53,725 nt of DNA from Burkholderiaceae bacterium (GTDB taxonomy: Bacteria > Pseudomonadota > Gammaproteobacteria > Burkholderiales > Burkholderiaceae_B). A program made the position numbers and the translations under genes. Numbering within the stretch: position 1 is the first letter of the stretch; the number at the start of each line of letters is the position of its first letter. The notes beneath the pieces were generated by a model. That model was not told where the DNA came from and made no database searches. It was given only the letters and a program-made list of their open reading frames with translations. Shown one piece after another: positions 1 through 53,725 of the stretch. The stretch lies in contig JAJOJF010000016.1 of assembly GCA_021208885.1 (NCBI GenBank), positions 1 to 53,725 of the forward strand. The letters are read 5' to 3'.

Positions 1-1129
1 CGCTGCCGTGCCGGAGTTAAAGGATCAGCCTGGGTTTGCACAAGCCTTTATGCCCGGTGGCAAGGCTCCCGTGGTTGGTCAGCGCTTCAGTTGGCCTGCC
101 GCGGCAAAAACGTTGCGATTGATCGGTCAAACGAGTGGCAAGGCTATGTATGAAGGTGAGCTCGCTCATCAATTGGTCCAATTCTTGGGCGAGCATGGCG
201 GTGCCCATACGCTGGATGACTTTGCTTCATATGAAGCACTTTGGGTTGAACCGATAGCCAAGGATTACCGAGGCTATACACTGCATGAGATTCCACCCAA
301 TGGGCAGGGCATTGCTGCTTTGATGGCAGTTGGCATTCTTGAACATTTTGATCTTAAAGGCTTAGGCCTTGACACTGTTGCCTCCCATCATCTGCAGATT
401 GAGGCAATGAAGCTGGCGTTTGCCGATTTGTACCGCTATGTGGCTGATGCTCGAAGCATGACAGTGGCGGCTGAGCATTTGCTTGATCCAGCTTATTTGG
501 CTTCGCGTGCCAAGCTGATTGCCCCTGCGCGAGCGACCCATTTTGGGCCAGGTGTTCCCGACGCTGGCGGCACAATCTATCTGTCTGCAGCCGATGAGTC
601 CGGCATGATGGTTTCGTTTATTCAATCTAACTACATGGGTTTTGGGTCGGGTGTGGTGATGCCTGATTCGGGCGTTAGCTTGCAAAATCGTGGTGTTGGT
701 TTCTCCATGGAGGCAGATTCGCCCAATGTGGTTGCTGGACGCAAGCGGCCTTTTCACACCATCATTCCAGCTTTTTTAAGCCGCAATGGCGAACCAGTCA
801 TGAGCTTTGGCGTGATGGGTGGAGACATGCAGCCGCAGGGGCACCTGCAGACGTTGGTTCGAATGCTTGATTATGACCAGCAGCCGCAGGCAGCGTGTTG
901 CGCTCCACGCTGGAAGGTCAACCGCGATTTCACGCTGGACGTGGAGTCGACGATGGCGCCCGAGGTGGTCGCCGGTTTAAAGAAACTCGGCCATCAACTG
1001 AAGTCGGTTGATGATCCCTACATGGATTTTGGCTCAGGTCAGTTTATCTGGCGCTTGTCTGGTGACCTAGAAGATGGTTATGTGGCTGCCAGTGACAGCC
1101 GCCGAGATGGGCAGGCAGTCGGTTTTTAA
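1..1129 (+). CDS. gamma-glutamyltransferase family protein (3' part, gene starts upstream of window)
   Basis: The reading frame is open from the first bases, so the gene begins outside the window; about 376 codons are present and end in TAA. It matches the second half of the GGT/cephalosporin-acylase family (Ntn hydrolases that cleave themselves into two subunits). The GGTIYL segment puts the expected self-cleavage and catalytic threonine at the codon at 572-574. It is followed by the family motifs SAADESGMMVSF, GFGSG, the small-subunit PFHTIIP block and GGDMQPQGH. These blocks resemble the YwrD-type branch more than classical periplasmic GGT. The expected reaction is hydrolysis or transfer of gamma-glutamyl groups; the substrate cannot be read. 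Localisation is unknown because the N-terminus is missing. A second, more classical GGT lies at 15703-17523. Confidence 0.85.
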   Translation, partial: AAVPELKDQPGFAQAFMPGGKAPVVGQRFSWPAAAKTLRLIGQTSGKAMYEGELAHQLVQFLGEHGGAHTLDDFASYEALWVEPIAKDYRGYTLHEIPPNGQGIAALMAVGILEHFDLKGLGLDTVASHHLQIEAMKLAFADLYRYVADARSMTVAAEHLLDPAYLASRAKLIAPARATHFGPGVPDAGGTIYLSAADESGMMVSFIQSNYMGFGSGVVMPDSGVSLQNRGVGFSMEADSPNVVAGRKRPFHTIIPAFLSRNGEPVMSFGVMGGDMQPQGHLQTLVRMLDYDQQPQAACCAPRWKVNRDFTLDVESTMAPEVVAGLKKLGHQLKSVDDPYMDFGSGQFIWRLSGDLEDGYVAASDSRRDGQAVGF

Positions 1130-1181
1130 AACTGGCTATGCAGCTCATTTTTTTGGCATTGTGCGCTAACAGAACTGCTCG

Positions 1182-2399
1182 TTAAGCCAATGGAGCTACC
1201 GGTTTTTGTTGGCGTTCCCAGACCATCATGAGCAATACGATCGCCACACACGGGAAGATCATCCAATTGATGATTTCCCAGCCGGCCACTGACAAGAGCT
1301 TGCCCGAGGCGAACGAGGAAATTGCCACGGAGCCAAACACCAGAAAATCATTCATGGCTTGCACCCGGTTTCTTTCCTCTGGGCGATGGCAAGAAGTCAC
1401 CATGGTGGTGGCTCCAATGAAACCAAAGTTCCAGCCTACGCCCAAAAGCACCAACGCAATCCAGAAGTGCTCAAGATCAAGACCGGCCAAGCCCACAGCG
1501 CCAGATGCCGCCAGGATTATCAGGCCCAGAGCAGTAATCGTATTGACCCCGAAACGTTGTATGAGGCGGCCAGTAAAGAAGCTTGGTGCGAACATGGCCA
1601 AGACATGCCATTGAATGCCTAGTGCGGCCTCACCGACAGTGTGACCACAGCCCACCATGGCGATCGGCGCTGCTGTCATCACAAAGCTCATCAGCGCATA
1701 AGACACAACGCCCGCAGTGACCGCCAGAATAAACCGAGGCTGGCTCGCGATCTCTTTGAGTGAGCGTCCAGCCTGTTTTGGCTTGTCATGAGCTGCAGAC
1801 TCGATTGGCTTTTGGGTCGTGACAGATCTCAAACGCCATATGACCGGGATGGCCAGAGCGGCCAGAATGGCTTGACCAACGAAACTGCCTGCAAAGGGTG
1901 CCCAAGGAACGATATCTCGAGTCCAGATCACAGTCTGCGGTCCTATCACGGCCGCAAACAGTCCGCCAATCATGACCCATGAAATGAGTCTAGGCTTGAT
2001 ATCCTCGGGTGCGCCATCGGCAACGGCGAAACGATAGCTTTGCACGTAAGAAGAATAAAACCCGGCGATCATCGTTCCCAGGCAAAAAATCACGAATAAT
2101 TGCTGGTAAATGCCAAATGCCGCCACCAGGCCAGAGACGATACCCAAGCCTGCACCGAATAAATAGCCAAGTCGCCTGCCATGTCGGCGCATCACCCAGG
2201 CTGCCGGTAGCGTACCGATGGCCAGCCCCAGATTGAAAATGCTGACTGGCAACGTTGCCAGGGCAGGGTTGCTGGCTAGCTGCTGCCCAACCAAGCCGCC
2301 AAGCGAGACGATGATGGCAGGGCTCGCGCCGCCAAGCGCCTGCGCGGTGGTCAGCACTCGGGCGTTGTGTTGGGATGTCGCAGAGAGATTAAGTGTCAT
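1182..2399 (-). CDS. MFS transporter
   Basis: This 405-residue, strongly hydrophobic protein has about 12 predicted membrane segments and a central polar loop near residues 195-215. That is the usual 6+6 layout of the major facilitator superfamily. The loop between segments 2 and 3 carries the sequence RRHGRRLGYLFG, the typical MFS motif-A position. The C-terminal half has a GWNFGFIGATT segment often seen in drug/sugar-type efflux members. The ATG is 9 bp after the end of ubiC on the same strand, so the two are probably cotranscribed. The substrate is unknown; an exporter role would be a guess. It converges with the GGT-family gene at the window start. Confidence 0.85.
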   Translation of the reverse strand: MTLNLSATSQHNARVLTTAQALGGASPAIIVSLGGLVGQQLASNPALATLPVSIFNLGLAIGTLPAAWVMRRHGRRLGYLFGAGLGIVSGLVAAFGIYQQLFVIFCLGTMIAGFYSSYVQSYRFAVADGAPEDIKPRLISWVMIGGLFAAVIGPQTVIWTRDIVPWAPFAGSFVGQAILAALAIPVIWRLRSVTTQKPIESAAHDKPKQAGRSLKEIASQPRFILAVTAGVVSYALMSFVMTAAPIAMVGCGHTVGEAALGIQWHVLAMFAPSFFTGRLIQRFGVNTITALGLIILAASGAVGLAGLDLEHFWIALVLLGVGWNFGFIGATTMVTSCHRPEERNRVQAMNDFLVFGSVAISSFASGKLLSVAGWEIINWMIFPCVAIVLLMMVWERQQKPVAPLA

Positions 2400-2408
2400 T
2401 GAGCGATA

Positions 2409-3017
2409 TTACCCATTTGTACGGCTTTGGGCGCGCACGATCTCCCAAAACGTTGGTAAAAAACACTCGGATACCAACAAGGGCTCGCCCCCACGCCAAA
2501 ACACCGAACGCCTGGCCCAATAGGTCAGGTTTTTGCCGGTCGCAGGCGTATGGTTCGTGATTGAGGCCAACCGAGCTAGCGGGTGCGGCATGCGAATACG
2601 TGCTGTCTCGAATGCACTGCGGCTGACGCGACGATCGTCATAAAGAATATCGGCCAGTGGGCGCCGCCCAAGCCGACCAATTGCCTGCCAGTGGCCGCAA
2701 CTGGCTCGTATGCCAACGACAGAGCGAGCCACAACGCAGTCTGTGCCATTGATGGACATGCAGATCTCGCGGGCATGAACGCAGCGTTGCTCAGGCAAGC
2801 CAATGGCAGCTTGCTCATCGACTTTAGGTGGTACCGTGCCTTGACGCACCACCCGCAGATTAAGTTCACCGAGTTCGCGCAGACCAGCGGTCAGCGCGCC
2901 GGGCCGGGTCAGCCAATGGCGGATAATTCGGTCAGCCAGTGGGTCAACCTGTTTGCTCCAGTGGGCTAGCAAAACTGTTGGCTTCGGCGTCTCGGTGTTG
3001 CTGTAGCGAGGTATCAT
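2409..3017 (-). CDS. ubiC: chorismate--pyruvate lyase
   Basis: UbiC removes pyruvate from chorismate to give 4-hydroxybenzoate, the first committed step of ubiquinone synthesis, in the cytoplasm. The 202-residue protein has the family landmarks: an N-terminal [13 protein letters not shown] block, [17 protein letters not shown] in the middle, [19 protein letters not shown], and the C-terminal [20 protein letters not shown] segment with the conserved glutamate. Its length is that of the betaproteobacterial family. The ATG at 3015-3017 is only 10 bp from the divergent ATG of the pseudouridine synthase, so the promoters must lie inside the opposite genes. The MFS gene follows after 9 bp. The next enzyme of the pathway, UbiA, is encoded in this window at 32845. 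Confidence 0.93.
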
Positions 3018-3027
3018 CGCGTGGTCT

Positions 3028-3756
3028 ATGGAAAAAATTCGTATCTCTAAATTGATGGCTCAACAAGGGCTGTGCTCTCGTCGCGAGGCCGATGCCTATC
3101 TGGCTGCCGGACTGGTTACCGTTGACGGGCAAGTCGCAGGCCTAGGCGATAAGGCCTTTGCCACACAGCGTATCGTACTGGATCAGCGCGGGCAGGCGCA
3201 GCAACGCGCCAGCGTGACCATTTTGATCCATAAGCCAATAGGTCTGGTGTCAGGTCAAGCCGAAGACGGTTACAAACCGGCTGTCACGCTGGTTACCCCT
3301 GAGAACCGATTTTCTGAAGATAGGTCTGGCATTGTGTTTCGGCGCGAGCATCTGCGCGGCCTTGCTGTTGCGGGAAGGCTTGATATTGACTCGACCGGCT
3401 TGTTGGTCTTGACCCAAGATGGAAGGGTCGCACGGCAGTTGATTGGACAAGATAGCGACATTGAAAAAGAATATCTCGTTCGTGTTAATGGCAAACTCTC
3501 GGCAGAGGGATTGGCTAAATTGCGCCATGGTTTGTCGCTAGACGGCAAGGCATTAAAGCCTGCGCAGGTCACCTGGCAAAACCAGGATCAGTTGAAGTTT
3601 GTGCTCAAAGAGGGAAGAAAACGGCAGATCCGGCGCATGTGTGAGCTTGTGGGCCTGTCAGTGGTGGGTTTAAAGCGAGTCAGGATTGGAAAGATCAAGC
3701 TTGGCAACCTGCCGGTTGGACAATGGCGATACCTTAGCCCCAACGAGAGCATCTGA
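3028..3756 (+). CDS. 23S rRNA pseudouridine synthase, RluF-like (RsuA/RluB/RluE/RluF family)
   Basis: The first 50 residues form an S4 RNA-binding domain ([18 protein letters not shown]). The catalytic domain follows, with [17 protein letters not shown] carrying the catalytic aspartate and a downstream [15 protein letters not shown] block. Such enzymes isomerise a single uridine in ribosomal RNA. The details (short C-terminus, [16 protein letters not shown] near the end) fit RluF, which acts on 23S U2604, better than RsuA or RluB, but the exact target is inferred. It starts at ATG 3028, 10 bp from divergent ubiC, and converges with rlmJ with a 13 bp gap. Confidence 0.88.
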
Positions 3757-3769
3757 ACCAGATCCACGG

Positions 3770-4702
3770 CTAGCGTCTTGATCTAGCGACGGGTGGTGGT
3801 ATCGATGATTTGGTCGTTTTGTTTGTCTGCGTCGTTTTGGCTGTCTTGTGTGAGCTTGAACGAAGTTTCCAGCCAGCATGACTGTCTTGGGCCAGTTCTT
3901 TTGCCAGCCAGGGCAATGCAGTGCTTAGTTGTTTGTATAGGGTATAGGGTGGGTTGATGACCAGTAGGCCCGATCCAAACAAGCCATGTTGATCCACCGG
4001 GGCCTTGCTGACGGTTAATTCTGCCTGCAGCCATTCAATGCCGGGCAAATGCTGCAACTGTTTGAGCATTTGCTCGACCTGCAGACGATTGACACGGGGA
4101 TACCAGACCAGATAGCAGCCGGTCGAAAAGCGGGTCAAGGCATCTTTGATGGTTTGGACGACTGATCGGTAGTCTTGCTTATTCTCGTATGCGGGATCGA
4201 TCAGTACTAGCGCACGCCGAGTTGGGGGTGGCAGCACTGACTTTAATGCGGCGAATCCATCACGCACCTCAAGCTTGATGGCCCGAGGGGCAAGGCGGCG
4301 CTGTTGCGCCAGATTGTGGGCAAGCACATCAGCCTCAGCAGCCAAGAGTTCAAATAGCCTCAGACGATCTTGCGTGCGAATCGTTTGTAAAGCGAGCCAC
4401 GGTGAGCCCGGGTAAAGAGAGAGCTCACCGTTGGGATTGAGTTCTTTGATTTCCGCTAAGTAATGGGTTACAAGTTCTGGCGCTTGATTGGCAGACCAAA
4501 GCCTGCCGATGCCATCGGCATACTCGCTGCGAGTGTTGGCCCATTTGCCGGTTAGATCGTATAAGCCAGCGCCCGCGTGGGTATCGACGAACACAAACCC
4601 CGTCTCTTTTTGCTTGAAATAATTCAAGACGCCCAACAAAACGCAGTGCTTGAGCACATCGGCATGGTTGCCGGCATGAAATCCGTGACGGTAGCTAAAC
4701 AA
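3770..4702 (-). CDS. rlmJ: 23S rRNA (adenine-2030-N6)-methyltransferase RlmJ
   Basis: The protein starts with the family signature FSYRHGFHAGNHADVLKH and has the SAM-binding stretch FVDTHAGAGLYDL. The catalytic loop is DPAYE, in the place of the usual DPPYE of RlmJ. The enzyme methylates A2030 of 23S rRNA. The start is TTG at 4700-4702: it places the conserved N-terminus correctly and is preceded by a GAGGA ribosome-binding site. At 310 residues it is about 30 longer than E. coli RlmJ; the extra part is a polar, Thr/Lys-rich C-terminal tail. The second gene of a converging pair with the RluF-like gene, it shares the rRNA modification theme. Confidence 0.93.
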   Translation of the reverse strand: MFSYRHGFHAGNHADVLKHCVLLGVLNYFKQKETGFVFVDTHAGAGLYDLTGKWANTRSEYADGIGRLWSANQAPELVTHYLAEIKELNPNGELSLYPGSPWLALQTIRTQDRLRLFELLAAEADVLAHNLAQQRRLAPRAIKLEVRDGFAALKSVLPPPTRRALVLIDPAYENKQDYRSVVQTIKDALTRFSTGCYLVWYPRVNRLQVEQMLKQLQHLPGIEWLQAELTVSKAPVDQHGLFGSGLLVINPPYTLYKQLSTALPWLAKELAQDSHAGWKLRSSSHKTAKTTQTNKTTKSSIPPPVARSRR

Positions 4703-4841
4703 TCAATCCTCACCAGCGATGGGGTAATTTGGAGGCCAAACAATCCCGATCACAAACGGGTTTGTGCCGCTAGGGCGTACCTGCCAATGTTACACTCGGC
4801 GACATGTTTCGACAGGCTTAATTTACAGGCTTCACACGTCC

Positions 4842-6806
4842 ATGTTTGATTTCATACGATCGCATCGCCGCTGGATGCAACTGGTTCTGTTGTTGTTGGT
4901 GGTGCCAGCATTCGCTTTTTTCGGAATTGAAGGCTATGTCGGCTTCATGTCACGTGACAAGGAGCTTGCCGAGGTCAACGGTGTTGCCATTACGCAGCCC
5001 GAGTATGACGCGGTGCGTCGCAACCAGTTGGAAGAGCTGCGTCGGTTGCTTGGCGCCCAGTTTGATGCCGAGGCGATCGACACGCCGGCGTTTCGTGAAC
5101 GGATCTTGAATGACATGATCAATCAGCGCGTGATCGCTGAGGCCGCTATGCAGGGTCGTTACACCGTCTCAGATGATCAGGTGCGACAGACCATTGCCAA
5201 TATTCCAGCTGTGCAGGAAAACGGCGTATTTTCGCCAGAACGTTATCGGCAGGTGTTAGCTGCCCAAGGCATGACACCGACGGATTTTGAGATGCGGGTG
5301 CGCAGCGACTTGATCCTTTCTCAAGTGCTTGGCCCAATTGGTTCGACGGCGGCTGTGCCCAAGCAAGTGGCCGATGAGCTCATGGCAGCATTGACCCAAG
5401 AGCGCACTGTGGCACTTAGACGATTTAATGCGGAAGGATTTGAGGCAGACGTGCAAGTCACGGACGCTGACATCCAGGCTTGGTATGACAGTAACGCCGA
5501 ACAGTTGCGCTTGCCAGAAAGCGTCGATGTGGAGTTCGTGGTCTTGGATGAAGCCGCGGCCAGCAAGGGCCTGTCAGTGCCCGAGACAGAGATCGAAGCG
5601 TACTATCAACAGAACCAGGCTCGTTTTGGTCAGCCTGAGCAAAGGCGGGTGAGTCACATCTTGCGTGAAGTGGCGCCAGATGCCGATCAGGCTGCAAAAG
5701 ATGCCGCGCGCGCCAAGGCCCAGGAAATTGCCGACCAGTTGCGAGCTGACCCGAGCCAGTTTGCCGCGTTAGCAGCCGAACTATCGCAGGACCCTGGATC
5801 TTCGAATCAGGGTGGTGATCTCGGCTGGATTTCCAAGGACACGCTAGTGCCGGAAGTCGAAGATGCTGTTTTCAAGCTTGAACCCAACACGATCTCTGAA
5901 GTGATTGAAAGTCCGTTTGGTTACCATGTGGCCGTGGTCACTGATGTGCAGCCAGCCAGTATCAAGCCACTTGACCAGGTCAAAGAGGAGGTGCAGGATG
6001 AGGTTTTACGGCAAATGGCCTCTGTGCGATTTGCTGATTTGGCCACGGAACTGACCAATCTCGTTTATGACCAACGTGATGCGCTCGAGCCCATCGCCCA
6101 ACAACTCGGGCTTGAGTTGCAACGCGCGCAAGGATTGGCCCGGGCTGGGTTATTGCCAGAAGAGCTTTTTGTTCGGCAGGCGCCATTGCAGGCTGGGCAG
6201 GCAGAGATTCTGAATAACCCGCGGGTGTTGCAAGTCGCATTCTCGCCCGAGGTTTTTCAAGACAAACTCAATTCCGGTGTGATCGAGACCTCGCCTGGTT
6301 CTGTCGTGGCGCTCCGCGTAGAGAAAGTGAACCCATCGGCTGTGCCACCTCTGGAACAAGTCAAGGAATTAATCCGCGAACAATTGGTGGCAGAAGGTGC
6401 GTTAAGGCTTGCACGCGAGGCTGGCCAGGCGGCCTTGAGCGTCATTGTCGATGGTAGCCAGCCGGCGATGGGGTTTGCCGCTGCCGAAGTGGTCTCTCGT
6501 CAGGATGCTCGTAATTTGAATCAGATCGAGCTTGATGCTGTTATGAGACTGCCTGAAGGCGAGGTACCAAAGGTCATTGGTGTCGATACACCAATGGGAT
6601 ATAGTCTCTTGGAGGTCAAGGCTGTTAATGCTGGCGAGCCATTGCCCGCAGCAAATCAGGCGCAATTCAAGGGGCAGTTGGCCCAAGCTTGGGGTCGCGC
6701 TGAAGAACAGGCTGCTCTACAAGTTCTGCGTCGTTTGTTTAACGTTCAGGTCCTGCCAGACGGTGAGGCGATTATTGACGGTGACGGTAATGCTTCGGGT
6801 AGATAG
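4842..6806 (+). CDS. ppiD: periplasmic chaperone / peptidyl-prolyl isomerase PpiD
   Basis: This 654-residue protein is anchored by one N-terminal membrane helix (about residues 14-34). It carries a SurA-like N-terminal chaperone region (ELAEVNGVAITQPEYD and following helices) and a parvulin domain at about residues 267-365 (RRVSHIL, FAALAAELSQDPGSSNQGGDLGW, FGYHVAVV). A C-terminal chaperone-like tail completes it. PpiD sits at the Sec translocon on the periplasmic side and helps newly exported proteins fold. An in-frame GTG at 4764 would add 26 residues, but MFDFIRSHRR at 4842 matches the family N-terminus, so ATG 4842 is chosen. There is no strong ribosome-binding site. It is transcribed alone and converges with tesA. 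Confidence 0.92.
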   Translation: MFDFIRSHRRWMQLVLLLLVVPAFAFFGIEGYVGFMSRDKELAEVNGVAITQPEYDAVRRNQLEELRRLLGAQFDAEAIDTPAFRERILNDMINQRVIAEAAMQGRYTVSDDQVRQTIANIPAVQENGVFSPERYRQVLAAQGMTPTDFEMRVRSDLILSQVLGPIGSTAAVPKQVADELMAALTQERTVALRRFNAEGFEADVQVTDADIQAWYDSNAEQLRLPESVDVEFVVLDEAAASKGLSVPETEIEAYYQQNQARFGQPEQRRVSHILREVAPDADQAAKDAARAKAQEIADQLRADPSQFAALAAELSQDPGSSNQGGDLGWISKDTLVPEVEDAVFKLEPNTISEVIESPFGYHVAVVTDVQPASIKPLDQVKEEVQDEVLRQMASVRFADLATELTNLVYDQRDALEPIAQQLGLELQRAQGLARAGLLPEELFVRQAPLQAGQAEILNNPRVLQVAFSPEVFQDKLNSGVIETSPGSVVALRVEKVNPSAVPPLEQVKELIREQLVAEGALRLAREAGQAALSVIVDGSQPAMGFAAAEVVSRQDARNLNQIELDAVMRLPEGEVPKVIGVDTPMGYSLLEVKAVNAGEPLPAANQAQFKGQLAQAWGRAEEQAALQVLRRLFNVQVLPDGEAIIDGDGNASGR

Positions 6807-6849
6807 TCACCTGGGTTTTTGTGAGCCCTTGTCCAAACGCCAAGCGTTG

Positions 6850-7542
6850 TCACTGCCTGCCAACCGCTAGGGCTTGTTCAACGGCAGGCCATACATTCTC
6901 AAGCAGGATTGGTTGTGCTTGTTCTGAGGGGTGAATACCGTCCTCGATGAAGAGGTTTCGATCAGTCTCAAGGCCAGCCAACAAAAACGGCACCAAGATC
7001 GTATCGGTCGCTTTCGCAATCTCTGGATATAGGTTCTTGAAAGCTTCGGTGTAAGCCGGCCCGTAGTTCGCCGGAATCTGGATACCGGTAAGAATGGTGG
7101 CGGCACCAGCTTGCTGAGATAGCTCAATCATTTGTGTCAAGTTATTGCGTGTCATATCAAGCGCCAAGCCTCGTAGCGCATCGTTACCACCTAGTTCAAT
7201 AATGACTAGACCTGGCGCATGCTCCTTGAGCAAAGCGGGCAAGCGAGTGATGCCGCCGCTGGTTGTATCGCCGCTGATGCTGGCGTTAATGACTGGCGGT
7301 GGGGTGGTGTAGCGATCAGCGAGTCTTTCTCTGAGTAGCTGAACCCAGCCGCTTTGGCGCCTAATGCCGTACTCTGAAGACAAGCTGTCACCCACAATCA
7401 ATATCGGACGTTCAAGGGTTGCCTTGGGAGCAGCCGCTTGGGTATGACCAAGGTGAAATAGCCCGAAGATCATGACAAATGTCAGTCCAGCCAGCGGGAT
7501 ATTGTTAAAAAAACGATTCCAGTAATGAGACAATCTAATCAT
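6850..7542 (-). CDS. tesA: arylesterase / lysophospholipase TesA-like, SGNH hydrolase
   Basis: This is a 230-residue GDSL/SGNH esterase with an N-terminal signal sequence (hydrophobic stretch ending near HTQAAA), so it is probably periplasmic. The block I serine is in LIVGDSLS, the block III residue in ELGGND, and the block V Asp-His dyad in DGIHPSEQAQ. The family hydrolyses acyl esters, lysophospholipids and acyl-CoA thioesters. The ATG at 7540-7542 shares two bases with the divergent ybbA start (CATG). Upstream in-frame starts exist but would run deep into ybbA. The tesA/ybbA divergent pair is a conserved arrangement, as in E. coli. Confidence 0.9.
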   Translation of the reverse strand: MIRLSHYWNRFFNNIPLAGLTFVMIFGLFHLGHTQAAAPKATLERPILIVGDSLSSEYGIRRQSGWVQLLRERLADRYTTPPPVINASISGDTTSGGITRLPALLKEHAPGLVIIELGGNDALRGLALDMTRNNLTQMIELSQQAGAATILTGIQIPANYGPAYTEAFKNLYPEIAKATDTILVPFLLAGLETDRNLFIEDGIHPSEQAQPILLENVWPAVEQALAVGRQ

Positions 7543-8224
7543 GACGACAAATAATGCAATTGAAGTGATCGGGCTCACCAAACGCGTCTCTGACGCTGGT
7601 GGTGAATTGACTATCCTTGACGATATCCGTTTTTCTGTGGCGATGGGTGAATCTTTAGCCATTACCGGGGCTTCAGGATCCGGAAAGTCGACTCTCTTGG
7701 GACTGATGGCCGGGCTAGATGTTCCCAGTCAAGGTCAAGTCAAGGTCCTTGGCACCGATTTATTTTCCCTCGATGAGGACGGCCGGGCAAAGTTTCGTGC
7801 TTCTCATGTCGGGTTTGTGTTCCAGTCATTTCAGCTTTTGCCAAATCTGACCGCACTTGAGAATGTAATGTTGCCGCTCGAACTTGCGGGTCACGACGCT
7901 GATGAACCGGCCAAAGAAGCACTTGCTGAGGTTGGGTTAGAGCACCGTCTGCATCATTACCCCTCGACATTGTCTGGTGGTGAACAGCAACGGGTGTCAC
8001 TGGCTCGGGCATTTATTAGCCGTCCGGCGTTGTTGTTTGCCGATGAGCCTACTGGCAGCTTGGATGTGGTTACCGGAGCCAGAATCATTGATTTGATGTT
8101 CCGACTGCATCAAGACCATCACACCACGCTGGTTTTGGTGACGCACGATCCCAATCTGGCTAAACGCTGTCAACGCGTAGTCGAGATTCATGCTGGTCGA
8201 TTGGTTGCTGCAGAGGCTGCCTGA
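7541..8224 (+). CDS. ybbA: ABC transporter ATP-binding protein, YbbA-like (LolD/MacB class)
   Basis: This 227-residue ABC ATPase has Walker A GASGSGKST at about residues 43-51, a Q-loop (FVFQSFQLLPNLTALENV), signature LSGGEQQRVSLARAF, Walker B LLFADEPTG and an H-loop in LVTHD. The short single-domain form and sequence fit the LolD/MacB/FtsE class, which normally pairs with an FtsX-like permease to act on envelope lipids or proteins. No such permease gene is adjacent: downstream is a gene on the opposite strand. The start codon overlaps that of divergent tesA, and the 3' end overlaps the converging DMT transporter gene by 37 bp. Confidence 0.88.
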   Translation: MTTNNAIEVIGLTKRVSDAGGELTILDDIRFSVAMGESLAITGASGSGKSTLLGLMAGLDVPSQGQVKVLGTDLFSLDEDGRAKFRASHVGFVFQSFQLLPNLTALENVMLPLELAGHDADEPAKEALAEVGLEHRLHHYPSTLSGGEQQRVSLARAFISRPALLFADEPTGSLDVVTGARIIDLMFRLHQDHHTTLVLVTHDPNLAKRCQRVVEIHAGRLVAAEAA

Positions 8225-9169
8225 CGACGCGAGCTGTGCCACTCGTACCAGGCTATGCCAGCGCCGCTGGCGCAAATGAGGGCAATGCCAACCCAGCTCA
8301 CGATATCCGGAAATTCGCCCCAAACCAACCATCCAAGCGCTGCCGCTGGCACGATCTGGAGGTACATAAAAGGTGCCAGCAATGACGCGGCAGCCAGCCG
8401 GTAGGCCTGTATCTGCAGCAGGTGTCCGACACCGCCAGTCAGGCCGAGTGAGACCAGCACCATCCAACTGAAGATTGGCAATTGCCCAAGGGTTTGTTGC
8501 CAGGCGCTATCGAACATTGGCAGGACGACTGGCAGTGCCATTGTGATACCGATAGCTCCAATTAACCCGCTCCAAAGTATGGTTGTCAGTGGATGGTCTA
8601 CGGCGACTTTGCGTGTCAGAAGATGCTGTGTTGCCATAAGCACTGCCGTTATCAATCCGAATACCACGCCAATGGGAGCGAGGCCTGAACCGGGTCGTAT
8701 GACGATCAAGACGCCGACAAATCCCAGTGCGGCGGCAGTCCAGCGTGAAATGCGTTTAGGTTCGCCTAGAAGCCACGGAGCGAGCGCCAAGATGATCAGG
8801 GGAGCCAGAAAGATCATGGTCGTGGCTTGTGCCTGAGGCAAATACGACAGCGTCGTAAAAAAAACCCATGGTGGTAAATAAAATGGTGGTCCCGCGCAGA
8901 ATCTGGTACTTGAGCGACACGCTTCTAAAGAGATGCAACTCGCGGCGTGAAATCAGCAACCCCACGATTAACACGAAGTGCACCACGTATCGGAACCATA
9001 TGACCAACAGTAGGGATACGCCTGCCGTGAGCAGCCATTTGCCACTGGCATCAAGCACAGAGAGAACGGATAGCGACAACAATAAAATCGCCACGCCGGC
9101 AATGGCGTTTTGTGATCTAAGGGTTGGCTTCGGCTGCACGACAACAGAACTCTCAATCAGTGAGCTCAC
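8188..9169 (-). pseudogene. DMT/EamA family transporter, frameshifted at an A8 tract
   Basis: Two adjacent frames on this strand together make one EamA-type drug/metabolite transporter with about 10 membrane segments. The first half (start GTG 9169, or TTG 9196) runs through RGTTILFTTMGFF and then leaves the family sequence. The second half picks up in the next frame with TTLSYLPQAQATTMIFLAP, exactly the continuation expected in this family. The switch point is a run of eight A on the + strand at 8857-8864 (eight T in the coding sense); seven would restore one open frame. It may be a sequencing or assembly error, a true loss-of-function mutation, or a slippery tract. Its 3' end overlaps ybbA by 37 bp. 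Confidence 0.85.
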
Positions 9170-9215
9170 ATGATACGCTTTGGAACATTTAGTCAACTAT
9201 TTGATGAGGCTGAAA

Positions 9216-10574
9216 ATGTTGTCTGGTAAACCCTACACCCTGCAAAACCTCTCCGCACGACTGCGCGACGGAAGTATGACGTCCGTGCAATTGGTCGAGC
9301 AGTCTTTGGCGCGAATCCATGATCCAAAGGGGCAGGGTGGTGTTACGTTTACCCGGGTATTTGATAAGCGGGCGATGCAGGATGCCCGCGATGCGGACGC
9401 TAGACGCGCAGGCGGTGGGGTTTTGTCGGTCATCGATGGATTGCCGATTTCTGTCAAGGACTTGTTTGATATTGCTGGCTATCCCACCACTGCTGGATCG
9501 TTGGTGCTAGCCGATGCCGAACCGGCCGCTGAAGACGCACTGGTCGTCAAGCGTTTGCGCGAGGCTGGCGCCATCATTGTGGGCACCACCAACATGACTG
9601 AGTTTGCCTACTCTGGTCTTGGCCTAAACCCGCATTACGGGACACCTTTATCACCATGGGATCGACAAATTGGCCACATTGCCGGAGGCTCGTCCTCAGG
9701 TGCAGCCGTATCGGTAGCCGACGCCATGGTGGTGGCTGCGGTTGGCACAGACACTGGTGGCTCTGTTCGCATCCCGGCAGCATTTTGTGGGGTGGTGGGT
9801 TACAAGCCTACGGCACGTCGCATCGATATGCAAGGTACATTGCCTTTGTCCAAGCATCTTGATTCAATTGGGCCGATCGCCAACAGTGTCATGGATTGCG
9901 CTTGGTTAGCATCCATCATGGCAGGCGAGCCGTTGACAGTGCCACCGGCCGTATCGCTGGAAGGATTAACGCTCGGGGTGCCGGACCAGTTGGTCTTAGA
10001 CGGCATGGATGATGTTGTCTCTGGCGCCTTTGCAGCGGCGTGCGAACTTCTTGAGCAGTCAGGCGCGCAAGTCGTTAACCTCGATTTGCCTGAATTGCTG
10101 GAGATCGCCACGATGAACGCCGCTGGCGGCTTCACCGCAGCTCAGGCGTGGGCTTGGCATGGCGATTTGTTGAATACCCGCCAAGCGCAATATGATCCAC
10201 GCGTAGCAGTGCGCATTCGGCGCGGCGAGACTTTGAGCTCAACGTACATCACAGATCTTGAACGTGCCCGCCGTCAGTGGATCACTCGTGTTCAAGCCAA
10301 GCTCGCCTCAATCGATGCGCTCATCATGCCAACGGTGCCCGTCGTGCCGCCAGCGCTCAAGCCGCTCGAACAAGATGATGACCTCTACGCAAAAACCAAT
10401 CTTTTGGCGTTGCGCAACCCAACCGTGATTAATTTCATGGATGGCTGTGCCGTGAGCCTACCTTGCCAAGGGCCTGGTCAAGCGCCTGTGGGATTCATGA
10501 TAGCCGGCCTGGGCGGACAAGATCAAAAAATTCTAGCCATTGCACGGGCATTCGAGGCAGTCATGCAAGATTAG
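9216..10574 (+). CDS. amidase signature family enzyme
   Basis: This 452-residue amidase-signature hydrolase carries the Ser-cisSer-Lys catalytic triad: Lys in LPISVKDLFD, the cis-Ser in GGSSSGAAVSVA, and the nucleophile Ser in TDTGGSVRIPAAFCG. Members cleave C-N bonds of amides, including acylamides, allophanate or aryl amides; the substrate here cannot be told. It is not expected to be the GatA subunit of the Glu-tRNA amidotransferase, because no gatB or gatC flanks it. An in-frame TTG at 9180 and ATG at 9204 also exist. ATG 9216 is chosen because GAGG lies 6 bases upstream. It is transcribed alone between the DMT gene and the end of spoT. Confidence 0.87.
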   Translation: MLSGKPYTLQNLSARLRDGSMTSVQLVEQSLARIHDPKGQGGVTFTRVFDKRAMQDARDADARRAGGGVLSVIDGLPISVKDLFDIAGYPTTAGSLVLADAEPAAEDALVVKRLREAGAIIVGTTNMTEFAYSGLGLNPHYGTPLSPWDRQIGHIAGGSSSGAAVSVADAMVVAAVGTDTGGSVRIPAAFCGVVGYKPTARRIDMQGTLPLSKHLDSIGPIANSVMDCAWLASIMAGEPLTVPPAVSLEGLTLGVPDQLVLDGMDDVVSGAFAAACELLEQSGAQVVNLDLPELLEIATMNAAGGFTAAQAWAWHGDLLNTRQAQYDPRVAVRIRRGETLSSTYITDLERARRQWITRVQAKLASIDALIMPTVPVVPPALKPLEQDDDLYAKTNLLALRNPTVINFMDGCAVSLPCQGPGQAPVGFMIAGLGGQDQKILAIARAFEAVMQD

Positions 10575-10592
10575 CAATGAGCGATAGTTTGC

Positions 10593-12914
10593 TTAGCTTT
10601 GACTGTGGTTGGCATGATGATTGCCCTTGAGGCGAACAATACGTCTGACCTGTGGTACACGCCGAATGGCTCTAAAAACCTTGGCCAAGTGTTTCCGGTC
10701 ATCAACCTGTACTGTCATACTAAGCACAAAAGATTCACTGGTGTCATCGGTCATGGTGACATTGGTGATATTGGAGTCGGCCTGGGCGATTTCACCAGCG
10801 ATCTTGCCGAGCACGCCTCGCTCATTCAATGCGGTGACATCGATGCGTGCCAGAAAGTGCTTAGCATGGTTGTGATCCCACGCCACATCAACCCAACGCT
10901 CGGGCTCACGCGCTTTGGCCCGAGTGGCTACCGGGCAGTCTGCTGTGTGCACGACCAAGCCTGTGCCTACCCGAATGCCGGCGACGATTTCATCGCCAGG
11001 CAATGGGCCGCAACAAGACGCGAGGGTAACGGCTTGGCCTTCATTGCCTTGAATGAGGATGGGCGCAGCCCGAGCCGCACTGACGACATCAATATGCGCC
11101 GCCGTGGTCTCAAGCAATGGGTGGTCGGCTGTGAAGCGGCGCGCAACGACAGCCGCTAAACGCTTGCCTAATCCAATATCAGCCAAAATTTCTTCCCGTG
11201 ATTTGGCGCCACTTTCTTTGATGAGCTTGTCCCATGTACCGTCGTCGTCAGCGGGAAAATCCAACTTCAGTTCGTGCAATGATTGGGTTAGCAATCGCTT
11301 GCCGAATGACACAGACTCGTCATAACGGACTGTACGCAAGTAGTGGCGGATTTCGGACCGCGCGCGTCCAGTGCGCGCAAAGTTCAACCAATGCGCGCTT
11401 GGGCGCGAGGCTTCAGAGGTGATGACTTCAACCGTGTCGCCACTCGATAGCTCGGTGCGCAAGGGCACATATTCACCATTGACCTTGCAGGCCACCGCGT
11501 GATTGCCGATGTCGGTGTGAATCGAGTAAGCAAAGTCCACCGGCGTGGCCCCTCGTGGCAATGAAATGATTTTGCCGTTGGGCGTAAAGACATAGACCGC
11601 ATCAGGAAAGAGGTCCACTTTGACATGCTCGAGAAACTCACCCGAGTCACCTGTTTGGCTCTGGATATCGAGCAGGGATTGCAAAGCTGTGTGCGTTTTC
11701 TTCTGGATGTCGGACAAAGAAACATCATCGGTCTTGTAGATCCAGTGAGCGGCCACGCCTTGTTCCGCCACGTTGTGCATTTCACGGGTTCGGAACTGAA
11801 ATTCGATGGGGGTGCCATAAGGACCCACCAAGGTGGTGTGCAGCGACTGATAGCCGTTTAGCTTGGGGATTGCAACGTAGTCTTTGAACTTGCCAGGCAC
11901 TGGCCGATAGAGTTGGTGCAGGATGCCAAGTGCCAGATAACATTCAGGCAGAGTGTGCACAATGACACGAAACCCATAAATGTCCAGTACATCAGAGAAA
12001 GATTTCTTCTGGTCGGTCATCTTTCTGTAGATGCCCCAGAGGGTTTTTTCCCGTCCAGTGACTTCGGCCTCGATTCCGGCAGCTGGCAGGGCGGCGCGAA
12101 CAGAGTCGAAGATTTTGGTGAGCACCTCACGTCGGTTGCCGCGGGCAGCAAGAACTGCTTTTTGCAACACAGAATACCGATTTGGGTACATTGCCTCAAA
12201 GCACAAATCCTGGAGTTCGCGATAAACCGCATTCAGGCCAAGACGATTGGCAATGGGCGCATAGATATCAAGCGTTTCTTTGGCGATGCGACGGCGTTTT
12301 TCTGGGCTTACTGCACCAAGCGTTCGCATATTGTGCAAACGGTCAGCAAGTTTGATCAGAATGACCCGAAGATCGCGCGCCATCGCCAACAGCATTTTGC
12401 GAAAGCTTTCGGCCTGTTGTTGTGCCTTGGTCGCAAAATCGAGCCGGTCTAGTTTAGACAACCCATCGACTAGCTCAGCAACATCGGTGCCGAATTTCTC
12501 CGCAAGCTCAGTCTTGGGGATGCCCTGATCTTCCATGACATCGTGAAGCAGTGCCGCCATCAAGGCATCGGCATCTAGCTTCCAGCCTGCGCAAATCTCA
12601 GTAACAGCAATGGGGTGCGTGATGTAGGGGGCACCGCTAGAACGGAATTGTCCGAGATGGGCTTGATCAGAAAACTTGTATGCTTCCTTGACGCGGGCAA
12701 CTTCTTTTTTGGGCATGTAGCCCGAGATGATCTTCTGGAGCTGGGTAATTGAGGCTTGTTCTAAAACTTGCTCTTGCTCAGTCTTAGTATTGCCTGAGTT
12801 TGCGAGTTGATCCGGGGCAGTGGGTGAGCTCTTGCTGCGACGACCAAAGCGCGAGCCGACCTTGATTGCCGAGAGCAATCCGCTTGATGCAGTGCGTAGC
12901 CCCGGAAAACCCAT
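10593..12914 (-). CDS. spoT: bifunctional (p)ppGpp synthetase/hydrolase (SpoT/Rel type)
   Basis: This 773-residue alarmone enzyme has an N-terminal HD hydrolase domain with intact metal ligands (H100 in ITHPIAV, H124-D125 in LLHDVMED, and Asp in KLADRLHNM), so it should degrade ppGpp. The synthetase domain at about 270-390 contains DIYGFRVIV and PKLNGYQSLHTT. A TGS domain (VYVFTPNGKIISLPRGATPVDFAY) and a C-terminal ACT domain follow. The intact HD site makes this the SpoT-like bifunctional enzyme rather than monofunctional RelA. It is the last gene of gmk-rpoZ-spoT; rpoZ ends 14 bp upstream. A Ser/Lys-rich tail of about 45 residues precedes the conserved domain. Confidence 0.95.
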   Translation of the reverse strand: MGFPGLRTASSGLLSAIKVGSRFGRRSKSSPTAPDQLANSGNTKTEQEQVLEQASITQLQKIISGYMPKKEVARVKEAYKFSDQAHLGQFRSSGAPYITHPIAVTEICAGWKLDADALMAALLHDVMEDQGIPKTELAEKFGTDVAELVDGLSKLDRLDFATKAQQQAESFRKMLLAMARDLRVILIKLADRLHNMRTLGAVSPEKRRRIAKETLDIYAPIANRLGLNAVYRELQDLCFEAMYPNRYSVLQKAVLAARGNRREVLTKIFDSVRAALPAAGIEAEVTGREKTLWGIYRKMTDQKKSFSDVLDIYGFRVIVHTLPECYLALGILHQLYRPVPGKFKDYVAIPKLNGYQSLHTTLVGPYGTPIEFQFRTREMHNVAEQGVAAHWIYKTDDVSLSDIQKKTHTALQSLLDIQSQTGDSGEFLEHVKVDLFPDAVYVFTPNGKIISLPRGATPVDFAYSIHTDIGNHAVACKVNGEYVPLRTELSSGDTVEVITSEASRPSAHWLNFARTGRARSEIRHYLRTVRYDESVSFGKRLLTQSLHELKLDFPADDDGTWDKLIKESGAKSREEILADIGLGKRLAAVVARRFTADHPLLETTAAHIDVVSAARAAPILIQGNEGQAVTLASCCGPLPGDEIVAGIRVGTGLVVHTADCPVATRAKAREPERWVDVAWDHNHAKHFLARIDVTALNERGVLGKIAGEIAQADSNITNVTMTDDTSESFVLSMTVQVDDRKHLAKVFRAIRRVPQVRRIVRLKGNHHANHSQS

Positions 12915-12928
12915 TTTCCTCTACCTGG

Positions 12929-13132
12929 TCAAGTGGGCACCTTGCGAAGCATCTCCGTGCCCGTCAATCCGGCGGCTACTTCACGCAGGGCTAGCACGGT
13001 AGGTTTGTCCCGGCTGTCAATACGCGGAGCATGACCTTGCGCAAGTTCACGTGCACGATAGGTAGCTGCAAGCGTGAGCTTAAAGCGATTCGGAATCTGA
13101 TTCAGACAGTCTTCGACGGTTATGCGTGCCAT
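12929..13132 (-). CDS. rpoZ: RNA polymerase omega subunit
   Basis: This 67-residue omega subunit begins with the family sequence [17 protein letters not shown] and includes [15 protein letters not shown] and the C-terminal EMLRKVPT. Omega helps assemble beta' and, with DksA, forms part of the ppGpp-binding site on RNA polymerase, which fits its place directly before spoT. An in-frame GTG 15 bases upstream (13147) would add MSTAQ; ATG 13132 matches the family and is chosen. The gap to gmk is 122 bp, enough for an internal promoter, though none is obvious. Confidence 0.96.
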
Positions 13133-13254
13133 TTGGGCGGTACTCACAAAAAAGTTAACTGAAACAATAGGATATAGCGTTTATCGACGGAATGCCAGTA
13201 CAGATACCGGTCAACCGTCAAGTGTTGCAAACACCACGATTTTGATGGATCGAA

Positions 13255-13884
13255 TTAGCGCGGCAGACCAAAGGACTCGAACAGTGCTGGATTCATAACA
13301 GCTTGTCGGGTGTATCTCAGGCGGGCACTCGACACAATTTGTTCGAGTTGTTGTAAAGCAACGCTAAATTCTTGATTAATAATAACATATTCGAACTCGT
13401 GGGCATGCGCGATTTCGCTGCTTGCCGCGGCCATCCGTTTGGCGATGACTTCTTCTGAATCCTTGCCACGCGCTCTCAAACGTGATTCGAGCGCGTCAAG
13501 TGAGGGCGGCAATATAAAGATGCCCGTAACCCCCGGCAACATGTGTCGGACTTGCTCGGCGCCTTGCCAATCAATTTCTAGCAGCACATCGCGTCCTAGC
13601 TCGAGTGCTTTTGTCAATGGGGCGCGAGGCGTGCCGTAAAAGTTGTCATGAACCTGTGCCCATTCGAGCAGTTCGTTGCTACCTCGCATCGCGTTGAATT
13701 GCTCGGGCGTCACAAAGTAATAATCTCGTCCATCGACTTCACCGTCACGTGGTGGCCGAGTCGTGCATGAGACGGAGAGTTGGAGCCCGGCATCGTTTTC
13801 CAGCAAGGCGTTGACCAGGCTGGATTTGCCAGCGCCACTAGGGGCTGTGATTAAAAAAACGTTTCCGGCAGGCTGATTTCTCAT
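13255..13884 (-). CDS. gmk: guanylate kinase
   Basis: This 209-residue GMP kinase phosphorylates GMP to GDP with ATP. The P-loop is [10 protein letters not shown] at about residues 13-22. The GMP-binding region is in [17 protein letters not shown], and the LID/catalytic block is in [11 protein letters not shown]. The start is ATG 13884 ([17 protein letters not shown]); in-frame upstream codons would run into the divergent SDR leader and carry no family sequence. It heads gmk-rpoZ-spoT, an arrangement linking guanine nucleotide supply to alarmone turnover. It is divergent from the SDR gene, with 98 bp between start codons. Confidence 0.96.
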
Positions 13885-13982
13885 GGGACTAAACAACAAA
13901 GGCGCGCATCTGCATACAATGCAACGAGCATAGCAGAAGCGCCATCGCTTGGTGTGGCAACTAGACAAGCAAGGAGACGGAT

Positions 13983-14741
13983 TTGAGTCAGACATCAACA
14001 AAAAGGGTCGCCGTGGTCACTGGTGCCGGAAGTGGCATTGGACGGGCTGTGTCACTGGCGTTGGCCGCTGACGGATTTGATGTGGTCATGGCTGGGCGTC
14101 GTGCCGATGCGCTTGAGCAAACGCGTGACATGGGACCGTCCGAGCGATTACATCCGCGAGTTACTGATGTAACGCATTACGAGCAGGTGCAAGCCCTGTT
14201 TGGTGAAGTCGGGCAGCGATTCGGTCGTCTTGATGTGTTGTTTAACAACGCAGGCCGCGGCGCACCTGCCGTGCCGATCGAAGAGCTACCGGTTGATACG
14301 TGGCTCGATGTGGTCAATGTCAATCTAAACGGGATGTTTTTTTGTGCGCGCGAAGCAATTGCCCTCATGAAAAAGCAAGATCCGCAAGGCGGTCGCATCA
14401 TCAACAACGGCTCGATTTCGGCGCACGCACCAAGGCCTTTTTCGATTGCTTATACGGCCACCAAGCATGCGGTGACCGGGCTGACGAAGTCTATTTCGCT
14501 GGATACCCGATCCTATCGGATCGCTTGTACGCAGATTGACATTGGCAATGCCGCTACCGAAATGACGGACCGCATGGCAAAAGGGATTTTGCAAGCGGAT
14601 GGCTCAACCCGTGTAGAGCCGCGCATGGACGTCAATCATGTGGCGCAGTCTGTCGTTCAAATCGTGAACTATCCGCTTGAGACCAACGTTCAGTTTATGA
14701 CCATCATGGCCACCAACATGCCTTTCGTTGGTCGCGGATAA
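13983..14741 (+). CDS. SDR family NAD(P)-dependent oxidoreductase
   Basis: This 252-residue classical short-chain dehydrogenase has cofactor motif [12 protein letters not shown] in strand 4, and the catalytic Ser-Tyr-Lys (Ser in [10 protein letters not shown], then YTATK). The family reduces or oxidises alcohol/ketone groups with NAD(P); the substrate is unknown. The start is TTG 13983. It is supported by a strong AAGGAG ribosome-binding site at 13971-13976, six bases upstream, and there is no ATG near the conserved N-terminus. It is transcribed alone, divergent from gmk and convergent with yicC. Confidence 0.88.
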
Positions 14742-14794
14742 ACCCGCTGGATGACTTTGGGTGGCGTTTCGGAGCCGATTGGGATGCCGGAACG

Positions 14795-15700
14795 CTACTC
14801 AATGTTTTGAATTTGCTCGCGCATCTGCTCAATCAAAAGCTTCAAATCAATTGCAGCGCGCGTCAGGCGCATGTCAACGGCCTTGGATCCAAGTGTGTTG
14901 GCTTCGCGGTTCATTTCCTGAAACAGAAAATCAAGCCGTTTGCCAACACCTTTGCCGTCTCGCGAGCTGTTATCTAATGCTTGCTCGAGCTCGGTTAAAT
15001 GCAGGGTTAGCCGATCGAGTTCCTCAGCCACGTCCGCTCTAAGCGAGAACAGGCCTGCTTCAGCAGCGAGTCGCTCGGAAATTTCTTCAGGACGTATATG
15101 AGAAAGCCCTTCAGGACAGGCCTGATCAAAGGCTTCGCGCATGCGCTTGGCTACTCGATCGGATTGGGATTGTAATAGGGCAGGCAAGTCAGACTTCAGC
15201 GCAGCAACAATTGCGTTGGCTTGCTGTGCTTGGCCTTTGATTACCTCGACTAGTCTGGCTCCCTCGCGCTCTCGGGTTTGGACTAGCTCGGAGAGTGCCT
15301 GTTGGGCTGCATGAAGTGCCAGTGGTACCCATTGCATTGGATCTGTGACTGCTTTATTGACATCGGTCCACTGCAACACATCTGCGAAGGTGGGGGTCTG
15401 AACAAGGGGCAGTTGTTGCTTAATCTGATCATGGGCTGTTCGCACTTGCTCTAGCATGGCTGGTGACAACGTTGCGGAGATGTCTTTTTGGATTCGGCTG
15501 TAGCTTGCTCGCACTTCGATTTTGCCGCGTACGACAGTTTTGGAGAGAAGTTCGCGCAACGGCATCTCAGCCATGCGCAGTTCATCAGGCATGCGAAATT
15601 GGAGGTCAAGGTAGCGACTGTTTACGCTGCGCAATTCTATGGTTACGCTACCGTTGTCGTTGCTGGCTTGGGCATTGCCGTAGCCCGTCATGCTTTTCAT
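14795..15700 (-). CDS. yicC: YicC/YloC family endoribonuclease
   Basis: This 301-residue protein has the family N-terminus MKSMTGYGNAQ, the SVNSRYLDLQFRMP block, the Arg/Asp-rich SDRVAKRMREAF segment and the C-terminal FLFQEMNREANTLGSKA motif. YicC-family proteins are endoribonucleases; in E. coli YicC affects small-RNA stability. Its ATG is only 2 bp beyond the stop codon of the upstream GGT gene, so translation is probably coupled. In many proteobacteria yicC neighbours gmk; here they are about 0.9 kb apart, separated by the SDR gene. Confidence 0.93.
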   Translation of the reverse strand: MKSMTGYGNAQASNDNGSVTIELRSVNSRYLDLQFRMPDELRMAEMPLRELLSKTVVRGKIEVRASYSRIQKDISATLSPAMLEQVRTAHDQIKQQLPLVQTPTFADVLQWTDVNKAVTDPMQWVPLALHAAQQALSELVQTREREGARLVEVIKGQAQQANAIVAALKSDLPALLQSQSDRVAKRMREAFDQACPEGLSHIRPEEISERLAAEAGLFSLRADVAEELDRLTLHLTELEQALDNSSRDGKGVGKRLDFLFQEMNREANTLGSKAVDMRLTRAAIDLKLLIEQMREQIQNIE

Positions 15701-15702
15701 GG

Positions 15703-17523
15703 TTATTCCAAAACTCCAATGGCAGCGCCATCGATGCTGCGCGGGTCACTATCGCCAAGCTGTTGTCGGCCCTCAATGGCCACCGATTGTAAGCGCCCGG
15801 CTGCGCGACTAGCTTTCACCGAATGACCCATGCCTTGCAAGATGGCGATGGTGTCGGGACTAAAACCCTGTTCAAGCCACAATGTGTCAGGTAACCATTG
15901 GTGGTGTATGCGCGGCATGGCAGCAGCCGTAGCAATGTTCATATTGAAGTCGATGACATTGGTGACAAACTGTAAAACAATTGTGATGATCCTTGAGCCC
16001 CCGGGAGAGCCCGTGGCGATCCACGGCCTGCCTTCTTTAAATAGCAATGTGGGCGTCATTGAACTTAACGGTCTTTTTCCGGGTTCAATGGCATTTGCCT
16101 CATGACCAATCAGACCGAAAGCGTTTGGCGATCCAGGCTTTGCCGCAAAATCATCCATTTCGTTGTTTAGCAACACGCCGGTGCCAGCAGCCATCCAACC
16201 AGAGCCAAAGTTCAAATTCAAGGTAGTGGTGGTAGCGACCAGGTTGCCATCCTTGTCTACTACCGAGAAGTGCGTCGTTTCCGTACTTTCGTGCTTGACC
16301 AGTGCGCCAGCTTTGATCTGAGTGCTCGGTGTGGCTTGATTCTCACTAATGAGCTCTAGTCGAGATTGGGCATAGTCTTTACTGACGAGGTTATCAATTG
16401 GCACCGGGTAGAAGTCTGAGTCGCCAAGGTGGGTTGCGCGATCGGCATAAGCCAGCTTGGCAACTTCGGTAAAACGATGCAGGTTGGCGGCGCTACCCCA
16501 GCCGTCCCGTGAAAGTGGCCAGCGCTCAAGCATATTCAGCATCTGCACCAGATGGACGCCGCCCGAGCTAGGCGGTGGCATGCTCGCAACCCGTATGCCC
16601 CGATACTCTCCCCAGATGGGCTGCCTTGTTCTGGGTTCATAGCTTCTGAGGTCCTCTAGAGTCATGTGGCCGCGTTCGGCGTTGATGGTGTCCACGATAC
16701 GGCTCGCCACTGGACCCCGGTAGAACCCATCAATACCGATCTCGGCGATTCGGGTCAGCGTTTTGGAAAGATCTGTTTGCACGAGCCTCTCACCGGATTC
16801 CAAGGGCCGCAGTGAGTCAAGTGGGCACAAAACCGGCACACAATGAGCCCCTGGGATTGGCCGAAAAAAAATCCCTCGGTTCGGTGGCGATTTGTACAAA
16901 TGTTCGGCATGGGTGCGCAGCAATCGCGCCAGCGTGGGGCTGACCATAAAACCGTTCTTAGCCAGCTCGACGGCAGGCGCGATGACTGCCTGGCGTGACA
17001 GGGTCCCGTGACGCTCAAGCGCCATTAAAAGGCCAGCGACACTTCCTGGCACGCCGATAGCAGCCGTTGATTCGATGGACAGCTCGCGAGACACCTGGCC
17101 AGATTTGTCCAGAAACATGGTGCGAGACGCTGACTGTGGTGCTGTCTCCCGAAAGTCAATTGCCTCGGTCAAGTTCTTTTGCGAATGATGTAACAGCATA
17201 AAGCCGCCACCACCCAAATTACCTGCGTAAGGCAAAACCACTGCAAGCGCAAAGCCAGTTGCAACGGCGGCATCAATGGCATTGCCGCCTTGTTTGAGGA
17301 TCGCTGCACCGACTTCTGAGGCAAGGTGGTGGTCACTGGCTACCATGCCGCCCGTTGCAATTTGTGGCTGGAATATTTCCTGTCGCTGTGCATACTGCAA
17401 GACAGCCTGCGGCTGCTCGGCAGGCTCGGCGTTAGCCGTGGGCAGTCCAGCACTTAAAAGTGCGACTAGGCTTGCTAAGACGGTGCAGGTGCGTAGCGCG
17501 GGCGTGCGTATACTGTGGTTCAT
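15703..17523 (-). CDS. ggt: gamma-glutamyltransferase, periplasmic
   Basis: This full-length 606-residue GGT precursor has a signal peptide (hydrophobic residues about 11-30, ending near TANA). The enzyme splits gamma-glutamyl bonds of glutathione after cutting itself into large and small subunits. The catalytic nucleophile is the first Thr of the small subunit in TTHFSVVDKDGN, preceded by KHESTE. Further motifs are GGNAIDAAVATGFALAVV, NLGGGGFML, NNEMDDF, PLSSMTPTLL and GSPGGSRII. ATG 17523 is used; the codon before it is TTG. YicC follows after 2 bp. A more distant family member is at the window start. Confidence 0.94.
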   Translation of the reverse strand: MNHSIRTPALRTCTVLASLVALLSAGLPTANAEPAEQPQAVLQYAQRQEIFQPQIATGGMVASDHHLASEVGAAILKQGGNAIDAAVATGFALAVVLPYAGNLGGGGFMLLHHSQKNLTEAIDFRETAPQSASRTMFLDKSGQVSRELSIESTAAIGVPGSVAGLLMALERHGTLSRQAVIAPAVELAKNGFMVSPTLARLLRTHAEHLYKSPPNRGIFFRPIPGAHCVPVLCPLDSLRPLESGERLVQTDLSKTLTRIAEIGIDGFYRGPVASRIVDTINAERGHMTLEDLRSYEPRTRQPIWGEYRGIRVASMPPPSSGGVHLVQMLNMLERWPLSRDGWGSAANLHRFTEVAKLAYADRATHLGDSDFYPVPIDNLVSKDYAQSRLELISENQATPSTQIKAGALVKHESTETTHFSVVDKDGNLVATTTTLNLNFGSGWMAAGTGVLLNNEMDDFAAKPGSPNAFGLIGHEANAIEPGKRPLSSMTPTLLFKEGRPWIATGSPGGSRIITIVLQFVTNVIDFNMNIATAAAMPRIHHQWLPDTLWLEQGFSPDTIAILQGMGHSVKASRAAGRLQSVAIEGRQQLGDSDPRSIDGAAIGVLE

Positions 17524-17648
17524 CAAAGTGACTAACGGTAATTTGGCGATTTGGCTGATCTGTTATGCACATGAATCATAGCAATGCGCCAATCGTGTCA
17601 CCAAGTCTGCTTACTCAATTGCAGGTTTTCTAAGCTCAAGGAAAGTCA

Positions 17649-18386
17649 ATGTCATCGTCAAATAAAACAATTGTTCGCGCTCATCAGCGCCCCGGCAACG
17701 CCTTGCGGCCGGTGGCATTTACTCGAGGCTTTACTCGCTATGCTGAGGGCTCTGTGCTTATTAGCATGGGTGAAACGCGTGTGTTGTGCACAGCCAGTGT
17801 GCTTGACAAAGTACCGCCGTTTTTAAAAGGTAAAGGCCAGGGCTGGGTAACCGCTGAATATGGCATGTTGCCGCGCTCGACTCACACGCGATCGGATCGG
17901 GAAGCTGCGCGTGGAAAGCAGTCGGGACGAACCCAGGAAATCCAGCGGCTGATCGGCCGCAGTTTACGGGCAGTGGTTGATCTGTCAAAGCTTGGTGAAC
18001 GAACCATACACATCGATTGCGATGTGCTGCAGGCCGATGGTGGCACGCGCTGTGCCAGCATCACTGGGGCATGGGTCGCTTTGGCTGACGCTATCGATGG
18101 GCTGATGACATCGGGGGCCTTGACGCAAAATCCCTTGCTCGACAGCGTGGCGGCCATCTCGGTGGGCGTGATTGACGGTGAGCCTTTGTTAGACCTTGAC
18201 TATGAGGAAGACTCGGGCTGCGATGCTGACATGAATGTCGTGATGACTGGCAGCGGCCGATTCGTCGAAGTGCAAGGAACGGCAGAAGGGCACACTTTTG
18301 AGCGAACCATGCTTGATCAATTGCTCGATCTAGCGCAAAGCGGTATCGCACAGTTGCAAAACTTGGTCAGTCAGGCACGCGCTTGA
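17649..18386 (+). CDS. rph: ribonuclease PH
   Basis: This 245-residue phosphorolytic 3'-5' exoribonuclease trims tRNA 3' ends. Family segments are complete: [45 protein letters not shown], the [19 protein letters not shown] block, the active-site [16 protein letters not shown] and [19 protein letters not shown] ribosome-binding site AAGGAAA precedes the ATG. The 125 bp upstream separates it from divergent ggt. In related genomes rph is often followed directly by rdgB and hemW; here a four-gene block of converging and divergent genes lies between. Confidence 0.95.
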
Positions 18387-18405
18387 AGCTTAGGCCTGGT
18401 CTCGG

Positions 18406-18870
18406 CTAGCGCACCTCGAAAATCGCTTCAACTTCGACCGCAGCGTTGCCAGGCAACGCTGCCACGCCGACAGCCGAGCGCGCATGGCGACCTGACTCTC
18501 CCATGATCTGCACGATCAGGTCTGAGGCACCGTTGATGACTTTCGGGCCGTCACCAAACGGCGCTTCAGAATTGACATAGCCCGTGAGACGAACACAAGA
18601 CACGACCTTGCTCCAATCGCCGCCAACAGCCGTGCGCAGCACTGACAGTATGTTCTGCATGCAGATTTGTGCTCCTTCATAACCTTGCTCAATCGTGATG
18701 TCTTTACCAACTTGACCAACCACGGGTTCACGGCCAGCCTGGGTTGATGTCTGGCCAGATACGTAAAGCAAGTTTCCTACTTGTCGGAACGGTATGTAGT
18801 TGCCTCCAGGTTGTCGGGCAGGCAGTGATTCAACATGACGAATTGTCGAGTGGTTGGGGTCGATAGCCAT
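18406..18870 (-). CDS. RidA family protein (YjgF/YER057c/UK114)
   Basis: This 154-residue RidA-superfamily protein contains GNLLYVSGQTSTQAG, MQNILSVLRTAVGGDWSKVV, RLTGYVNSEAPF and the C-terminal AVGVAALPGNAAVEVEAIFEV. Classical RidA deaminates reactive enamine/imine intermediates. This longer form, with insertions and the GRHARS block in place of the usual RPARS/PARS arginine region, is a subfamily member whose substrate is unknown. ATG 18870 lies 2 bp after the stop of the MmgE/PrpD gene, implying coupled translation and a shared pathway. A canonical ridA is at 28904. Confidence 0.85.
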   Translation of the reverse strand: MAIDPNHSTIRHVESLPARQPGGNYIPFRQVGNLLYVSGQTSTQAGREPVVGQVGKDITIEQGYEGAQICMQNILSVLRTAVGGDWSKVVSCVRLTGYVNSEAPFGDGPKVINGASDLIVQIMGESGRHARSAVGVAALPGNAAVEVEAIFEVR

Positions 18871-18872
18871 GG

Positions 18873-20273
18873 TTAGCTCAACAAAAGATTGCCGATTTTG
18901 GGTGAGGCCTCTATTTGCCATACTTTGCCAATGATCGAAGTGACTTCGTCTTTTGTGGCGGCGCTTTGGTAGGTGCCAAGTCGCATGGCTTTTTCCTCTA
19001 GTTCTGGGCGAGACAGCGTATTGCCAGGGTCCCCTTTGGGCTCTTGGACCACCGTCGTGAAAGTTTTGCCGTCACGAGTGGTCACCGTGACCTTGCCAAT
19101 CCAGCGCTGTGGATATGCGTCATCGATTTCTGGATCGAGAACCATGGTGACCCGTTGGCGAAATTCGCTGATGGTGTCGTCTCCAAGTACAGCATCAAAA
19201 CTAGCAAGATCAGCCGTGTTTTTCGCTGCTATCAAACCGAGCACTGTACCCATGGAGAATTTGGACTGATGCACAGTCTGAGGATCAGTGACTGGACCTA
19301 GCACATCAATGGCGCCTTGGTGAACATGTGCCACAACTGAATCGATGTCATGAATGCTCAGCTTGTTGTCTTGCATGGCCTTTTGCAGGGCATCGGCAGC
19401 AGGGTGAGTGTGCCGGCAAGATGCGTGGAATTTGAAAGATGTCTCGGCTAGCGCCCAACGGCTGCCGAGCCGGTCAACGAGTTTGAGGGAGTCGGCGTCT
19501 TTGGTCATGGCAGCACCTAGCCCTTGTTTGCCTTCTAGAATTCGTTTGGCGCCGGTGAAGCCTTCCTTGGCCAAATAAGCTGCTTGCAGCCCTGTTGATG
19601 CAGCATGACCAGTGTGCAGCTGCTTGGAATCAGCAGCATCACGCAAGAATTCCCACAACCCGCCTGTGACCGTGCCAGCCGAGCCAAAAGCGTTGAGCAT
19701 TTGCTCGGGAGTTAATTGCAGCAGTCTACCAACGGCAGCAGCCGAGGCAATGGTGCCCGCGGTGGCCGTGGTATGAAAAATCTTGTAGTGCGGGCGCCCC
19801 AAGAACTCACCAATCCGTATGCCAACCTCATAGCCTGCCACGCATGCCGTGATGAAATCTTTGCCCGAAGCCCCGATGGCTTGCGCCACGGCGAGTGCTG
19901 GTGGGATGACAACCGCAGCGGGGTGAAATACTGCGCCGTTATGCACATCGTCTTGCTCGACGAAATGAGCAGAAGCAGCGTTCACCATGGCTGCAAAGTA
20001 GGGGCTTGAGTGTGTACGGCGAACAAAGTCTTCGCTGGCGCCCTCAGCGGGTCCCATTACCTTGGCAAATTGGGCCATGTTCAACACCGGACGTGCTTTG
20101 GAGCCAGCAAGAATCGATGACATGGTATCGAGCAGCAGATCCTCAAAGCGGCGTACAACCGCCTCAGGTATGTCCGCAAACTTGAGCTGTGCGGCAAACG
20201 AGGCCAGCGTGGCGCTCGGATGCAAAACAGCAGCCTGGTCTACTTGCGGCACAGCGGTCTTGGCGATGGACAT
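18873..20273 (-). CDS. MmgE/PrpD family protein
   Basis: This 466-residue member of the MmgE/PrpD family contains 2-methylcitrate dehydratase, cis-aconitate decarboxylase and related enzymes of small carboxylic acids. Family segments seen: LLLDTMSSILAGS, AHFVEQDDVHNGAVFHPAAVV, AGYEVGIRIGEFLG, FHTTATAGTIASAAAVGRLL, GHAASTGLQAAYLA, FKFHASCRHTHPAADAL and the lysine-containing QSKFSMGTVLG. The exact reaction cannot be assigned. The start is ATG 20273 with a GGAGG ribosome-binding site six bases upstream. It sits between an acyl-CoA dehydrogenase gene and a RidA-like gene, all on one strand with gaps of 16 and 2 bp, suggesting a catabolic operon for an organic acid. Confidence 0.87.
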   Translation of the reverse strand: MSIAKTAVPQVDQAAVLHPSATLASFAAQLKFADIPEAVVRRFEDLLLDTMSSILAGSKARPVLNMAQFAKVMGPAEGASEDFVRRTHSSPYFAAMVNAASAHFVEQDDVHNGAVFHPAAVVIPPALAVAQAIGASGKDFITACVAGYEVGIRIGEFLGRPHYKIFHTTATAGTIASAAAVGRLLQLTPEQMLNAFGSAGTVTGGLWEFLRDAADSKQLHTGHAASTGLQAAYLAKEGFTGAKRILEGKQGLGAAMTKDADSLKLVDRLGSRWALAETSFKFHASCRHTHPAADALQKAMQDNKLSIHDIDSVVAHVHQGAIDVLGPVTDPQTVHQSKFSMGTVLGLIAAKNTADLASFDAVLGDDTISEFRQRVTMVLDPEIDDAYPQRWIGKVTVTTRDGKTFTTVVQEPKGDPGNTLSRPELEEKAMRLGTYQSAATKDEVTSIIGKVWQIEASPKIGNLLLS

Positions 20274-20289
20274 GTTCAACCTCCACAAA

Positions 20290-21450
20290 TTAGAAGGATC
20301 GTGGCAAGCCGAGTACATGCTCAGCCACATATGACAGGATCAGGTTGGTTGAAATCGGGGCGACTTGATACAGACGCGTCTCGCGGAACTTGCGTTCAAC
20401 ATCATATTCGCAGGCAAAGCCAAAGCCGCCGTGAAACTGCAAGCATGCGTTGGCCGCTTCCCAGGAAGCGTCAGCGGCAAGCAGCTTGGACATGTTGGCT
20501 TGCGCGCCGCAGGGCAGGTGTGAGTCGAACAGTCTGCATGCCTCGTAACGCATCAAGCTAGCCGCTTCGACGTTGATATAGGCCTTGGCAATTGGGAATT
20601 GCACGCCCTGATTTTGACCGATTGGTCGGCCAAATACGATACGATCCTTGACGTACCGGGTGACACGATCGATAAACCAATAGCCGTCACCAATGCACTC
20701 GGCGGCAATCAACACGCGCTCGGCATTTAGGCCATCAAGAATATATTTGAACCCTTTGCCTTCCTCTCCGATCAGGTTCTCGGCCGGTATTTCAAGATTA
20801 TCGAAAAATAGCTCGTTGGTCTCGTGGTTGACCATGTTCAAGATCGGTCGAATGGTCATGCCGTTTTTAACGGCCTCGTGCAAGTCAACAATAAAAATCG
20901 ACATGCCCTCTGACTTTTTAGTGACTTGATCTAGCGGCGTGGTGCGTGCCAGCAAAATCATCAAGTCAGAGTGTTGTACCCGCGAGATCCAGACTTTTTG
21001 GCCGTTGATGACATACTTATCCCCTTTTCTAACGGCGGTGGTCTTGATGCGGGTTGTGTCTGTTCCTGTCGTCGGTTCAGTCACGCCCATGGACTGCAGC
21101 CTTAGTTCACCTGAGGCGATTTTGGGTAAGTAACGCTGCTTTTGCTCTTCAGAACCATGGCGAACCAGCGTGCCCATGTTGTACATCTGACCGTGACAGG
21201 CGCCTGAGTTGCCACCACAGCGGTTGATTTCTTCCATAATCACCGACGCCTCGGTCAGGCTCAGGCCTGAGCCCCCGTATTCTTGGGGTATGAGGGCGGC
21301 CATCCACCCAGCATCGGTTAGGGCTTTGACGAACTCCTCAGGGTAGCCGCGTTTTTCATCGACCTTGCGGAAGTACTCGTCAGGAAATTGAGCACACAGG
21401 CTGCGAATGCCGTCTCGAATGTCTTGGAACTGTTCAGCGTGGGTAGTCAT
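20290..21450 (-). CDS. acyl-CoA dehydrogenase family protein
   Basis: This 386-residue FAD enzyme of the acyl-CoA dehydrogenase family has an N-terminal helical domain, the beta-domain signature LQSMGVTEPTTGTDTTRIKTTAV and GQKVWISRVQHSDLMILLAR. The C-terminal region has KDRIVFGRPIGQNQGVQF and FHGGFGFACEYDVERKFRETRLY; in this last block Glu of CEYDVERKFR lies where the catalytic base of some members occurs. It would introduce a double bond into an acyl-CoA and pass electrons to ETF. Start ATG 21450 matches the domain start. It is the first gene of the operon with the MmgE/PrpD and RidA-like genes and is divergent from a LysR regulator gene (154 bp apart). Confidence 0.9.
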   Translation of the reverse strand: MTTHAEQFQDIRDGIRSLCAQFPDEYFRKVDEKRGYPEEFVKALTDAGWMAALIPQEYGGSGLSLTEASVIMEEINRCGGNSGACHGQMYNMGTLVRHGSEEQKQRYLPKIASGELRLQSMGVTEPTTGTDTTRIKTTAVRKGDKYVINGQKVWISRVQHSDLMILLARTTPLDQVTKKSEGMSIFIVDLHEAVKNGMTIRPILNMVNHETNELFFDNLEIPAENLIGEEGKGFKYILDGLNAERVLIAAECIGDGYWFIDRVTRYVKDRIVFGRPIGQNQGVQFPIAKAYINVEAASLMRYEACRLFDSHLPCGAQANMSKLLAADASWEAANACLQFHGGFGFACEYDVERKFRETRLYQVAPISTNLILSYVAEHVLGLPRSF

Positions 21451-21570
21451 ATTTGGCTTATCATGGAGGTTTGTTACGGCGCTCACTATGCCTGACCGTC
21501 GCCCTGTTGCCAATTGGCGTTTGACAAACCCGACCTTTGGCTATCGTGAAGCTTCGTGAACGGCAAACAC

Positions 21571-21583
21571 GCTGCACTGCAGC
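21571..21583. repeat. short inverted repeat upstream of the LysR gene
   Basis: Perfect 6-bp arms, GCTGCA and TGCAGC, flank one base, 21 bp before the LysR start codon. The same intergenic region holds a direct repeat of CGTGAA (near 21545 and 21555). LysR regulators usually bind dyads between themselves and the divergent target operon, so this is a candidate operator, but the lengths are short and could occur by chance. Confidence 0.25.
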
Positions 21584-21604
21584 ATCATTGCGCAAAAGAC
21601 TCTC

Positions 21605-22528
21605 ATGGCTAGTCATTTTGATCTAACCGACCTACAGCTGATCGTAAACATTGGCGACGCCAACAGTTTGACTCGGGGTGCTGAGCGATCGCATCTATCG
21701 TTGCCGGCCGCGAGCAACCGTGTCAAGAACCTCGAAGAACACTTCGGCACTCGGCTGTTTCATCGCAATAGTCAAGGGGTGACGCTTACGCCATCGGGCG
21801 AGGCTTTCATGCGGCATGCGCGCAAGGTATTGCAGCAAATCGAGCATCTGCGAGGCGATATCTATGAATATTCGCGTGGGATTAAGGGTCAGATCCGCAT
21901 GGTGGCCAACACCACGGCCATGAATGAATTCATGCCAGCGGTCCTTAGCCGATATTTGGCTACGCACCCTGACGTGACGGTCGATTTGCGCGAGCGTTTG
22001 AGTTATCTCGTTGTCAAAGCCGTCGTCGATGGTGCAGCCGACATCGGCATAGTGGCGGGCAAGGTGGCCAGTGCTGATTTGCAGTACCTGCCGTACAGGC
22101 GTGACCGATTGGCACTAGTTACTCCAGCCAAACATGCCTTAGCCAATCGACAGTCGGTTTCATTTAACGAGACCCTGGAATTTGACTATGTCGGGCTTTC
22201 TGAATGGAGTGCCATTCACGCGTTTCTGATTCAGGCTGCTGACAATTTGGGTTACCCGTTTCGTTTTCGGGTTGAGGTCGGCAGCTTCGATGCGGTTTGT
22301 CGCATGATTGAAGCAGGCGTCGGAATTGGTGTGGTTCCAGAGAAAGCGGCGTTGCGATATGCAGCAAGCATGAATATTCGCATCGTTGAGCTCGTCGATG
22401 CGTGGGCTGAACGCAAGTTGTACGTCTGTGTACGTGATCTCGATGCATTGCCCTCGTTTGCGAGGGAGCTTGTACAGATGCTGCAAGATGACGTGCCTGA
22501 AGGTGAGCGAGAGGATCATGAACGCTAG
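21605..22528 (+). CDS. LysR family transcriptional regulator
   Basis: This 307-residue LysR-type regulator has an N-terminal winged helix-turn-helix (LTRGAERSHLSLPAASNRVKNLEE, FHRNSQGVTLTPSGE) and a C-terminal effector domain with the usual two-lobe periplasmic-binding fold. It is divergent from the acyl-CoA dehydrogenase/MmgE/RidA operon, so it most likely controls that operon in response to the pathway substrate (inferred). Its last 11 bases overlap the start of rdgB, so rdgB translation and transcription may depend partly on this gene. Confidence 0.92.
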   Translation: MASHFDLTDLQLIVNIGDANSLTRGAERSHLSLPAASNRVKNLEEHFGTRLFHRNSQGVTLTPSGEAFMRHARKVLQQIEHLRGDIYEYSRGIKGQIRMVANTTAMNEFMPAVLSRYLATHPDVTVDLRERLSYLVVKAVVDGAADIGIVAGKVASADLQYLPYRRDRLALVTPAKHALANRQSVSFNETLEFDYVGLSEWSAIHAFLIQAADNLGYPFRFRVEVGSFDAVCRMIEAGVGIGVVPEKAALRYAASMNIRIVELVDAWAERKLYVCVRDLDALPSFARELVQMLQDDVPEGEREDHER

Positions 22529-23153
22529 TCTGAAACTCAGTTCCCTGGTTGTGGCTTCGGGCAACCCAGGCAAACTGCGTGAGTTTGACCGTTTGCTCAA
22601 ACCTTTGGGTGTTCAAGTAAGCAGTCAATCGGAATTCGGGGTTGAGCCCGCCGATGAGCCTTACGACACCTTTGTAGAAAATGCACTGGCCAAAGCTCGC
22701 CATGCCAGCGCAAAAACGGGGCTACCGGCGCTAGCCGACGATTCCGGTATTTGCGTGCCCGTGCTTGGTGGTGCACCGGGGGTGCGATCGGCCCGTTACG
22801 CAGACCCAGTGCAGGGTGTCGAGCAAGATCTTCTAAATAACAATAAATTGATTCAGGCGCTTGCCGGCATGGATGATCGTCGAGCGTTTTATGTGGCAGT
22901 TCTGGTGTTGGTTATGCGAGCCGACGACCCGCTGCCAGTTATCGCGCAAGGCCTTTGGGCCGGTGAGGTCAGCGATAAACCACGTGGTTCGAATGGTTTT
23001 GGGTATGACCCTCACTTCTGGTTGCCTGAGCTTGGCGCGACTGCGGCACAACTCGATCCTGTGCAAAAAAACCAGGTCAGCCATCGTGGTCAAGCCATGC
23101 AGTCGCTGATTGACCAAGTGGCCAAGCGAGGATTGCTTGGCACGTCCTCCTAG
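22518..23153 (+). CDS. rdgB: XTP/dITP diphosphatase (RdgB/HAM1)
   Basis: This 211-residue house-cleaning pyrophosphatase removes ITP, XTP and dITP from the nucleotide pool. Motifs: VVASGNPGKLREFDRLL, YDTFVENALAKARHA, the catalytic LALADDSGICV-type segment (here LPALADDSGICVPVLGGAPGVRSARYA) and SNGFGYDPHFWLPELG, KNQVSHRGQA. ATG 22518 has an AGAGGA ribosome-binding site and lies inside the end of the LysR gene (11-base overlap, different frame). HemW follows closely. Confidence 0.94.
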   Translation: MNASLKLSSLVVASGNPGKLREFDRLLKPLGVQVSSQSEFGVEPADEPYDTFVENALAKARHASAKTGLPALADDSGICVPVLGGAPGVRSARYADPVQGVEQDLLNNNKLIQALAGMDDRRAFYVAVLVLVMRADDPLPVIAQGLWAGEVSDKPRGSNGFGYDPHFWLPELGATAAQLDPVQKNQVSHRGQAMQSLIDQVAKRGLLGTSS

Positions 23154-23166
23154 AAAGCTCAGGCCT

Positions 23167-24387
23167 GTGGACAAACGAGTAATTCCTATCATCGAGCAGG
23201 GGTCAGCCAAGACAGGGTTTGCTCGAGCCTCCGGTCAAAGGCTCGCCAGTCTGCCGCCGCTGTCACTTTATATCCACGTTCCCTGGTGCGTTCGTAAATG
23301 TCCCTACTGCGACTTCAACTCGCATCAGGCGCCGCAGGTGCTGCCTGAGGCGGACTACATAGCTGCACTGACGGCGGATATCGAGCAGGCCTTGCCTTTG
23401 GTGTGGGGCAGACACATCCATACAGTCTTTATCGGCGGGGGCACCCCGAGTTTGCTCTCGGAGGGTGCGGTCGAGCAGATGCTCGGTATTGTCCGCGCTC
23501 GTCTTAACCTTTGGCCAGATGCGGAAATCACTTTAGAGGCCAATCCAGGCACTGCCGAGGCTGACCGGTTTAAAAGCTATGCAGCAAGCGGCGTAAACCG
23601 AATCTCACTCGGTGTTCAATCGTTTGACAACGACCACCTAGAGCGCTTGGGGCGAATTCACGATTCTGCCCAAGCCATGGCTGCTATCGAGATGGCTCAA
23701 AAGGCTGTAAATCGTGTCAATCTCGACCTTATGTACGGCTTGCCTAGCCAGACCCTTGATCAGTGCAGGCTCGATCTGCAACGTGCCGTCTCATTCAACA
23801 CGGAGCACCTCAGTCTGTATCAGCTTACGCTTGAGCCGCAAACTGTGTTCTCCAAATACCCGCCCGTATTGCCGGCCGAAGACATCATCGAACAGATGGA
23901 AAGCTTGATTGTCGAGGTGGTGGAGAAGGCGGGCTGGAAACGCTACGAAGTGTCCGCTTACGCACGCCGAGGTGCTCAGTGCCGGCACAACTTGAACTAT
24001 TGGACCTTTGGCGACTATCTAGGTGTGGGGCCAGGCGCACACAGCAAAATTTCATTTCCTGATCGCATCATTCGACAGGCCAGAACGCGCAACCCGCAGC
24101 AATGGATGCAAACCGCAATTACCTTTACCGGTTCGCACGTTGCCGAGCAGCGCGAGCTCGGCGACGACGACCTCCCGTTCGAGTTTTTTCTAAACGCCTT
24201 GCGTTTGCGTGAAGGTGTTGAGCTGAGCCTCTTTCGTGAACATACAGGTATGTCATTGGCTGATATTGCCTCAATGATCAAGATTGCACAGCAAAAACAG
24301 CTTCTCGTTGTCTCCAGTGGGCGAATCCAGCCTACCGAGCTTGGCTGGCGACACCTCAACGAGCTGCAAACTATCTTTTTGCGCTAG
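23167..24387 (+). CDS. hemW: HemW, radical SAM haem chaperone (coproporphyrinogen III oxidase-like)
   Basis: This radical SAM protein of about 406 residues has the iron-sulfur motif CVRKCPYCDF, with Phe where HemN has a fourth Cys. That marks it as HemW, a haem-binding chaperone, rather than the true oxygen-independent oxidase. Further motifs are FIGGGTPSLLS, EANPGTAE, NRISLGVQSF, NLDLMYGLPSQT and NLNYWTFGDYLGVGPGAHS. No ATG fits the start: GTG 23167 gives the family-like N-terminus and follows the rdgB stop by 13 bp. TTG 23110, inside rdgB, is an alternative. Gene order rdgB-hemW is common in this group. Confidence 0.9.
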   Translation: MDKRVIPIIEQGSAKTGFARASGQRLASLPPLSLYIHVPWCVRKCPYCDFNSHQAPQVLPEADYIAALTADIEQALPLVWGRHIHTVFIGGGTPSLLSEGAVEQMLGIVRARLNLWPDAEITLEANPGTAEADRFKSYAASGVNRISLGVQSFDNDHLERLGRIHDSAQAMAAIEMAQKAVNRVNLDLMYGLPSQTLDQCRLDLQRAVSFNTEHLSLYQLTLEPQTVFSKYPPVLPAEDIIEQMESLIVEVVEKAGWKRYEVSAYARRGAQCRHNLNYWTFGDYLGVGPGAHSKISFPDRIIRQARTRNPQQWMQTAITFTGSHVAEQRELGDDDLPFEFFLNALRLREGVELSLFREHTGMSLADIASMIKIAQQKQLLVVSSGRIQPTELGWRHLNELQTIFLR

Positions 24388-24405
24388 CCAATAGCACCAA
24401 AATAG

Positions 24406-24442
24406 TGCATCATTGTGGTGCATAAAGCACTAATATCGTGCA
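24406..24442 (+). promoter_or_regulatory. tandem NtrC binding sites upstream of glnA
   Basis: Two dyads match the NtrC consensus TGCACC-N5-GGTGCA. The first (24406-24422) is TGCATC-ATTGT-GGTGCA, one mismatch in twelve. The second (24426-24442) is AGCACT-AATAT-CGTGCA, keeping the GCAC/GTGC core. Their centres are 20 bp apart, two helix turns, suiting cooperative NtrC dimers. They lie about 95-115 bp upstream of the expected transcription start, as in enterobacterial glnA. Confidence 0.85.
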
Positions 24443-24502
24443 TTAATTTTTGATATCAGAGCGCCGGTATCCGAAATTGGTGCCAAATTGCGCGCCAAAA
24501 CT

Positions 24503-24518
24503 TGGCATGAATGTTGCT
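24503..24518 (+). promoter_or_regulatory. sigma-54 promoter of glnA
   Basis: The sequence TTGGCATGAATGTTGCTT contains the -24 GG (24504-24505) and -12 GC (24516-24517) elements with exact 10-bp spacing. It is a near-consensus TGGCAYG-N4-TTGCW promoter. Transcription would start near 24528, about 58 bases before the glnA ATG. With the two NtrC sites it forms a complete enhancer-dependent, nitrogen-limitation promoter. Confidence 0.9.
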
Positions 24519-24585
24519 TGAAGCATTGCAACGCCTTAACAGGCGGTGGCCTTACTCTCAAACCCATCATTGATTCGGAGCCATT

Positions 24586-25998
24586 ATGAGCACGACCCAA
24601 GACGTACTAAAGATGATTGCAGACAACGATGTCAAATTCGTTGACTTCCGTTTTACCGACACCATCGGCAAAGAGCAGCACGTTTCTGTGCCTGCCAAGC
24701 TGGTTGATGCCGACAAGCTCGAATCAGGGCAGGCGTTTGACGGATCCTCGATCGCCGGCTGGAAAGGCATTGAGGCATCGGACATGTTGCTCATGCCCGA
24801 TGTTGATACCGCACACATGGATCCTTTCCGTGAAGAGTCAACCTTGATTCTGACATGCGATGTGCTTGAGCCATCGGACATGAAGGGCTACGACCGTGAT
24901 CCGCGTTCGTTGGCCAAGCGTGCTGAAGCTTATCTTAAATCAACTGGTCTTGGCGATACGGCATATTTCGGTCCTGAGCCGGAATTCTTTGTGTTTGATG
25001 GCGTTACCTGGAACGACGACATGTCGGGTTGCTTCGTCAAAATCAAGTCGGATGAAGGTTTCTGGAGTCGTGCTGCTGACACCGAGGGTGGCAACTTGGC
25101 TCACCGCCCCAAAGTCAAGGGTGGCTACTTTCCGGTTCCGCCCGTGGATTCCTTTCAGGACATGCGCTCGGAGATGTGTTTGTTGTTAGAAGAGCAGGGC
25201 GTGCCTGTTGAGGTGCATCATCATGAAGTGGCTGGTGCCGGGCAATCTGAGATTGGTACGATGTTCAGCACGCTCGTGCGTCGTGCAGACTGGAACCAGA
25301 TCCTGAAGTACACCGTACAAAACGTGGCGCACGCCTACGGCAAGACAGCAACCTTTATGCCCAAGCCTGTTGTGGGTGACAACGGCTCCGGCATGCACGT
25401 GCACCAGTCGATCTGGAAAGATGGGCAGAATCTATTCTCGGGCAACGGCTATGCTGGTTTGTCGGAGTTTGCGCTTTACTACATTGGTGGGATTATCAAG
25501 CACGCACGTGCACTGAATGCCATCACCAACCCAGGCACCAACTCATACAAGCGTTTGGTTCCACACTTTGAGGCACCGGTCAAGCTCGCTTACTCCGCTC
25601 GCAACCGTTCGGCCTCGATTCGTATCCCTTACGTGGGCAATCCAAAAGGCCGCCGTATCGAAGCTCGTTTCCCGGACCCACTGGCCAACCCCTACCTGGC
25701 TTTTTCTGCGTTGATGATGGCAGGCTTGGATGGTGTCCAAAACAAGATTCATCCGGGAGATCCAGCTGACAAGAACCTGTACGACTTGGCGCCGGAAGAG
25801 GATGCAAAGATCCCGACCGTGTGCCACTCGCTAGACCAAGCGCTCGAGGCTTTGGACGCTGATCGTGAGTTCCTGACTCGTGGTGGTGTCTTTAGCAATG
25901 AGATGATTGATGCCTACATTGAACTTAAGATGGCCGAGGTTACTCGCATGCGTGTGACGACCCACCCGGTTGAGTTCGATATGTATTACAGCCTGTAA
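24586..25998 (+). CDS. glnA: glutamine synthetase, type I
   Basis: This 470-residue GS-I combines ammonia, glutamate and ATP to make glutamine. Signatures: [19 protein letters not shown], the metal-site [27 protein letters not shown], the ATP region [16 protein letters not shown], and [11 protein letters not shown]. Tyr399 in NLYDLAPEE is the adenylylation site of the proteobacterial I-beta form, so activity should be tuned by GlnE. Expression is driven by the sigma-54/NtrC promoter upstream. It is followed after 43 bp by the two genes encoding that regulator, with an inverted repeat between. Confidence 0.98.
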
Positions 25999-26015
25999 TT
26001 ATGTGTCACTAGGTG

Positions 26016-26037
26016 GTCGGGCCTGACCCGGCCCGAC
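26016..26037 (+). promoter_or_regulatory. GC-rich hairpin between glnA and ntrB
   Basis: Perfect 8-bp arms GTCGGGCC and GGCCCGAC (26016-26023 and 26030-26037) enclose a six-base loop. There is no following T-run, so it is not a classical intrinsic terminator. It ends four bases before the ntrB ATG and would cover the ribosome-binding region. It could limit ntrB translation or mark the 3' end of a glnA-only mRNA. Confidence 0.6.
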
Positions 26038-26041
26038 AACC

Positions 26042-27091
26042 ATGACAGCAATCGAACCCTATGATCTATTAGCCACCACCATTCTGTTGCTTGACCGCGA
26101 TGGCGTGGTGGTGCGCGCCAATGCAGCAGCTGAAGCGCTGTTTGGTCGGTCAAGGCGCCAGCTCGAGGGTCAAATGGCGATCGCCTTGTTCGACGAGGAC
26201 GTCTCATTGGCTCAGTCGGTATTGCACGCCTGCGAAGGGACGTTGGAAAGTTGTCGGCAAGTGGCCATGGTTGCCAGGCAGGGTGTGCCACGGGAAGTCT
26301 CGGTGACGACATTAAGCTTGATGAGCCAGCCTTGGTCGGCTCTGATAGAAGTCGCTGATTTAGAGAGTCGCTCGGTGGTTGACCGAACCCAGCGATTGGC
26401 TGAGGAAATCCAGGTGCAACATGAGTTGTTGCGCAACCTTGCTCATGAAGTCAAGAATCCACTCGGCGGGTTGCGTGGCGCAGCGCAACTGCTAGAGGCG
26501 GAGTTGCCTGATCGAAGATTGACTGAGTACACACAGGTCATTATTTCCGAGGCCGACAGATTGCAGGCGCTGGTTGATCGACTTGCCGCGCCTCACGCTA
26601 GCCCGATGCAAATTGGCGAGATCAATATCCACGAGGTTTGTGAGCGAGTATGCGCATTAGTGCAAGCCGAGTTTGCTGATGTCGAGCTTGCTCGTGACTA
26701 CGACGCTTCGATGCCCGAAATCAAGGCAGACAGCGCTCGTTTGGTGCAAGCCTTGTTAAATGTGGTGCGAAATGCTGCGCAAATACTGACTCAGTCAGAT
26801 ACGCCTGAGCCTCGCGTCGTGGTGCGAACACGAATAGCTCGCCAAATCATGTTGCATCGGCGCCAGCACCGCATGGTTGCGGAGATTGCTGTGATTGACA
26901 ACGGTCCCGGCGTACCGCCAGCGATACAGGACAAAGTATTTCACCCGCTAGTTACCGCCCGTGAGGGCGGGACTGGTTTGGGCCTTAGTCTGGCACAAGA
27001 TCTGCTACAGCAACATGGCGGCCTGATTGAAATGGAATCCAAGCCAGGCCATACAGAGTTTCGATTGTTGATTCCGATGGAGTTGTCATGA
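26042..27091 (+). CDS. glnL: nitrogen regulation sensor histidine kinase NtrB (GlnL)
   Basis: This 349-residue cytoplasmic kinase has an N-terminal PAS-like domain (ILLLDRDGVVVRANAAAEALFG). The phosphoacceptor His135 is in NLAHEVKNPLGGLRGA, and the ATPase domain has N-box NVVRNAAQ, DNGPGVP and GTGLGLSLAQ. It has no membrane segment, as expected for NtrB. With PII signalling it phosphorylates NtrC under nitrogen limitation and dephosphorylates it under excess. Its stop overlaps the ntrC start (ATGA). The start lies just after the hairpin at 26016-26037, which may hide its ribosome-binding site. Confidence 0.95.
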   Translation: MTAIEPYDLLATTILLLDRDGVVVRANAAAEALFGRSRRQLEGQMAIALFDEDVSLAQSVLHACEGTLESCRQVAMVARQGVPREVSVTTLSLMSQPWSALIEVADLESRSVVDRTQRLAEEIQVQHELLRNLAHEVKNPLGGLRGAAQLLEAELPDRRLTEYTQVIISEADRLQALVDRLAAPHASPMQIGEINIHEVCERVCALVQAEFADVELARDYDASMPEIKADSARLVQALLNVVRNAAQILTQSDTPEPRVVVRTRIARQIMLHRRQHRMVAEIAVIDNGPGVPPAIQDKVFHPLVTAREGGTGLGLSLAQDLLQQHGGLIEMESKPGHTEFRLLIPMELS

Positions 27092-28569
27092 AGCCAGTCT
27101 GGATAGTCGATGACGATCAAGCCATCCGGTGGGTGCTGGAAAAAGCCCTGACACGGGCAAATATCGATACGCTCAGTTTTGCGAACGCTCAGGAGGTCGA
27201 ACAGGCTTTACAAAAAGACACGCCTGCTGCCTTGATCACTGACATTCGCATGCCTGGTAAAGACGGCCTGAAGCTTCTTGGCGAGATCAAGTCAGAACAC
27301 CCAAAGTTGCCAGTCATTGTAATGACTGCGTATGGCGATCTTGACAGTACCGTCTCTGCTTTCCAGGGGGGCGCGTTTGATTTTTTGGCTAAACCATTTG
27401 ATGTCAATGAGGCCGTGGCGCTGATTGAGCGTGCCATGCAAGAGAATACGGATGGTGTCTCGGTCAATGGCGAGGACAAGACTGGCAATGGCAAAACCGG
27501 TGGGCGTGCCATGCTGACCCAATCCTTGTCGCCTGCCATGCAAGAGGTCTTTAGGGCAATTGGCAAGCTCGCGCAGTCTAACGTAACTGTTTTAATCACT
27601 GGCGAGTCGGGCACAGGCAAGGAATTGGTTGCTCGCGCGTTGCACGACCATGGCATGCGGGCACATGCCCCATTTGTCGCTCTGAACACAGCCGCCATTC
27701 CACGCGATTTGCTCGAGGCTGAACTCTTCGGACACGAGCGGGGAGCATTTACGGGCGCCAGCGCCAATCGTCGTGGCCGGTTTGAAGAAGCCTCGGGCGG
27801 CACCTTATTTCTTGATGAGATTGGTGACATGCCGCTTGAGCTGCAAACGCGCTTGTTACGAGTTCTGTCTGACGGCACGTTTTATCGAGTCGGTGGCTCT
27901 CAGCCAGTCAAGGTTGACGTTCGAATCGTCGCCGCCACGCATCAGCCGCTAGAGGAGCGAGTGCGCGAAGGAAAGTTTCGTGAAGATCTGTTTCATCGGC
28001 TAAACGTCATTCGCTTGCGTTTGCCGCCGCTGCGTGAGCGACGCGAAGATGTCCCGGCACTGGCCAGGCATTTTTTAGCTGCTAGTGCAAAGTCGTTAGG
28101 AGTGTCTGTCAAGCGCTTGTCCGACAATGCGATGCAGCAATTCCAGCAATTTGATTTCCCGGGTAATGTGCGCCAGCTTGAGAACTTTTGTCATTGGCTG
28201 ACCGTGATGGCACCGGGCCAGACGATCAATGTGACAGATCTGCCGCCGGAGGTCACATCAACAGGATTGCTTGCCAGTGAACCCGAGCATGTTCGGCAAG
28301 AGCATTTGTTGGCAACATCGCCCATTCAGCCTGCGACTTCAAGTCGCAGCTGGACTGAATTATTGGCGCAAGATGCGTCAGAGCGACTGGCTACCGCCCA
28401 GCCAGACGTCTGGGCAGCGCTGACACAAGACTTCGAACGTGCCGTTATTGAAGCCGCACTGCGCGCTTGCCGCGGTCGGCGAGTGGAGGCTGCTTCAAGG
28501 CTTGGGATGGGCCGAAACACGATCACTCGCAAGTTGCGCGAACTTGGCATGGATCCGCCAGGCCTTTGA
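27088..28569 (+). CDS. glnG: nitrogen regulation response regulator NtrC (GlnG)
   Basis: This 493-residue sigma-54 activator has a receiver domain with acidic pocket VDDD and phospho-acceptor Asp52 in LITDIRMPGKDG. The AAA+ domain has Walker A GESGTGKE, the sigma-54-contacting GAFTGA loop at residues 219-224, and GGTLFLDEIGDMP. A C-terminal Fis-type helix-turn-helix is present (RRVEAASRLGMGRNTITRKLREL). It binds the enhancer sites upstream of glnA and opens the sigma-54 promoter. The start overlaps the ntrB stop by four bases. Confidence 0.96.
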   Translation: MKPVWIVDDDQAIRWVLEKALTRANIDTLSFANAQEVEQALQKDTPAALITDIRMPGKDGLKLLGEIKSEHPKLPVIVMTAYGDLDSTVSAFQGGAFDFLAKPFDVNEAVALIERAMQENTDGVSVNGEDKTGNGKTGGRAMLTQSLSPAMQEVFRAIGKLAQSNVTVLITGESGTGKELVARALHDHGMRAHAPFVALNTAAIPRDLLEAELFGHERGAFTGASANRRGRFEEASGGTLFLDEIGDMPLELQTRLLRVLSDGTFYRVGGSQPVKVDVRIVAATHQPLEERVREGKFREDLFHRLNVIRLRLPPLRERREDVPALARHFLAASAKSLGVSVKRLSDNAMQQFQQFDFPGNVRQLENFCHWLTVMAPGQTINVTDLPPEVTSTGLLASEPEHVRQEHLLATSPIQPATSSRSWTELLAQDASERLATAQPDVWAALTQDFERAVIEAALRACRGRRVEAASRLGMGRNTITRKLRELGMDPPGL

Positions 28570-28903
28570 GGTACCGAGCTTTAAAGCCCGTTGCTTTTTT
28601 ACACTCAAGGTCAGATTGGTCGGTTGCTCAACCCGCGGTCAGTGCTGGGCGTCGTCGCCCAATGAGCCAGGACTTCGCTATGGTTGCGTCGTGGCCAGCC
28701 CGACAGATCCAGCGGCTTGGGGCGCCAAGTTCTCTCGATCAATGTCGAACCTCCGTTTTGAATTCAGACTGTCAACGGTGCACCGAGCGTGAAGGCGCTA
28801 GGGTGTTTTGGATAACAGTCATTTATTCGTCCTATTGAAACGATTAGAATTTAGCTATCGCACAGGCATTCTGTGCCCCCTGAGTATTCAACGGAGATGA
28901 CTA
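28570..28903. other. 334-bp intergenic region between ntrC and ridA
   Basis: No coding frame here has family features. Near the right end there is a possible -10 element TAGAAT (28845-28850), without a convincing -35, and a stem-loop at 28860-28876. Near the left end, GCTTTAAAGC followed by a short T-run (about 28578-28600) is too weak to call a terminator. No tRNA or known RNA could be recognised. The rest shows nothing I can interpret. Confidence 0.5.
28860..28876 (+). promoter_or_regulatory. stem-loop in the ridA leader
   Basis: Perfect arms GCACAG and CTGTGC flank GCATT. It lies about 10 bases after the possible -10 element TAGAAT and 27 bases before the ridA GTG, so it would form the very 5' end of the mRNA if that promoter is real. 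It could stabilise the transcript or be an operator dyad. Confidence 0.35.
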
Positions 28904-29290
28904 GTGATTAAAGAGATCATTCACACTGACAAAGCACCGGCTGCGGTTGGGCCTTACTCACAAGCTGTCGCGACTGCAGCGGACAAGATGGTGTTCTTGT
29001 CAGGGCAGATAGGCTTCATACCGGCAACGGGTGAACTTGTCACCTCCTCGTTTGAGGATCAGGTCAAACAGGCCTTTCAAAACATGGCTGCCGTCATTGA
29101 CGCGACGGGGGGTAACTTAAATAATATTGTGAAACTTACTCTTTATCTTACTGATTTAAATAATTTTTCTGTGGTTAACGATATCATGGCATCGGTGATT
29201 CCACAGCCATTTCCAGCGCGTTCAACCGTCGGTGTTGCCAGTTTGCCCAAGGGGGCCTCATTTGAGGTCGAAGCAATCATCGCCCTCTAA
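28904..29290 (+). CDS. ridA: RidA, 2-iminobutanoate/2-iminopropanoate deaminase
   Basis: This 128-residue canonical RidA has KAPAAVGPYSQAV, FLSGQIGFIP, the FPARSTVGVASLPKGASFEVEAIIAL C-terminus and the arginine (PARS) that binds the substrate carboxylate. It destroys reactive enamines/imines released by PLP enzymes such as threonine dehydratase. The start is GTG 28904, with GGAGA ahead of it. A stretch of about 65 bases (29113-29180) is far more AT-rich than the rest of the gene. The 3' end overlaps the start of recG. Confidence 0.94.
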   Translation: MIKEIIHTDKAPAAVGPYSQAVATAADKMVFLSGQIGFIPATGELVTSSFEDQVKQAFQNMAAVIDATGGNLNNIVKLTLYLTDLNNFSVVNDIMASVIPQPFPARSTVGVASLPKGASFEVEAIIAL

Positions 29291-31307
29291 ACGTCGCGAT
29301 GCGGCGACGCTGTTTGAGCGGCTTGGATTGACCACGCCGCTTGATTTTTTGCTGCATTTCCCCATTCGGTACGAGGACGAGACACGTCTGCAGAGCATCT
29401 CAGCTGCCATCCCTGGACGTTATTTGCAAGCAGAGGGCACAGTTATATCGTCTGAAGTGACTTATCGCCCACGCAAGTATCTGACAGCAAGGTTTGCCGA
29501 TGAAACGGGCTCCGTACAGTTACGCTGGCTCAATTTCTATCCGAGTCAGATGCAGCAAATGCAGCCGGGCAAGCGTTGGCGGGTGCGTGGTGAGGTGAGG
29601 GCTGGCTATCAAGGCCTCGAACTGGTTCATCCCAAGGTTTCTAGTCCCTCACAGCCGTTGCCGACATCGCTAACCCCCGTGTATCCAACCACTGAAGGAC
29701 TGACACAAAAAGCAATTCGTCAACGTATCGAGACTGCGCTGGAGACGCTCGACATGGACGACACGCTGCCGCAATCGGTGGTTGATGAGTTTGGACTGGA
29801 GAGTTTTGCTGACGCCGTGAATGTGTTGCACCGCCCCAAGCCCGGAGAGGATTTGGCGAGTCTGGAGGATCGTACTCACCCGGCATGGGTTAGGGTCAAG
29901 TTTGACGAATTGCTGGCTCAGCAATTGAGTTTGGCCGCTGCGCGCGAGAAACGTCGCACGCGGCGCGCTAAGCCGCTATTGCCACCGATCGCCCGTTCAA
30001 GTTTGGCTGATGAACTCCTTACCCATCTGCCATTCAAGCTGACGGCAGCCCAGCAGCGCGTGATCGCTGAAATTCATGCCGATCTGGCTCAAGGCTACCC
30101 CATGCATCGACTGCTTCAGGGCGATGTCGGTAGCGGTAAAACGGTGGTGGCGGCATTGGCTGCCATGCGTGCAATTGATAATGGCAAGCAAGCAGCCGTT
30201 ATGGCACCCACCGAGATTCTGGCAGAGCAGCACTATCTGAAACTCAAGCCTTGGGCCCAGGCGCTAGGATTGCACTGTGTGTGGCTGACCGCTGGGCTGC
30301 GTGCGCCAGTAAAACGACAAGCCTTGGCTGAAATCGCGTCGGGGCAAGCGCAGTTGGTGGTGGGCACCCAAGCGCTGATTCAGGCTGGCGTTCAGTTTCA
30401 TGACCTGGGCTTGGCCATTGTCGATGAGCAGCACCGGTTTGGTGTGTCGCAGCGTTTGTCTCTTGGAGAAAAAGCGCAGGGCGGTCTGCCGCATCAGCTC
30501 ACCATGAGTGCCACGCCCATTCCTCGATCACTGGCCATGACGTTTTTTGCGGATCTCGATGTGTCAGTGATTGACGAACGCCCGCCGGGGCGATTGCCCG
30601 TCAAAACAAAGCTAGTGAGCGCTTCTCGTCGCTCTGAAGTGATTCAGGGTGTGCGCGAATCGGTCGAGCAAGGTGGCCAGGTTTACTGGGTCTGTCCGCT
30701 TGTTGAGGAAAGCGAGGCTTTGCAACTGCAAACGGCTGTCGATACCCATGAGGTGTTAAGCCAAGCCTTGGCTGGTCTGAACGTGGGTTTGGTTCACGGG
30801 CGCTTGTCCGCAGCAGAGAAAACCGACGTGATGCAGCAGTTTAAGTCTGGCGAGATCGCTGTCCTGGTTGCGACTACCGTCATTGAGGTGGGCGTGGATG
30901 TGCCCAATGCCAGCCAAATGGTGATTGAGCATGCCGAACGGTTTGGCCTGGCTCAGCTGCATCAATTGCGGGGAAGGGTAGGACGCGGCACACGCGAATC
31001 GGTCTGCGTATTGATGTACGAACCGCCTTTGTCGGCTGAAGCGAAATACCGGTTGCGGGCCATGTATGAAACCGACGATGGTTTTGAAATTGCCAGGCGT
31101 GACTTGCAGCTGCGCGGCCCTGGGGAGTTTCTTGGTGCGCGTCAATCGGGGTTATCACTTTTGCGATTTGCGGATTTTGAGGCTGATGCGCATTGGGTCA
31201 CACGCGCCAAAGAGTTGGCGCGAACCTTGCGCCAAGATCACCCAGATATTGCGCAACGTCATGTAGACCGATGGATGCAGGGTCGCGAGGCTTATTTAAA
31301 CGGGTAG
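29262..31307 (+). CDS. recG: ATP-dependent DNA helicase RecG
   Basis: This RecG of about 681 residues reverses stalled replication forks and branch-migrates Holliday junctions. It has an N-terminal wedge/OB domain (to about residue 190), helicase motifs LQGDVGSGKTVVAALAA, MAPTEILAEQH, DEQHRFGVSQR and MSATPIPRSLAMT. The second RecA lobe has ATTVIEVGVDVPNA, HQLRGRVGRG and the LQLRGPGEFLGARQSG translocation motif. No ATG fits the start. TTG 29262 has AAGGGGG six bases upstream and overlaps ridA by 29 bases; GTG 29232 is an alternative. OxyR follows after 23 bp. Confidence 0.94.
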   Translation: MRSKQSSPSKRRDAATLFERLGLTTPLDFLLHFPIRYEDETRLQSISAAIPGRYLQAEGTVISSEVTYRPRKYLTARFADETGSVQLRWLNFYPSQMQQMQPGKRWRVRGEVRAGYQGLELVHPKVSSPSQPLPTSLTPVYPTTEGLTQKAIRQRIETALETLDMDDTLPQSVVDEFGLESFADAVNVLHRPKPGEDLASLEDRTHPAWVRVKFDELLAQQLSLAAAREKRRTRRAKPLLPPIARSSLADELLTHLPFKLTAAQQRVIAEIHADLAQGYPMHRLLQGDVGSGKTVVAALAAMRAIDNGKQAAVMAPTEILAEQHYLKLKPWAQALGLHCVWLTAGLRAPVKRQALAEIASGQAQLVVGTQALIQAGVQFHDLGLAIVDEQHRFGVSQRLSLGEKAQGGLPHQLTMSATPIPRSLAMTFFADLDVSVIDERPPGRLPVKTKLVSASRRSEVIQGVRESVEQGGQVYWVCPLVEESEALQLQTAVDTHEVLSQALAGLNVGLVHGRLSAAEKTDVMQQFKSGEIAVLVATTVIEVGVDVPNASQMVIEHAERFGLAQLHQLRGRVGRGTRESVCVLMYEPPLSAEAKYRLRAMYETDDGFEIARRDLQLRGPGEFLGARQSGLSLLRFADFEADAHWVTRAKELARTLRQDHPDIAQRHVDRWMQGREAYLNG

Positions 31308-31330
31308 GATTTAGTCAGGGGAGGGATCTA

Positions 31331-32284
31331 ATGACACTAACCGAACTGAAATACATTGTGGCTGTGGCCCGCGAGCGGCATTTTGGGCGGGCTGCTGAAG
31401 CTTGCTTTGTCAGCCAGCCTACATTGTCCGTCGCCATTCGTAAGCTCGAAGATGAGCTTGGTATCATCATTTTTGAGCGTGGTGGCTCGGAAATTGGTGT
31501 TACGCCAGTGGGCGAACGTGTGGTCGCGCAGGCACACAAAGTGCTGCAAGAAAGTGCTGCGATCAAGGAAATTGCCCGTATGGGGCATGATCCCTTGGCC
31601 GGTCCACTTAGAGTCGGTGTTATCTACACCATCGGACCCTATCTCTTGCCGCGCTTGATTCCAACACAGATCGAGCGCACACCGCAAATGCCGCTGATCT
31701 TGCAAGAGAACTTCACCGCCAAGCTTGTCGAGCTGTTGCGTCAAGGCGAGATCGATTGCGCCATCATGGCGTTGCCGCTGCCAGACTCTGGCTTGAGCAT
31801 GGTGCCGCTTTATGACGAGCCCTTCATGGTGGCCATGCCTGCGAACCATCCGTGGGCCACCCGAGCCGAAATCGACGCTGAAGACCTGAAACAAGAAAAC
31901 ATGTTGCTGCTTGGCTCAGGCCATTGCTTTCGAGACCATGTTCTTGGTGTCTGCCCCGAGTTGTCGCGCTATTCGGATGCGTCTGAAGGTATACAGCGAA
32001 CGTTTGAAGGGTCTTCGCTCGAGACAATTCGTCACATGGTCGCTGCCGGCATCGGCTTGACCGTGATGCCAGTGACATCGCTCATGGGCAATGAACACCC
32101 TGAGTCCCGGCTGCTGAAATACGTCCCGTTTAAAGAGCCTGCACCTGAGCGGCGTGTCGTTTTGGCGTGGCGTAAAAGTTTTCCTCGCATGGCTGCCATT
32201 AAAGCACTTGCTCACGCGATACAAGCTACCCAATTGCCAGGTGTGCAGATGCTTGAGCTGGATGCCAGCGCATTAGACGAGTAA
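31331..32284 (+). CDS. oxyR: hydrogen peroxide-sensing regulator OxyR
   Basis: This 317-residue LysR-type regulator begins with the OxyR-like DNA-binding domain (MTLTELKYIVAVARERHFGRA). It keeps both redox cysteines at the E. coli positions: Cys199 in GSGHCFRDH and Cys208 in LGVCPE. Peroxide would form the C199-C208 disulfide and switch the protein on. ATG 31331 has a GGAGGG ribosome-binding site. The next gene is dps, a classic OxyR target, and recG-oxyR adjacency is common in this group. Confidence 0.95.
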   Translation: MTLTELKYIVAVARERHFGRAAEACFVSQPTLSVAIRKLEDELGIIIFERGGSEIGVTPVGERVVAQAHKVLQESAAIKEIARMGHDPLAGPLRVGVIYTIGPYLLPRLIPTQIERTPQMPLILQENFTAKLVELLRQGEIDCAIMALPLPDSGLSMVPLYDEPFMVAMPANHPWATRAEIDAEDLKQENMLLLGSGHCFRDHVLGVCPELSRYSDASEGIQRTFEGSSLETIRHMVAAGIGLTVMPVTSLMGNEHPESRLLKYVPFKEPAPERRVVLAWRKSFPRMAAIKALAHAIQATQLPGVQMLELDASALDE

Positions 32285-32340
32285 GAGTCGTGGTGGTATT
32301 CTGAAATAGTCAATAGTGGGCATTTTTAAAAGGACAGATC

Positions 32341-32841
32341 ATGGCCAAAAAACTTTCAGCGGCTGCCAAAGCACCGCCCATTAACATCGGTATTTCAGCC
32401 AAAGATCGCGCCGCGGTGGCTGGCGAACTTTCTAAGATGCTCGCAGATTCCTACACGCTTTACATGATGACGCACAATTTTCACTGGAATGTGGAAGGCC
32501 CGATGTTTAATACGTTGCACGCCATGTTCATGACTCAGTACACCGAGCAGTGGAATGCGTTGGACAACATCGCTGAGCGTATTCGTGCGCTTGGGCACTA
32601 CGCGCCGGGGACCTACTCTGAGTACGCGAAGCTGTCATCGATTCATGAGCCCAACGCGGTGCCTGAGGCAACTGAGATGATTCGACTTTTGGTGCACGGC
32701 AATGAAGCCGTGGCTAAGACTGCGCGCGCAGCATTAAACAAGGCGGACCAGGCCAATGATCAACCGAGCGCAGACTTGCTAACGCAGCGTCTTGACATCC
32801 ATGAGAAAAATGCGTGGATGTTGCGCAGTCTCTTGCAATAA
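32341..32841 (+). CDS. dps: Dps-family ferritin-like DNA protection protein
   Basis: This 166-residue Dps has a short basic N-terminal tail (MAKKLSAAAK), useful for DNA binding. The ferroxidase motif includes His48 (THNFHW), His60, Asp75 and Glu79 (DNIAERIRALG). The family forms dodecamers that oxidise iron with peroxide and coat DNA. By ungapped comparison with E. coli Dps, the place of the ligand Asp67 is Met64 here. A good AAAAGGA ribosome-binding site precedes the ATG. It lies directly downstream of oxyR (56 bp), and ubiA starts 3 bp after its stop. Confidence 0.94.
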   Translation: MAKKLSAAAKAPPINIGISAKDRAAVAGELSKMLADSYTLYMMTHNFHWNVEGPMFNTLHAMFMTQYTEQWNALDNIAERIRALGHYAPGTYSEYAKLSSIHEPNAVPEATEMIRLLVHGNEAVAKTARAALNKADQANDQPSADLLTQRLDIHEKNAWMLRSLLQ

Positions 32842-32844
32842 GCC

Positions 32845-33714
32845 GTGACTGCTGCAGTGATCAACCGGCTGGGTTTATATGCCCGGCTGGTTCGGTTAGA
32901 TAAGCCAATAGGCACTTTGTTGCTCCTTTGGCCAACGCTCTGGGCATTGTGGGCTGCCGGGCAGGGTAGTCCACCTGTTCCTATCTTGCTGATATTCGTT
33001 GCCGGTACGTTTCTGATGCGGGCGGCCGGTTGCGCAATCAATGACTATTTTGATCGCGACTTTGATAGGCATGTCCAACGCACGCAAGCGCGTGTATTAA
33101 CGACTGGCCTGATCAAACCCAAAGAGGCTTTGTTTGTGGCGGCCAGCTTGGCATTTATTGCCTTCGCGCTAGTCTTGCTATTAAATAGGCTGACCATCCA
33201 GCTCTCATTTGTGGCGTTGGTGTTGGCAGCCACCTACCCGCTAATGAAACGCCTTTTCAGTGTGCCGCAAGCCTACCTCGGTATTGCTTTCGGATTCGGG
33301 ATCCCGATGGCATTTGCGGCTATTACCGACTCAGTGCCTGTCGTGGCGTGGGTATTTCTGTTGGCGAATATTTTCTGGACAGTGGCTTACGATACGGAAT
33401 ACGCCATGGTCGACCGCGATGATGACATCAAACTAGGTTTAAAGACAGCAGCAATTACGTTTGGAAGGTTTGACGTCGCAGCCATTGGCATTTGTTATGG
33501 GCTTGCCATTGCGCTGCTAGCTTACGCGGGGTCGCTTATGGGGTGGGGTTTGGCTTACTTAGGCGGGCTTTTTGTGGCTGCTGGCATCGCCGTGACGCAT
33601 TTGCGGTGGATCAGGCGGCGAGACCGAGTCGCTTGTTTTCGGGCATTTCGTCACAACAACTGGTTTGGCGCTGCTGTTTTTGCGGGAATTGTTTTGCAAT
33701 ACATCGTGGCTTAA
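32845..33714 (+). CDS. ubiA: 4-hydroxybenzoate octaprenyltransferase
   Basis: This 289-residue integral membrane prenyltransferase joins the polyprenyl tail to 4-hydroxybenzoate in ubiquinone synthesis. It has the two aspartate motifs NDYFDRDFD and DTEYAMVDRDDD that bind Mg-diphosphate, and the N-terminal RLDKPIGTLLLLWPTLWALW signature. About eight to nine hydrophobic segments are visible. GTG 32845 is used, three bases after the dps stop, so translation may be coupled. The enzyme making its substrate, UbiC, is encoded at 2409-3017. Confidence 0.94.
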   Translation: MTAAVINRLGLYARLVRLDKPIGTLLLLWPTLWALWAAGQGSPPVPILLIFVAGTFLMRAAGCAINDYFDRDFDRHVQRTQARVLTTGLIKPKEALFVAASLAFIAFALVLLLNRLTIQLSFVALVLAATYPLMKRLFSVPQAYLGIAFGFGIPMAFAAITDSVPVVAWVFLLANIFWTVAYDTEYAMVDRDDDIKLGLKTAAITFGRFDVAAIGICYGLAIALLAYAGSLMGWGLAYLGGLFVAAGIAVTHLRWIRRRDRVACFRAFRHNNWFGAAVFAGIVLQYIVA

Positions 33715-33780
33715 GGTCAACAGCATAGCGGGTTGTGACCGGGCGCCACACAGCCCTCCAACAGCGTACACTTGGCAACC

Positions 33781-34629
33781 ATGACTACACATATTGATAT
33801 CGCATTTGTGGGCGGCGGCAACATGGCTGGCGCACTCATTGAGGGGCTGCTAAAGCGCGGCGTTCCTGCCAAGCGCTTGCACGTCATTGACGTCAACGGT
33901 GACACGCGTTCGCGCTGGCGCGAGCTCGGATTGTCAGTTGCGAGTGAGCCTGATGAAGAGCTGTCGCGACATCATGTCTGGGTGCTTGCAGTCAAGCCGC
34001 AGCAGCTAGCGGATGTGGTGCAGCAATGCAAGCCGTTTCTAACGCCACTAAACCTGGTGTTAAGTATTGCGGCTGGTATTTCATTAAGTTCCCTGTCGCA
34101 CTGGCTGGGCACTTTGACGGATCCGTGGCCGCTCGTGGTGCGCGCCATGCCCAATACACCCGCGCTGGTTGAAAAGGGAATGACTGGACTTGCTGCTGGT
34201 AGTGAGCTCTCGGCTGAGCATCGATCACACGCACAAAATATTATGTCTGCAGTGGGTGATGTTATCTGGGTTGAGTCAGATGACATGATTGATGCTGTCA
34301 CCGCAGTTTCTGGTAGCGGCCCTGCCTATGTGTTTCGCTTTATTGAAGCGATGATGGATGGTGCCCGGACATTGGGCTTGGATGATGTACAAGCCAAGCA
34401 GCTGACCTTGGCCACGCTTGCCGGTGCAACTGAGTTAGCGGCGCAATCAGTTGAGCCGGTATCGGTTCTGCGCGAGCGGGTGACTTCCAAGGGCGGCACC
34501 ACGCAAGCAGCGCTTGATGTGATGCACACAAAAGGGTTTGGGGACATTGTGCAGAAAGCCATGAAAGCTGCTTATGACAGAGCAGGGGAACTATCTCGGG
34601 AGTTCGGGGAGCAGCCTCAAAAGAAGTAG
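33781..34629 (+). CDS. proC: pyrroline-5-carboxylate reductase
   Basis: This 282-residue ProC makes proline from pyrroline-5-carboxylate with NAD(P)H. The Rossmann motif is FVGGGNMAGALIEGL. Further motifs are VRAMPNTPALVEKGMTGL, the substrate-site TAVSGSGPAYVF and the C-terminal LRERVTSKGGTTQAALDVM. ATG 33781 is chosen; a TTG nine bases upstream is possible but unneeded. It is the last gene of the run from ridA to proC, with 66 bp after ubiA. Confidence 0.95.
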   Translation: MTTHIDIAFVGGGNMAGALIEGLLKRGVPAKRLHVIDVNGDTRSRWRELGLSVASEPDEELSRHHVWVLAVKPQQLADVVQQCKPFLTPLNLVLSIAAGISLSSLSHWLGTLTDPWPLVVRAMPNTPALVEKGMTGLAAGSELSAEHRSHAQNIMSAVGDVIWVESDDMIDAVTAVSGSGPAYVFRFIEAMMDGARTLGLDDVQAKQLTLATLAGATELAAQSVEPVSVLRERVTSKGGTTQAALDVMHTKGFGDIVQKAMKAAYDRAGELSREFGEQPQKK

Positions 34630-34646
34630 TGATCGAGTATCGATCA
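34630..34646. repeat. inverted repeat after proC
   Basis: Perfect 7-bp arms TGATCGA and TCGATCA with a GTA loop begin at the last base of the first spacer nucleotide after the proC stop. There is no T-run, so an intrinsic terminator is unlikely. It lies 57 bp before the tartrate dehydrogenase-like gene and could be an operator for that operon or a weak 3' end structure. Confidence 0.3.
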
Positions 34647-34702
34647 TTACCAAACGCAATAATTACTGGTGCATCAGCACCTTCACTTGAGAAGGCAAAG
34701 CA

Positions 34703-35797
34703 ATGAGCAAGACGTTTCGAATCGCAGTGTTACCGGGTGATGGCATCGGCAAAGAGGTGATGCCAGAGGGGCTCAAAGTGCTGCAAAAGGCTATCGACAA
34801 ATTCGATCTGAAACTTGAGTTTGATCATCACGAGTGGGCGTCGTGCGACTACTACGCAAAGCACGGCGACATGATGCCAGCGGATTGGAAAGATCGTTTG
34901 GCTGGGTGCGATGCGCTTTTGTTTGGAGCGGTGGGCTGGCCAGACACCGTGCCTGACCATGTTTCTCTTTGGGGTTCCTTGCTTAAGTTCCGTCGCGAGT
35001 TTGACCAGTACATCAATCTGCGGCCAGTTCGCTTGTTTGACGGTGTGCCTTGCCCATTGGCCAACCGCAAAGCCGGTGATATTGATTTCTTTGTTGTTCG
35101 CGAAAACACCGAAGGTGAGTACACTTCGCTCGGTGGCATCATGTTTGGCGGTACGGATCGCGAGATCGTGATTCAGGAGTCCGTGTTCAGCCGTGTGGGT
35201 ACAGACCGAGTGCTGAAGTACGCTTTCGAATTGGCTAGCCAGCGCGCACGCAAGCATTTGACGATTGCTACCAAGTCTAACGGCATTGCGATCAGCATGC
35301 CATACTGGGATGGCAGGGCGGCTGAAATAGCCAAGCAATATCCAGAGATCACCACTGACAAGCAACACATCGATATTCTTTCAGCAAGATTTGTATTACA
35401 GCCCGATCGATTCGATGTCGTGGTCGCTTCCAACTTATTTGGGGATATTTTGTCGGACTTGGGACCTGCGTGCACCGGCACGATTGGGTTGGCACCGTCT
35501 GGCAACTTGAACCCGGACCGCAAGTTCCCATCTTTGTTTGAGCCGGTACATGGCTCTGCGCCTGATATTTACGGCAAAGGCATTGCCAATCCGATTGCGA
35601 TGATTTGGTCAGGTGCCTTGATGCTCGATTTCTTGGGCCGTGGACTGCAAGGCGCACAACAGCAAGCTTATCTTCAAGCACACGATTCGATTTTGAAGGC
35701 TATTGAAACCGTGTTAGCCAATGGCCCGCGTACCCCTGATTTGGGTGGCGATGCCAACACAGTTGCATTAGGCGATGCGGTAGCTCAATTGGTCTAG
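34703..35797 (+). CDS. tartrate dehydrogenase / D-malate dehydrogenase family (TtuC/DmlA-like)
   Basis: This 364-residue member of the isocitrate/isopropylmalate dehydrogenase family begins with LPGDGIGKEVMPEGL. The WASCDYYAKHGDMMP, GAVGWPDTVPDHVSLWGSLL and VRENTEGEYTSLGG blocks are typical of the tartrate/D-malate branch rather than LeuB. The conserved Lys (ATKSNGI) and Asp residues for Mg-hydroxyacid binding (DVVVASNLFGDILSDLG) are present. It likely oxidises D-malate, tartrate or a similar acid with NAD; the exact substrate is uncertain. AAGG precedes the ATG. It heads a three-gene run with an HpaI-type aldolase and a cytochrome c. Confidence 0.9.
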   Translation: MSKTFRIAVLPGDGIGKEVMPEGLKVLQKAIDKFDLKLEFDHHEWASCDYYAKHGDMMPADWKDRLAGCDALLFGAVGWPDTVPDHVSLWGSLLKFRREFDQYINLRPVRLFDGVPCPLANRKAGDIDFFVVRENTEGEYTSLGGIMFGGTDREIVIQESVFSRVGTDRVLKYAFELASQRARKHLTIATKSNGIAISMPYWDGRAAEIAKQYPEITTDKQHIDILSARFVLQPDRFDVVVASNLFGDILSDLGPACTGTIGLAPSGNLNPDRKFPSLFEPVHGSAPDIYGKGIANPIAMIWSGALMLDFLGRGLQGAQQQAYLQAHDSILKAIETVLANGPRTPDLGGDANTVALGDAVAQLV

Positions 35798-35816
35798 GTA
35801 GCCTGGGGATAACAGC

Positions 35817-36590
35817 ATGAATCTGACATTTGATAATCGGTTCAAAAAGCGACTTCTCAGAGGTGAGCCGCAAATTGGACTGTGGCTGTCAATCCCCAGC
35901 GCCTATACTGCTGAAATCTGCGCCACGGCTGGTTACGACTGGTTGTTGCTCGATGGCGAACACACGCCAAACGATATACAAACGGTTTTGTCGCAAGTGC
36001 AGGCTTGTAGCGCATACCCGCAGACGCACCCGATTGCCAGGCCAGTCATTGGTGATCCAGTGCTGATTAAGCAACTGCTCGACATCGGAGTTCAGACTTT
36101 GCTGATTCCAATGGTCGACAGCGCTGAGCAGGCTCGTGAGCTTGTACGGGCCACTCGATATCCACCGAATGGTTTTAGAGGTGTCGGTTACGGCACAGCG
36201 AGGGTTTCCCGCTGGGATTTGCGTCAAAACTACACGCAAGTCGCCGACGACGAGGTTTGCTTGCTGGTGCAGGCTGAAACCCAGACGGCCATTGACAACC
36301 TAGACAGTATATGTTCGGTCGACGGTGTTGACGGCATATTTCTAGGCCCCTCTGATCTTGCTGCCGCGTACGGCCATCTTGGCAACCCAGCTCATCCAGA
36401 TGTGCAGGCTGTCATCGAATCTGGCATTGCAACCATTCTTAAACACGGCAAGGCGCCTGGCATTCTGACGCCCGATGAAAACCTCGCCAAGCGATATCTC
36501 TCTATGGGGGCTAAGTTTGTGGCGGTCGGGCTAGAGGCGAGGGTGCTTGCTCGGGGAGTTCGGGAACTTCGTCAGAGGTTCACGACCTAA
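35817..36590 (+). CDS. HpcH/HpaI family aldolase
   Basis: This 257-residue class II pyruvate aldolase has QIGLWLSIPSAYTAEICATAGYDWLLLDGEHTPND with the Mg/active-site region, RPVIGDPVLIKQLLDIGVQTLLIPMVDSAEQA, RYPPNGFRGVGYGTAR and the metal-binding VQAETQTAIDNLDSI. The family cleaves 4-hydroxy-2-oxo acids to pyruvate and an aldehyde. The usual name, 4-hydroxy-2-oxoheptanedioate aldolase, implies an aromatic meta-cleavage pathway; no such pathway genes are in the window. It is 19 bp after the tartrate dehydrogenase-like gene. Confidence 0.9.
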   Translation: MNLTFDNRFKKRLLRGEPQIGLWLSIPSAYTAEICATAGYDWLLLDGEHTPNDIQTVLSQVQACSAYPQTHPIARPVIGDPVLIKQLLDIGVQTLLIPMVDSAEQARELVRATRYPPNGFRGVGYGTARVSRWDLRQNYTQVADDEVCLLVQAETQTAIDNLDSICSVDGVDGIFLGPSDLAAAYGHLGNPAHPDVQAVIESGIATILKHGKAPGILTPDENLAKRYLSMGAKFVAVGLEARVLARGVRELRQRFTT

Positions 36591-36595
36591 AAAGC

Positions 36596-37072
36596 ATGCT
36601 TATGCGTTATTTGATTTCAGCATTGGTAGCCCTGGTGCCGATGGCTGTCGGGTATGGTGTTTGGCAATTTTTGGCTAAACCACGCGCTGCTGACTCTCTC
36701 TGGATTGCACCTACCGATGGTCAAGCCAGGCTCGAAGGCAAACGCCTGTATGACACCTATTGTGCGAGCTGCCATGGCATCAGCCTCCAAGGGCAAGCTA
36801 ACTGGCGCCAACGGATGGACAATGGCAGGCTACCCGCACCGCCACACGATTTCAGCGGGCATACTTGGCACCATCCGGACATCCAATTAATCGAGATGAT
36901 CAAAATCGGATTTGTCGGTGGTGTAAATGCACCCAAAGGCTATCAAAGCGATATGCCTGCGTTCGGATCGGTGTTGTCTGATGAGCAGATCCGTCTGGTT
37001 CTGGGCTACATAAAGTCAGCCTGGCCCGACGATGCGCTAGAAGCGCAGAGAGAAATCTCATTGAAACAATAA
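36596..37072 (+). CDS. exported c-type cytochrome
   Basis: This 158-residue protein has an N-terminal hydrophobic signal/anchor (residues about 4-26) and one haem-binding motif CASCH near residue 56. A C-terminal Met in SDMPAFG is the likely sixth ligand, the layout of a small monohaem class I cytochrome (cytochrome_C_oxidase-subunit-III type). It would carry electrons at the periplasmic side of the membrane. It follows the aldolase gene after 5 bp, so it is probably cotranscribed, although no functional link to the aldolase or dehydrogenase is known to me. A second ATG two codons in (36602) is possible. Confidence 0.87.
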   Translation: MLMRYLISALVALVPMAVGYGVWQFLAKPRAADSLWIAPTDGQARLEGKRLYDTYCASCHGISLQGQANWRQRMDNGRLPAPPHDFSGHTWHHPDIQLIEMIKIGFVGGVNAPKGYQSDMPAFGSVLSDEQIRLVLGYIKSAWPDDALEAQREISLKQ

Positions 37073-37094
37073 AGCACAGATCCACGAATCAGTT

Positions 37095-37122
37095 ACTTTA
37101 CATAATATACATTATGCGTTTT
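37095..37122 (-). other. dif: dif-like XerC/XerD chromosome dimer resolution site
   Basis: Read on the minus strand this 28-mer has a left arm ending CGCATAA, centre TGTATA and a right arm TTATGTAAAGT. Against the E. coli dif sequence as I recall it, 22 of 28 positions agree: 7 of 11 in the XerC arm, all six of the centre, and 9 of 11 in the XerD arm. It lies in the 128-bp gap between two converging operons, where no regulatory dyad would be expected. GGGNAGGG octamers switch strand exactly across it, as KOPS do at dif. XerCD acting here with FtsK would resolve chromosome dimers, marking the terminus region. Confidence 0.87.
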
Positions 37123-37200
37123 ATGGACTAGCCAGGATCTGCCGTAATCAGAAACCACTCTGTGTAATTCCTGCGCCGCTCGCCAGCCTAGTCGGCTTGT

Positions 37201-38703
37201 TTAACGAGTTTCAATTAGCAAAGGCGGATGCGAATCCAAATATGTGGATGCATAAGCAAGCTCGCCAACAGCCTCGGCGTACATCGTGAACACCGGTTCG
37301 CCCCGTTTGACCTCATCGCCCAACCGAACATGCATAACGACACCAGCCGTTTTAGCTTCTGGCGCCCCTAGTAGCTTCGCAAGCCTAGCCAAGCGCCGAT
37401 TGTCGATGGTTTGTACGATCCCATCGGCACTTGCGGTAACCGTGTGGTCAATCGGTGCAGTTTCAGGTTCAGTAAAGCCACCCTGAGCATCGCAAATTCG
37501 TAAAAACTTGTCCCAGGCATGGCCCGACACCAATATCGATTCAGCTTGGCGATAACCTTGTCCGGGCGAGCTTTGATTGCAAAGTTCGAGTACTTCGCCT
37601 GCTAATGTCAATGCACGCTCACGCAAATCATTTGGCGCTTTTGGGTCATTCTTGAGCACTGAAATAACGTCTTTTGCCTCAAGTGCCGGGCCAATGCCAC
37701 GACCGACGGGTTGCGAGCCGTCTGTACGAAGCACTTTTAAGTTCAAGCCGTTGGCAAATGCGACCTGATTGAGCAAATGCTCCAGTTGATCAGCTTGCTC
37801 CTTGCTACGCACTTTGGCTGTCGGTCCGATGGGAATGTCAATGACAGCATGGGTAGAGCCAGCTGCGATTTTTTTAGAGAGAACGGAAGCCACGAGCTGA
37901 GCGTCACTGTCAAGCTCAAGCGGACGTGCGACTTTAATCATGAGATCGTCCGCCGGACTTAGCGCCAATGACCCTCCCCAAACGAAACATCCACCCTCTT
38001 TCTCAACCACGTCTCGCATGGCATCAAGCCCCAGTGTGACTGGCGTCATGACTTCCATCACGTCAGCCGTGCCGGCTGGCGATGTGATCGCGCGAGATGA
38101 GGTTTTTGGCATGGTAAGGCCTGCGCTAGCGGCAATTGCCACCACGATAGGTGTTGTGCGATTGCCGGGCAAGCCACCCACACAATGCTTGTCGGCCACA
38201 GGGGTTGTCCCCCAGCTCAGTCGCTCGCCAATGGCAACCATGGCTGCGGTTAAATCAATGACCTCTTGTACGTTGGCCCGGCGTCCGGCCATTGCGGTCA
38301 GAAAAGCTGCGATATGGATATTGGCATAACGCCCTCGTGCTATGTCAGCCACAATTGCTTCAAACCCATGACGGTCAAGCCTGTGTCCATAGATTTTGGT
38401 GCGTAATTGGCTAAGCGAGTCGACTGGTGCGGCCTGCATGACCTCAATGGCATCACCAGGCCTGGCATCAAGATCCTTTTCTGTGTTCAGCGACAGCCCG
38501 ATCTCGCCGCAGTCTAGCAAGTCCGAGTGCACCACGTTGACAATCGCGATGACGCTTTTGTTGTCGTGTCTGAGCTCTACCCGGGTTTGTGCCTCAATGC
38601 CCTCGGACTTGCAGATGTGGCAATCGCGATGCATGAACGCCACATGCTCTTGCAGAGTGTCAATGCCAAGTGGCTTGTAGGTTAGGCTCGAGGGCTGAGT
38701 CAT
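37201..38703 (-). CDS. thymidine phosphorylase family protein, AMP/NMP phosphorylase-like
   Basis: This 500-residue nucleoside/nucleotide phosphorylase has the DeoA-type catalytic core starting only near residue 100 (LRTKIYGHRLDRHGFEAIVADIARGRY). The core includes the phosphate-site DKHCVGGLPGNRTTPIVV and SSRAITSPAGTADVMEV. Classical DeoA is about 440 residues and lacks the N-terminal domain of about 90 residues. Length and layout match the archaeal AMP phosphorylase branch, which splits NMPs into base and ribose-1,5-bisphosphate. Activity on thymidine is therefore doubtful; NMP phosphorolysis is inferred. The start ATG 38703 overlaps the stop of the upstream beta-CASP gene (ATGA). Confidence 0.88.
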   Translation of the reverse strand: MTQPSSLTYKPLGIDTLQEHVAFMHRDCHICKSEGIEAQTRVELRHDNKSVIAIVNVVHSDLLDCGEIGLSLNTEKDLDARPGDAIEVMQAAPVDSLSQLRTKIYGHRLDRHGFEAIVADIARGRYANIHIAAFLTAMAGRRANVQEVIDLTAAMVAIGERLSWGTTPVADKHCVGGLPGNRTTPIVVAIAASAGLTMPKTSSRAITSPAGTADVMEVMTPVTLGLDAMRDVVEKEGGCFVWGGSLALSPADDLMIKVARPLELDSDAQLVASVLSKKIAAGSTHAVIDIPIGPTAKVRSKEQADQLEHLLNQVAFANGLNLKVLRTDGSQPVGRGIGPALEAKDVISVLKNDPKAPNDLRERALTLAGEVLELCNQSSPGQGYRQAESILVSGHAWDKFLRICDAQGGFTEPETAPIDHTVTASADGIVQTIDNRRLARLAKLLGAPEAKTAGVVMHVRLGDEVKRGEPVFTMYAEAVGELAYASTYLDSHPPLLIETR

Positions 38704-40076
38704 AAGCTGATTTGTTGTCCAAGTAATGGCACGACGCAATCAATGCCAAGCTCACGTTCAATGCGAAGGCGCAACGTATCGGCTGCCTCTGGCTCCCCGT
38801 GGTTTAGGTAAATGCGCTTTGGCTCGCGCGTTGCTGTCTTGACCCAGTCGATCAATTGATCAGCATCAGCATGCGCAGAAAACCCGTCAATCGAGTGAAC
38901 ACTCGCCTTGATCACCAGATCCTGTCCAAACACACGGACGGTGCCTTCGCCCGCGACCATGCGAGCGCCGCGGGTGCCGGCAGCTTGAAACCCGGCAAAT
39001 ACGATCGAGTTGCGATGATCGCCAACTAAGGTTCGTAAGTGATGCAGCACCCGGCCACCGGTGGCCATGCCACTTGCTGAGATAATGATGCGTGGATACT
39101 TGACTTCATTGAGCGCTTTAGACTGATCAACGGTTTGCACCATTTTTGCGATGCCAAATACGTCCTTGATTGCTCTCTGAGACAAGAGGTGATCGTTGTG
39201 ATGGCGTTTATAGAGCTCGGTGACATTGACAGCCATGGGACTATCAAGAAACACAGGCACGTTGGGAATTTGACCCGATTTGATCAGAGCATCGATGGCG
39301 TGCAAAAGCACTTGTGATCGGCCCACAGCGAAGGCCGGCAACAATACCGCCCCGCCCCGCTCAACGGTCTCCTTGATGACTTTGGCTAGCTCGGCTCTTG
39401 GGTCCTCGCTAGGGTGGCGGCGGTTGCCATAAGTCGACTCCAAGATCAGGTGGTCAACGTCGCCAAGTGGATCGGGTGCGCCAAGAATTGGTGCCTCAGA
39501 GCGACCCAGGTCACCAGAAAAAACAATCTCAGCATCATCGGTTTTCATCCGAATCGATGCTGCGCCGAGGATGTGGCTAGCGTATTGCAGCTTCGCGGGC
39601 AACCCTGGCAAGATGTCTTGCCATTGGCCAAATCGCATGGGTTCAAACAACTCAAGGGTTTTTTCCACATCGTCAATGGTGTAAAGCGGCTTGGCGGGAT
39701 GGTGCTTGGAGGTGTGGTGGCGGTTGGCGTAGTCAGCTTCTTCGGCCTGTAGCTTGGCACTGTCAATCAACAGCACGCTTGCAACATCAATGGTGGCGTC
39801 CGACGTGAATATGGGCCCCCGATAGCCTTGACGTACAAGCAGCGGCAAGGCGCCTGAATGATCAATGTGGGCATGGGTCAGCAGCACAGCAGAGAGCTTT
39901 TTGACATCAAACGGCAACGGCAACCAATTGAGCTGGCGCAGGTTTTTAAAGCCTTGGAACAACCCCGCATCGACCATTACCTGATGCCCGGCATGTTTCA
40001 AAAGGGTCTTGGATCCCGTCACAGTCCCAGCTGCCCCAAGAAAGCTCAAACTGGTGTTGCTTGATGATTTGCGCAT
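38700..40076 (-). CDS. MBL-fold/beta-CASP RNA-processing metallohydrolase
   Basis: This 458-residue protein has metallo-beta-lactamase motifs LTHAHIDHSG and SGDLG, the beta-CASP region, and the C-terminal RNA-specificity segment (SVHSIDGFSAHADADQLIDW, YLNHGEPEA). This is the CPSF73-like architecture of RNA endo/exonucleases. ATG 40076 has GGAG upstream; a TTG seven codons earlier is the alternative. It overlaps the NMP-phosphorylase-like gene by four bases, suggesting the pair degrade RNA and recycle the nucleotides. Confidence 0.9.
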   Translation of the reverse strand: MRKSSSNTSLSFLGAAGTVTGSKTLLKHAGHQVMVDAGLFQGFKNLRQLNWLPLPFDVKKLSAVLLTHAHIDHSGALPLLVRQGYRGPIFTSDATIDVASVLLIDSAKLQAEEADYANRHHTSKHHPAKPLYTIDDVEKTLELFEPMRFGQWQDILPGLPAKLQYASHILGAASIRMKTDDAEIVFSGDLGRSEAPILGAPDPLGDVDHLILESTYGNRRHPSEDPRAELAKVIKETVERGGAVLLPAFAVGRSQVLLHAIDALIKSGQIPNVPVFLDSPMAVNVTELYKRHHNDHLLSQRAIKDVFGIAKMVQTVDQSKALNEVKYPRIIISASGMATGGRVLHHLRTLVGDHRNSIVFAGFQAAGTRGARMVAGEGTVRVFGQDLVIKASVHSIDGFSAHADADQLIDWVKTATREPKRIYLNHGEPEAADTLRLRIERELGIDCVVPLLGQQISL

Positions 40077-40253
40077 CTCGATTTTCTCCTGAATCAACTA
40101 TCGAGCCGGCATCCTAAACCTGATAGCGCTTGGTCAAAGCGCCGATGCGGTAAATTCACCCTACCCACTTCTACAATACACCGGGTGACGTCGGCTTGCA
40201 TCATGGTGCATGCGCAAGTCAGTTCAGCACGGATCTTTAATGGAGACTTGATT

Positions 40254-40547
40254 GTGATTACTGAAATTGCACACCTTGTGGTCAAAGCCGGCGAAGAGGC
40301 CGAATTCGAAAAGAAAGTCGCTCTTGCCAAGCCGCATTTCCTGTCATTTGAGGGTTGCCACGGCGTTTCCCTAGCGCGCTGCGTAGAAAACCCGCAGCAA
40401 TACCAACTTTTTGTGCAGTGGGATACGGTTGAGCGCCACATGGTTGATTTTCGGCAAAGCGAGAATTTCCAGAAATGGCGTGAACTTGCCAGCCCTCATT
40501 TTCAAGAGGCGCCGTGGGTCGAGCACGTTGCCTATGTGTCGCTCTAA
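40254..40547 (+). CDS. antibiotic biosynthesis monooxygenase (ABM) domain protein
   Basis: This protein of about 97 residues with the dimeric ABM ferredoxin-like fold contains VKAGEEAEFEKKVALAKPHF, QYQLFVQWDTVERHM and SENFQKWRELASPHF with a terminal VEHVAYV. Such small proteins include quinol monooxygenases and haem-degrading enzymes; the substrate is unknown. GTG 40254 is chosen because GGAG lies eight bases upstream; GTG 40185 and ATG 40203 are longer in-frame options without such support. It is divergent from the beta-CASP gene and converges with the next gene, 6 bp away. Confidence 0.8.
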   Translation: MITEIAHLVVKAGEEAEFEKKVALAKPHFLSFEGCHGVSLARCVENPQQYQLFVQWDTVERHMVDFRQSENFQKWRELASPHFQEAPWVEHVAYVSL

Positions 40548-40553
40548 TCGAGC

Positions 40554-40973
40554 TCAATAGCCCTGATCCGCGCGCTTTTGGGCGTAACGCATGTCAGCAT
40601 CGAATTGCAGGCGCGCGCGGGCTAGACAAACTTTTTTGTCTTCTGGTTGCAAGCCTTCACAAGCTTCCTTGTTCATCTGATAGGCGGCTTTGGCTTCACG
40701 TTGAAACAAGGCGAGAATTTCCTCTCGCGTCATGGCGCCGTCTTGAGTCGCTGGCTGGCCTAGGTTGGTTGTCGGGCTAGCGACCTGACCGCCCGTTGCA
40801 GGTTGGGCAGACTGCGATTGCGCCCAGGTATCGCTAGTAAGCCCTAAACCGAGTACGCTGGCCACGAGCGGCGGTAAAGCAATAGCTCGCAGGGTTGCTG
40901 GCAAACAAAACTTTTTGCAGATACCCACCATGTGGCGTAAGCTTTTGAGGCATTCATTCGCGTTTTGTCGCAT
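40554..40973 (-). CDS. small exported protein of unknown function
   Basis: This 139-residue protein has an N-terminal signal sequence (hydrophobic part about residues 27-48, cleavage likely after TWAQ). A Gln/Pro/Thr-rich linker follows, then a charged helical C-terminal half with three-to-four-residue spaced Ala/Arg/Lys (EILALFQREAKAAY, KVCLARARLQFDADM). Two cysteines (in KEACEG and KKVCLA) could form a disulfide in the periplasm. I do not recognise a named family with known function. ATG 40973 has AAGGAAG upstream. It is divergent from the peroxiredoxin gene (43 bp). Confidence 0.7.
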   Translation of the reverse strand: MRQNANECLKSLRHMVGICKKFCLPATLRAIALPPLVASVLGLGLTSDTWAQSQSAQPATGGQVASPTTNLGQPATQDGAMTREEILALFQREAKAAYQMNKEACEGLQPEDKKVCLARARLQFDADMRYAQKRADQGY

Positions 40974-41016
40974 GATGACTTCCTTAATCCATATTTGATG
41001 ATTAAAAGATACCGCG

Positions 41017-41670
41017 ATGCCAACAACTAGACTAGCCCCCCGACTGACGATAATGCCTCTGGCTTTGATCAATCGATCAAAATCGACCTTCGCTTCGATA
41101 GTTGGAATTTTTATTGCATGCAGTTTCTCGATGTCCACCGCTCACGCTCAACTCGCACCTGGCTCCAAGGCGCCGTTGTTTAAGGCACCGGCAGCCTTGG
41201 CAGGTGAGCCGTTTGAATTTGACTTGCAAGCGACATTGAAGCAAGGGCCTGTCGTGGTGTACTTCTACCCAAAGGCATTTACTAGCGGGTGCACGGTTGA
41301 GGCACAGTTGTTTGCTCAAGCCATGGATGATTTCAAGGCAGTCGATACCACGGTTGTCGGTGTCTCTGGCGATAATATCGACACGTTAAAGAAATTTTCG
41401 GAAGGTCCTTGTGGCGGCAAGTTTGCCGTGGCTGCTGATCCTGATGGCAAAATCATCAAAGCCTATGATGCCGGATTAGCCATCATTCCTGGCATGGCTG
41501 ACCGCATTTCCTATGCCGTTTCGCCAGATGGCACGATTTTGGAGACTTATGAGAGCATGAGCCCTGATCAGCATGTCACTCGCACGCTTGCTGCGGTGCG
41601 TGATTGGCACGCGACACAGCAACTGACCAAGCCGCATTCAGACCAGACACAAACAGGTAAGACTCAATGA
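41017..41670 (+). CDS. exported peroxiredoxin (AhpC/TSA, BCP-like)
   Basis: This 217-residue thioredoxin-fold protein has an N-terminal signal peptide ending near STAHAQ, so it acts in the periplasm. The peroxidatic Cys lies in PKAFTSGCTVEAQLF, and a second Cys is in SEGPCGGKFAVAAD, in a position possible for resolution. It would reduce peroxides with a thiol donor. ATG 41017 is listed; ATG 41053 would give a shorter but still complete signal peptide. Its stop overlaps the photolyase start (ATGA), so the two are probably translated together. Confidence 0.87.
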   Translation: MPTTRLAPRLTIMPLALINRSKSTFASIVGIFIACSFSMSTAHAQLAPGSKAPLFKAPAALAGEPFEFDLQATLKQGPVVVYFYPKAFTSGCTVEAQLFAQAMDDFKAVDTTVVGVSGDNIDTLKKFSEGPCGGKFAVAADPDGKIIKAYDAGLAIIPGMADRISYAVSPDGTILETYESMSPDQHVTRTLAAVRDWHATQQLTKPHSDQTQTGKTQ

Positions 41671-43070
41671 CAGATCTGGTTTGGTTTCGAACGGATCTGC
41701 GCATTACTGACCAGCCAGCGTTGGCAGCGGCTCGCGACAGTGGACCCGCGATCGGTCTATTTATCGTTTCGCCCCAACAGTGGCGGTCACATCCGGAAGC
41801 GCCGTCAAAGCAAGAACTCTGGCGCAGATTGCTCAAAGACCTGCAGCCTCGCTTGTCCGAACGTGGCGTGGCGCTAAAGCTTCTGCGTGTTGAGAACTGG
41901 CAAGATGTGCCACAGGCATTGCTGGCTTTTTGCCAGAAACATGACATCACGCGCGTGCACTGTAACCGTGAGCAAGGTGTTTACGAGCGTCGCCGTGATC
42001 GGGCAGCATACAAGTTGCTTGCCCAACACGGCATCGAGCTCATTGGGTACGATGGACAAACCCTGATGGCACCCGGATCACTCAAGACTGGCAGCGGTGC
42101 GACCTATCGCGTGTTTAGCCCGTTTGCGCGTGCCTGTCGTGCACAGATTGCTAGAGTGCCCCTTGAACTTGCGTACACACCAGGCTATGCACCCTTGCCT
42201 GCCGGTGTTGATCCTGATGATATCGATTTGGTTTGGCCTGAACGACTCCCATGTCTGGCCGAGCATTGGCCGGCCGATCTAGATGAGATTGAACGGCGAC
42301 TCGTGCTTTTTGTGCGTGAGCGCGCGAGCCGCTACGACACCGCACGAGACTTCCCGTCTGAGCCCGGCACAAGCCAGCTATCGCCTTATCTCGCTGCCGG
42401 CGCCATCTCAGTCAAACAGTGTTTCTATCAGGCCCTGCAGCATAACCACGGCGAGCTTGAGTCTGGAAATCCTGGTATCCGCAGTTGGATGAATGAACTA
42501 ATTTGGCGTGAGTTTTACTGGCATTTGTTGCATGGGTTTCCCAAACTTTCTATGCACAGGCCTTTGCGTGAAGAGACCGATGCAGTCGTCTGGCGCGATG
42601 CGCCAGAGGATGTGGCGGCCTGGTGTAAGGGTCGCACTGGGGTGCCGATTGTGGATGCCGCCATGCATCAATTAGTTGCCACTGGCTGGATGCACAATCG
42701 CCTGCGCATGATTGTGGCCATGTTTCTGACAAAAAATCTGTTGATTGATTGGCGGGTGGGCGAGCGGTTTTTTATGGAACACCTGATTGATGGAGAGCTG
42801 GCAGCCAATAATGGTGGCTGGCAGTGGAGTGCGTCGACTGGGGCTGATGCTGCACCCTACTTTCGGGTCTTTAATCCCGTGAGTCAATCAGAAAAATTCG
42901 ATCCTGACGGCAGGTTTATTCGACATTGGTTGCCGCAGCTCGCGGCGCTGGACAAAAAATCCATACACAACCCGAGTCAGGCTCAACGCGAGGCATTAGG
43001 CTACCCGTCGATGCTCGTGGATTTGAAGTCAAGTCGTCAGCGCGCAATAGACGCTTTCAAGGGTATTTAG
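41667..43070 (+). CDS. phrB: deoxyribodipyrimidine photolyase
   Basis: This 467-residue class I CPD photolyase uses blue light, FADH and an antenna cofactor to split cyclobutane pyrimidine dimers. It has an N-terminal antenna domain (LVWFRTDLRITDQPAL) and the C-terminal FAD domain with SQLSPYLAAGAIS, WMNELIWREFYWHLL, GVPIVDAAMHQLVATGWMHNRLRM and GWQWSASTGADAAPYFRVFNP. The length is normal. Translation is coupled to the upstream peroxiredoxin by a four-base overlap, and a peroxidase and a GST gene follow, making a stress-defence group. Confidence 0.95.
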   Translation: MTDLVWFRTDLRITDQPALAAARDSGPAIGLFIVSPQQWRSHPEAPSKQELWRRLLKDLQPRLSERGVALKLLRVENWQDVPQALLAFCQKHDITRVHCNREQGVYERRRDRAAYKLLAQHGIELIGYDGQTLMAPGSLKTGSGATYRVFSPFARACRAQIARVPLELAYTPGYAPLPAGVDPDDIDLVWPERLPCLAEHWPADLDEIERRLVLFVRERASRYDTARDFPSEPGTSQLSPYLAAGAISVKQCFYQALQHNHGELESGNPGIRSWMNELIWREFYWHLLHGFPKLSMHRPLREETDAVVWRDAPEDVAAWCKGRTGVPIVDAAMHQLVATGWMHNRLRMIVAMFLTKNLLIDWRVGERFFMEHLIDGELAANNGGWQWSASTGADAAPYFRVFNPVSQSEKFDPDGRFIRHWLPQLAALDKKSIHNPSQAQREALGYPSMLVDLKSSRQRAIDAFKGI

Positions 43071-43147
43071 ACCGAACAATATTCAAAGCAAAGTGGTTTT
43101 AACGAGTCGATTTAACGAACTGAGACAACATGAAGGAGCTGCTTGAT

Positions 43148-43627
43148 ATGGCAAACATGGCTGACTTTTCTGCAACCGACATCCATGGGCAAGACCGGTC
43201 TCTTGGCGACTATCTCGGCAAAGTGGTTCTCGTGGTCAATGTGGCATCGCGTTGTGGCTTTACCGGTCAATATGCTGGCTTGCAGCAGCTCTTCTCAGAG
43301 CTCACTGATCGTGGGTTGGTGATCCTGGGCTTCCCTTGCAACCAGTTCGGCTCCCAAGAGCCCGGCGATGAAGCTGCGATTGAGTCGTTCTGTGAAACAC
43401 ATTACGGGGTCACCTTCCCTATGTTTGCCAAAATTGAGGTCAATGGCAGCGGTGCGCATCCCTTCTACGAGTGGCTGAAATCCAGCATGCCAGGTGTTCT
43501 TGGTACTGAGGCGATCAAATGGAACTTCACCAAGTTCTTGCTAGATCGCCAAGGCAACGTGGTTAAACGCTATGCACCAAACGCAACGCCTGAGTCCATC
43601 CGCCCAGACATAGAGGCCTTGCTCTAA
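43148..43627 (+). CDS. glutathione peroxidase (Cys type)
   Basis: This 159-residue peroxidase has the active-site segment NVASRCGFTGQYAGL with Cys36 (not selenocysteine), LGFPCNQFGSQEPG with the Gln/Cys region, and IKWNFTKFL with the Trp-Asn of the catalytic tetrad. It reduces hydroperoxides; bacterial Cys forms often use thioredoxin instead of glutathione. ATG 43148 is used because AAGGAG (43133-43138) sits at the right distance. The ATG at 43130 precedes that site and is rejected. It lies 77 bp after the photolyase. Confidence 0.92.
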   Translation: MANMADFSATDIHGQDRSLGDYLGKVVLVVNVASRCGFTGQYAGLQQLFSELTDRGLVILGFPCNQFGSQEPGDEAAIESFCETHYGVTFPMFAKIEVNGSGAHPFYEWLKSSMPGVLGTEAIKWNFTKFLLDRQGNVVKRYAPNATPESIRPDIEALL

Positions 43628-43667
43628 ACTGATCACTCATTCACACAACATCAACAAAGCAAAAACA

Positions 43668-44330
43668 ATGATCGATCTCTATTACTGGACAACACCCAAC
43701 GGCCACAAAATCACCCTGTTTCTCGAGGAAACTGGACTGCCCTACTCCATCAAGCTGATCAATATCGGGAAAGGTGAGCAGTTTGCGCCAGAATTTCTCG
43801 TGATTTCGCCAAACAACCGCATTCCGGCGATTGTGGATCATGAGCCCACCGATGGTGGTGCACCACTTTCAGTGTTTGAGTCTGGCGCCATATTGCTTTA
43901 TCTTGCTGAGAAAACCGGAAAATTTCTGTCTAGCGACTTCCGTACACGCAACCAGACGCTCGAATGGTTATTCTGGCAAATGGGTGGCTTGGGTCCAATG
44001 GCTGGTCAAAATCATCATTTTGGCAATTTTGCCCCAGAAAAAATTCCGTATGCCATCAAGCGCTACGTTGACGAAACCGCAAGGCTATACGGTGTTCTCA
44101 ACAAGCGGCTTGAGGGGCGCGAATTCATTGCGGGCGACTATTCGATTGCTGACATGGCTTGTTTCCCATGGGTGGCAGCGTACACACGCCAACAAATCGA
44201 CATAAACGAGTTTCCCAACGTCAAACGCTGGTTTAACCAGATTCACCAGCGTGACGCCACCCAACGCGCCTATGCTCTGGCCGAAAAACTCAATCCGAAC
44301 GCCCCCAAATTGCCACCGCTAGCGGACTAG
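43668..44330 (+). CDS. glutathione S-transferase, YfcG/Nu-class-like
   Basis: This 220-residue GST has an N-terminal thioredoxin-like domain (YYWTTPNGHKITLFLEE, NNRIPAIVD, VFESGAILLYLAEKTG) and a helical C-terminal domain (EWLFWQMGGLGPMAGQNHHF, YSIADMACFPWV). The TPNGHK motif is typical of YfcG/YghU-type enzymes, which have disulfide-bond reductase activity with glutathione. The role here is probably thiol redox defence. It follows the peroxidase gene after 40 bp. Confidence 0.9.
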   Translation: MIDLYYWTTPNGHKITLFLEETGLPYSIKLINIGKGEQFAPEFLVISPNNRIPAIVDHEPTDGGAPLSVFESGAILLYLAEKTGKFLSSDFRTRNQTLEWLFWQMGGLGPMAGQNHHFGNFAPEKIPYAIKRYVDETARLYGVLNKRLEGREFIAGDYSIADMACFPWVAAYTRQQIDINEFPNVKRWFNQIHQRDATQRAYALAEKLNPNAPKLPPLAD

Positions 44331-44335
44331 TCGCT

Positions 44336-45025
44336 TTACCGATTTTGAGCGCGTCGTTCGTCAATGACTTTTTGTAAGTCGTCAGCGAGTTTGGTGTGAC
44401 CACGGTCACGGGCAGCCTGAGCGGCATCGATACCATTGATGTTGATTGCGCTAGGGTCAGCACCAGCTGCTAACAAAACTTGCACCGTATCAAATGCACC
44501 AGCCTGCGCTGCCATGGCAATTGGGTTGGTGCCATTGGGCGCTGGTGCATTTGGCAAGGCCCCTTGGGCTAAAAGAAACTCAACGACTGGCAATTGGCCT
44601 TTGGATGCCGCGTAATGCAAAGGCGTCCACCCCAGGTGATTCACTTGGGCGCCCATGGCCACGAGTTTCTTGACCATTTCGAGATTGCCAACCAGGCTGA
44701 CGTACATCAGTGGTGTCTCCTGATAGCCGTTCATGATGTTGATGTCGGTTTTGCGATTGTTAAGCACGACCTCAAACACATCCCATGAGTCGTCTCGAAC
44801 AGCCTGCATGATAATTGGATTGCCTCGTTTATCGCGTGTGTTGGGGTCAAGACCTTGGGCCAGCAACGCTTTGACATCATCGGCCCGGTCGTTGCGCACA
44901 TAAATCCAAAGGTCATCACGCGATTGAGCCAGTACCGGCATGGACAAGAAAATCAATGCAAGAAAAGCGAATAAAATGTTTAAAAACAATACATTAGAGC
45001 TGGATTTGTAAGCTTTTTCTTGCAT
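44336..45025 (-). CDS. exported ankyrin-repeat protein
   Basis: This 229-residue protein has a signal peptide (hydrophobic residues about 12-33, ending PVLAQ). About five ankyrin-type helix pairs follow, with recognisable ETPLMYVSLVGNLEMVKKLVAMGA, GWTPLHYAASKGQLPVVEFLLAQGA and NPIAMAAQAGAFDTVQVLLAAGA. Such repeats bind other proteins. Bacterial exported versions are often partners or immunity-like guards of periplasmic enzymes (AnkB protecting catalase in Pseudomonas is one case), but the partner here is unknown. It precedes tatD on the same strand with a 62-bp gap and converges with the GST gene. Confidence 0.88.
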   Translation of the reverse strand: MQEKAYKSSSNVLFLNILFAFLALIFLSMPVLAQSRDDLWIYVRNDRADDVKALLAQGLDPNTRDKRGNPIIMQAVRDDSWDVFEVVLNNRKTDINIMNGYQETPLMYVSLVGNLEMVKKLVAMGAQVNHLGWTPLHYAASKGQLPVVEFLLAQGALPNAPAPNGTNPIAMAAQAGAFDTVQVLLAAGADPSAININGIDAAQAARDRGHTKLADDLQKVIDERRAQNR

Positions 45026-45087
45026 CTCTTATCTCGGCAAAGTTGCGCTGCAATATTCGAAATGAATGTTTTGATTTAATTTCTAGA

Positions 45088-45864
45088 TTAACTCTCTATC
45101 TTGCTGAAAAGTCTAAAGAAATTTTCTGTTGACTGCTCAGCCACTTGCTCAACAGACAGCCCCTTTAACTCGGCAATTTTTTCGGCGACATGGATCACAA
45201 ACGAAGGGTCGTTACGTTTGCCTCGATGCGGCACTGGAGCCAGGTAAGGCGAATCTGTCTCGATCAGCAGCCTATCCATGGGCATCTTGGTTGCAGTTTC
45301 TTGCAAATCGCGGGCGTTTTTAAATGTCACTATCCCAGAAAACGACACATAAAAGCCCAACTCCATGCTTTGTTGCGCCATCTCCCAGCTTTCGGTGAAG
45401 CAATGCATCACGCCACCGACCTCATCGGCACCTTCTTCGCGCAGGATACGGATGGTGTCCTCGCGGGCCTCGCGCGTGTGAATGATTAAGGGCAGTTTTG
45501 CCTCTTTGGCGGCTCTGATATGCGTGCGAAACCGCTCACGTTGCCATTCAAGGTCGCCAGTCAGCCGATAGTAATCCAACCCCGTCTCGCCAATTGCCAC
45601 CACCTTGGGGCGCTTGCTGCGCGACACCAGGTCTTCAATGGTGGGTTCGACTTCGTTCTCATAGTCAGGATGAACGCCCACCGACGCCCAAAGCGTGGGT
45701 TCACGTTCGACCATTTGCATCATGGGATCCCAATCTGGCAGATTAACACTCACGCACAGCGCCATTTTGACGCTGTTTTGTGCCATACGCTCGGCAATCG
45801 CCGGATAGTCGGGTGCCAGATCCGGAAAATTAACGTGACAATGAGAGTCAATAAAAACAGTCAT
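45088..45864 (-). CDS. tatD: TatD family metal-dependent DNase
   Basis: This 258-residue TIM-barrel hydrolase has metal ligands in IDSHCHVNFPD, AIGETGLDYYR, LIIHTREA, VMHCFTES and IETDSPYL. TatD-family proteins are 3'-5' exonucleases and D-aminoacyl-tRNA deacylase relatives. The usual name in this position is YcfH, encoded after holB in E. coli too. The start ATG 45864 overlaps the holB stop (ATGA), so the two are translationally coupled. Confidence 0.93.
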   Translation of the reverse strand: MTVFIDSHCHVNFPDLAPDYPAIAERMAQNSVKMALCVSVNLPDWDPMMQMVEREPTLWASVGVHPDYENEVEPTIEDLVSRSKRPKVVAIGETGLDYYRLTGDLEWQRERFRTHIRAAKEAKLPLIIHTREAREDTIRILREEGADEVGGVMHCFTESWEMAQQSMELGFYVSFSGIVTFKNARDLQETATKMPMDRLLIETDSPYLAPVPHRGKRNDPSFVIHVAEKIAELKGLSVEQVAEQSTENFFRLFSKIES

Positions 45865-46904
45865 AAAACAGCATCACAAAAGCGTTCAAGACAAACCTGA
45901 GCAAATAACTTCGGGCTCAGCGGATGGTTGGCGAGCCTGGCTTGTTGGTTAAGCCACGCGGTCACCGCCTCTGTGCGAGCCAAATGATCGCGACGCGCTA
46001 ACCGATCGAAGCTTGCCTGTAACCTTGGGAAATAGCGCACCGGCAAGCCGGCGCAGGCCAAGCTGACATCAACCCCAAGACGTTGCAGCACCGTCAGCCA
46101 ATGCACGGCATGTAGTTTGGCAAGATTATCAGCCATGGCAGGCAAATCCGCCAAATTACCCTCTGAAAGGGTTGTTACCAAGGCTTGGGCCCAATCAGGG
46201 CAGGCCGTCTCTAGGGATTGTGACATCTCTAAGGCTGCCAGTGGCGCCCCACCGGCAGCTGCAAGCCACTGCGACGCATCCTTGACGCCCTGCCCGGTGA
46301 GCCATCGCTCACAATCAGCTCGGTTAGGCAGGGTAAGTGCAAACTTTTGGCATCTCGAAACAATGGTTGGCAATAGGCGATCAGGTGCATCGCTCGTCAA
46401 AAGAAACAAAGTCTCGGGCGCAGGCTCTTCGAGCGCTTTCAGTAACGCATTGGCACTGACCACTGACAAAGCATCGGCCGGGTAAAGAACGACAATCCGC
46501 CAGCCAGCGCGATGGGTTGAACGGTGATACCAGGATTCCAACGCCCGGATTTGCTCAATCTTGATCTCTTCCGAGGGCTTTCTTTTTGCGGTGCTTGTTT
46601 CGGCTGACCCCTCCTCGTTGCCTTCAAACTCATTCATTGCGCCCTCCCGCACGGCTACGGCTTGCGGGCGCACGAGTTTCAAGTCTGGATGGTTGCCAGC
46701 GGCGATCCAGAGACAAGACTGACATTTGCCACAGGCTAAGCCCTCTTGCCGATCTTCGCACAATAGGCTGGCGGCGAACGCGCGGGCAAATTCACGCTTG
46801 CCAGTTCCACTGATGCCGTGAATTAACAAGGCATGTGGCAAGTGGCTCGTGTCGTCGAGTAACCGCTTGGCATCGTCTACCTGCCATGGCAAAAACCTGG
46901 CCAT
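45861..46904 (-). CDS. holB: DNA polymerase III delta' subunit
   Basis: This 347-residue clamp-loader subunit has the N-terminal AAA+ domain with GISGTGKREFA, the zinc-binding cysteines in CGKCQSCLW, and the LLKALEEPAPETLFLLTSDAPDRLLPTIVSRCQ segment with the SRC motif. A charged insert (about residues 93-112, Glu/Ser/Thr/Lys-rich) sits before the sensor region. ATG 46904 (MARFLPWQ) starts one base after the tmk stop. In-frame codons upstream inside tmk are rejected because they add no family sequence. Confidence 0.94.
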   Translation of the reverse strand: MARFLPWQVDDAKRLLDDTSHLPHALLIHGISGTGKREFARAFAASLLCEDRQEGLACGKCQSCLWIAAGNHPDLKLVRPQAVAVREGAMNEFEGNEEGSAETSTAKRKPSEEIKIEQIRALESWYHRSTHRAGWRIVVLYPADALSVVSANALLKALEEPAPETLFLLTSDAPDRLLPTIVSRCQKFALTLPNRADCERWLTGQGVKDASQWLAAAGGAPLAALEMSQSLETACPDWAQALVTTLSEGNLADLPAMADNLAKLHAVHWLTVLQRLGVDVSLACAGLPVRYFPRLQASFDRLARRDHLARTEAVTAWLNQQARLANHPLSPKLFAQVCLERFCDAVL

Positions 46905-46905
46905 G

Positions 46906-47547
46906 CTATGACTGATCCTTGTGCCATTGTTCAAGCAGATGCGTAACGTCAGCAGCTAGCTCGTGGCGAATGGCTTCTATCGTTCGAGTCGCATCAATCA
47001 CTTTGAAGCGATCAGGGCAAGCTTTGGCCTGATTCATGTAGACCGAGCGCGTGCGCTCAAAAAACGCATCTTGTTCCTGCTCGAAGCGATCAAGTGTGCG
47101 AGTGCGACTTAGCCGCTCTCGCGCTATTTCGAGCGGCACATCAAATAGCCAGGTCCGGTCCGGTGCAAAGCCCGGATGGACCCAGTCGGCCAACTGAGCC
47201 ACCCGTTCAATGCCAAGTTCTCGGCCACCGCCTTGATACGCAAACGTCGCATCGGTAAATCGATCGCACACCACCCACAGGCCTCGTGCCAAAGCTGGCT
47301 CGATGAGGCTGCGCAAGTGCTCATTGCGAGCCGCAAACATTAATAGTGTCTCGGTCTCCAGGTGCATGGGTTCGTGCAGTAAAAGTTCACGTAACTTCTC
47401 ACCAAGCTGCGTGCCTCCGGGCTCGCGCGTTTTACACACTTCAACGCCTGAATGACGCAAGCGCTCGCATACCCACTCAATATGCGTGCTCTTGCCAGCA
47501 CCATCAACACCTTCAAATGTCAAGAAACGTCCGGGATGAACCGACAT
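46906..47547 (-). CDS. tmk: thymidylate kinase
   Basis: This 213-residue dTMP kinase makes dTDP for DNA synthesis. It has P-loop [15 protein letters not shown], the DR motif in [20 protein letters not shown], and [17 protein letters not shown]. The gene order mltG-tmk-holB-tatD is conserved across proteobacteria. The spacing is tight: 3 bp from mltG and 1 bp to holB. Confidence 0.96.
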
Positions 47548-47550
47548 GTA

Positions 47551-48564
47551 TCACCTGCCCAGAATATATTTGGCGACATTGCGATTGTGATCGCGTAGGG
47601 TTTTAGCAAACGCGCTGGTGCCATCACCACGTGCGACAAAGTAAAAATAGTCATGATCTTCTGGATTTAGCACGGCTTCCAAGGAGGCTTTGCTCGGTGC
47701 AGCAATTGGCGTAGGCGGCAGGCCGGCGCGCGTGTAGGTGTTCCATGGTGTATCCCGCTGTAGATCAGCCTTACGGATACGCCCTTGGTAAAGATCACCC
47801 ATGCCGTAGATCACCGTTGGATCGGTCTGCAGTAGCATGCCCTTTCGCAAGCGATTAATAAACACGCCTGCCACGCGCCTGCGTTCATCGGCTTGACCGG
47901 TTTCCTTCTCGACAATCGATGCCAAGATCAGGGCTTCATAAGGGTTCTTCAAAGGCAAGTTTGGTACACGACGCTGCCATGCTTCTTGGACAATCTCTTC
48001 TTGCGTTTTCAGAGCCCGCCGCAAAATTTCCTCGTCACTTGTGCCGACCGAGAACACATATGTGTCAGGAAACAAGAGGCCTTCAAGTCGCTCTTGTTCA
48101 ACGCCCAAACGGCTTGCTAGCGCGCGGTGGTCTTCGAGCAAATGGGGTTCGATGGTCTTTTCGATATCGGGATGTGCGGCCAGCGCCTGCATGATCTGGG
48201 CAATCGTCCACCCCTCGATAAAGGCGACTTGCCTTTGGGTGACTTCGCCTTGTGCCATGCGACGCACCACATCGGCCAGACTGTCGCCTTGCAGCACTTG
48301 ATACCCGCCTGCTTTGATTGTTCTGTCTTGGCCTGTTAGCCGGGCTACCCAGCCAAAGGCTTCTGGCGGCATTACCACACCAGCGTCAACCAGTAGTTGG
48401 CCGATTTGTCCCGGACGTGTGCCTGGCGGTACACGAACATCAATTTCGGGTTCGGCGAGCTCTAAAGGTTTGTGCACCCAATGATACGCGTAGCCAGCCA
48501 CGGCAGCTGCCGTGATGACCCCGAGTAGTACTAACCAGAGCAGAGTTTTAAATAGCCAACGCAT
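47551..48564 (-). CDS. mltG: endolytic murein transglycosylase MltG
   Basis: This 337-residue YceG-fold protein has one N-terminal membrane helix (about residues 4-26), a LysM-like region (RVPPGTRPGQIGQLLVDAGVV) and the catalytic domain with Glu in ILASIVEKETGQ. LLFPDTYVF, LLQTDPTVIYG and the C-terminal YFYFVARGDGTSAFAKT also match. MltG cuts nascent peptidoglycan strands at the inner membrane and so sets glycan length. It heads the mltG-tmk-holB-tatD operon and is divergent from ygfZ (211 bp). Confidence 0.95.
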   Translation of the reverse strand: MRWLFKTLLWLVLLGVITAAAVAGYAYHWVHKPLELAEPEIDVRVPPGTRPGQIGQLLVDAGVVMPPEAFGWVARLTGQDRTIKAGGYQVLQGDSLADVVRRMAQGEVTQRQVAFIEGWTIAQIMQALAAHPDIEKTIEPHLLEDHRALASRLGVEQERLEGLLFPDTYVFSVGTSDEEILRRALKTQEEIVQEAWQRRVPNLPLKNPYEALILASIVEKETGQADERRRVAGVFINRLRKGMLLQTDPTVIYGMGDLYQGRIRKADLQRDTPWNTYTRAGLPPTPIAAPSKASLEAVLNPEDHDYFYFVARGDGTSAFAKTLRDHNRNVAKYILGR

Positions 48565-48775
48565 TGCTAGGGAGTTTAAAGGAATTTGGCTCGCAGTAAG
48601 CTGGTTTCGGTAAGTGGTTCGATCAATGCCAGGTGGTTATTTCCAACTTAGTCTTGCTAGCAGCACGCCCCACTCTTGCCTTGTTGGCATCATGGGCTTG
48701 CCCTGGCACGGTGAACGCATTGGTATCATTCTAGGCTAAAGGTTTCATCCTCATTGGTACTCATTGGCGGTTTCC

Positions 48776-49771
48776 ATGTCGAGCTTTTCTGCCCCGGTTA
48801 TTTTGACGCGCTGTGACCATCTGGCTGTGTTTGCAGCGGATGGTATAGACGCGTCCACATTTTTGCAGTCCCAGCTAACGCAGGATGTTGCATCTGTCTC
48901 GCCTGAAAAAGCGGCGATGGCTGGCTTTTGTACGGCACAAGGACGTTTGTGGGCCTCGATGCTGCTGACACAAACCACTGAGCCTGAGGGCTTTAGGGGG
49001 GTGGTTTCGTCTGATCTCATGGAAAGCTTTTTGAAGCGGCTGCGCATGTTTGTTTTGCGCAGCAAAGTAGCGATCAATCCGATGAGTCAGACACAGGTGT
49101 ATGGTCTCGAGATTTCGGCTAACGACCTGGAGCCCATGTCAGCTTTGCTTGGGCTACCGCTGCCCCCCACACCCTGGGCAAGTGTCACTTCACCGTTAGG
49201 TACATGGCTCAACATGCCTGGAGGCAAAGACTATCGGGGGATTCGCTGCTTATGGCTGGCGTCAACTGATCAGTTTGATCAACTCCTGAGCAAACTTGGT
49301 GAACATGCGCAGTTACTGGCGTCAGCCAATGCCTGGCGAGTGCAGGACATCAAGGCTGGCCTGCCTTGGGTCGAACAGGCCACGCAGGACTTGTTTATTG
49401 CCCAGACGTTGAACTTGGACTTGATCGGCGGTGTTAGCTTTACCAAAGGCTGCTATCCGGGTCAGGAGGTGATTGCACGTGCCCACTATCGCGGCACAGT
49501 CAAGCGCCGGATGCATATGGCCAGTATCACTGGTACGGGTGCCGATCTAAAGCCAGGCATGGATGTGTTTGAGGCCAGTGAGCCTGACAACCCGGTCGGG
49601 CGATTGATTAGTGTGGCTCAAGACGATCAAGTCAATGAAACAGCAAACGGTTTGACCTGGGTTTTGTTTGAGGCACCGTTCAAAAGCCTTGATAGTGGGT
49701 CTTTACGCGCAGGTAGCAATGCGGGGCCCGAACTGAGCACTCAACTACTGCCCTATGAGATGACTGCCTAA
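48776..49771 (+). CDS. ygfZ: folate-binding protein YgfZ
   Basis: This 331-residue GcvT-like protein has the family signature KGCYPGQEV in its C-terminal half, preceded by NLDLIGGVSFT, and the N-terminal FLQSQLTQDV. YgfZ binds tetrahydrofolate and helps repair or assemble iron-sulfur clusters of MiaB-type enzymes. ATG 48776 is chosen over an in-frame TTG 12 bases upstream. The 211-bp gap to divergent mltG must hold both promoters; I could not place them with confidence. Confidence 0.92.
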   Translation: MSSFSAPVILTRCDHLAVFAADGIDASTFLQSQLTQDVASVSPEKAAMAGFCTAQGRLWASMLLTQTTEPEGFRGVVSSDLMESFLKRLRMFVLRSKVAINPMSQTQVYGLEISANDLEPMSALLGLPLPPTPWASVTSPLGTWLNMPGGKDYRGIRCLWLASTDQFDQLLSKLGEHAQLLASANAWRVQDIKAGLPWVEQATQDLFIAQTLNLDLIGGVSFTKGCYPGQEVIARAHYRGTVKRRMHMASITGTGADLKPGMDVFEASEPDNPVGRLISVAQDDQVNETANGLTWVLFEAPFKSLDSGSLRAGSNAGPELSTQLLPYEMTA

Positions 49772-49801
49772 CGGGTTTTGACTGGCCAGGCGCTCTTACC
49801 T

Positions 49802-50926
49802 TCATGGCCCCAAGTGCCGCAGCGGGTGTTCCGGATCGTCAATCGAAACCGCAAAGTAAGGATTGCACCAGTCACCTGCTGTTTCTTCAAGCGTGGCAGG
49901 TCGCCATTTTGGATGGCGATCCTTGTCAACAAGCACCGCCCGGATCCCTTCAGCGAAGGTGCCGCTTGCGCAGCATTCAATGGCTACGCCCCATTCCATC
50001 CGGAAGATGTCTGCAAGCGATAGTTGACGAGCACAGCGCCATAGAATCCAAGACAAGCGAGCGGCTGCCGGGCAGCCAGCAACAAAGGTTTTGCCGGCCC
50101 GCGACAACCATGGATCCTCGTGGTCTATGAGCGAGGCGACTTTTCGAGCGATCTCTTCAAGCTCATAGCCCGCGCAGGTGTCCTGAATCAAGTCAAAGTG
50201 CTCACGCATCGGTCCCGTTGGTAGGTTTTTGATCGCTAGTTGTGTCAGGATATCGGTCAATCCCTGAAAGTCAGCGTACTGCGCATGCCATGGGTTTGCC
50301 TTGATCTGCTCGATTAACGCCTGAAAACTGCCACTGGGCAGCGCATGGTCAGCCATCCCCGCCAAAATGCCGTCAGACGCACCAAGTTGCGCACCCGTGA
50401 GCCCTAAAAATACCCCTGTGCGTCCTGGCGCTTTGGCTAGCAGCCAAGATCCACCAACATCAGGGAACAGGCCAATACTGATTTCTGGCATGGCCAGGCG
50501 TGAGCGTTCGGTGACTACCCGGTGGCTAGCGCCTGCCATCAGACCCATGCCACCACCCATCACGATGCCGTCACCCCACACCAGAATGGGTTTGGGATAG
50601 GTGTGGATCAAATAATCCAGTGCATATTCCTCTGCAAAAAAGTCGCAGGCATATTGGTTGGCCCGAGCGGGCTGACCTTCGTGGGCCTTCATCTCGTGAT
50701 AAAGGCCATGCAGGTCGCCACCCGCGCAAAAGGCTTTTTCTCCGGCGCCGCGCAAGATCACCAGCGCAACGTTGTCATCGGTAACCCATTGCTTGAGCTT
50801 TTGATCAAGCAGGCGGGTCATTTCAAGCGACAGACCGTTCAATGTCTTCGGGCGGTTTAAGGTCGCCATGGCGGCGAGCTTGCCGCCAGAACATTCAATC
50901 ATTTCAAACAGTACGCTGTCGTCCAC
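49802..50926 (-). CDS. enoyl-CoA hydratase/isomerase family, 3-hydroxyisobutyryl-CoA hydrolase-like
   Basis: This 374-residue crotonase-fold protein has CAGGDLHGLYHEMKAHEG, DGIVMGGGMGLMAGASHRVV and MPEISIGLFPDVGGSWLLA. The Glu and Asp of that last block are the ones used by 3-hydroxyisobutyryl-CoA hydrolase of valine breakdown. The C-terminal ECH_2-type domain of about 170 residues fits the same family. GTG 50926 has AAGGA upstream and is chosen; an upstream ATG (50998) lies inside ratB. The start overlaps the ratB 3' end by 23 bases. It converges with ygfZ. Confidence 0.87.
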   Translation of the reverse strand: MDDSVLFEMIECSGGKLAAMATLNRPKTLNGLSLEMTRLLDQKLKQWVTDDNVALVILRGAGEKAFCAGGDLHGLYHEMKAHEGQPARANQYACDFFAEEYALDYLIHTYPKPILVWGDGIVMGGGMGLMAGASHRVVTERSRLAMPEISIGLFPDVGGSWLLAKAPGRTGVFLGLTGAQLGASDGILAGMADHALPSGSFQALIEQIKANPWHAQYADFQGLTDILTQLAIKNLPTGPMREHFDLIQDTCAGYELEEIARKVASLIDHEDPWLSRAGKTFVAGCPAAARLSWILWRCARQLSLADIFRMEWGVAIECCASGTFAEGIRAVLVDKDRHPKWRPATLEETAGDWCNPYFAVSIDDPEHPLRHLGP

Positions 50927-51272
50927 GTGATTTTCCTTCGAGTTGTTTTTGTCGCTGCCGATGCAAAGCGCGCCGGCGTCTTGATTCTTTGGGATCAAAT
51001 ACCAGGGCGCGGTAAATCTCGATACGATCGCCCGGCTTTACGAGATCCTGGGGTTTGACCCGCTTGCCGAATATACCAACCCCGCCGGCTCGCCAATCGA
51101 TGTCGGGATGTTGTGCCTCAAAACCGCTAGACTGAATCGCTTGCTCAACCGTCATGCCAGGCAATAGCGCAAGCGTGTCTCGCCATGCGTGGTTTTGCCC
51201 TTGAGCATACACAACCGATACAGCCCGCGTTTCAGGTGTTGCCGGCGTCTCAGGCGTGGCCATAACAGGCAT
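50904..51272 (-). CDS. ratB: RnfH family protein (RatB)
   Basis: This protein of about 122 residues has a ubiquitin-like RnfH/UPF0125 domain: VSVVYAQGQNHAWRDTLALLPGMTVEQAIQSSG, GIFGKRVKPQDLVKPGDRIEIYRAL and DPKESRRRRA. A basic C-terminal tail follows. The molecular role is not established; it is encoded next to ratA throughout proteobacteria. ATG 51272 or 51263 fits the start; both fall within the end of ratA, so translation is probably coupled. The first residues are Pro/Thr/Glu-rich (ATPETPATPETR), a local repeat. Confidence 0.88.
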   Translation of the reverse strand: MPVMATPETPATPETRAVSVVYAQGQNHAWRDTLALLPGMTVEQAIQSSGFEAQHPDIDWRAGGVGIFGKRVKPQDLVKPGDRIEIYRALVFDPKESRRRRALHRQRQKQLEGKSRGRQRTV

Positions 51273-51687
51273 CAGCTCGTTGCGTGAAGGAATCGATAAA
51301 ACTGTTGGCAATGCGGTTAAAGATAGGACCCACGAGCTTTTCCAGGGTACGACTTGAAAACTCATACCGCAACGTAAAAACCACCTTGCAGGCTGATTCC
51401 GAAAGTGCTTGAAACTCCCATCGACCCGTTAATGCCGAGAATGGACCATCGACGAGCTCTAACTCGATCAGATTTGGGTGTTCATGATGGTTTCGGGTTG
51501 TGAATGTTTGCTTGATGCCGGCAAGCGCTATCGTGACGGAAGCTTGCATGCCATCGTCGTTTTGCCAGTGTATCTGACTGCCACCGCACCAAGGCATGAA
51601 TTCGGGGTAGCGATCCACCGCTGCGACAAGGTCAAACATTTGCGCAGCACTATATGGCACCAAAACTGATCGTTCAACAGAATGCAT
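51250..51687 (-). CDS. ratA: RatA, ubiquinone-binding START-domain protein / ribosome association protein
   Basis: This 145-residue START/polyketide-cyclase-like protein (COQ10 family) has MHSVERSVLVPYSAAQMFDLVAAVDRYPEFMPWCGGS, GIKQTFTTRN and PFSALTGRWEF. Homologues bind coenzyme Q, and E. coli RatA has been described as blocking 70S assembly when overproduced. ATG 51687 matches the family start. It is divergent from smpB with 60 bp between start codons, the widespread smpB-ratA-ratB arrangement. Confidence 0.92.
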   Translation of the reverse strand: MHSVERSVLVPYSAAQMFDLVAAVDRYPEFMPWCGGSQIHWQNDDGMQASVTIALAGIKQTFTTRNHHEHPNLIELELVDGPFSALTGRWEFQALSESACKVVFTLRYEFSSRTLEKLVGPIFNRIANSFIDSFTQRADACYGHA

Positions 51688-51747
51688 GAGTTCAAACAAA
51701 TCGCTAGAATGAATGAATTTTAACGGTTCAGGCAGTCTTAAGGTTTT

Positions 51748-52203
51748 ATGAGCATCATTGACAATCGCAAAGCGTTTCACGACTATTTTATCGACGAGCG
51801 CTTCGAGGCCGGGATGGTGCTTGAAGGCTGGGAGGTCAAGGCCATTCGTGCCGGACGTGCTCAGATAAAAGAAAGCTATGTGATTGTGCGTGATGCGGAA
51901 ATCTTCCTTATCGGCATGCACATTAGCCCCCTGCCTTCAACGTCGACGCATACCAAGCCTGATCCAACCAGAACCCGAAAATTGCTGCTGCATGCCGAGG
52001 AAATCAGCAAACTCATCGGCAAAGTGGAGCAGCGTGGCTTTGCGCTCATACCACTGAACCTGCACTACAAGAACGGTCGAATCAAGCTCGAAATTGGTTT
52101 GGGGCGAGGCAAAAAACAGCACGACAAGCGCGACTCGGCTCAGGCCAAGGACTGGGCACGCGAGCGTGAGCGGTTGCTTAAGCACGACACGCGGCAGGCC
52201 TGA
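51748..52203 (+). CDS. smpB: SsrA-binding protein SmpB
   Basis: This 151-residue SmpB has the OB-barrel segment [29 protein letters not shown], then [21 protein letters not shown] and LYYKNG-type [22 protein letters not shown]. The basic, helix-forming C-terminal tail enters the ribosome decoding site. With tmRNA it rescues stalled ribosomes. The tmRNA gene is not in this window. It is the last gene before the base composition changes to AT-rich DNA. Confidence 0.96.
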
Positions 52204-52320
52204 TCAAAACTTGCTACAAGGTTAACTTGCAATTTTCCAGTGGCGTTCGGAACTGCGTGTTCCTCGCTGTTTAGTCTTTCGCGCGATTCCGAGAGCTGAT
52301 CCCAATTTCAGACCTATCTG

Positions 52321-52346
52321 GGTTTACCCCCCAGGGTTAAAGCCCA
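52321..52346. promoter_or_regulatory. bulged hairpin downstream of smpB
   Basis: Arms GGGTTTACCC and GGGTTAAAGCCC can pair over ten base pairs with two single-base bulges around a four-base loop CCCA. No T-run follows, and it is 118 bp past the smpB stop, so it is not a clear terminator. It could be part of the leader or control region of the HTH/Wzz-like operon. Confidence 0.35.
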
Positions 52347-52355
52347 ATCGCTAAT

Positions 52356-52375
52356 TTCCAATTAAAAGTGGAAAA
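52356..52375. promoter_or_regulatory. operator-like inverted repeat before the HTH gene
   Basis: Perfect arms TTTCCA and TGGAAA separated by eight AT-rich bases lie about 90 bp before the putative DNA-binding protein gene at 52466. Symmetry and position suit a binding site for a dimeric regulator, possibly that protein itself. Confidence 0.35.
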
Positions 52376-52422
52376 CATAACAAAAATAGCAATATTTCGT
52401 GTTCAAAAAAACCAATTTTTTC

Positions 52423-52452
52423 TTAACATCGATGCTAATTGAAAAATAGTAT
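52423..52452 (+). promoter_or_regulatory. possible sigma-70 promoter
   Basis: TTAACA (5 of 6 to the -35 consensus) and TAGTAT (4 of 6 to the -10) are 18 bp apart in very AT-rich DNA. Transcription would start only about six bases before the ATG at 52466, giving a nearly leaderless mRNA, so this call is weak. Confidence 0.3.
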
Positions 52453-52465
52453 CTAAATTCGACCT

Positions 52466-52903
52466 ATGAGCGAAATGTTTGCAAAAACACTCAGAACCCT
52501 TGTCAAGCGAAAGTACCAGGGGAAAGTGCCCTCAGCGAACAAGATTGCGAATGATCTATATCGATCTGCACCGCATTTAAAACCCGTGTCATCAGAGACC
52601 GTCAGGAAGTGGCTAACAGGCGCCTGTCTCCCCCACGCAACGAGGTTAGTTTTACTGTCCTCTTGGCTTGGAAATGAACTTGAATCAGCGATATCAGCAG
52701 TCCAAACGCGTGAGCCTGAGCATAAGGCTCAGATGCTGCTGACTAGCGGCACCAGCTCAATGATGGGCTCCCAGACTTCCGATGCAAATGCATCGATAGC
52801 TCAGCTGGTAGCCATGTTTGAGCAACTAGATTTGGTTGAGCGTCAGATGGTCCGTGACATTTTGTCTTGCTACCTGGGACACAAATCTAGACATATGGAA
52901 TAG
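52466..52903 (+). CDS. putative helix-turn-helix regulatory protein
   Basis: This 145-residue soluble protein has an N-terminal half (residues about 5-75) resembling a small helix-turn-helix domain: SANKIANDLYRSAPHLKPVSSETVRKWLTG looks like a recognition pair of helices, followed by LPHATRLVLLSSWLG. The C-terminal part is Ser/Ala-rich, then a helix (LVAMFEQLDLVERQMVRDIL). I do not recognise a named family; similar proteins precede exopolysaccharide genes in related bacteria, as I recall, which is weak support. There is no clear ribosome-binding site. It is AT-richer than the neighbouring housekeeping genes and is followed after 10 bp by the Wzz-like gene. Confidence 0.6.
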   Translation: MSEMFAKTLRTLVKRKYQGKVPSANKIANDLYRSAPHLKPVSSETVRKWLTGACLPHATRLVLLSSWLGNELESAISAVQTREPEHKAQMLLTSGTSSMMGSQTSDANASIAQLVAMFEQLDLVERQMVRDILSCYLGHKSRHME

Positions 52904-52913
52904 GACAGTTTTG

Positions 52914-53725
52914 ATGAGCATGAGTGAACAATCTCCAAAGGCCCACGCCAACCATACTAGTGAGTCGCTGCATGATTCAGATGAGATAAATCTGGCTGAT
53001 ATCTTCAATCGTTTGAGTGCGACCGTTAGCAGGCGCTATCTGACGATCCGCTTGGTGCTGCTCATTTTGATAAGCACGATTTTGATTGGCACTATCGTGT
53101 GGCTTATTATCAAACCACCGCTTTGGAGCTACGGCACTGTTGTGACATTTACTTTTCCGCAGGCTCAAAACGGTCAATACCCGAATGGCAGCCAATTCCG
53201 TATCACTGAGTTAATCAGCAACAAAGTTCTACGCAAGGTGTGGACCGAGAATCAACTTGAGACTTTAGGGCTTGGCTATGAGCAGTTTGCGGCTGCAATT
53301 AGCGTCGCGCCATATTCTGATAGTGAGGATTTCATTCGCGCCAAATATCAAGCCAGACTACAGGCTCGTAACATCACACAAACCGAGATCACCTCTTTGG
53401 AGAGTGCTTTTTTACAGGAGTTGCAGGCGAGCATATCTCGTCAAGCGAAATTAATGATCACAGCGCCTTACCATTCTCCACTCTCGGGCGATTTGGCAAC
53501 GAAGCTGCTGATGGAGATTCCAAAGGCTTGGTCGGAATTGGCCGTGGACGATCTTGGTGTTACCTCGATTCCCATGGCGCAAACTGAAATTCTTAATATC
53601 GATTTATTAACCAAAAGTTCGCCGTTTACGGCTATCGATTATTTCCATCGATCATCGAGAAATATTCTTGCGGCGATTGCTGTTATTGAGAGTTTTCCAG
53701 GTGGAGAGAGTCTGCGTGACCCAGC
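52914..53725 (+). CDS. Wzz-like polysaccharide chain-length/export protein, N-terminal part (runs off window)
   Basis: This frame is open from ATG 52914 to the window end (270 codons, no stop). The protein has a polar N-terminal tail of about 40 residues and a single membrane helix near residues 44-66 (LVLLILISTILIGTIVWLII). A long domain follows that would face the periplasm: SYGTVVTFTFPQAQNG, ITELISNKVLRKVW, then helical, Gln/Ala-rich segments. This N-in topology with a beta-rich start and extended helices resembles the polysaccharide copolymerase (Wzz) family that sets O-antigen or capsule chain length. The call rests on topology and weak similarity. It is probably cotranscribed with the gene ending at 52903. 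Confidence 0.6.
   Translation, partial: MSMSEQSPKAHANHTSESLHDSDEINLADIFNRLSATVSRRYLTIRLVLLILISTILIGTIVWLIIKPPLWSYGTVVTFTFPQAQNGQYPNGSQFRITELISNKVLRKVWTENQLETLGLGYEQFAAAISVAPYSDSEDFIRAKYQARLQARNITQTEITSLESAFLQELQASISRQAKLMITAPYHSPLSGDLATKLLMEIPKAWSELAVDDLGVTSIPMAQTEILNIDLLTKSSPFTAIDYFHRSSRNILAAIAVIESFPGGESLRDP

Follow-up and report, generated by a model that had tools for sequence, protein, structure and literature searches.

In E. coli, septal FtsK reads KOPS motifs via its gamma domain, pumps the DNA to the dif site and activates XerD, and XerC finishes the exchange by which a chromosome dimer becomes two monomers. The stretch of DNA analyzed here (the window, 53,725 nucleotides, the whole of contig 42 in a draft genome of 49 contigs) contains a 28-bp site that is almost certainly the chromosomal dif for XerC/XerD dimer resolution in Burkholderiaceae bacterium. 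This had been proposed in a sequence-only reading of the window, and the proposal is supported by the sequence of the site, its single copy, its conservation in the genus, the position, GC skew and KOPS distribution in a congener assembled as one contig (G007, 2.80 Mb), and the xerC, xerD and ftsK genes.

Read on the minus strand from 37122 to 37095, the site is AAAACGCATAA-TGTATA-TTATGTAAAGT, so that both the sequence and the coordinates of the 28-mer had been given correctly. It has the dif layout of two 11-bp arms and a 6-bp center, with the XerD arm best conserved (Table 1). Scored against the E. coli dif sequence, it is identical at 22 of 28 bases, the figure given in the sequence-only reading, including the whole center (6/6), the inner parts of both arms and 9 of the 11 XerD-arm bases. 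An identical run of 19 bases, CGCATAATGTATATTATGT, lies within the site, and the differences fall on the four outer XerC-arm bases and on two XerD-arm bases. An alignment with the dif of another member of the Burkholderiales had also been called for. The site of Bordetella pertussis Tohama I, as printed in the portion of PMC2731167 available to us (Carnoy and Roten 2009), matches at 26/28 bases, with positions 5-28 identical and both differing bases among positions 1-4, at the outer end of the XerC arm; this match is independent of our own pattern searches. According to the same portion of that paper, the first four dif bases also vary within species.

Table 1. Coordinates of the dif site, its parts, the adjoining genes and the KOPS-type octamers in the window.
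Feature	Positions	Strand	Basis
dif, 28 bp (XerC arm, six-base center, XerD arm)	37095..37122	-	E. coli/Bordetella match; sole match in the genome
Predicted XerC-binding arm, AAAACGCATAA, facing the thymidine-phosphorylase-family gene	37112..37122	-	Position within the 28-mer compared with known dif
Central hexamer, TGTATA	37106..37111	-	Identity with the E. coli dif center
Predicted XerD-binding arm, TTATGTAAAGT, facing the cytochrome c gene	37095..37105	-	9/11 to E. coli; same as the Bordetella arm printed in the available portion of PMC2731167
Left neighbor, small cytochrome c protein	36596..37072	+	ORF; NCBIfam cytochrome c models, all below cut-offs
Right neighbor, thymidine phosphorylase family	37201..38739	-	NF003338 and TIGR02645, above both curated cut-offs
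Six KOPS-type octamers, GGGNAGGG, left of dif	span 302..32966; starts 302, 2261, 9330, 30971, 31318, 32959	+	
Three KOPS-type octamers, right of dif	span 37972..46295; starts 37972, 40159, 46288	-	

A search with a 22-base pattern (up to 3 mismatches) recovered this one copy in 2,694,114 bases; a better dif elsewhere, which the sequence-only reading had named as grounds for refuting it, did not turn up at that tolerance. As the draft is 84.84% complete, part of the genome is unseen and a second site could lie there. A sequence model trained on 30 sites from across the family, which include the window's and were all found via the core pattern, scored the window site at 35.1 bits (E 6.9e-10), and its next hit (6.1 bits) was the opposite strand of the same palindrome.

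The same genome encodes the cognate proteins. Five tyrosine recombinases exceeded the Pfam cut-off, and the two of these run against NCBIfam were assigned as XerD (366.3 bits with TIGR02225, cut-off 329.6) and XerC (356.7 bits with TIGR02224, cut-off 335.15), each failing the cut-off of the other model; the nearest PDB entry to the XerD protein is 1a0p, itself named XerD. An FtsK with the KOPS-reading gamma domain (PF09397, 98.4 bits, cut-off 30.6) is present as well, as is an FtsK with this domain in all eight congeners. From the E. coli system, we infer arm binding, FtsK activation and recombination at the window's dif: XerC and XerD would likely bind the two 11-base arms, FtsK pumping along the converging KOPS is predicted to switch on XerCD, and XerCD would recombine two dif copies, turning a chromosome dimer into two monomers.

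Stability among close relatives, on which the sequence-only reading had staked its claim, was checked in eight congeners. Seven of them carry dif, six being identical to the window site over positions 5-28, with one center base differing in the seventh (G006). In G007, the last 24 bases are identical, a single base differs within the outer four, and the site lies in the same convergent gap with the same neighbor genes. The eighth (G008) retains the left flank, and its contig stops in the cytochrome c gene at residue 136/158, short of dif; loss of dif in this genome was therefore rejected. Across the family, a first survey with up to 3 mismatches matched 50 of 61 genomes (the window's included), and positions 5-28 are identical to the window site in 14 of 30 sites (the window site plus 29 others). 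A slightly wider pattern, tolerating 3 mismatches or fewer over the core, matched 227 of 250 family genomes (backward control 7, counted from the list) and 200 of the 211 with a completeness of 90% or more and contamination of no more than 5%. At up to 3 mismatches, 11 of the 61 survey genomes gave no match (G008, G012, G023, G025, G037, G038, G047, G050, G051, G054 and G056). Ten of these are more than 90% complete, and the sequence model recovered only G023 among the 11, as a partial hit. The Burkholderia mallei dif sites printed in the available portion of PMC2731167 lie more than 3 mismatches from the search pattern by our count of their letters, so a diverged dif would be missed.

Contig ends were seen close to dif in several drafts, at 207 (G001:C171), 66 (G003:C265), 540 (G024:C3) and 147 bases (G035:C69), with G008:C151 ending just short of the site. 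The chance of such near ends under even placement was at most 0.023 in 4 of the 19 genomes checked (G001, G003, G024 and G032), and draft contig breaks near dif may reflect variable insertions there. One genome, G035, has three dif-like matches (C69, C266 and C317), of which two are identical over 22 bases and the third is different; several replicons, elements or contamination are possibilities.

The position of the site on the chromosome was taken from G007, since the sequenced part of the window's own draft has no dnaA gene. The distance from dnaA, which is likely beside the replication origin, to dif is 49.4% of the G007 chromosome, and it ranged from 44.9 to 50.0% of the contig in 9 of 9 one-contig relatives, chosen among those with a dif match. 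GC skew in G007, sampled in 20 stretches of 20 kb, is positive in all 11 between 0.20 and 1.56 Mb and negative in all nine elsewhere, and the 10-kb flanks of its dif show +0.060 on the left and -0.031 on the right. The G007 site thus lies opposite the likely origin and at the skew switch. In the window, the agreement is approximate: the skew is +0.055 left of dif and -0.010 right of it, and the cumulative maximum falls at 43,522, 6.4 kb to the right of the site, which counts against the dif reading.

The KOPS-type octamers point at the site from both sides in the window and in G007. Their strand reversal across the site, noted from the sequence alone, stood up to counting (6/6 on the plus strand to the left, 3/3 on the minus strand to the right, Fisher p = 0.012). 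In G007, 79 plus and 9 minus octamers were counted from dnaA to dif, and 7 plus and 73 minus on the rest of the chromosome (168 in total, 86 plus and 82 minus). The matches listed cover all 86 plus positions and the first 14 of the 82 minus positions, and the 73 was obtained by subtraction, assuming that the other 68, all beyond 1,574,417, lie past dif (1,588,268). The stretch read from 1,578,300 to 1,588,267 holds no octamer (1,574,425-1,578,299 being outside the reading), and plus-strand octamers are absent between dif and 2,479,487. The reversed pattern occurs 118 times in G007, versus 168 for KOPS. According to the portion of PMC3025954 available to us, dif positions track the skew switch, but replication probably ends elsewhere, so "terminus" should here mean the polarity switch where FtsK signals and skew converge, rather than a proven fork-meeting point. 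The site fixes this terminus-side switch on the draft chromosome and allows the contig to be oriented, with the XerD arm toward the cytochrome c gene and the KOPS converging on the gap.

Because a plus-strand gene ends on the left and a minus-strand gene on the right, the gap is convergent, as had been described; dif lies 22 bases past the cytochrome c stop and 78 bases from the thymidine-phosphorylase-family stop. Flank conservation was followed by searching 15 stretches of related genomes for 26 proteins of the window (24586-50998; E up to 1e-10). Gene order is the same for about 10 kb on each side of dif in G007, and the nearest neighbors are the same in G004 and, to its contig end, in G001. 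In G002, the thymidine-phosphorylase-family gene has no match (L033 9957-10085) and the match to the next gene lies about 70 bases from dif; in G005, two genes per side have no match (L036 3130-4626) and the matches nearest to dif start roughly 20 and 80 bases away. Two left genes are absent on the short contig of G003, and about 3 kb is inserted between dif and cytochrome c in G006. Among eight family genomes outside the genus, compared over 20 kb, four had no match and three had isolated weak ones; in one (G022), a two-gene pair (window 44336-45864) is kept on the XerC side of dif. Since the flanks are missing or changed in some relatives while the site stays, dif is kept largely independently of its neighbors. 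A scan of named genomes with the window locus returned six loci, the closest being CAMCOS010000002.1 and four being distant and left unused; another, from a Burkholderiaceae MAG, is cut off by a contig end within the right-hand gene, short of dif.

Two of the genes to the right of the site are observations in their own right. The gene at 37201-38739 belongs to an archaeal-type thymidine phosphorylase family (TIGR02645) in a betaproteobacterium, with relatives that include Leisingera and two Rickettsiales drafts. The gene at 38700-40097 encodes a beta-CASP metallo-hydrolase, for which the best NCBIfam models, both scoring below the cut-off, are a type VII CRISPR Cas14 model and archaeal aCPSF1.

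The insertion in G006 (L037 10010-12982, adjoining dif) holds a tyrosine-recombinase-like gene over two frames and a minus-strand coiled-coil frame, with a dif-like 11-6-11 palindrome between them (TTTGACATTA-6 bases-TAATGTCAAA). No second dif copy at the border of the insertion was found in 20 kb, the next 24-base scores being 17 and 15, the latter from the module palindrome itself. The first piece of the recombinase, which alone has no Pfam match, matched 55 of the 250 family genomes (E up to 1e-15), and the palindrome (up to 1 mismatch) was present in 37, always as a single copy, whereas the backward control gave no match. These 37 genomes all belong to the 55 with the recombinase piece, and in 35 of them no more than about 0.6 kb separates the palindrome from the recombinase match (judged by eye), the exceptions being G162 (8 kb apart) and G152 (on another contig). 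Palindrome and dif share a contig in 29 of the 37, from 12 genera; in three others dif sits on a separate contig, and in the remaining five no dif was found. The distance between them was at most 2 kb in 10 of the 29, 10 kb in 21, 20 kb in 25 and 100 kb in all. Ten of these genomes come from one genus (g2) and short contigs favor small distances, so the 29 cases are not independent events; 11 are single contigs of 3.3-6.2 Mb. In G036, the intact copy lies 96 kb from dif, but some 60 bases from dif there is a second copy, decayed and containing two stops. In genus g5 (G012, G106, G128 and G206), the module is present and dif was found with neither pattern, so the dif of this genus may be diverged or replaced. 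The module was also seen at loci L017, L099, L103 and L106, where the palindrome is flanked by divergently oriented genes for a KfrA-like protein and a tyrosine recombinase.

When scanned, the divergent partners were KfrA_N proteins (4/4) and the intact recombinases were Phage_integrase proteins (2/2), far below the XerC and XerD cut-offs. Relatives of the recombinase were found on 1412 of 72,556 plasmid records and on 1 of 50,697 phage records. In the three plasmid loci that were read, among 12 matches listed, a palindrome with 17-19 of 20 arm bases stands just before the recombinase, behind a gene annotated as a "DNA-binding protein" in two and as hypothetical in the third; one plasmid with a relative of the module is NZ_CP151407.1 of Azonexus hydrophilus. 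The plasmid relatives, the KfrA_N and Phage_integrase identities and the clustering at dif together indicate that the module is, as judged by sequence, of plasmid type and sits near dif on chromosomes of this family. Its palindrome would fit a putative resolution site and a KfrA operator alike. That a plasmid-type resolution cassette often settles beside dif, giving two independent site-specific recombination systems at the chromosome terminus, is conceivable and rather doubtful; the clustering beside dif is measured, and dimer resolution by the module is the bold part of the idea. No published account of a KfrA-like/recombinase module at dif was found by title among the papers listed in a literature search. 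The module may yet bear on ideas about dimer resolution, as it makes it testable whether some chromosomes harbor a second resolution system at the terminus or whether the terminus is a place where plasmid modules survive.

The dif reading of the window site had to be weighed against a palindromic operator or bidirectional transcription terminator whose likeness to dif is due to chance, since the site is indeed an imperfect palindrome inside a convergent gap. Yet its score of 22 against E. coli dif exceeds all of 300 first-order Markov sequences of window length, the best of which reached 21, once. The runner-up place in the window scores 17, and the 19-mer core (up to 3 mismatches) had no match in 100 shuffles; on the simulation and the shuffles, chance resemblance to dif was rejected. 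No promoter-like site was found within 36900-37400, and the sole terminator-like hairpin (37030-37015, minus strand, 0.4 expected in shuffles) lies inside the cytochrome c gene, off the site. With no terminator-like feature at dif itself, and with the sequence kept in congeners without the neighboring genes and at the same chromosomal position in other genera, an operator or terminator was rejected and is, in our judgment, scarcely credible. An RNA or tRNA integration target was likewise rejected, as the window contains no Rfam family at gathering score and no tRNA.

Xer sites are used by mobile elements as well, and the site might thus belong to an integrated element, a plasmid or a second chromosome, a possibility given some substance by the module near dif in many relatives, including the congener G006, and by its relatives on plasmid records. 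Integration through dif would, however, give two copies, and one was found in the 2,694,114 bases of the draft genome; neither the G006 recombinase piece nor the module palindrome has a match in it. Moreover, some 10 kb on either side of the site shares the gene order of G007, where the site lies almost half a chromosome from dnaA. An integrated element at the window's dif was rejected on these grounds, and we regard an origin of this kind as very improbable.

The chromosomal dif of the window can finally be set beside the Xer recombination sites of plasmids. As described in the available portion of PMC11724359, these xrs sites consist of two 11-bp arms and a center of 6-8 bp, a layout shared by the module palindrome of the relatives. 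The window site differs from the xrs sites in being chromosomal, and the module palindrome has symmetric arms. The window site is a further example of a thoroughly known kind, and it leaves ideas on dimer resolution unchanged.
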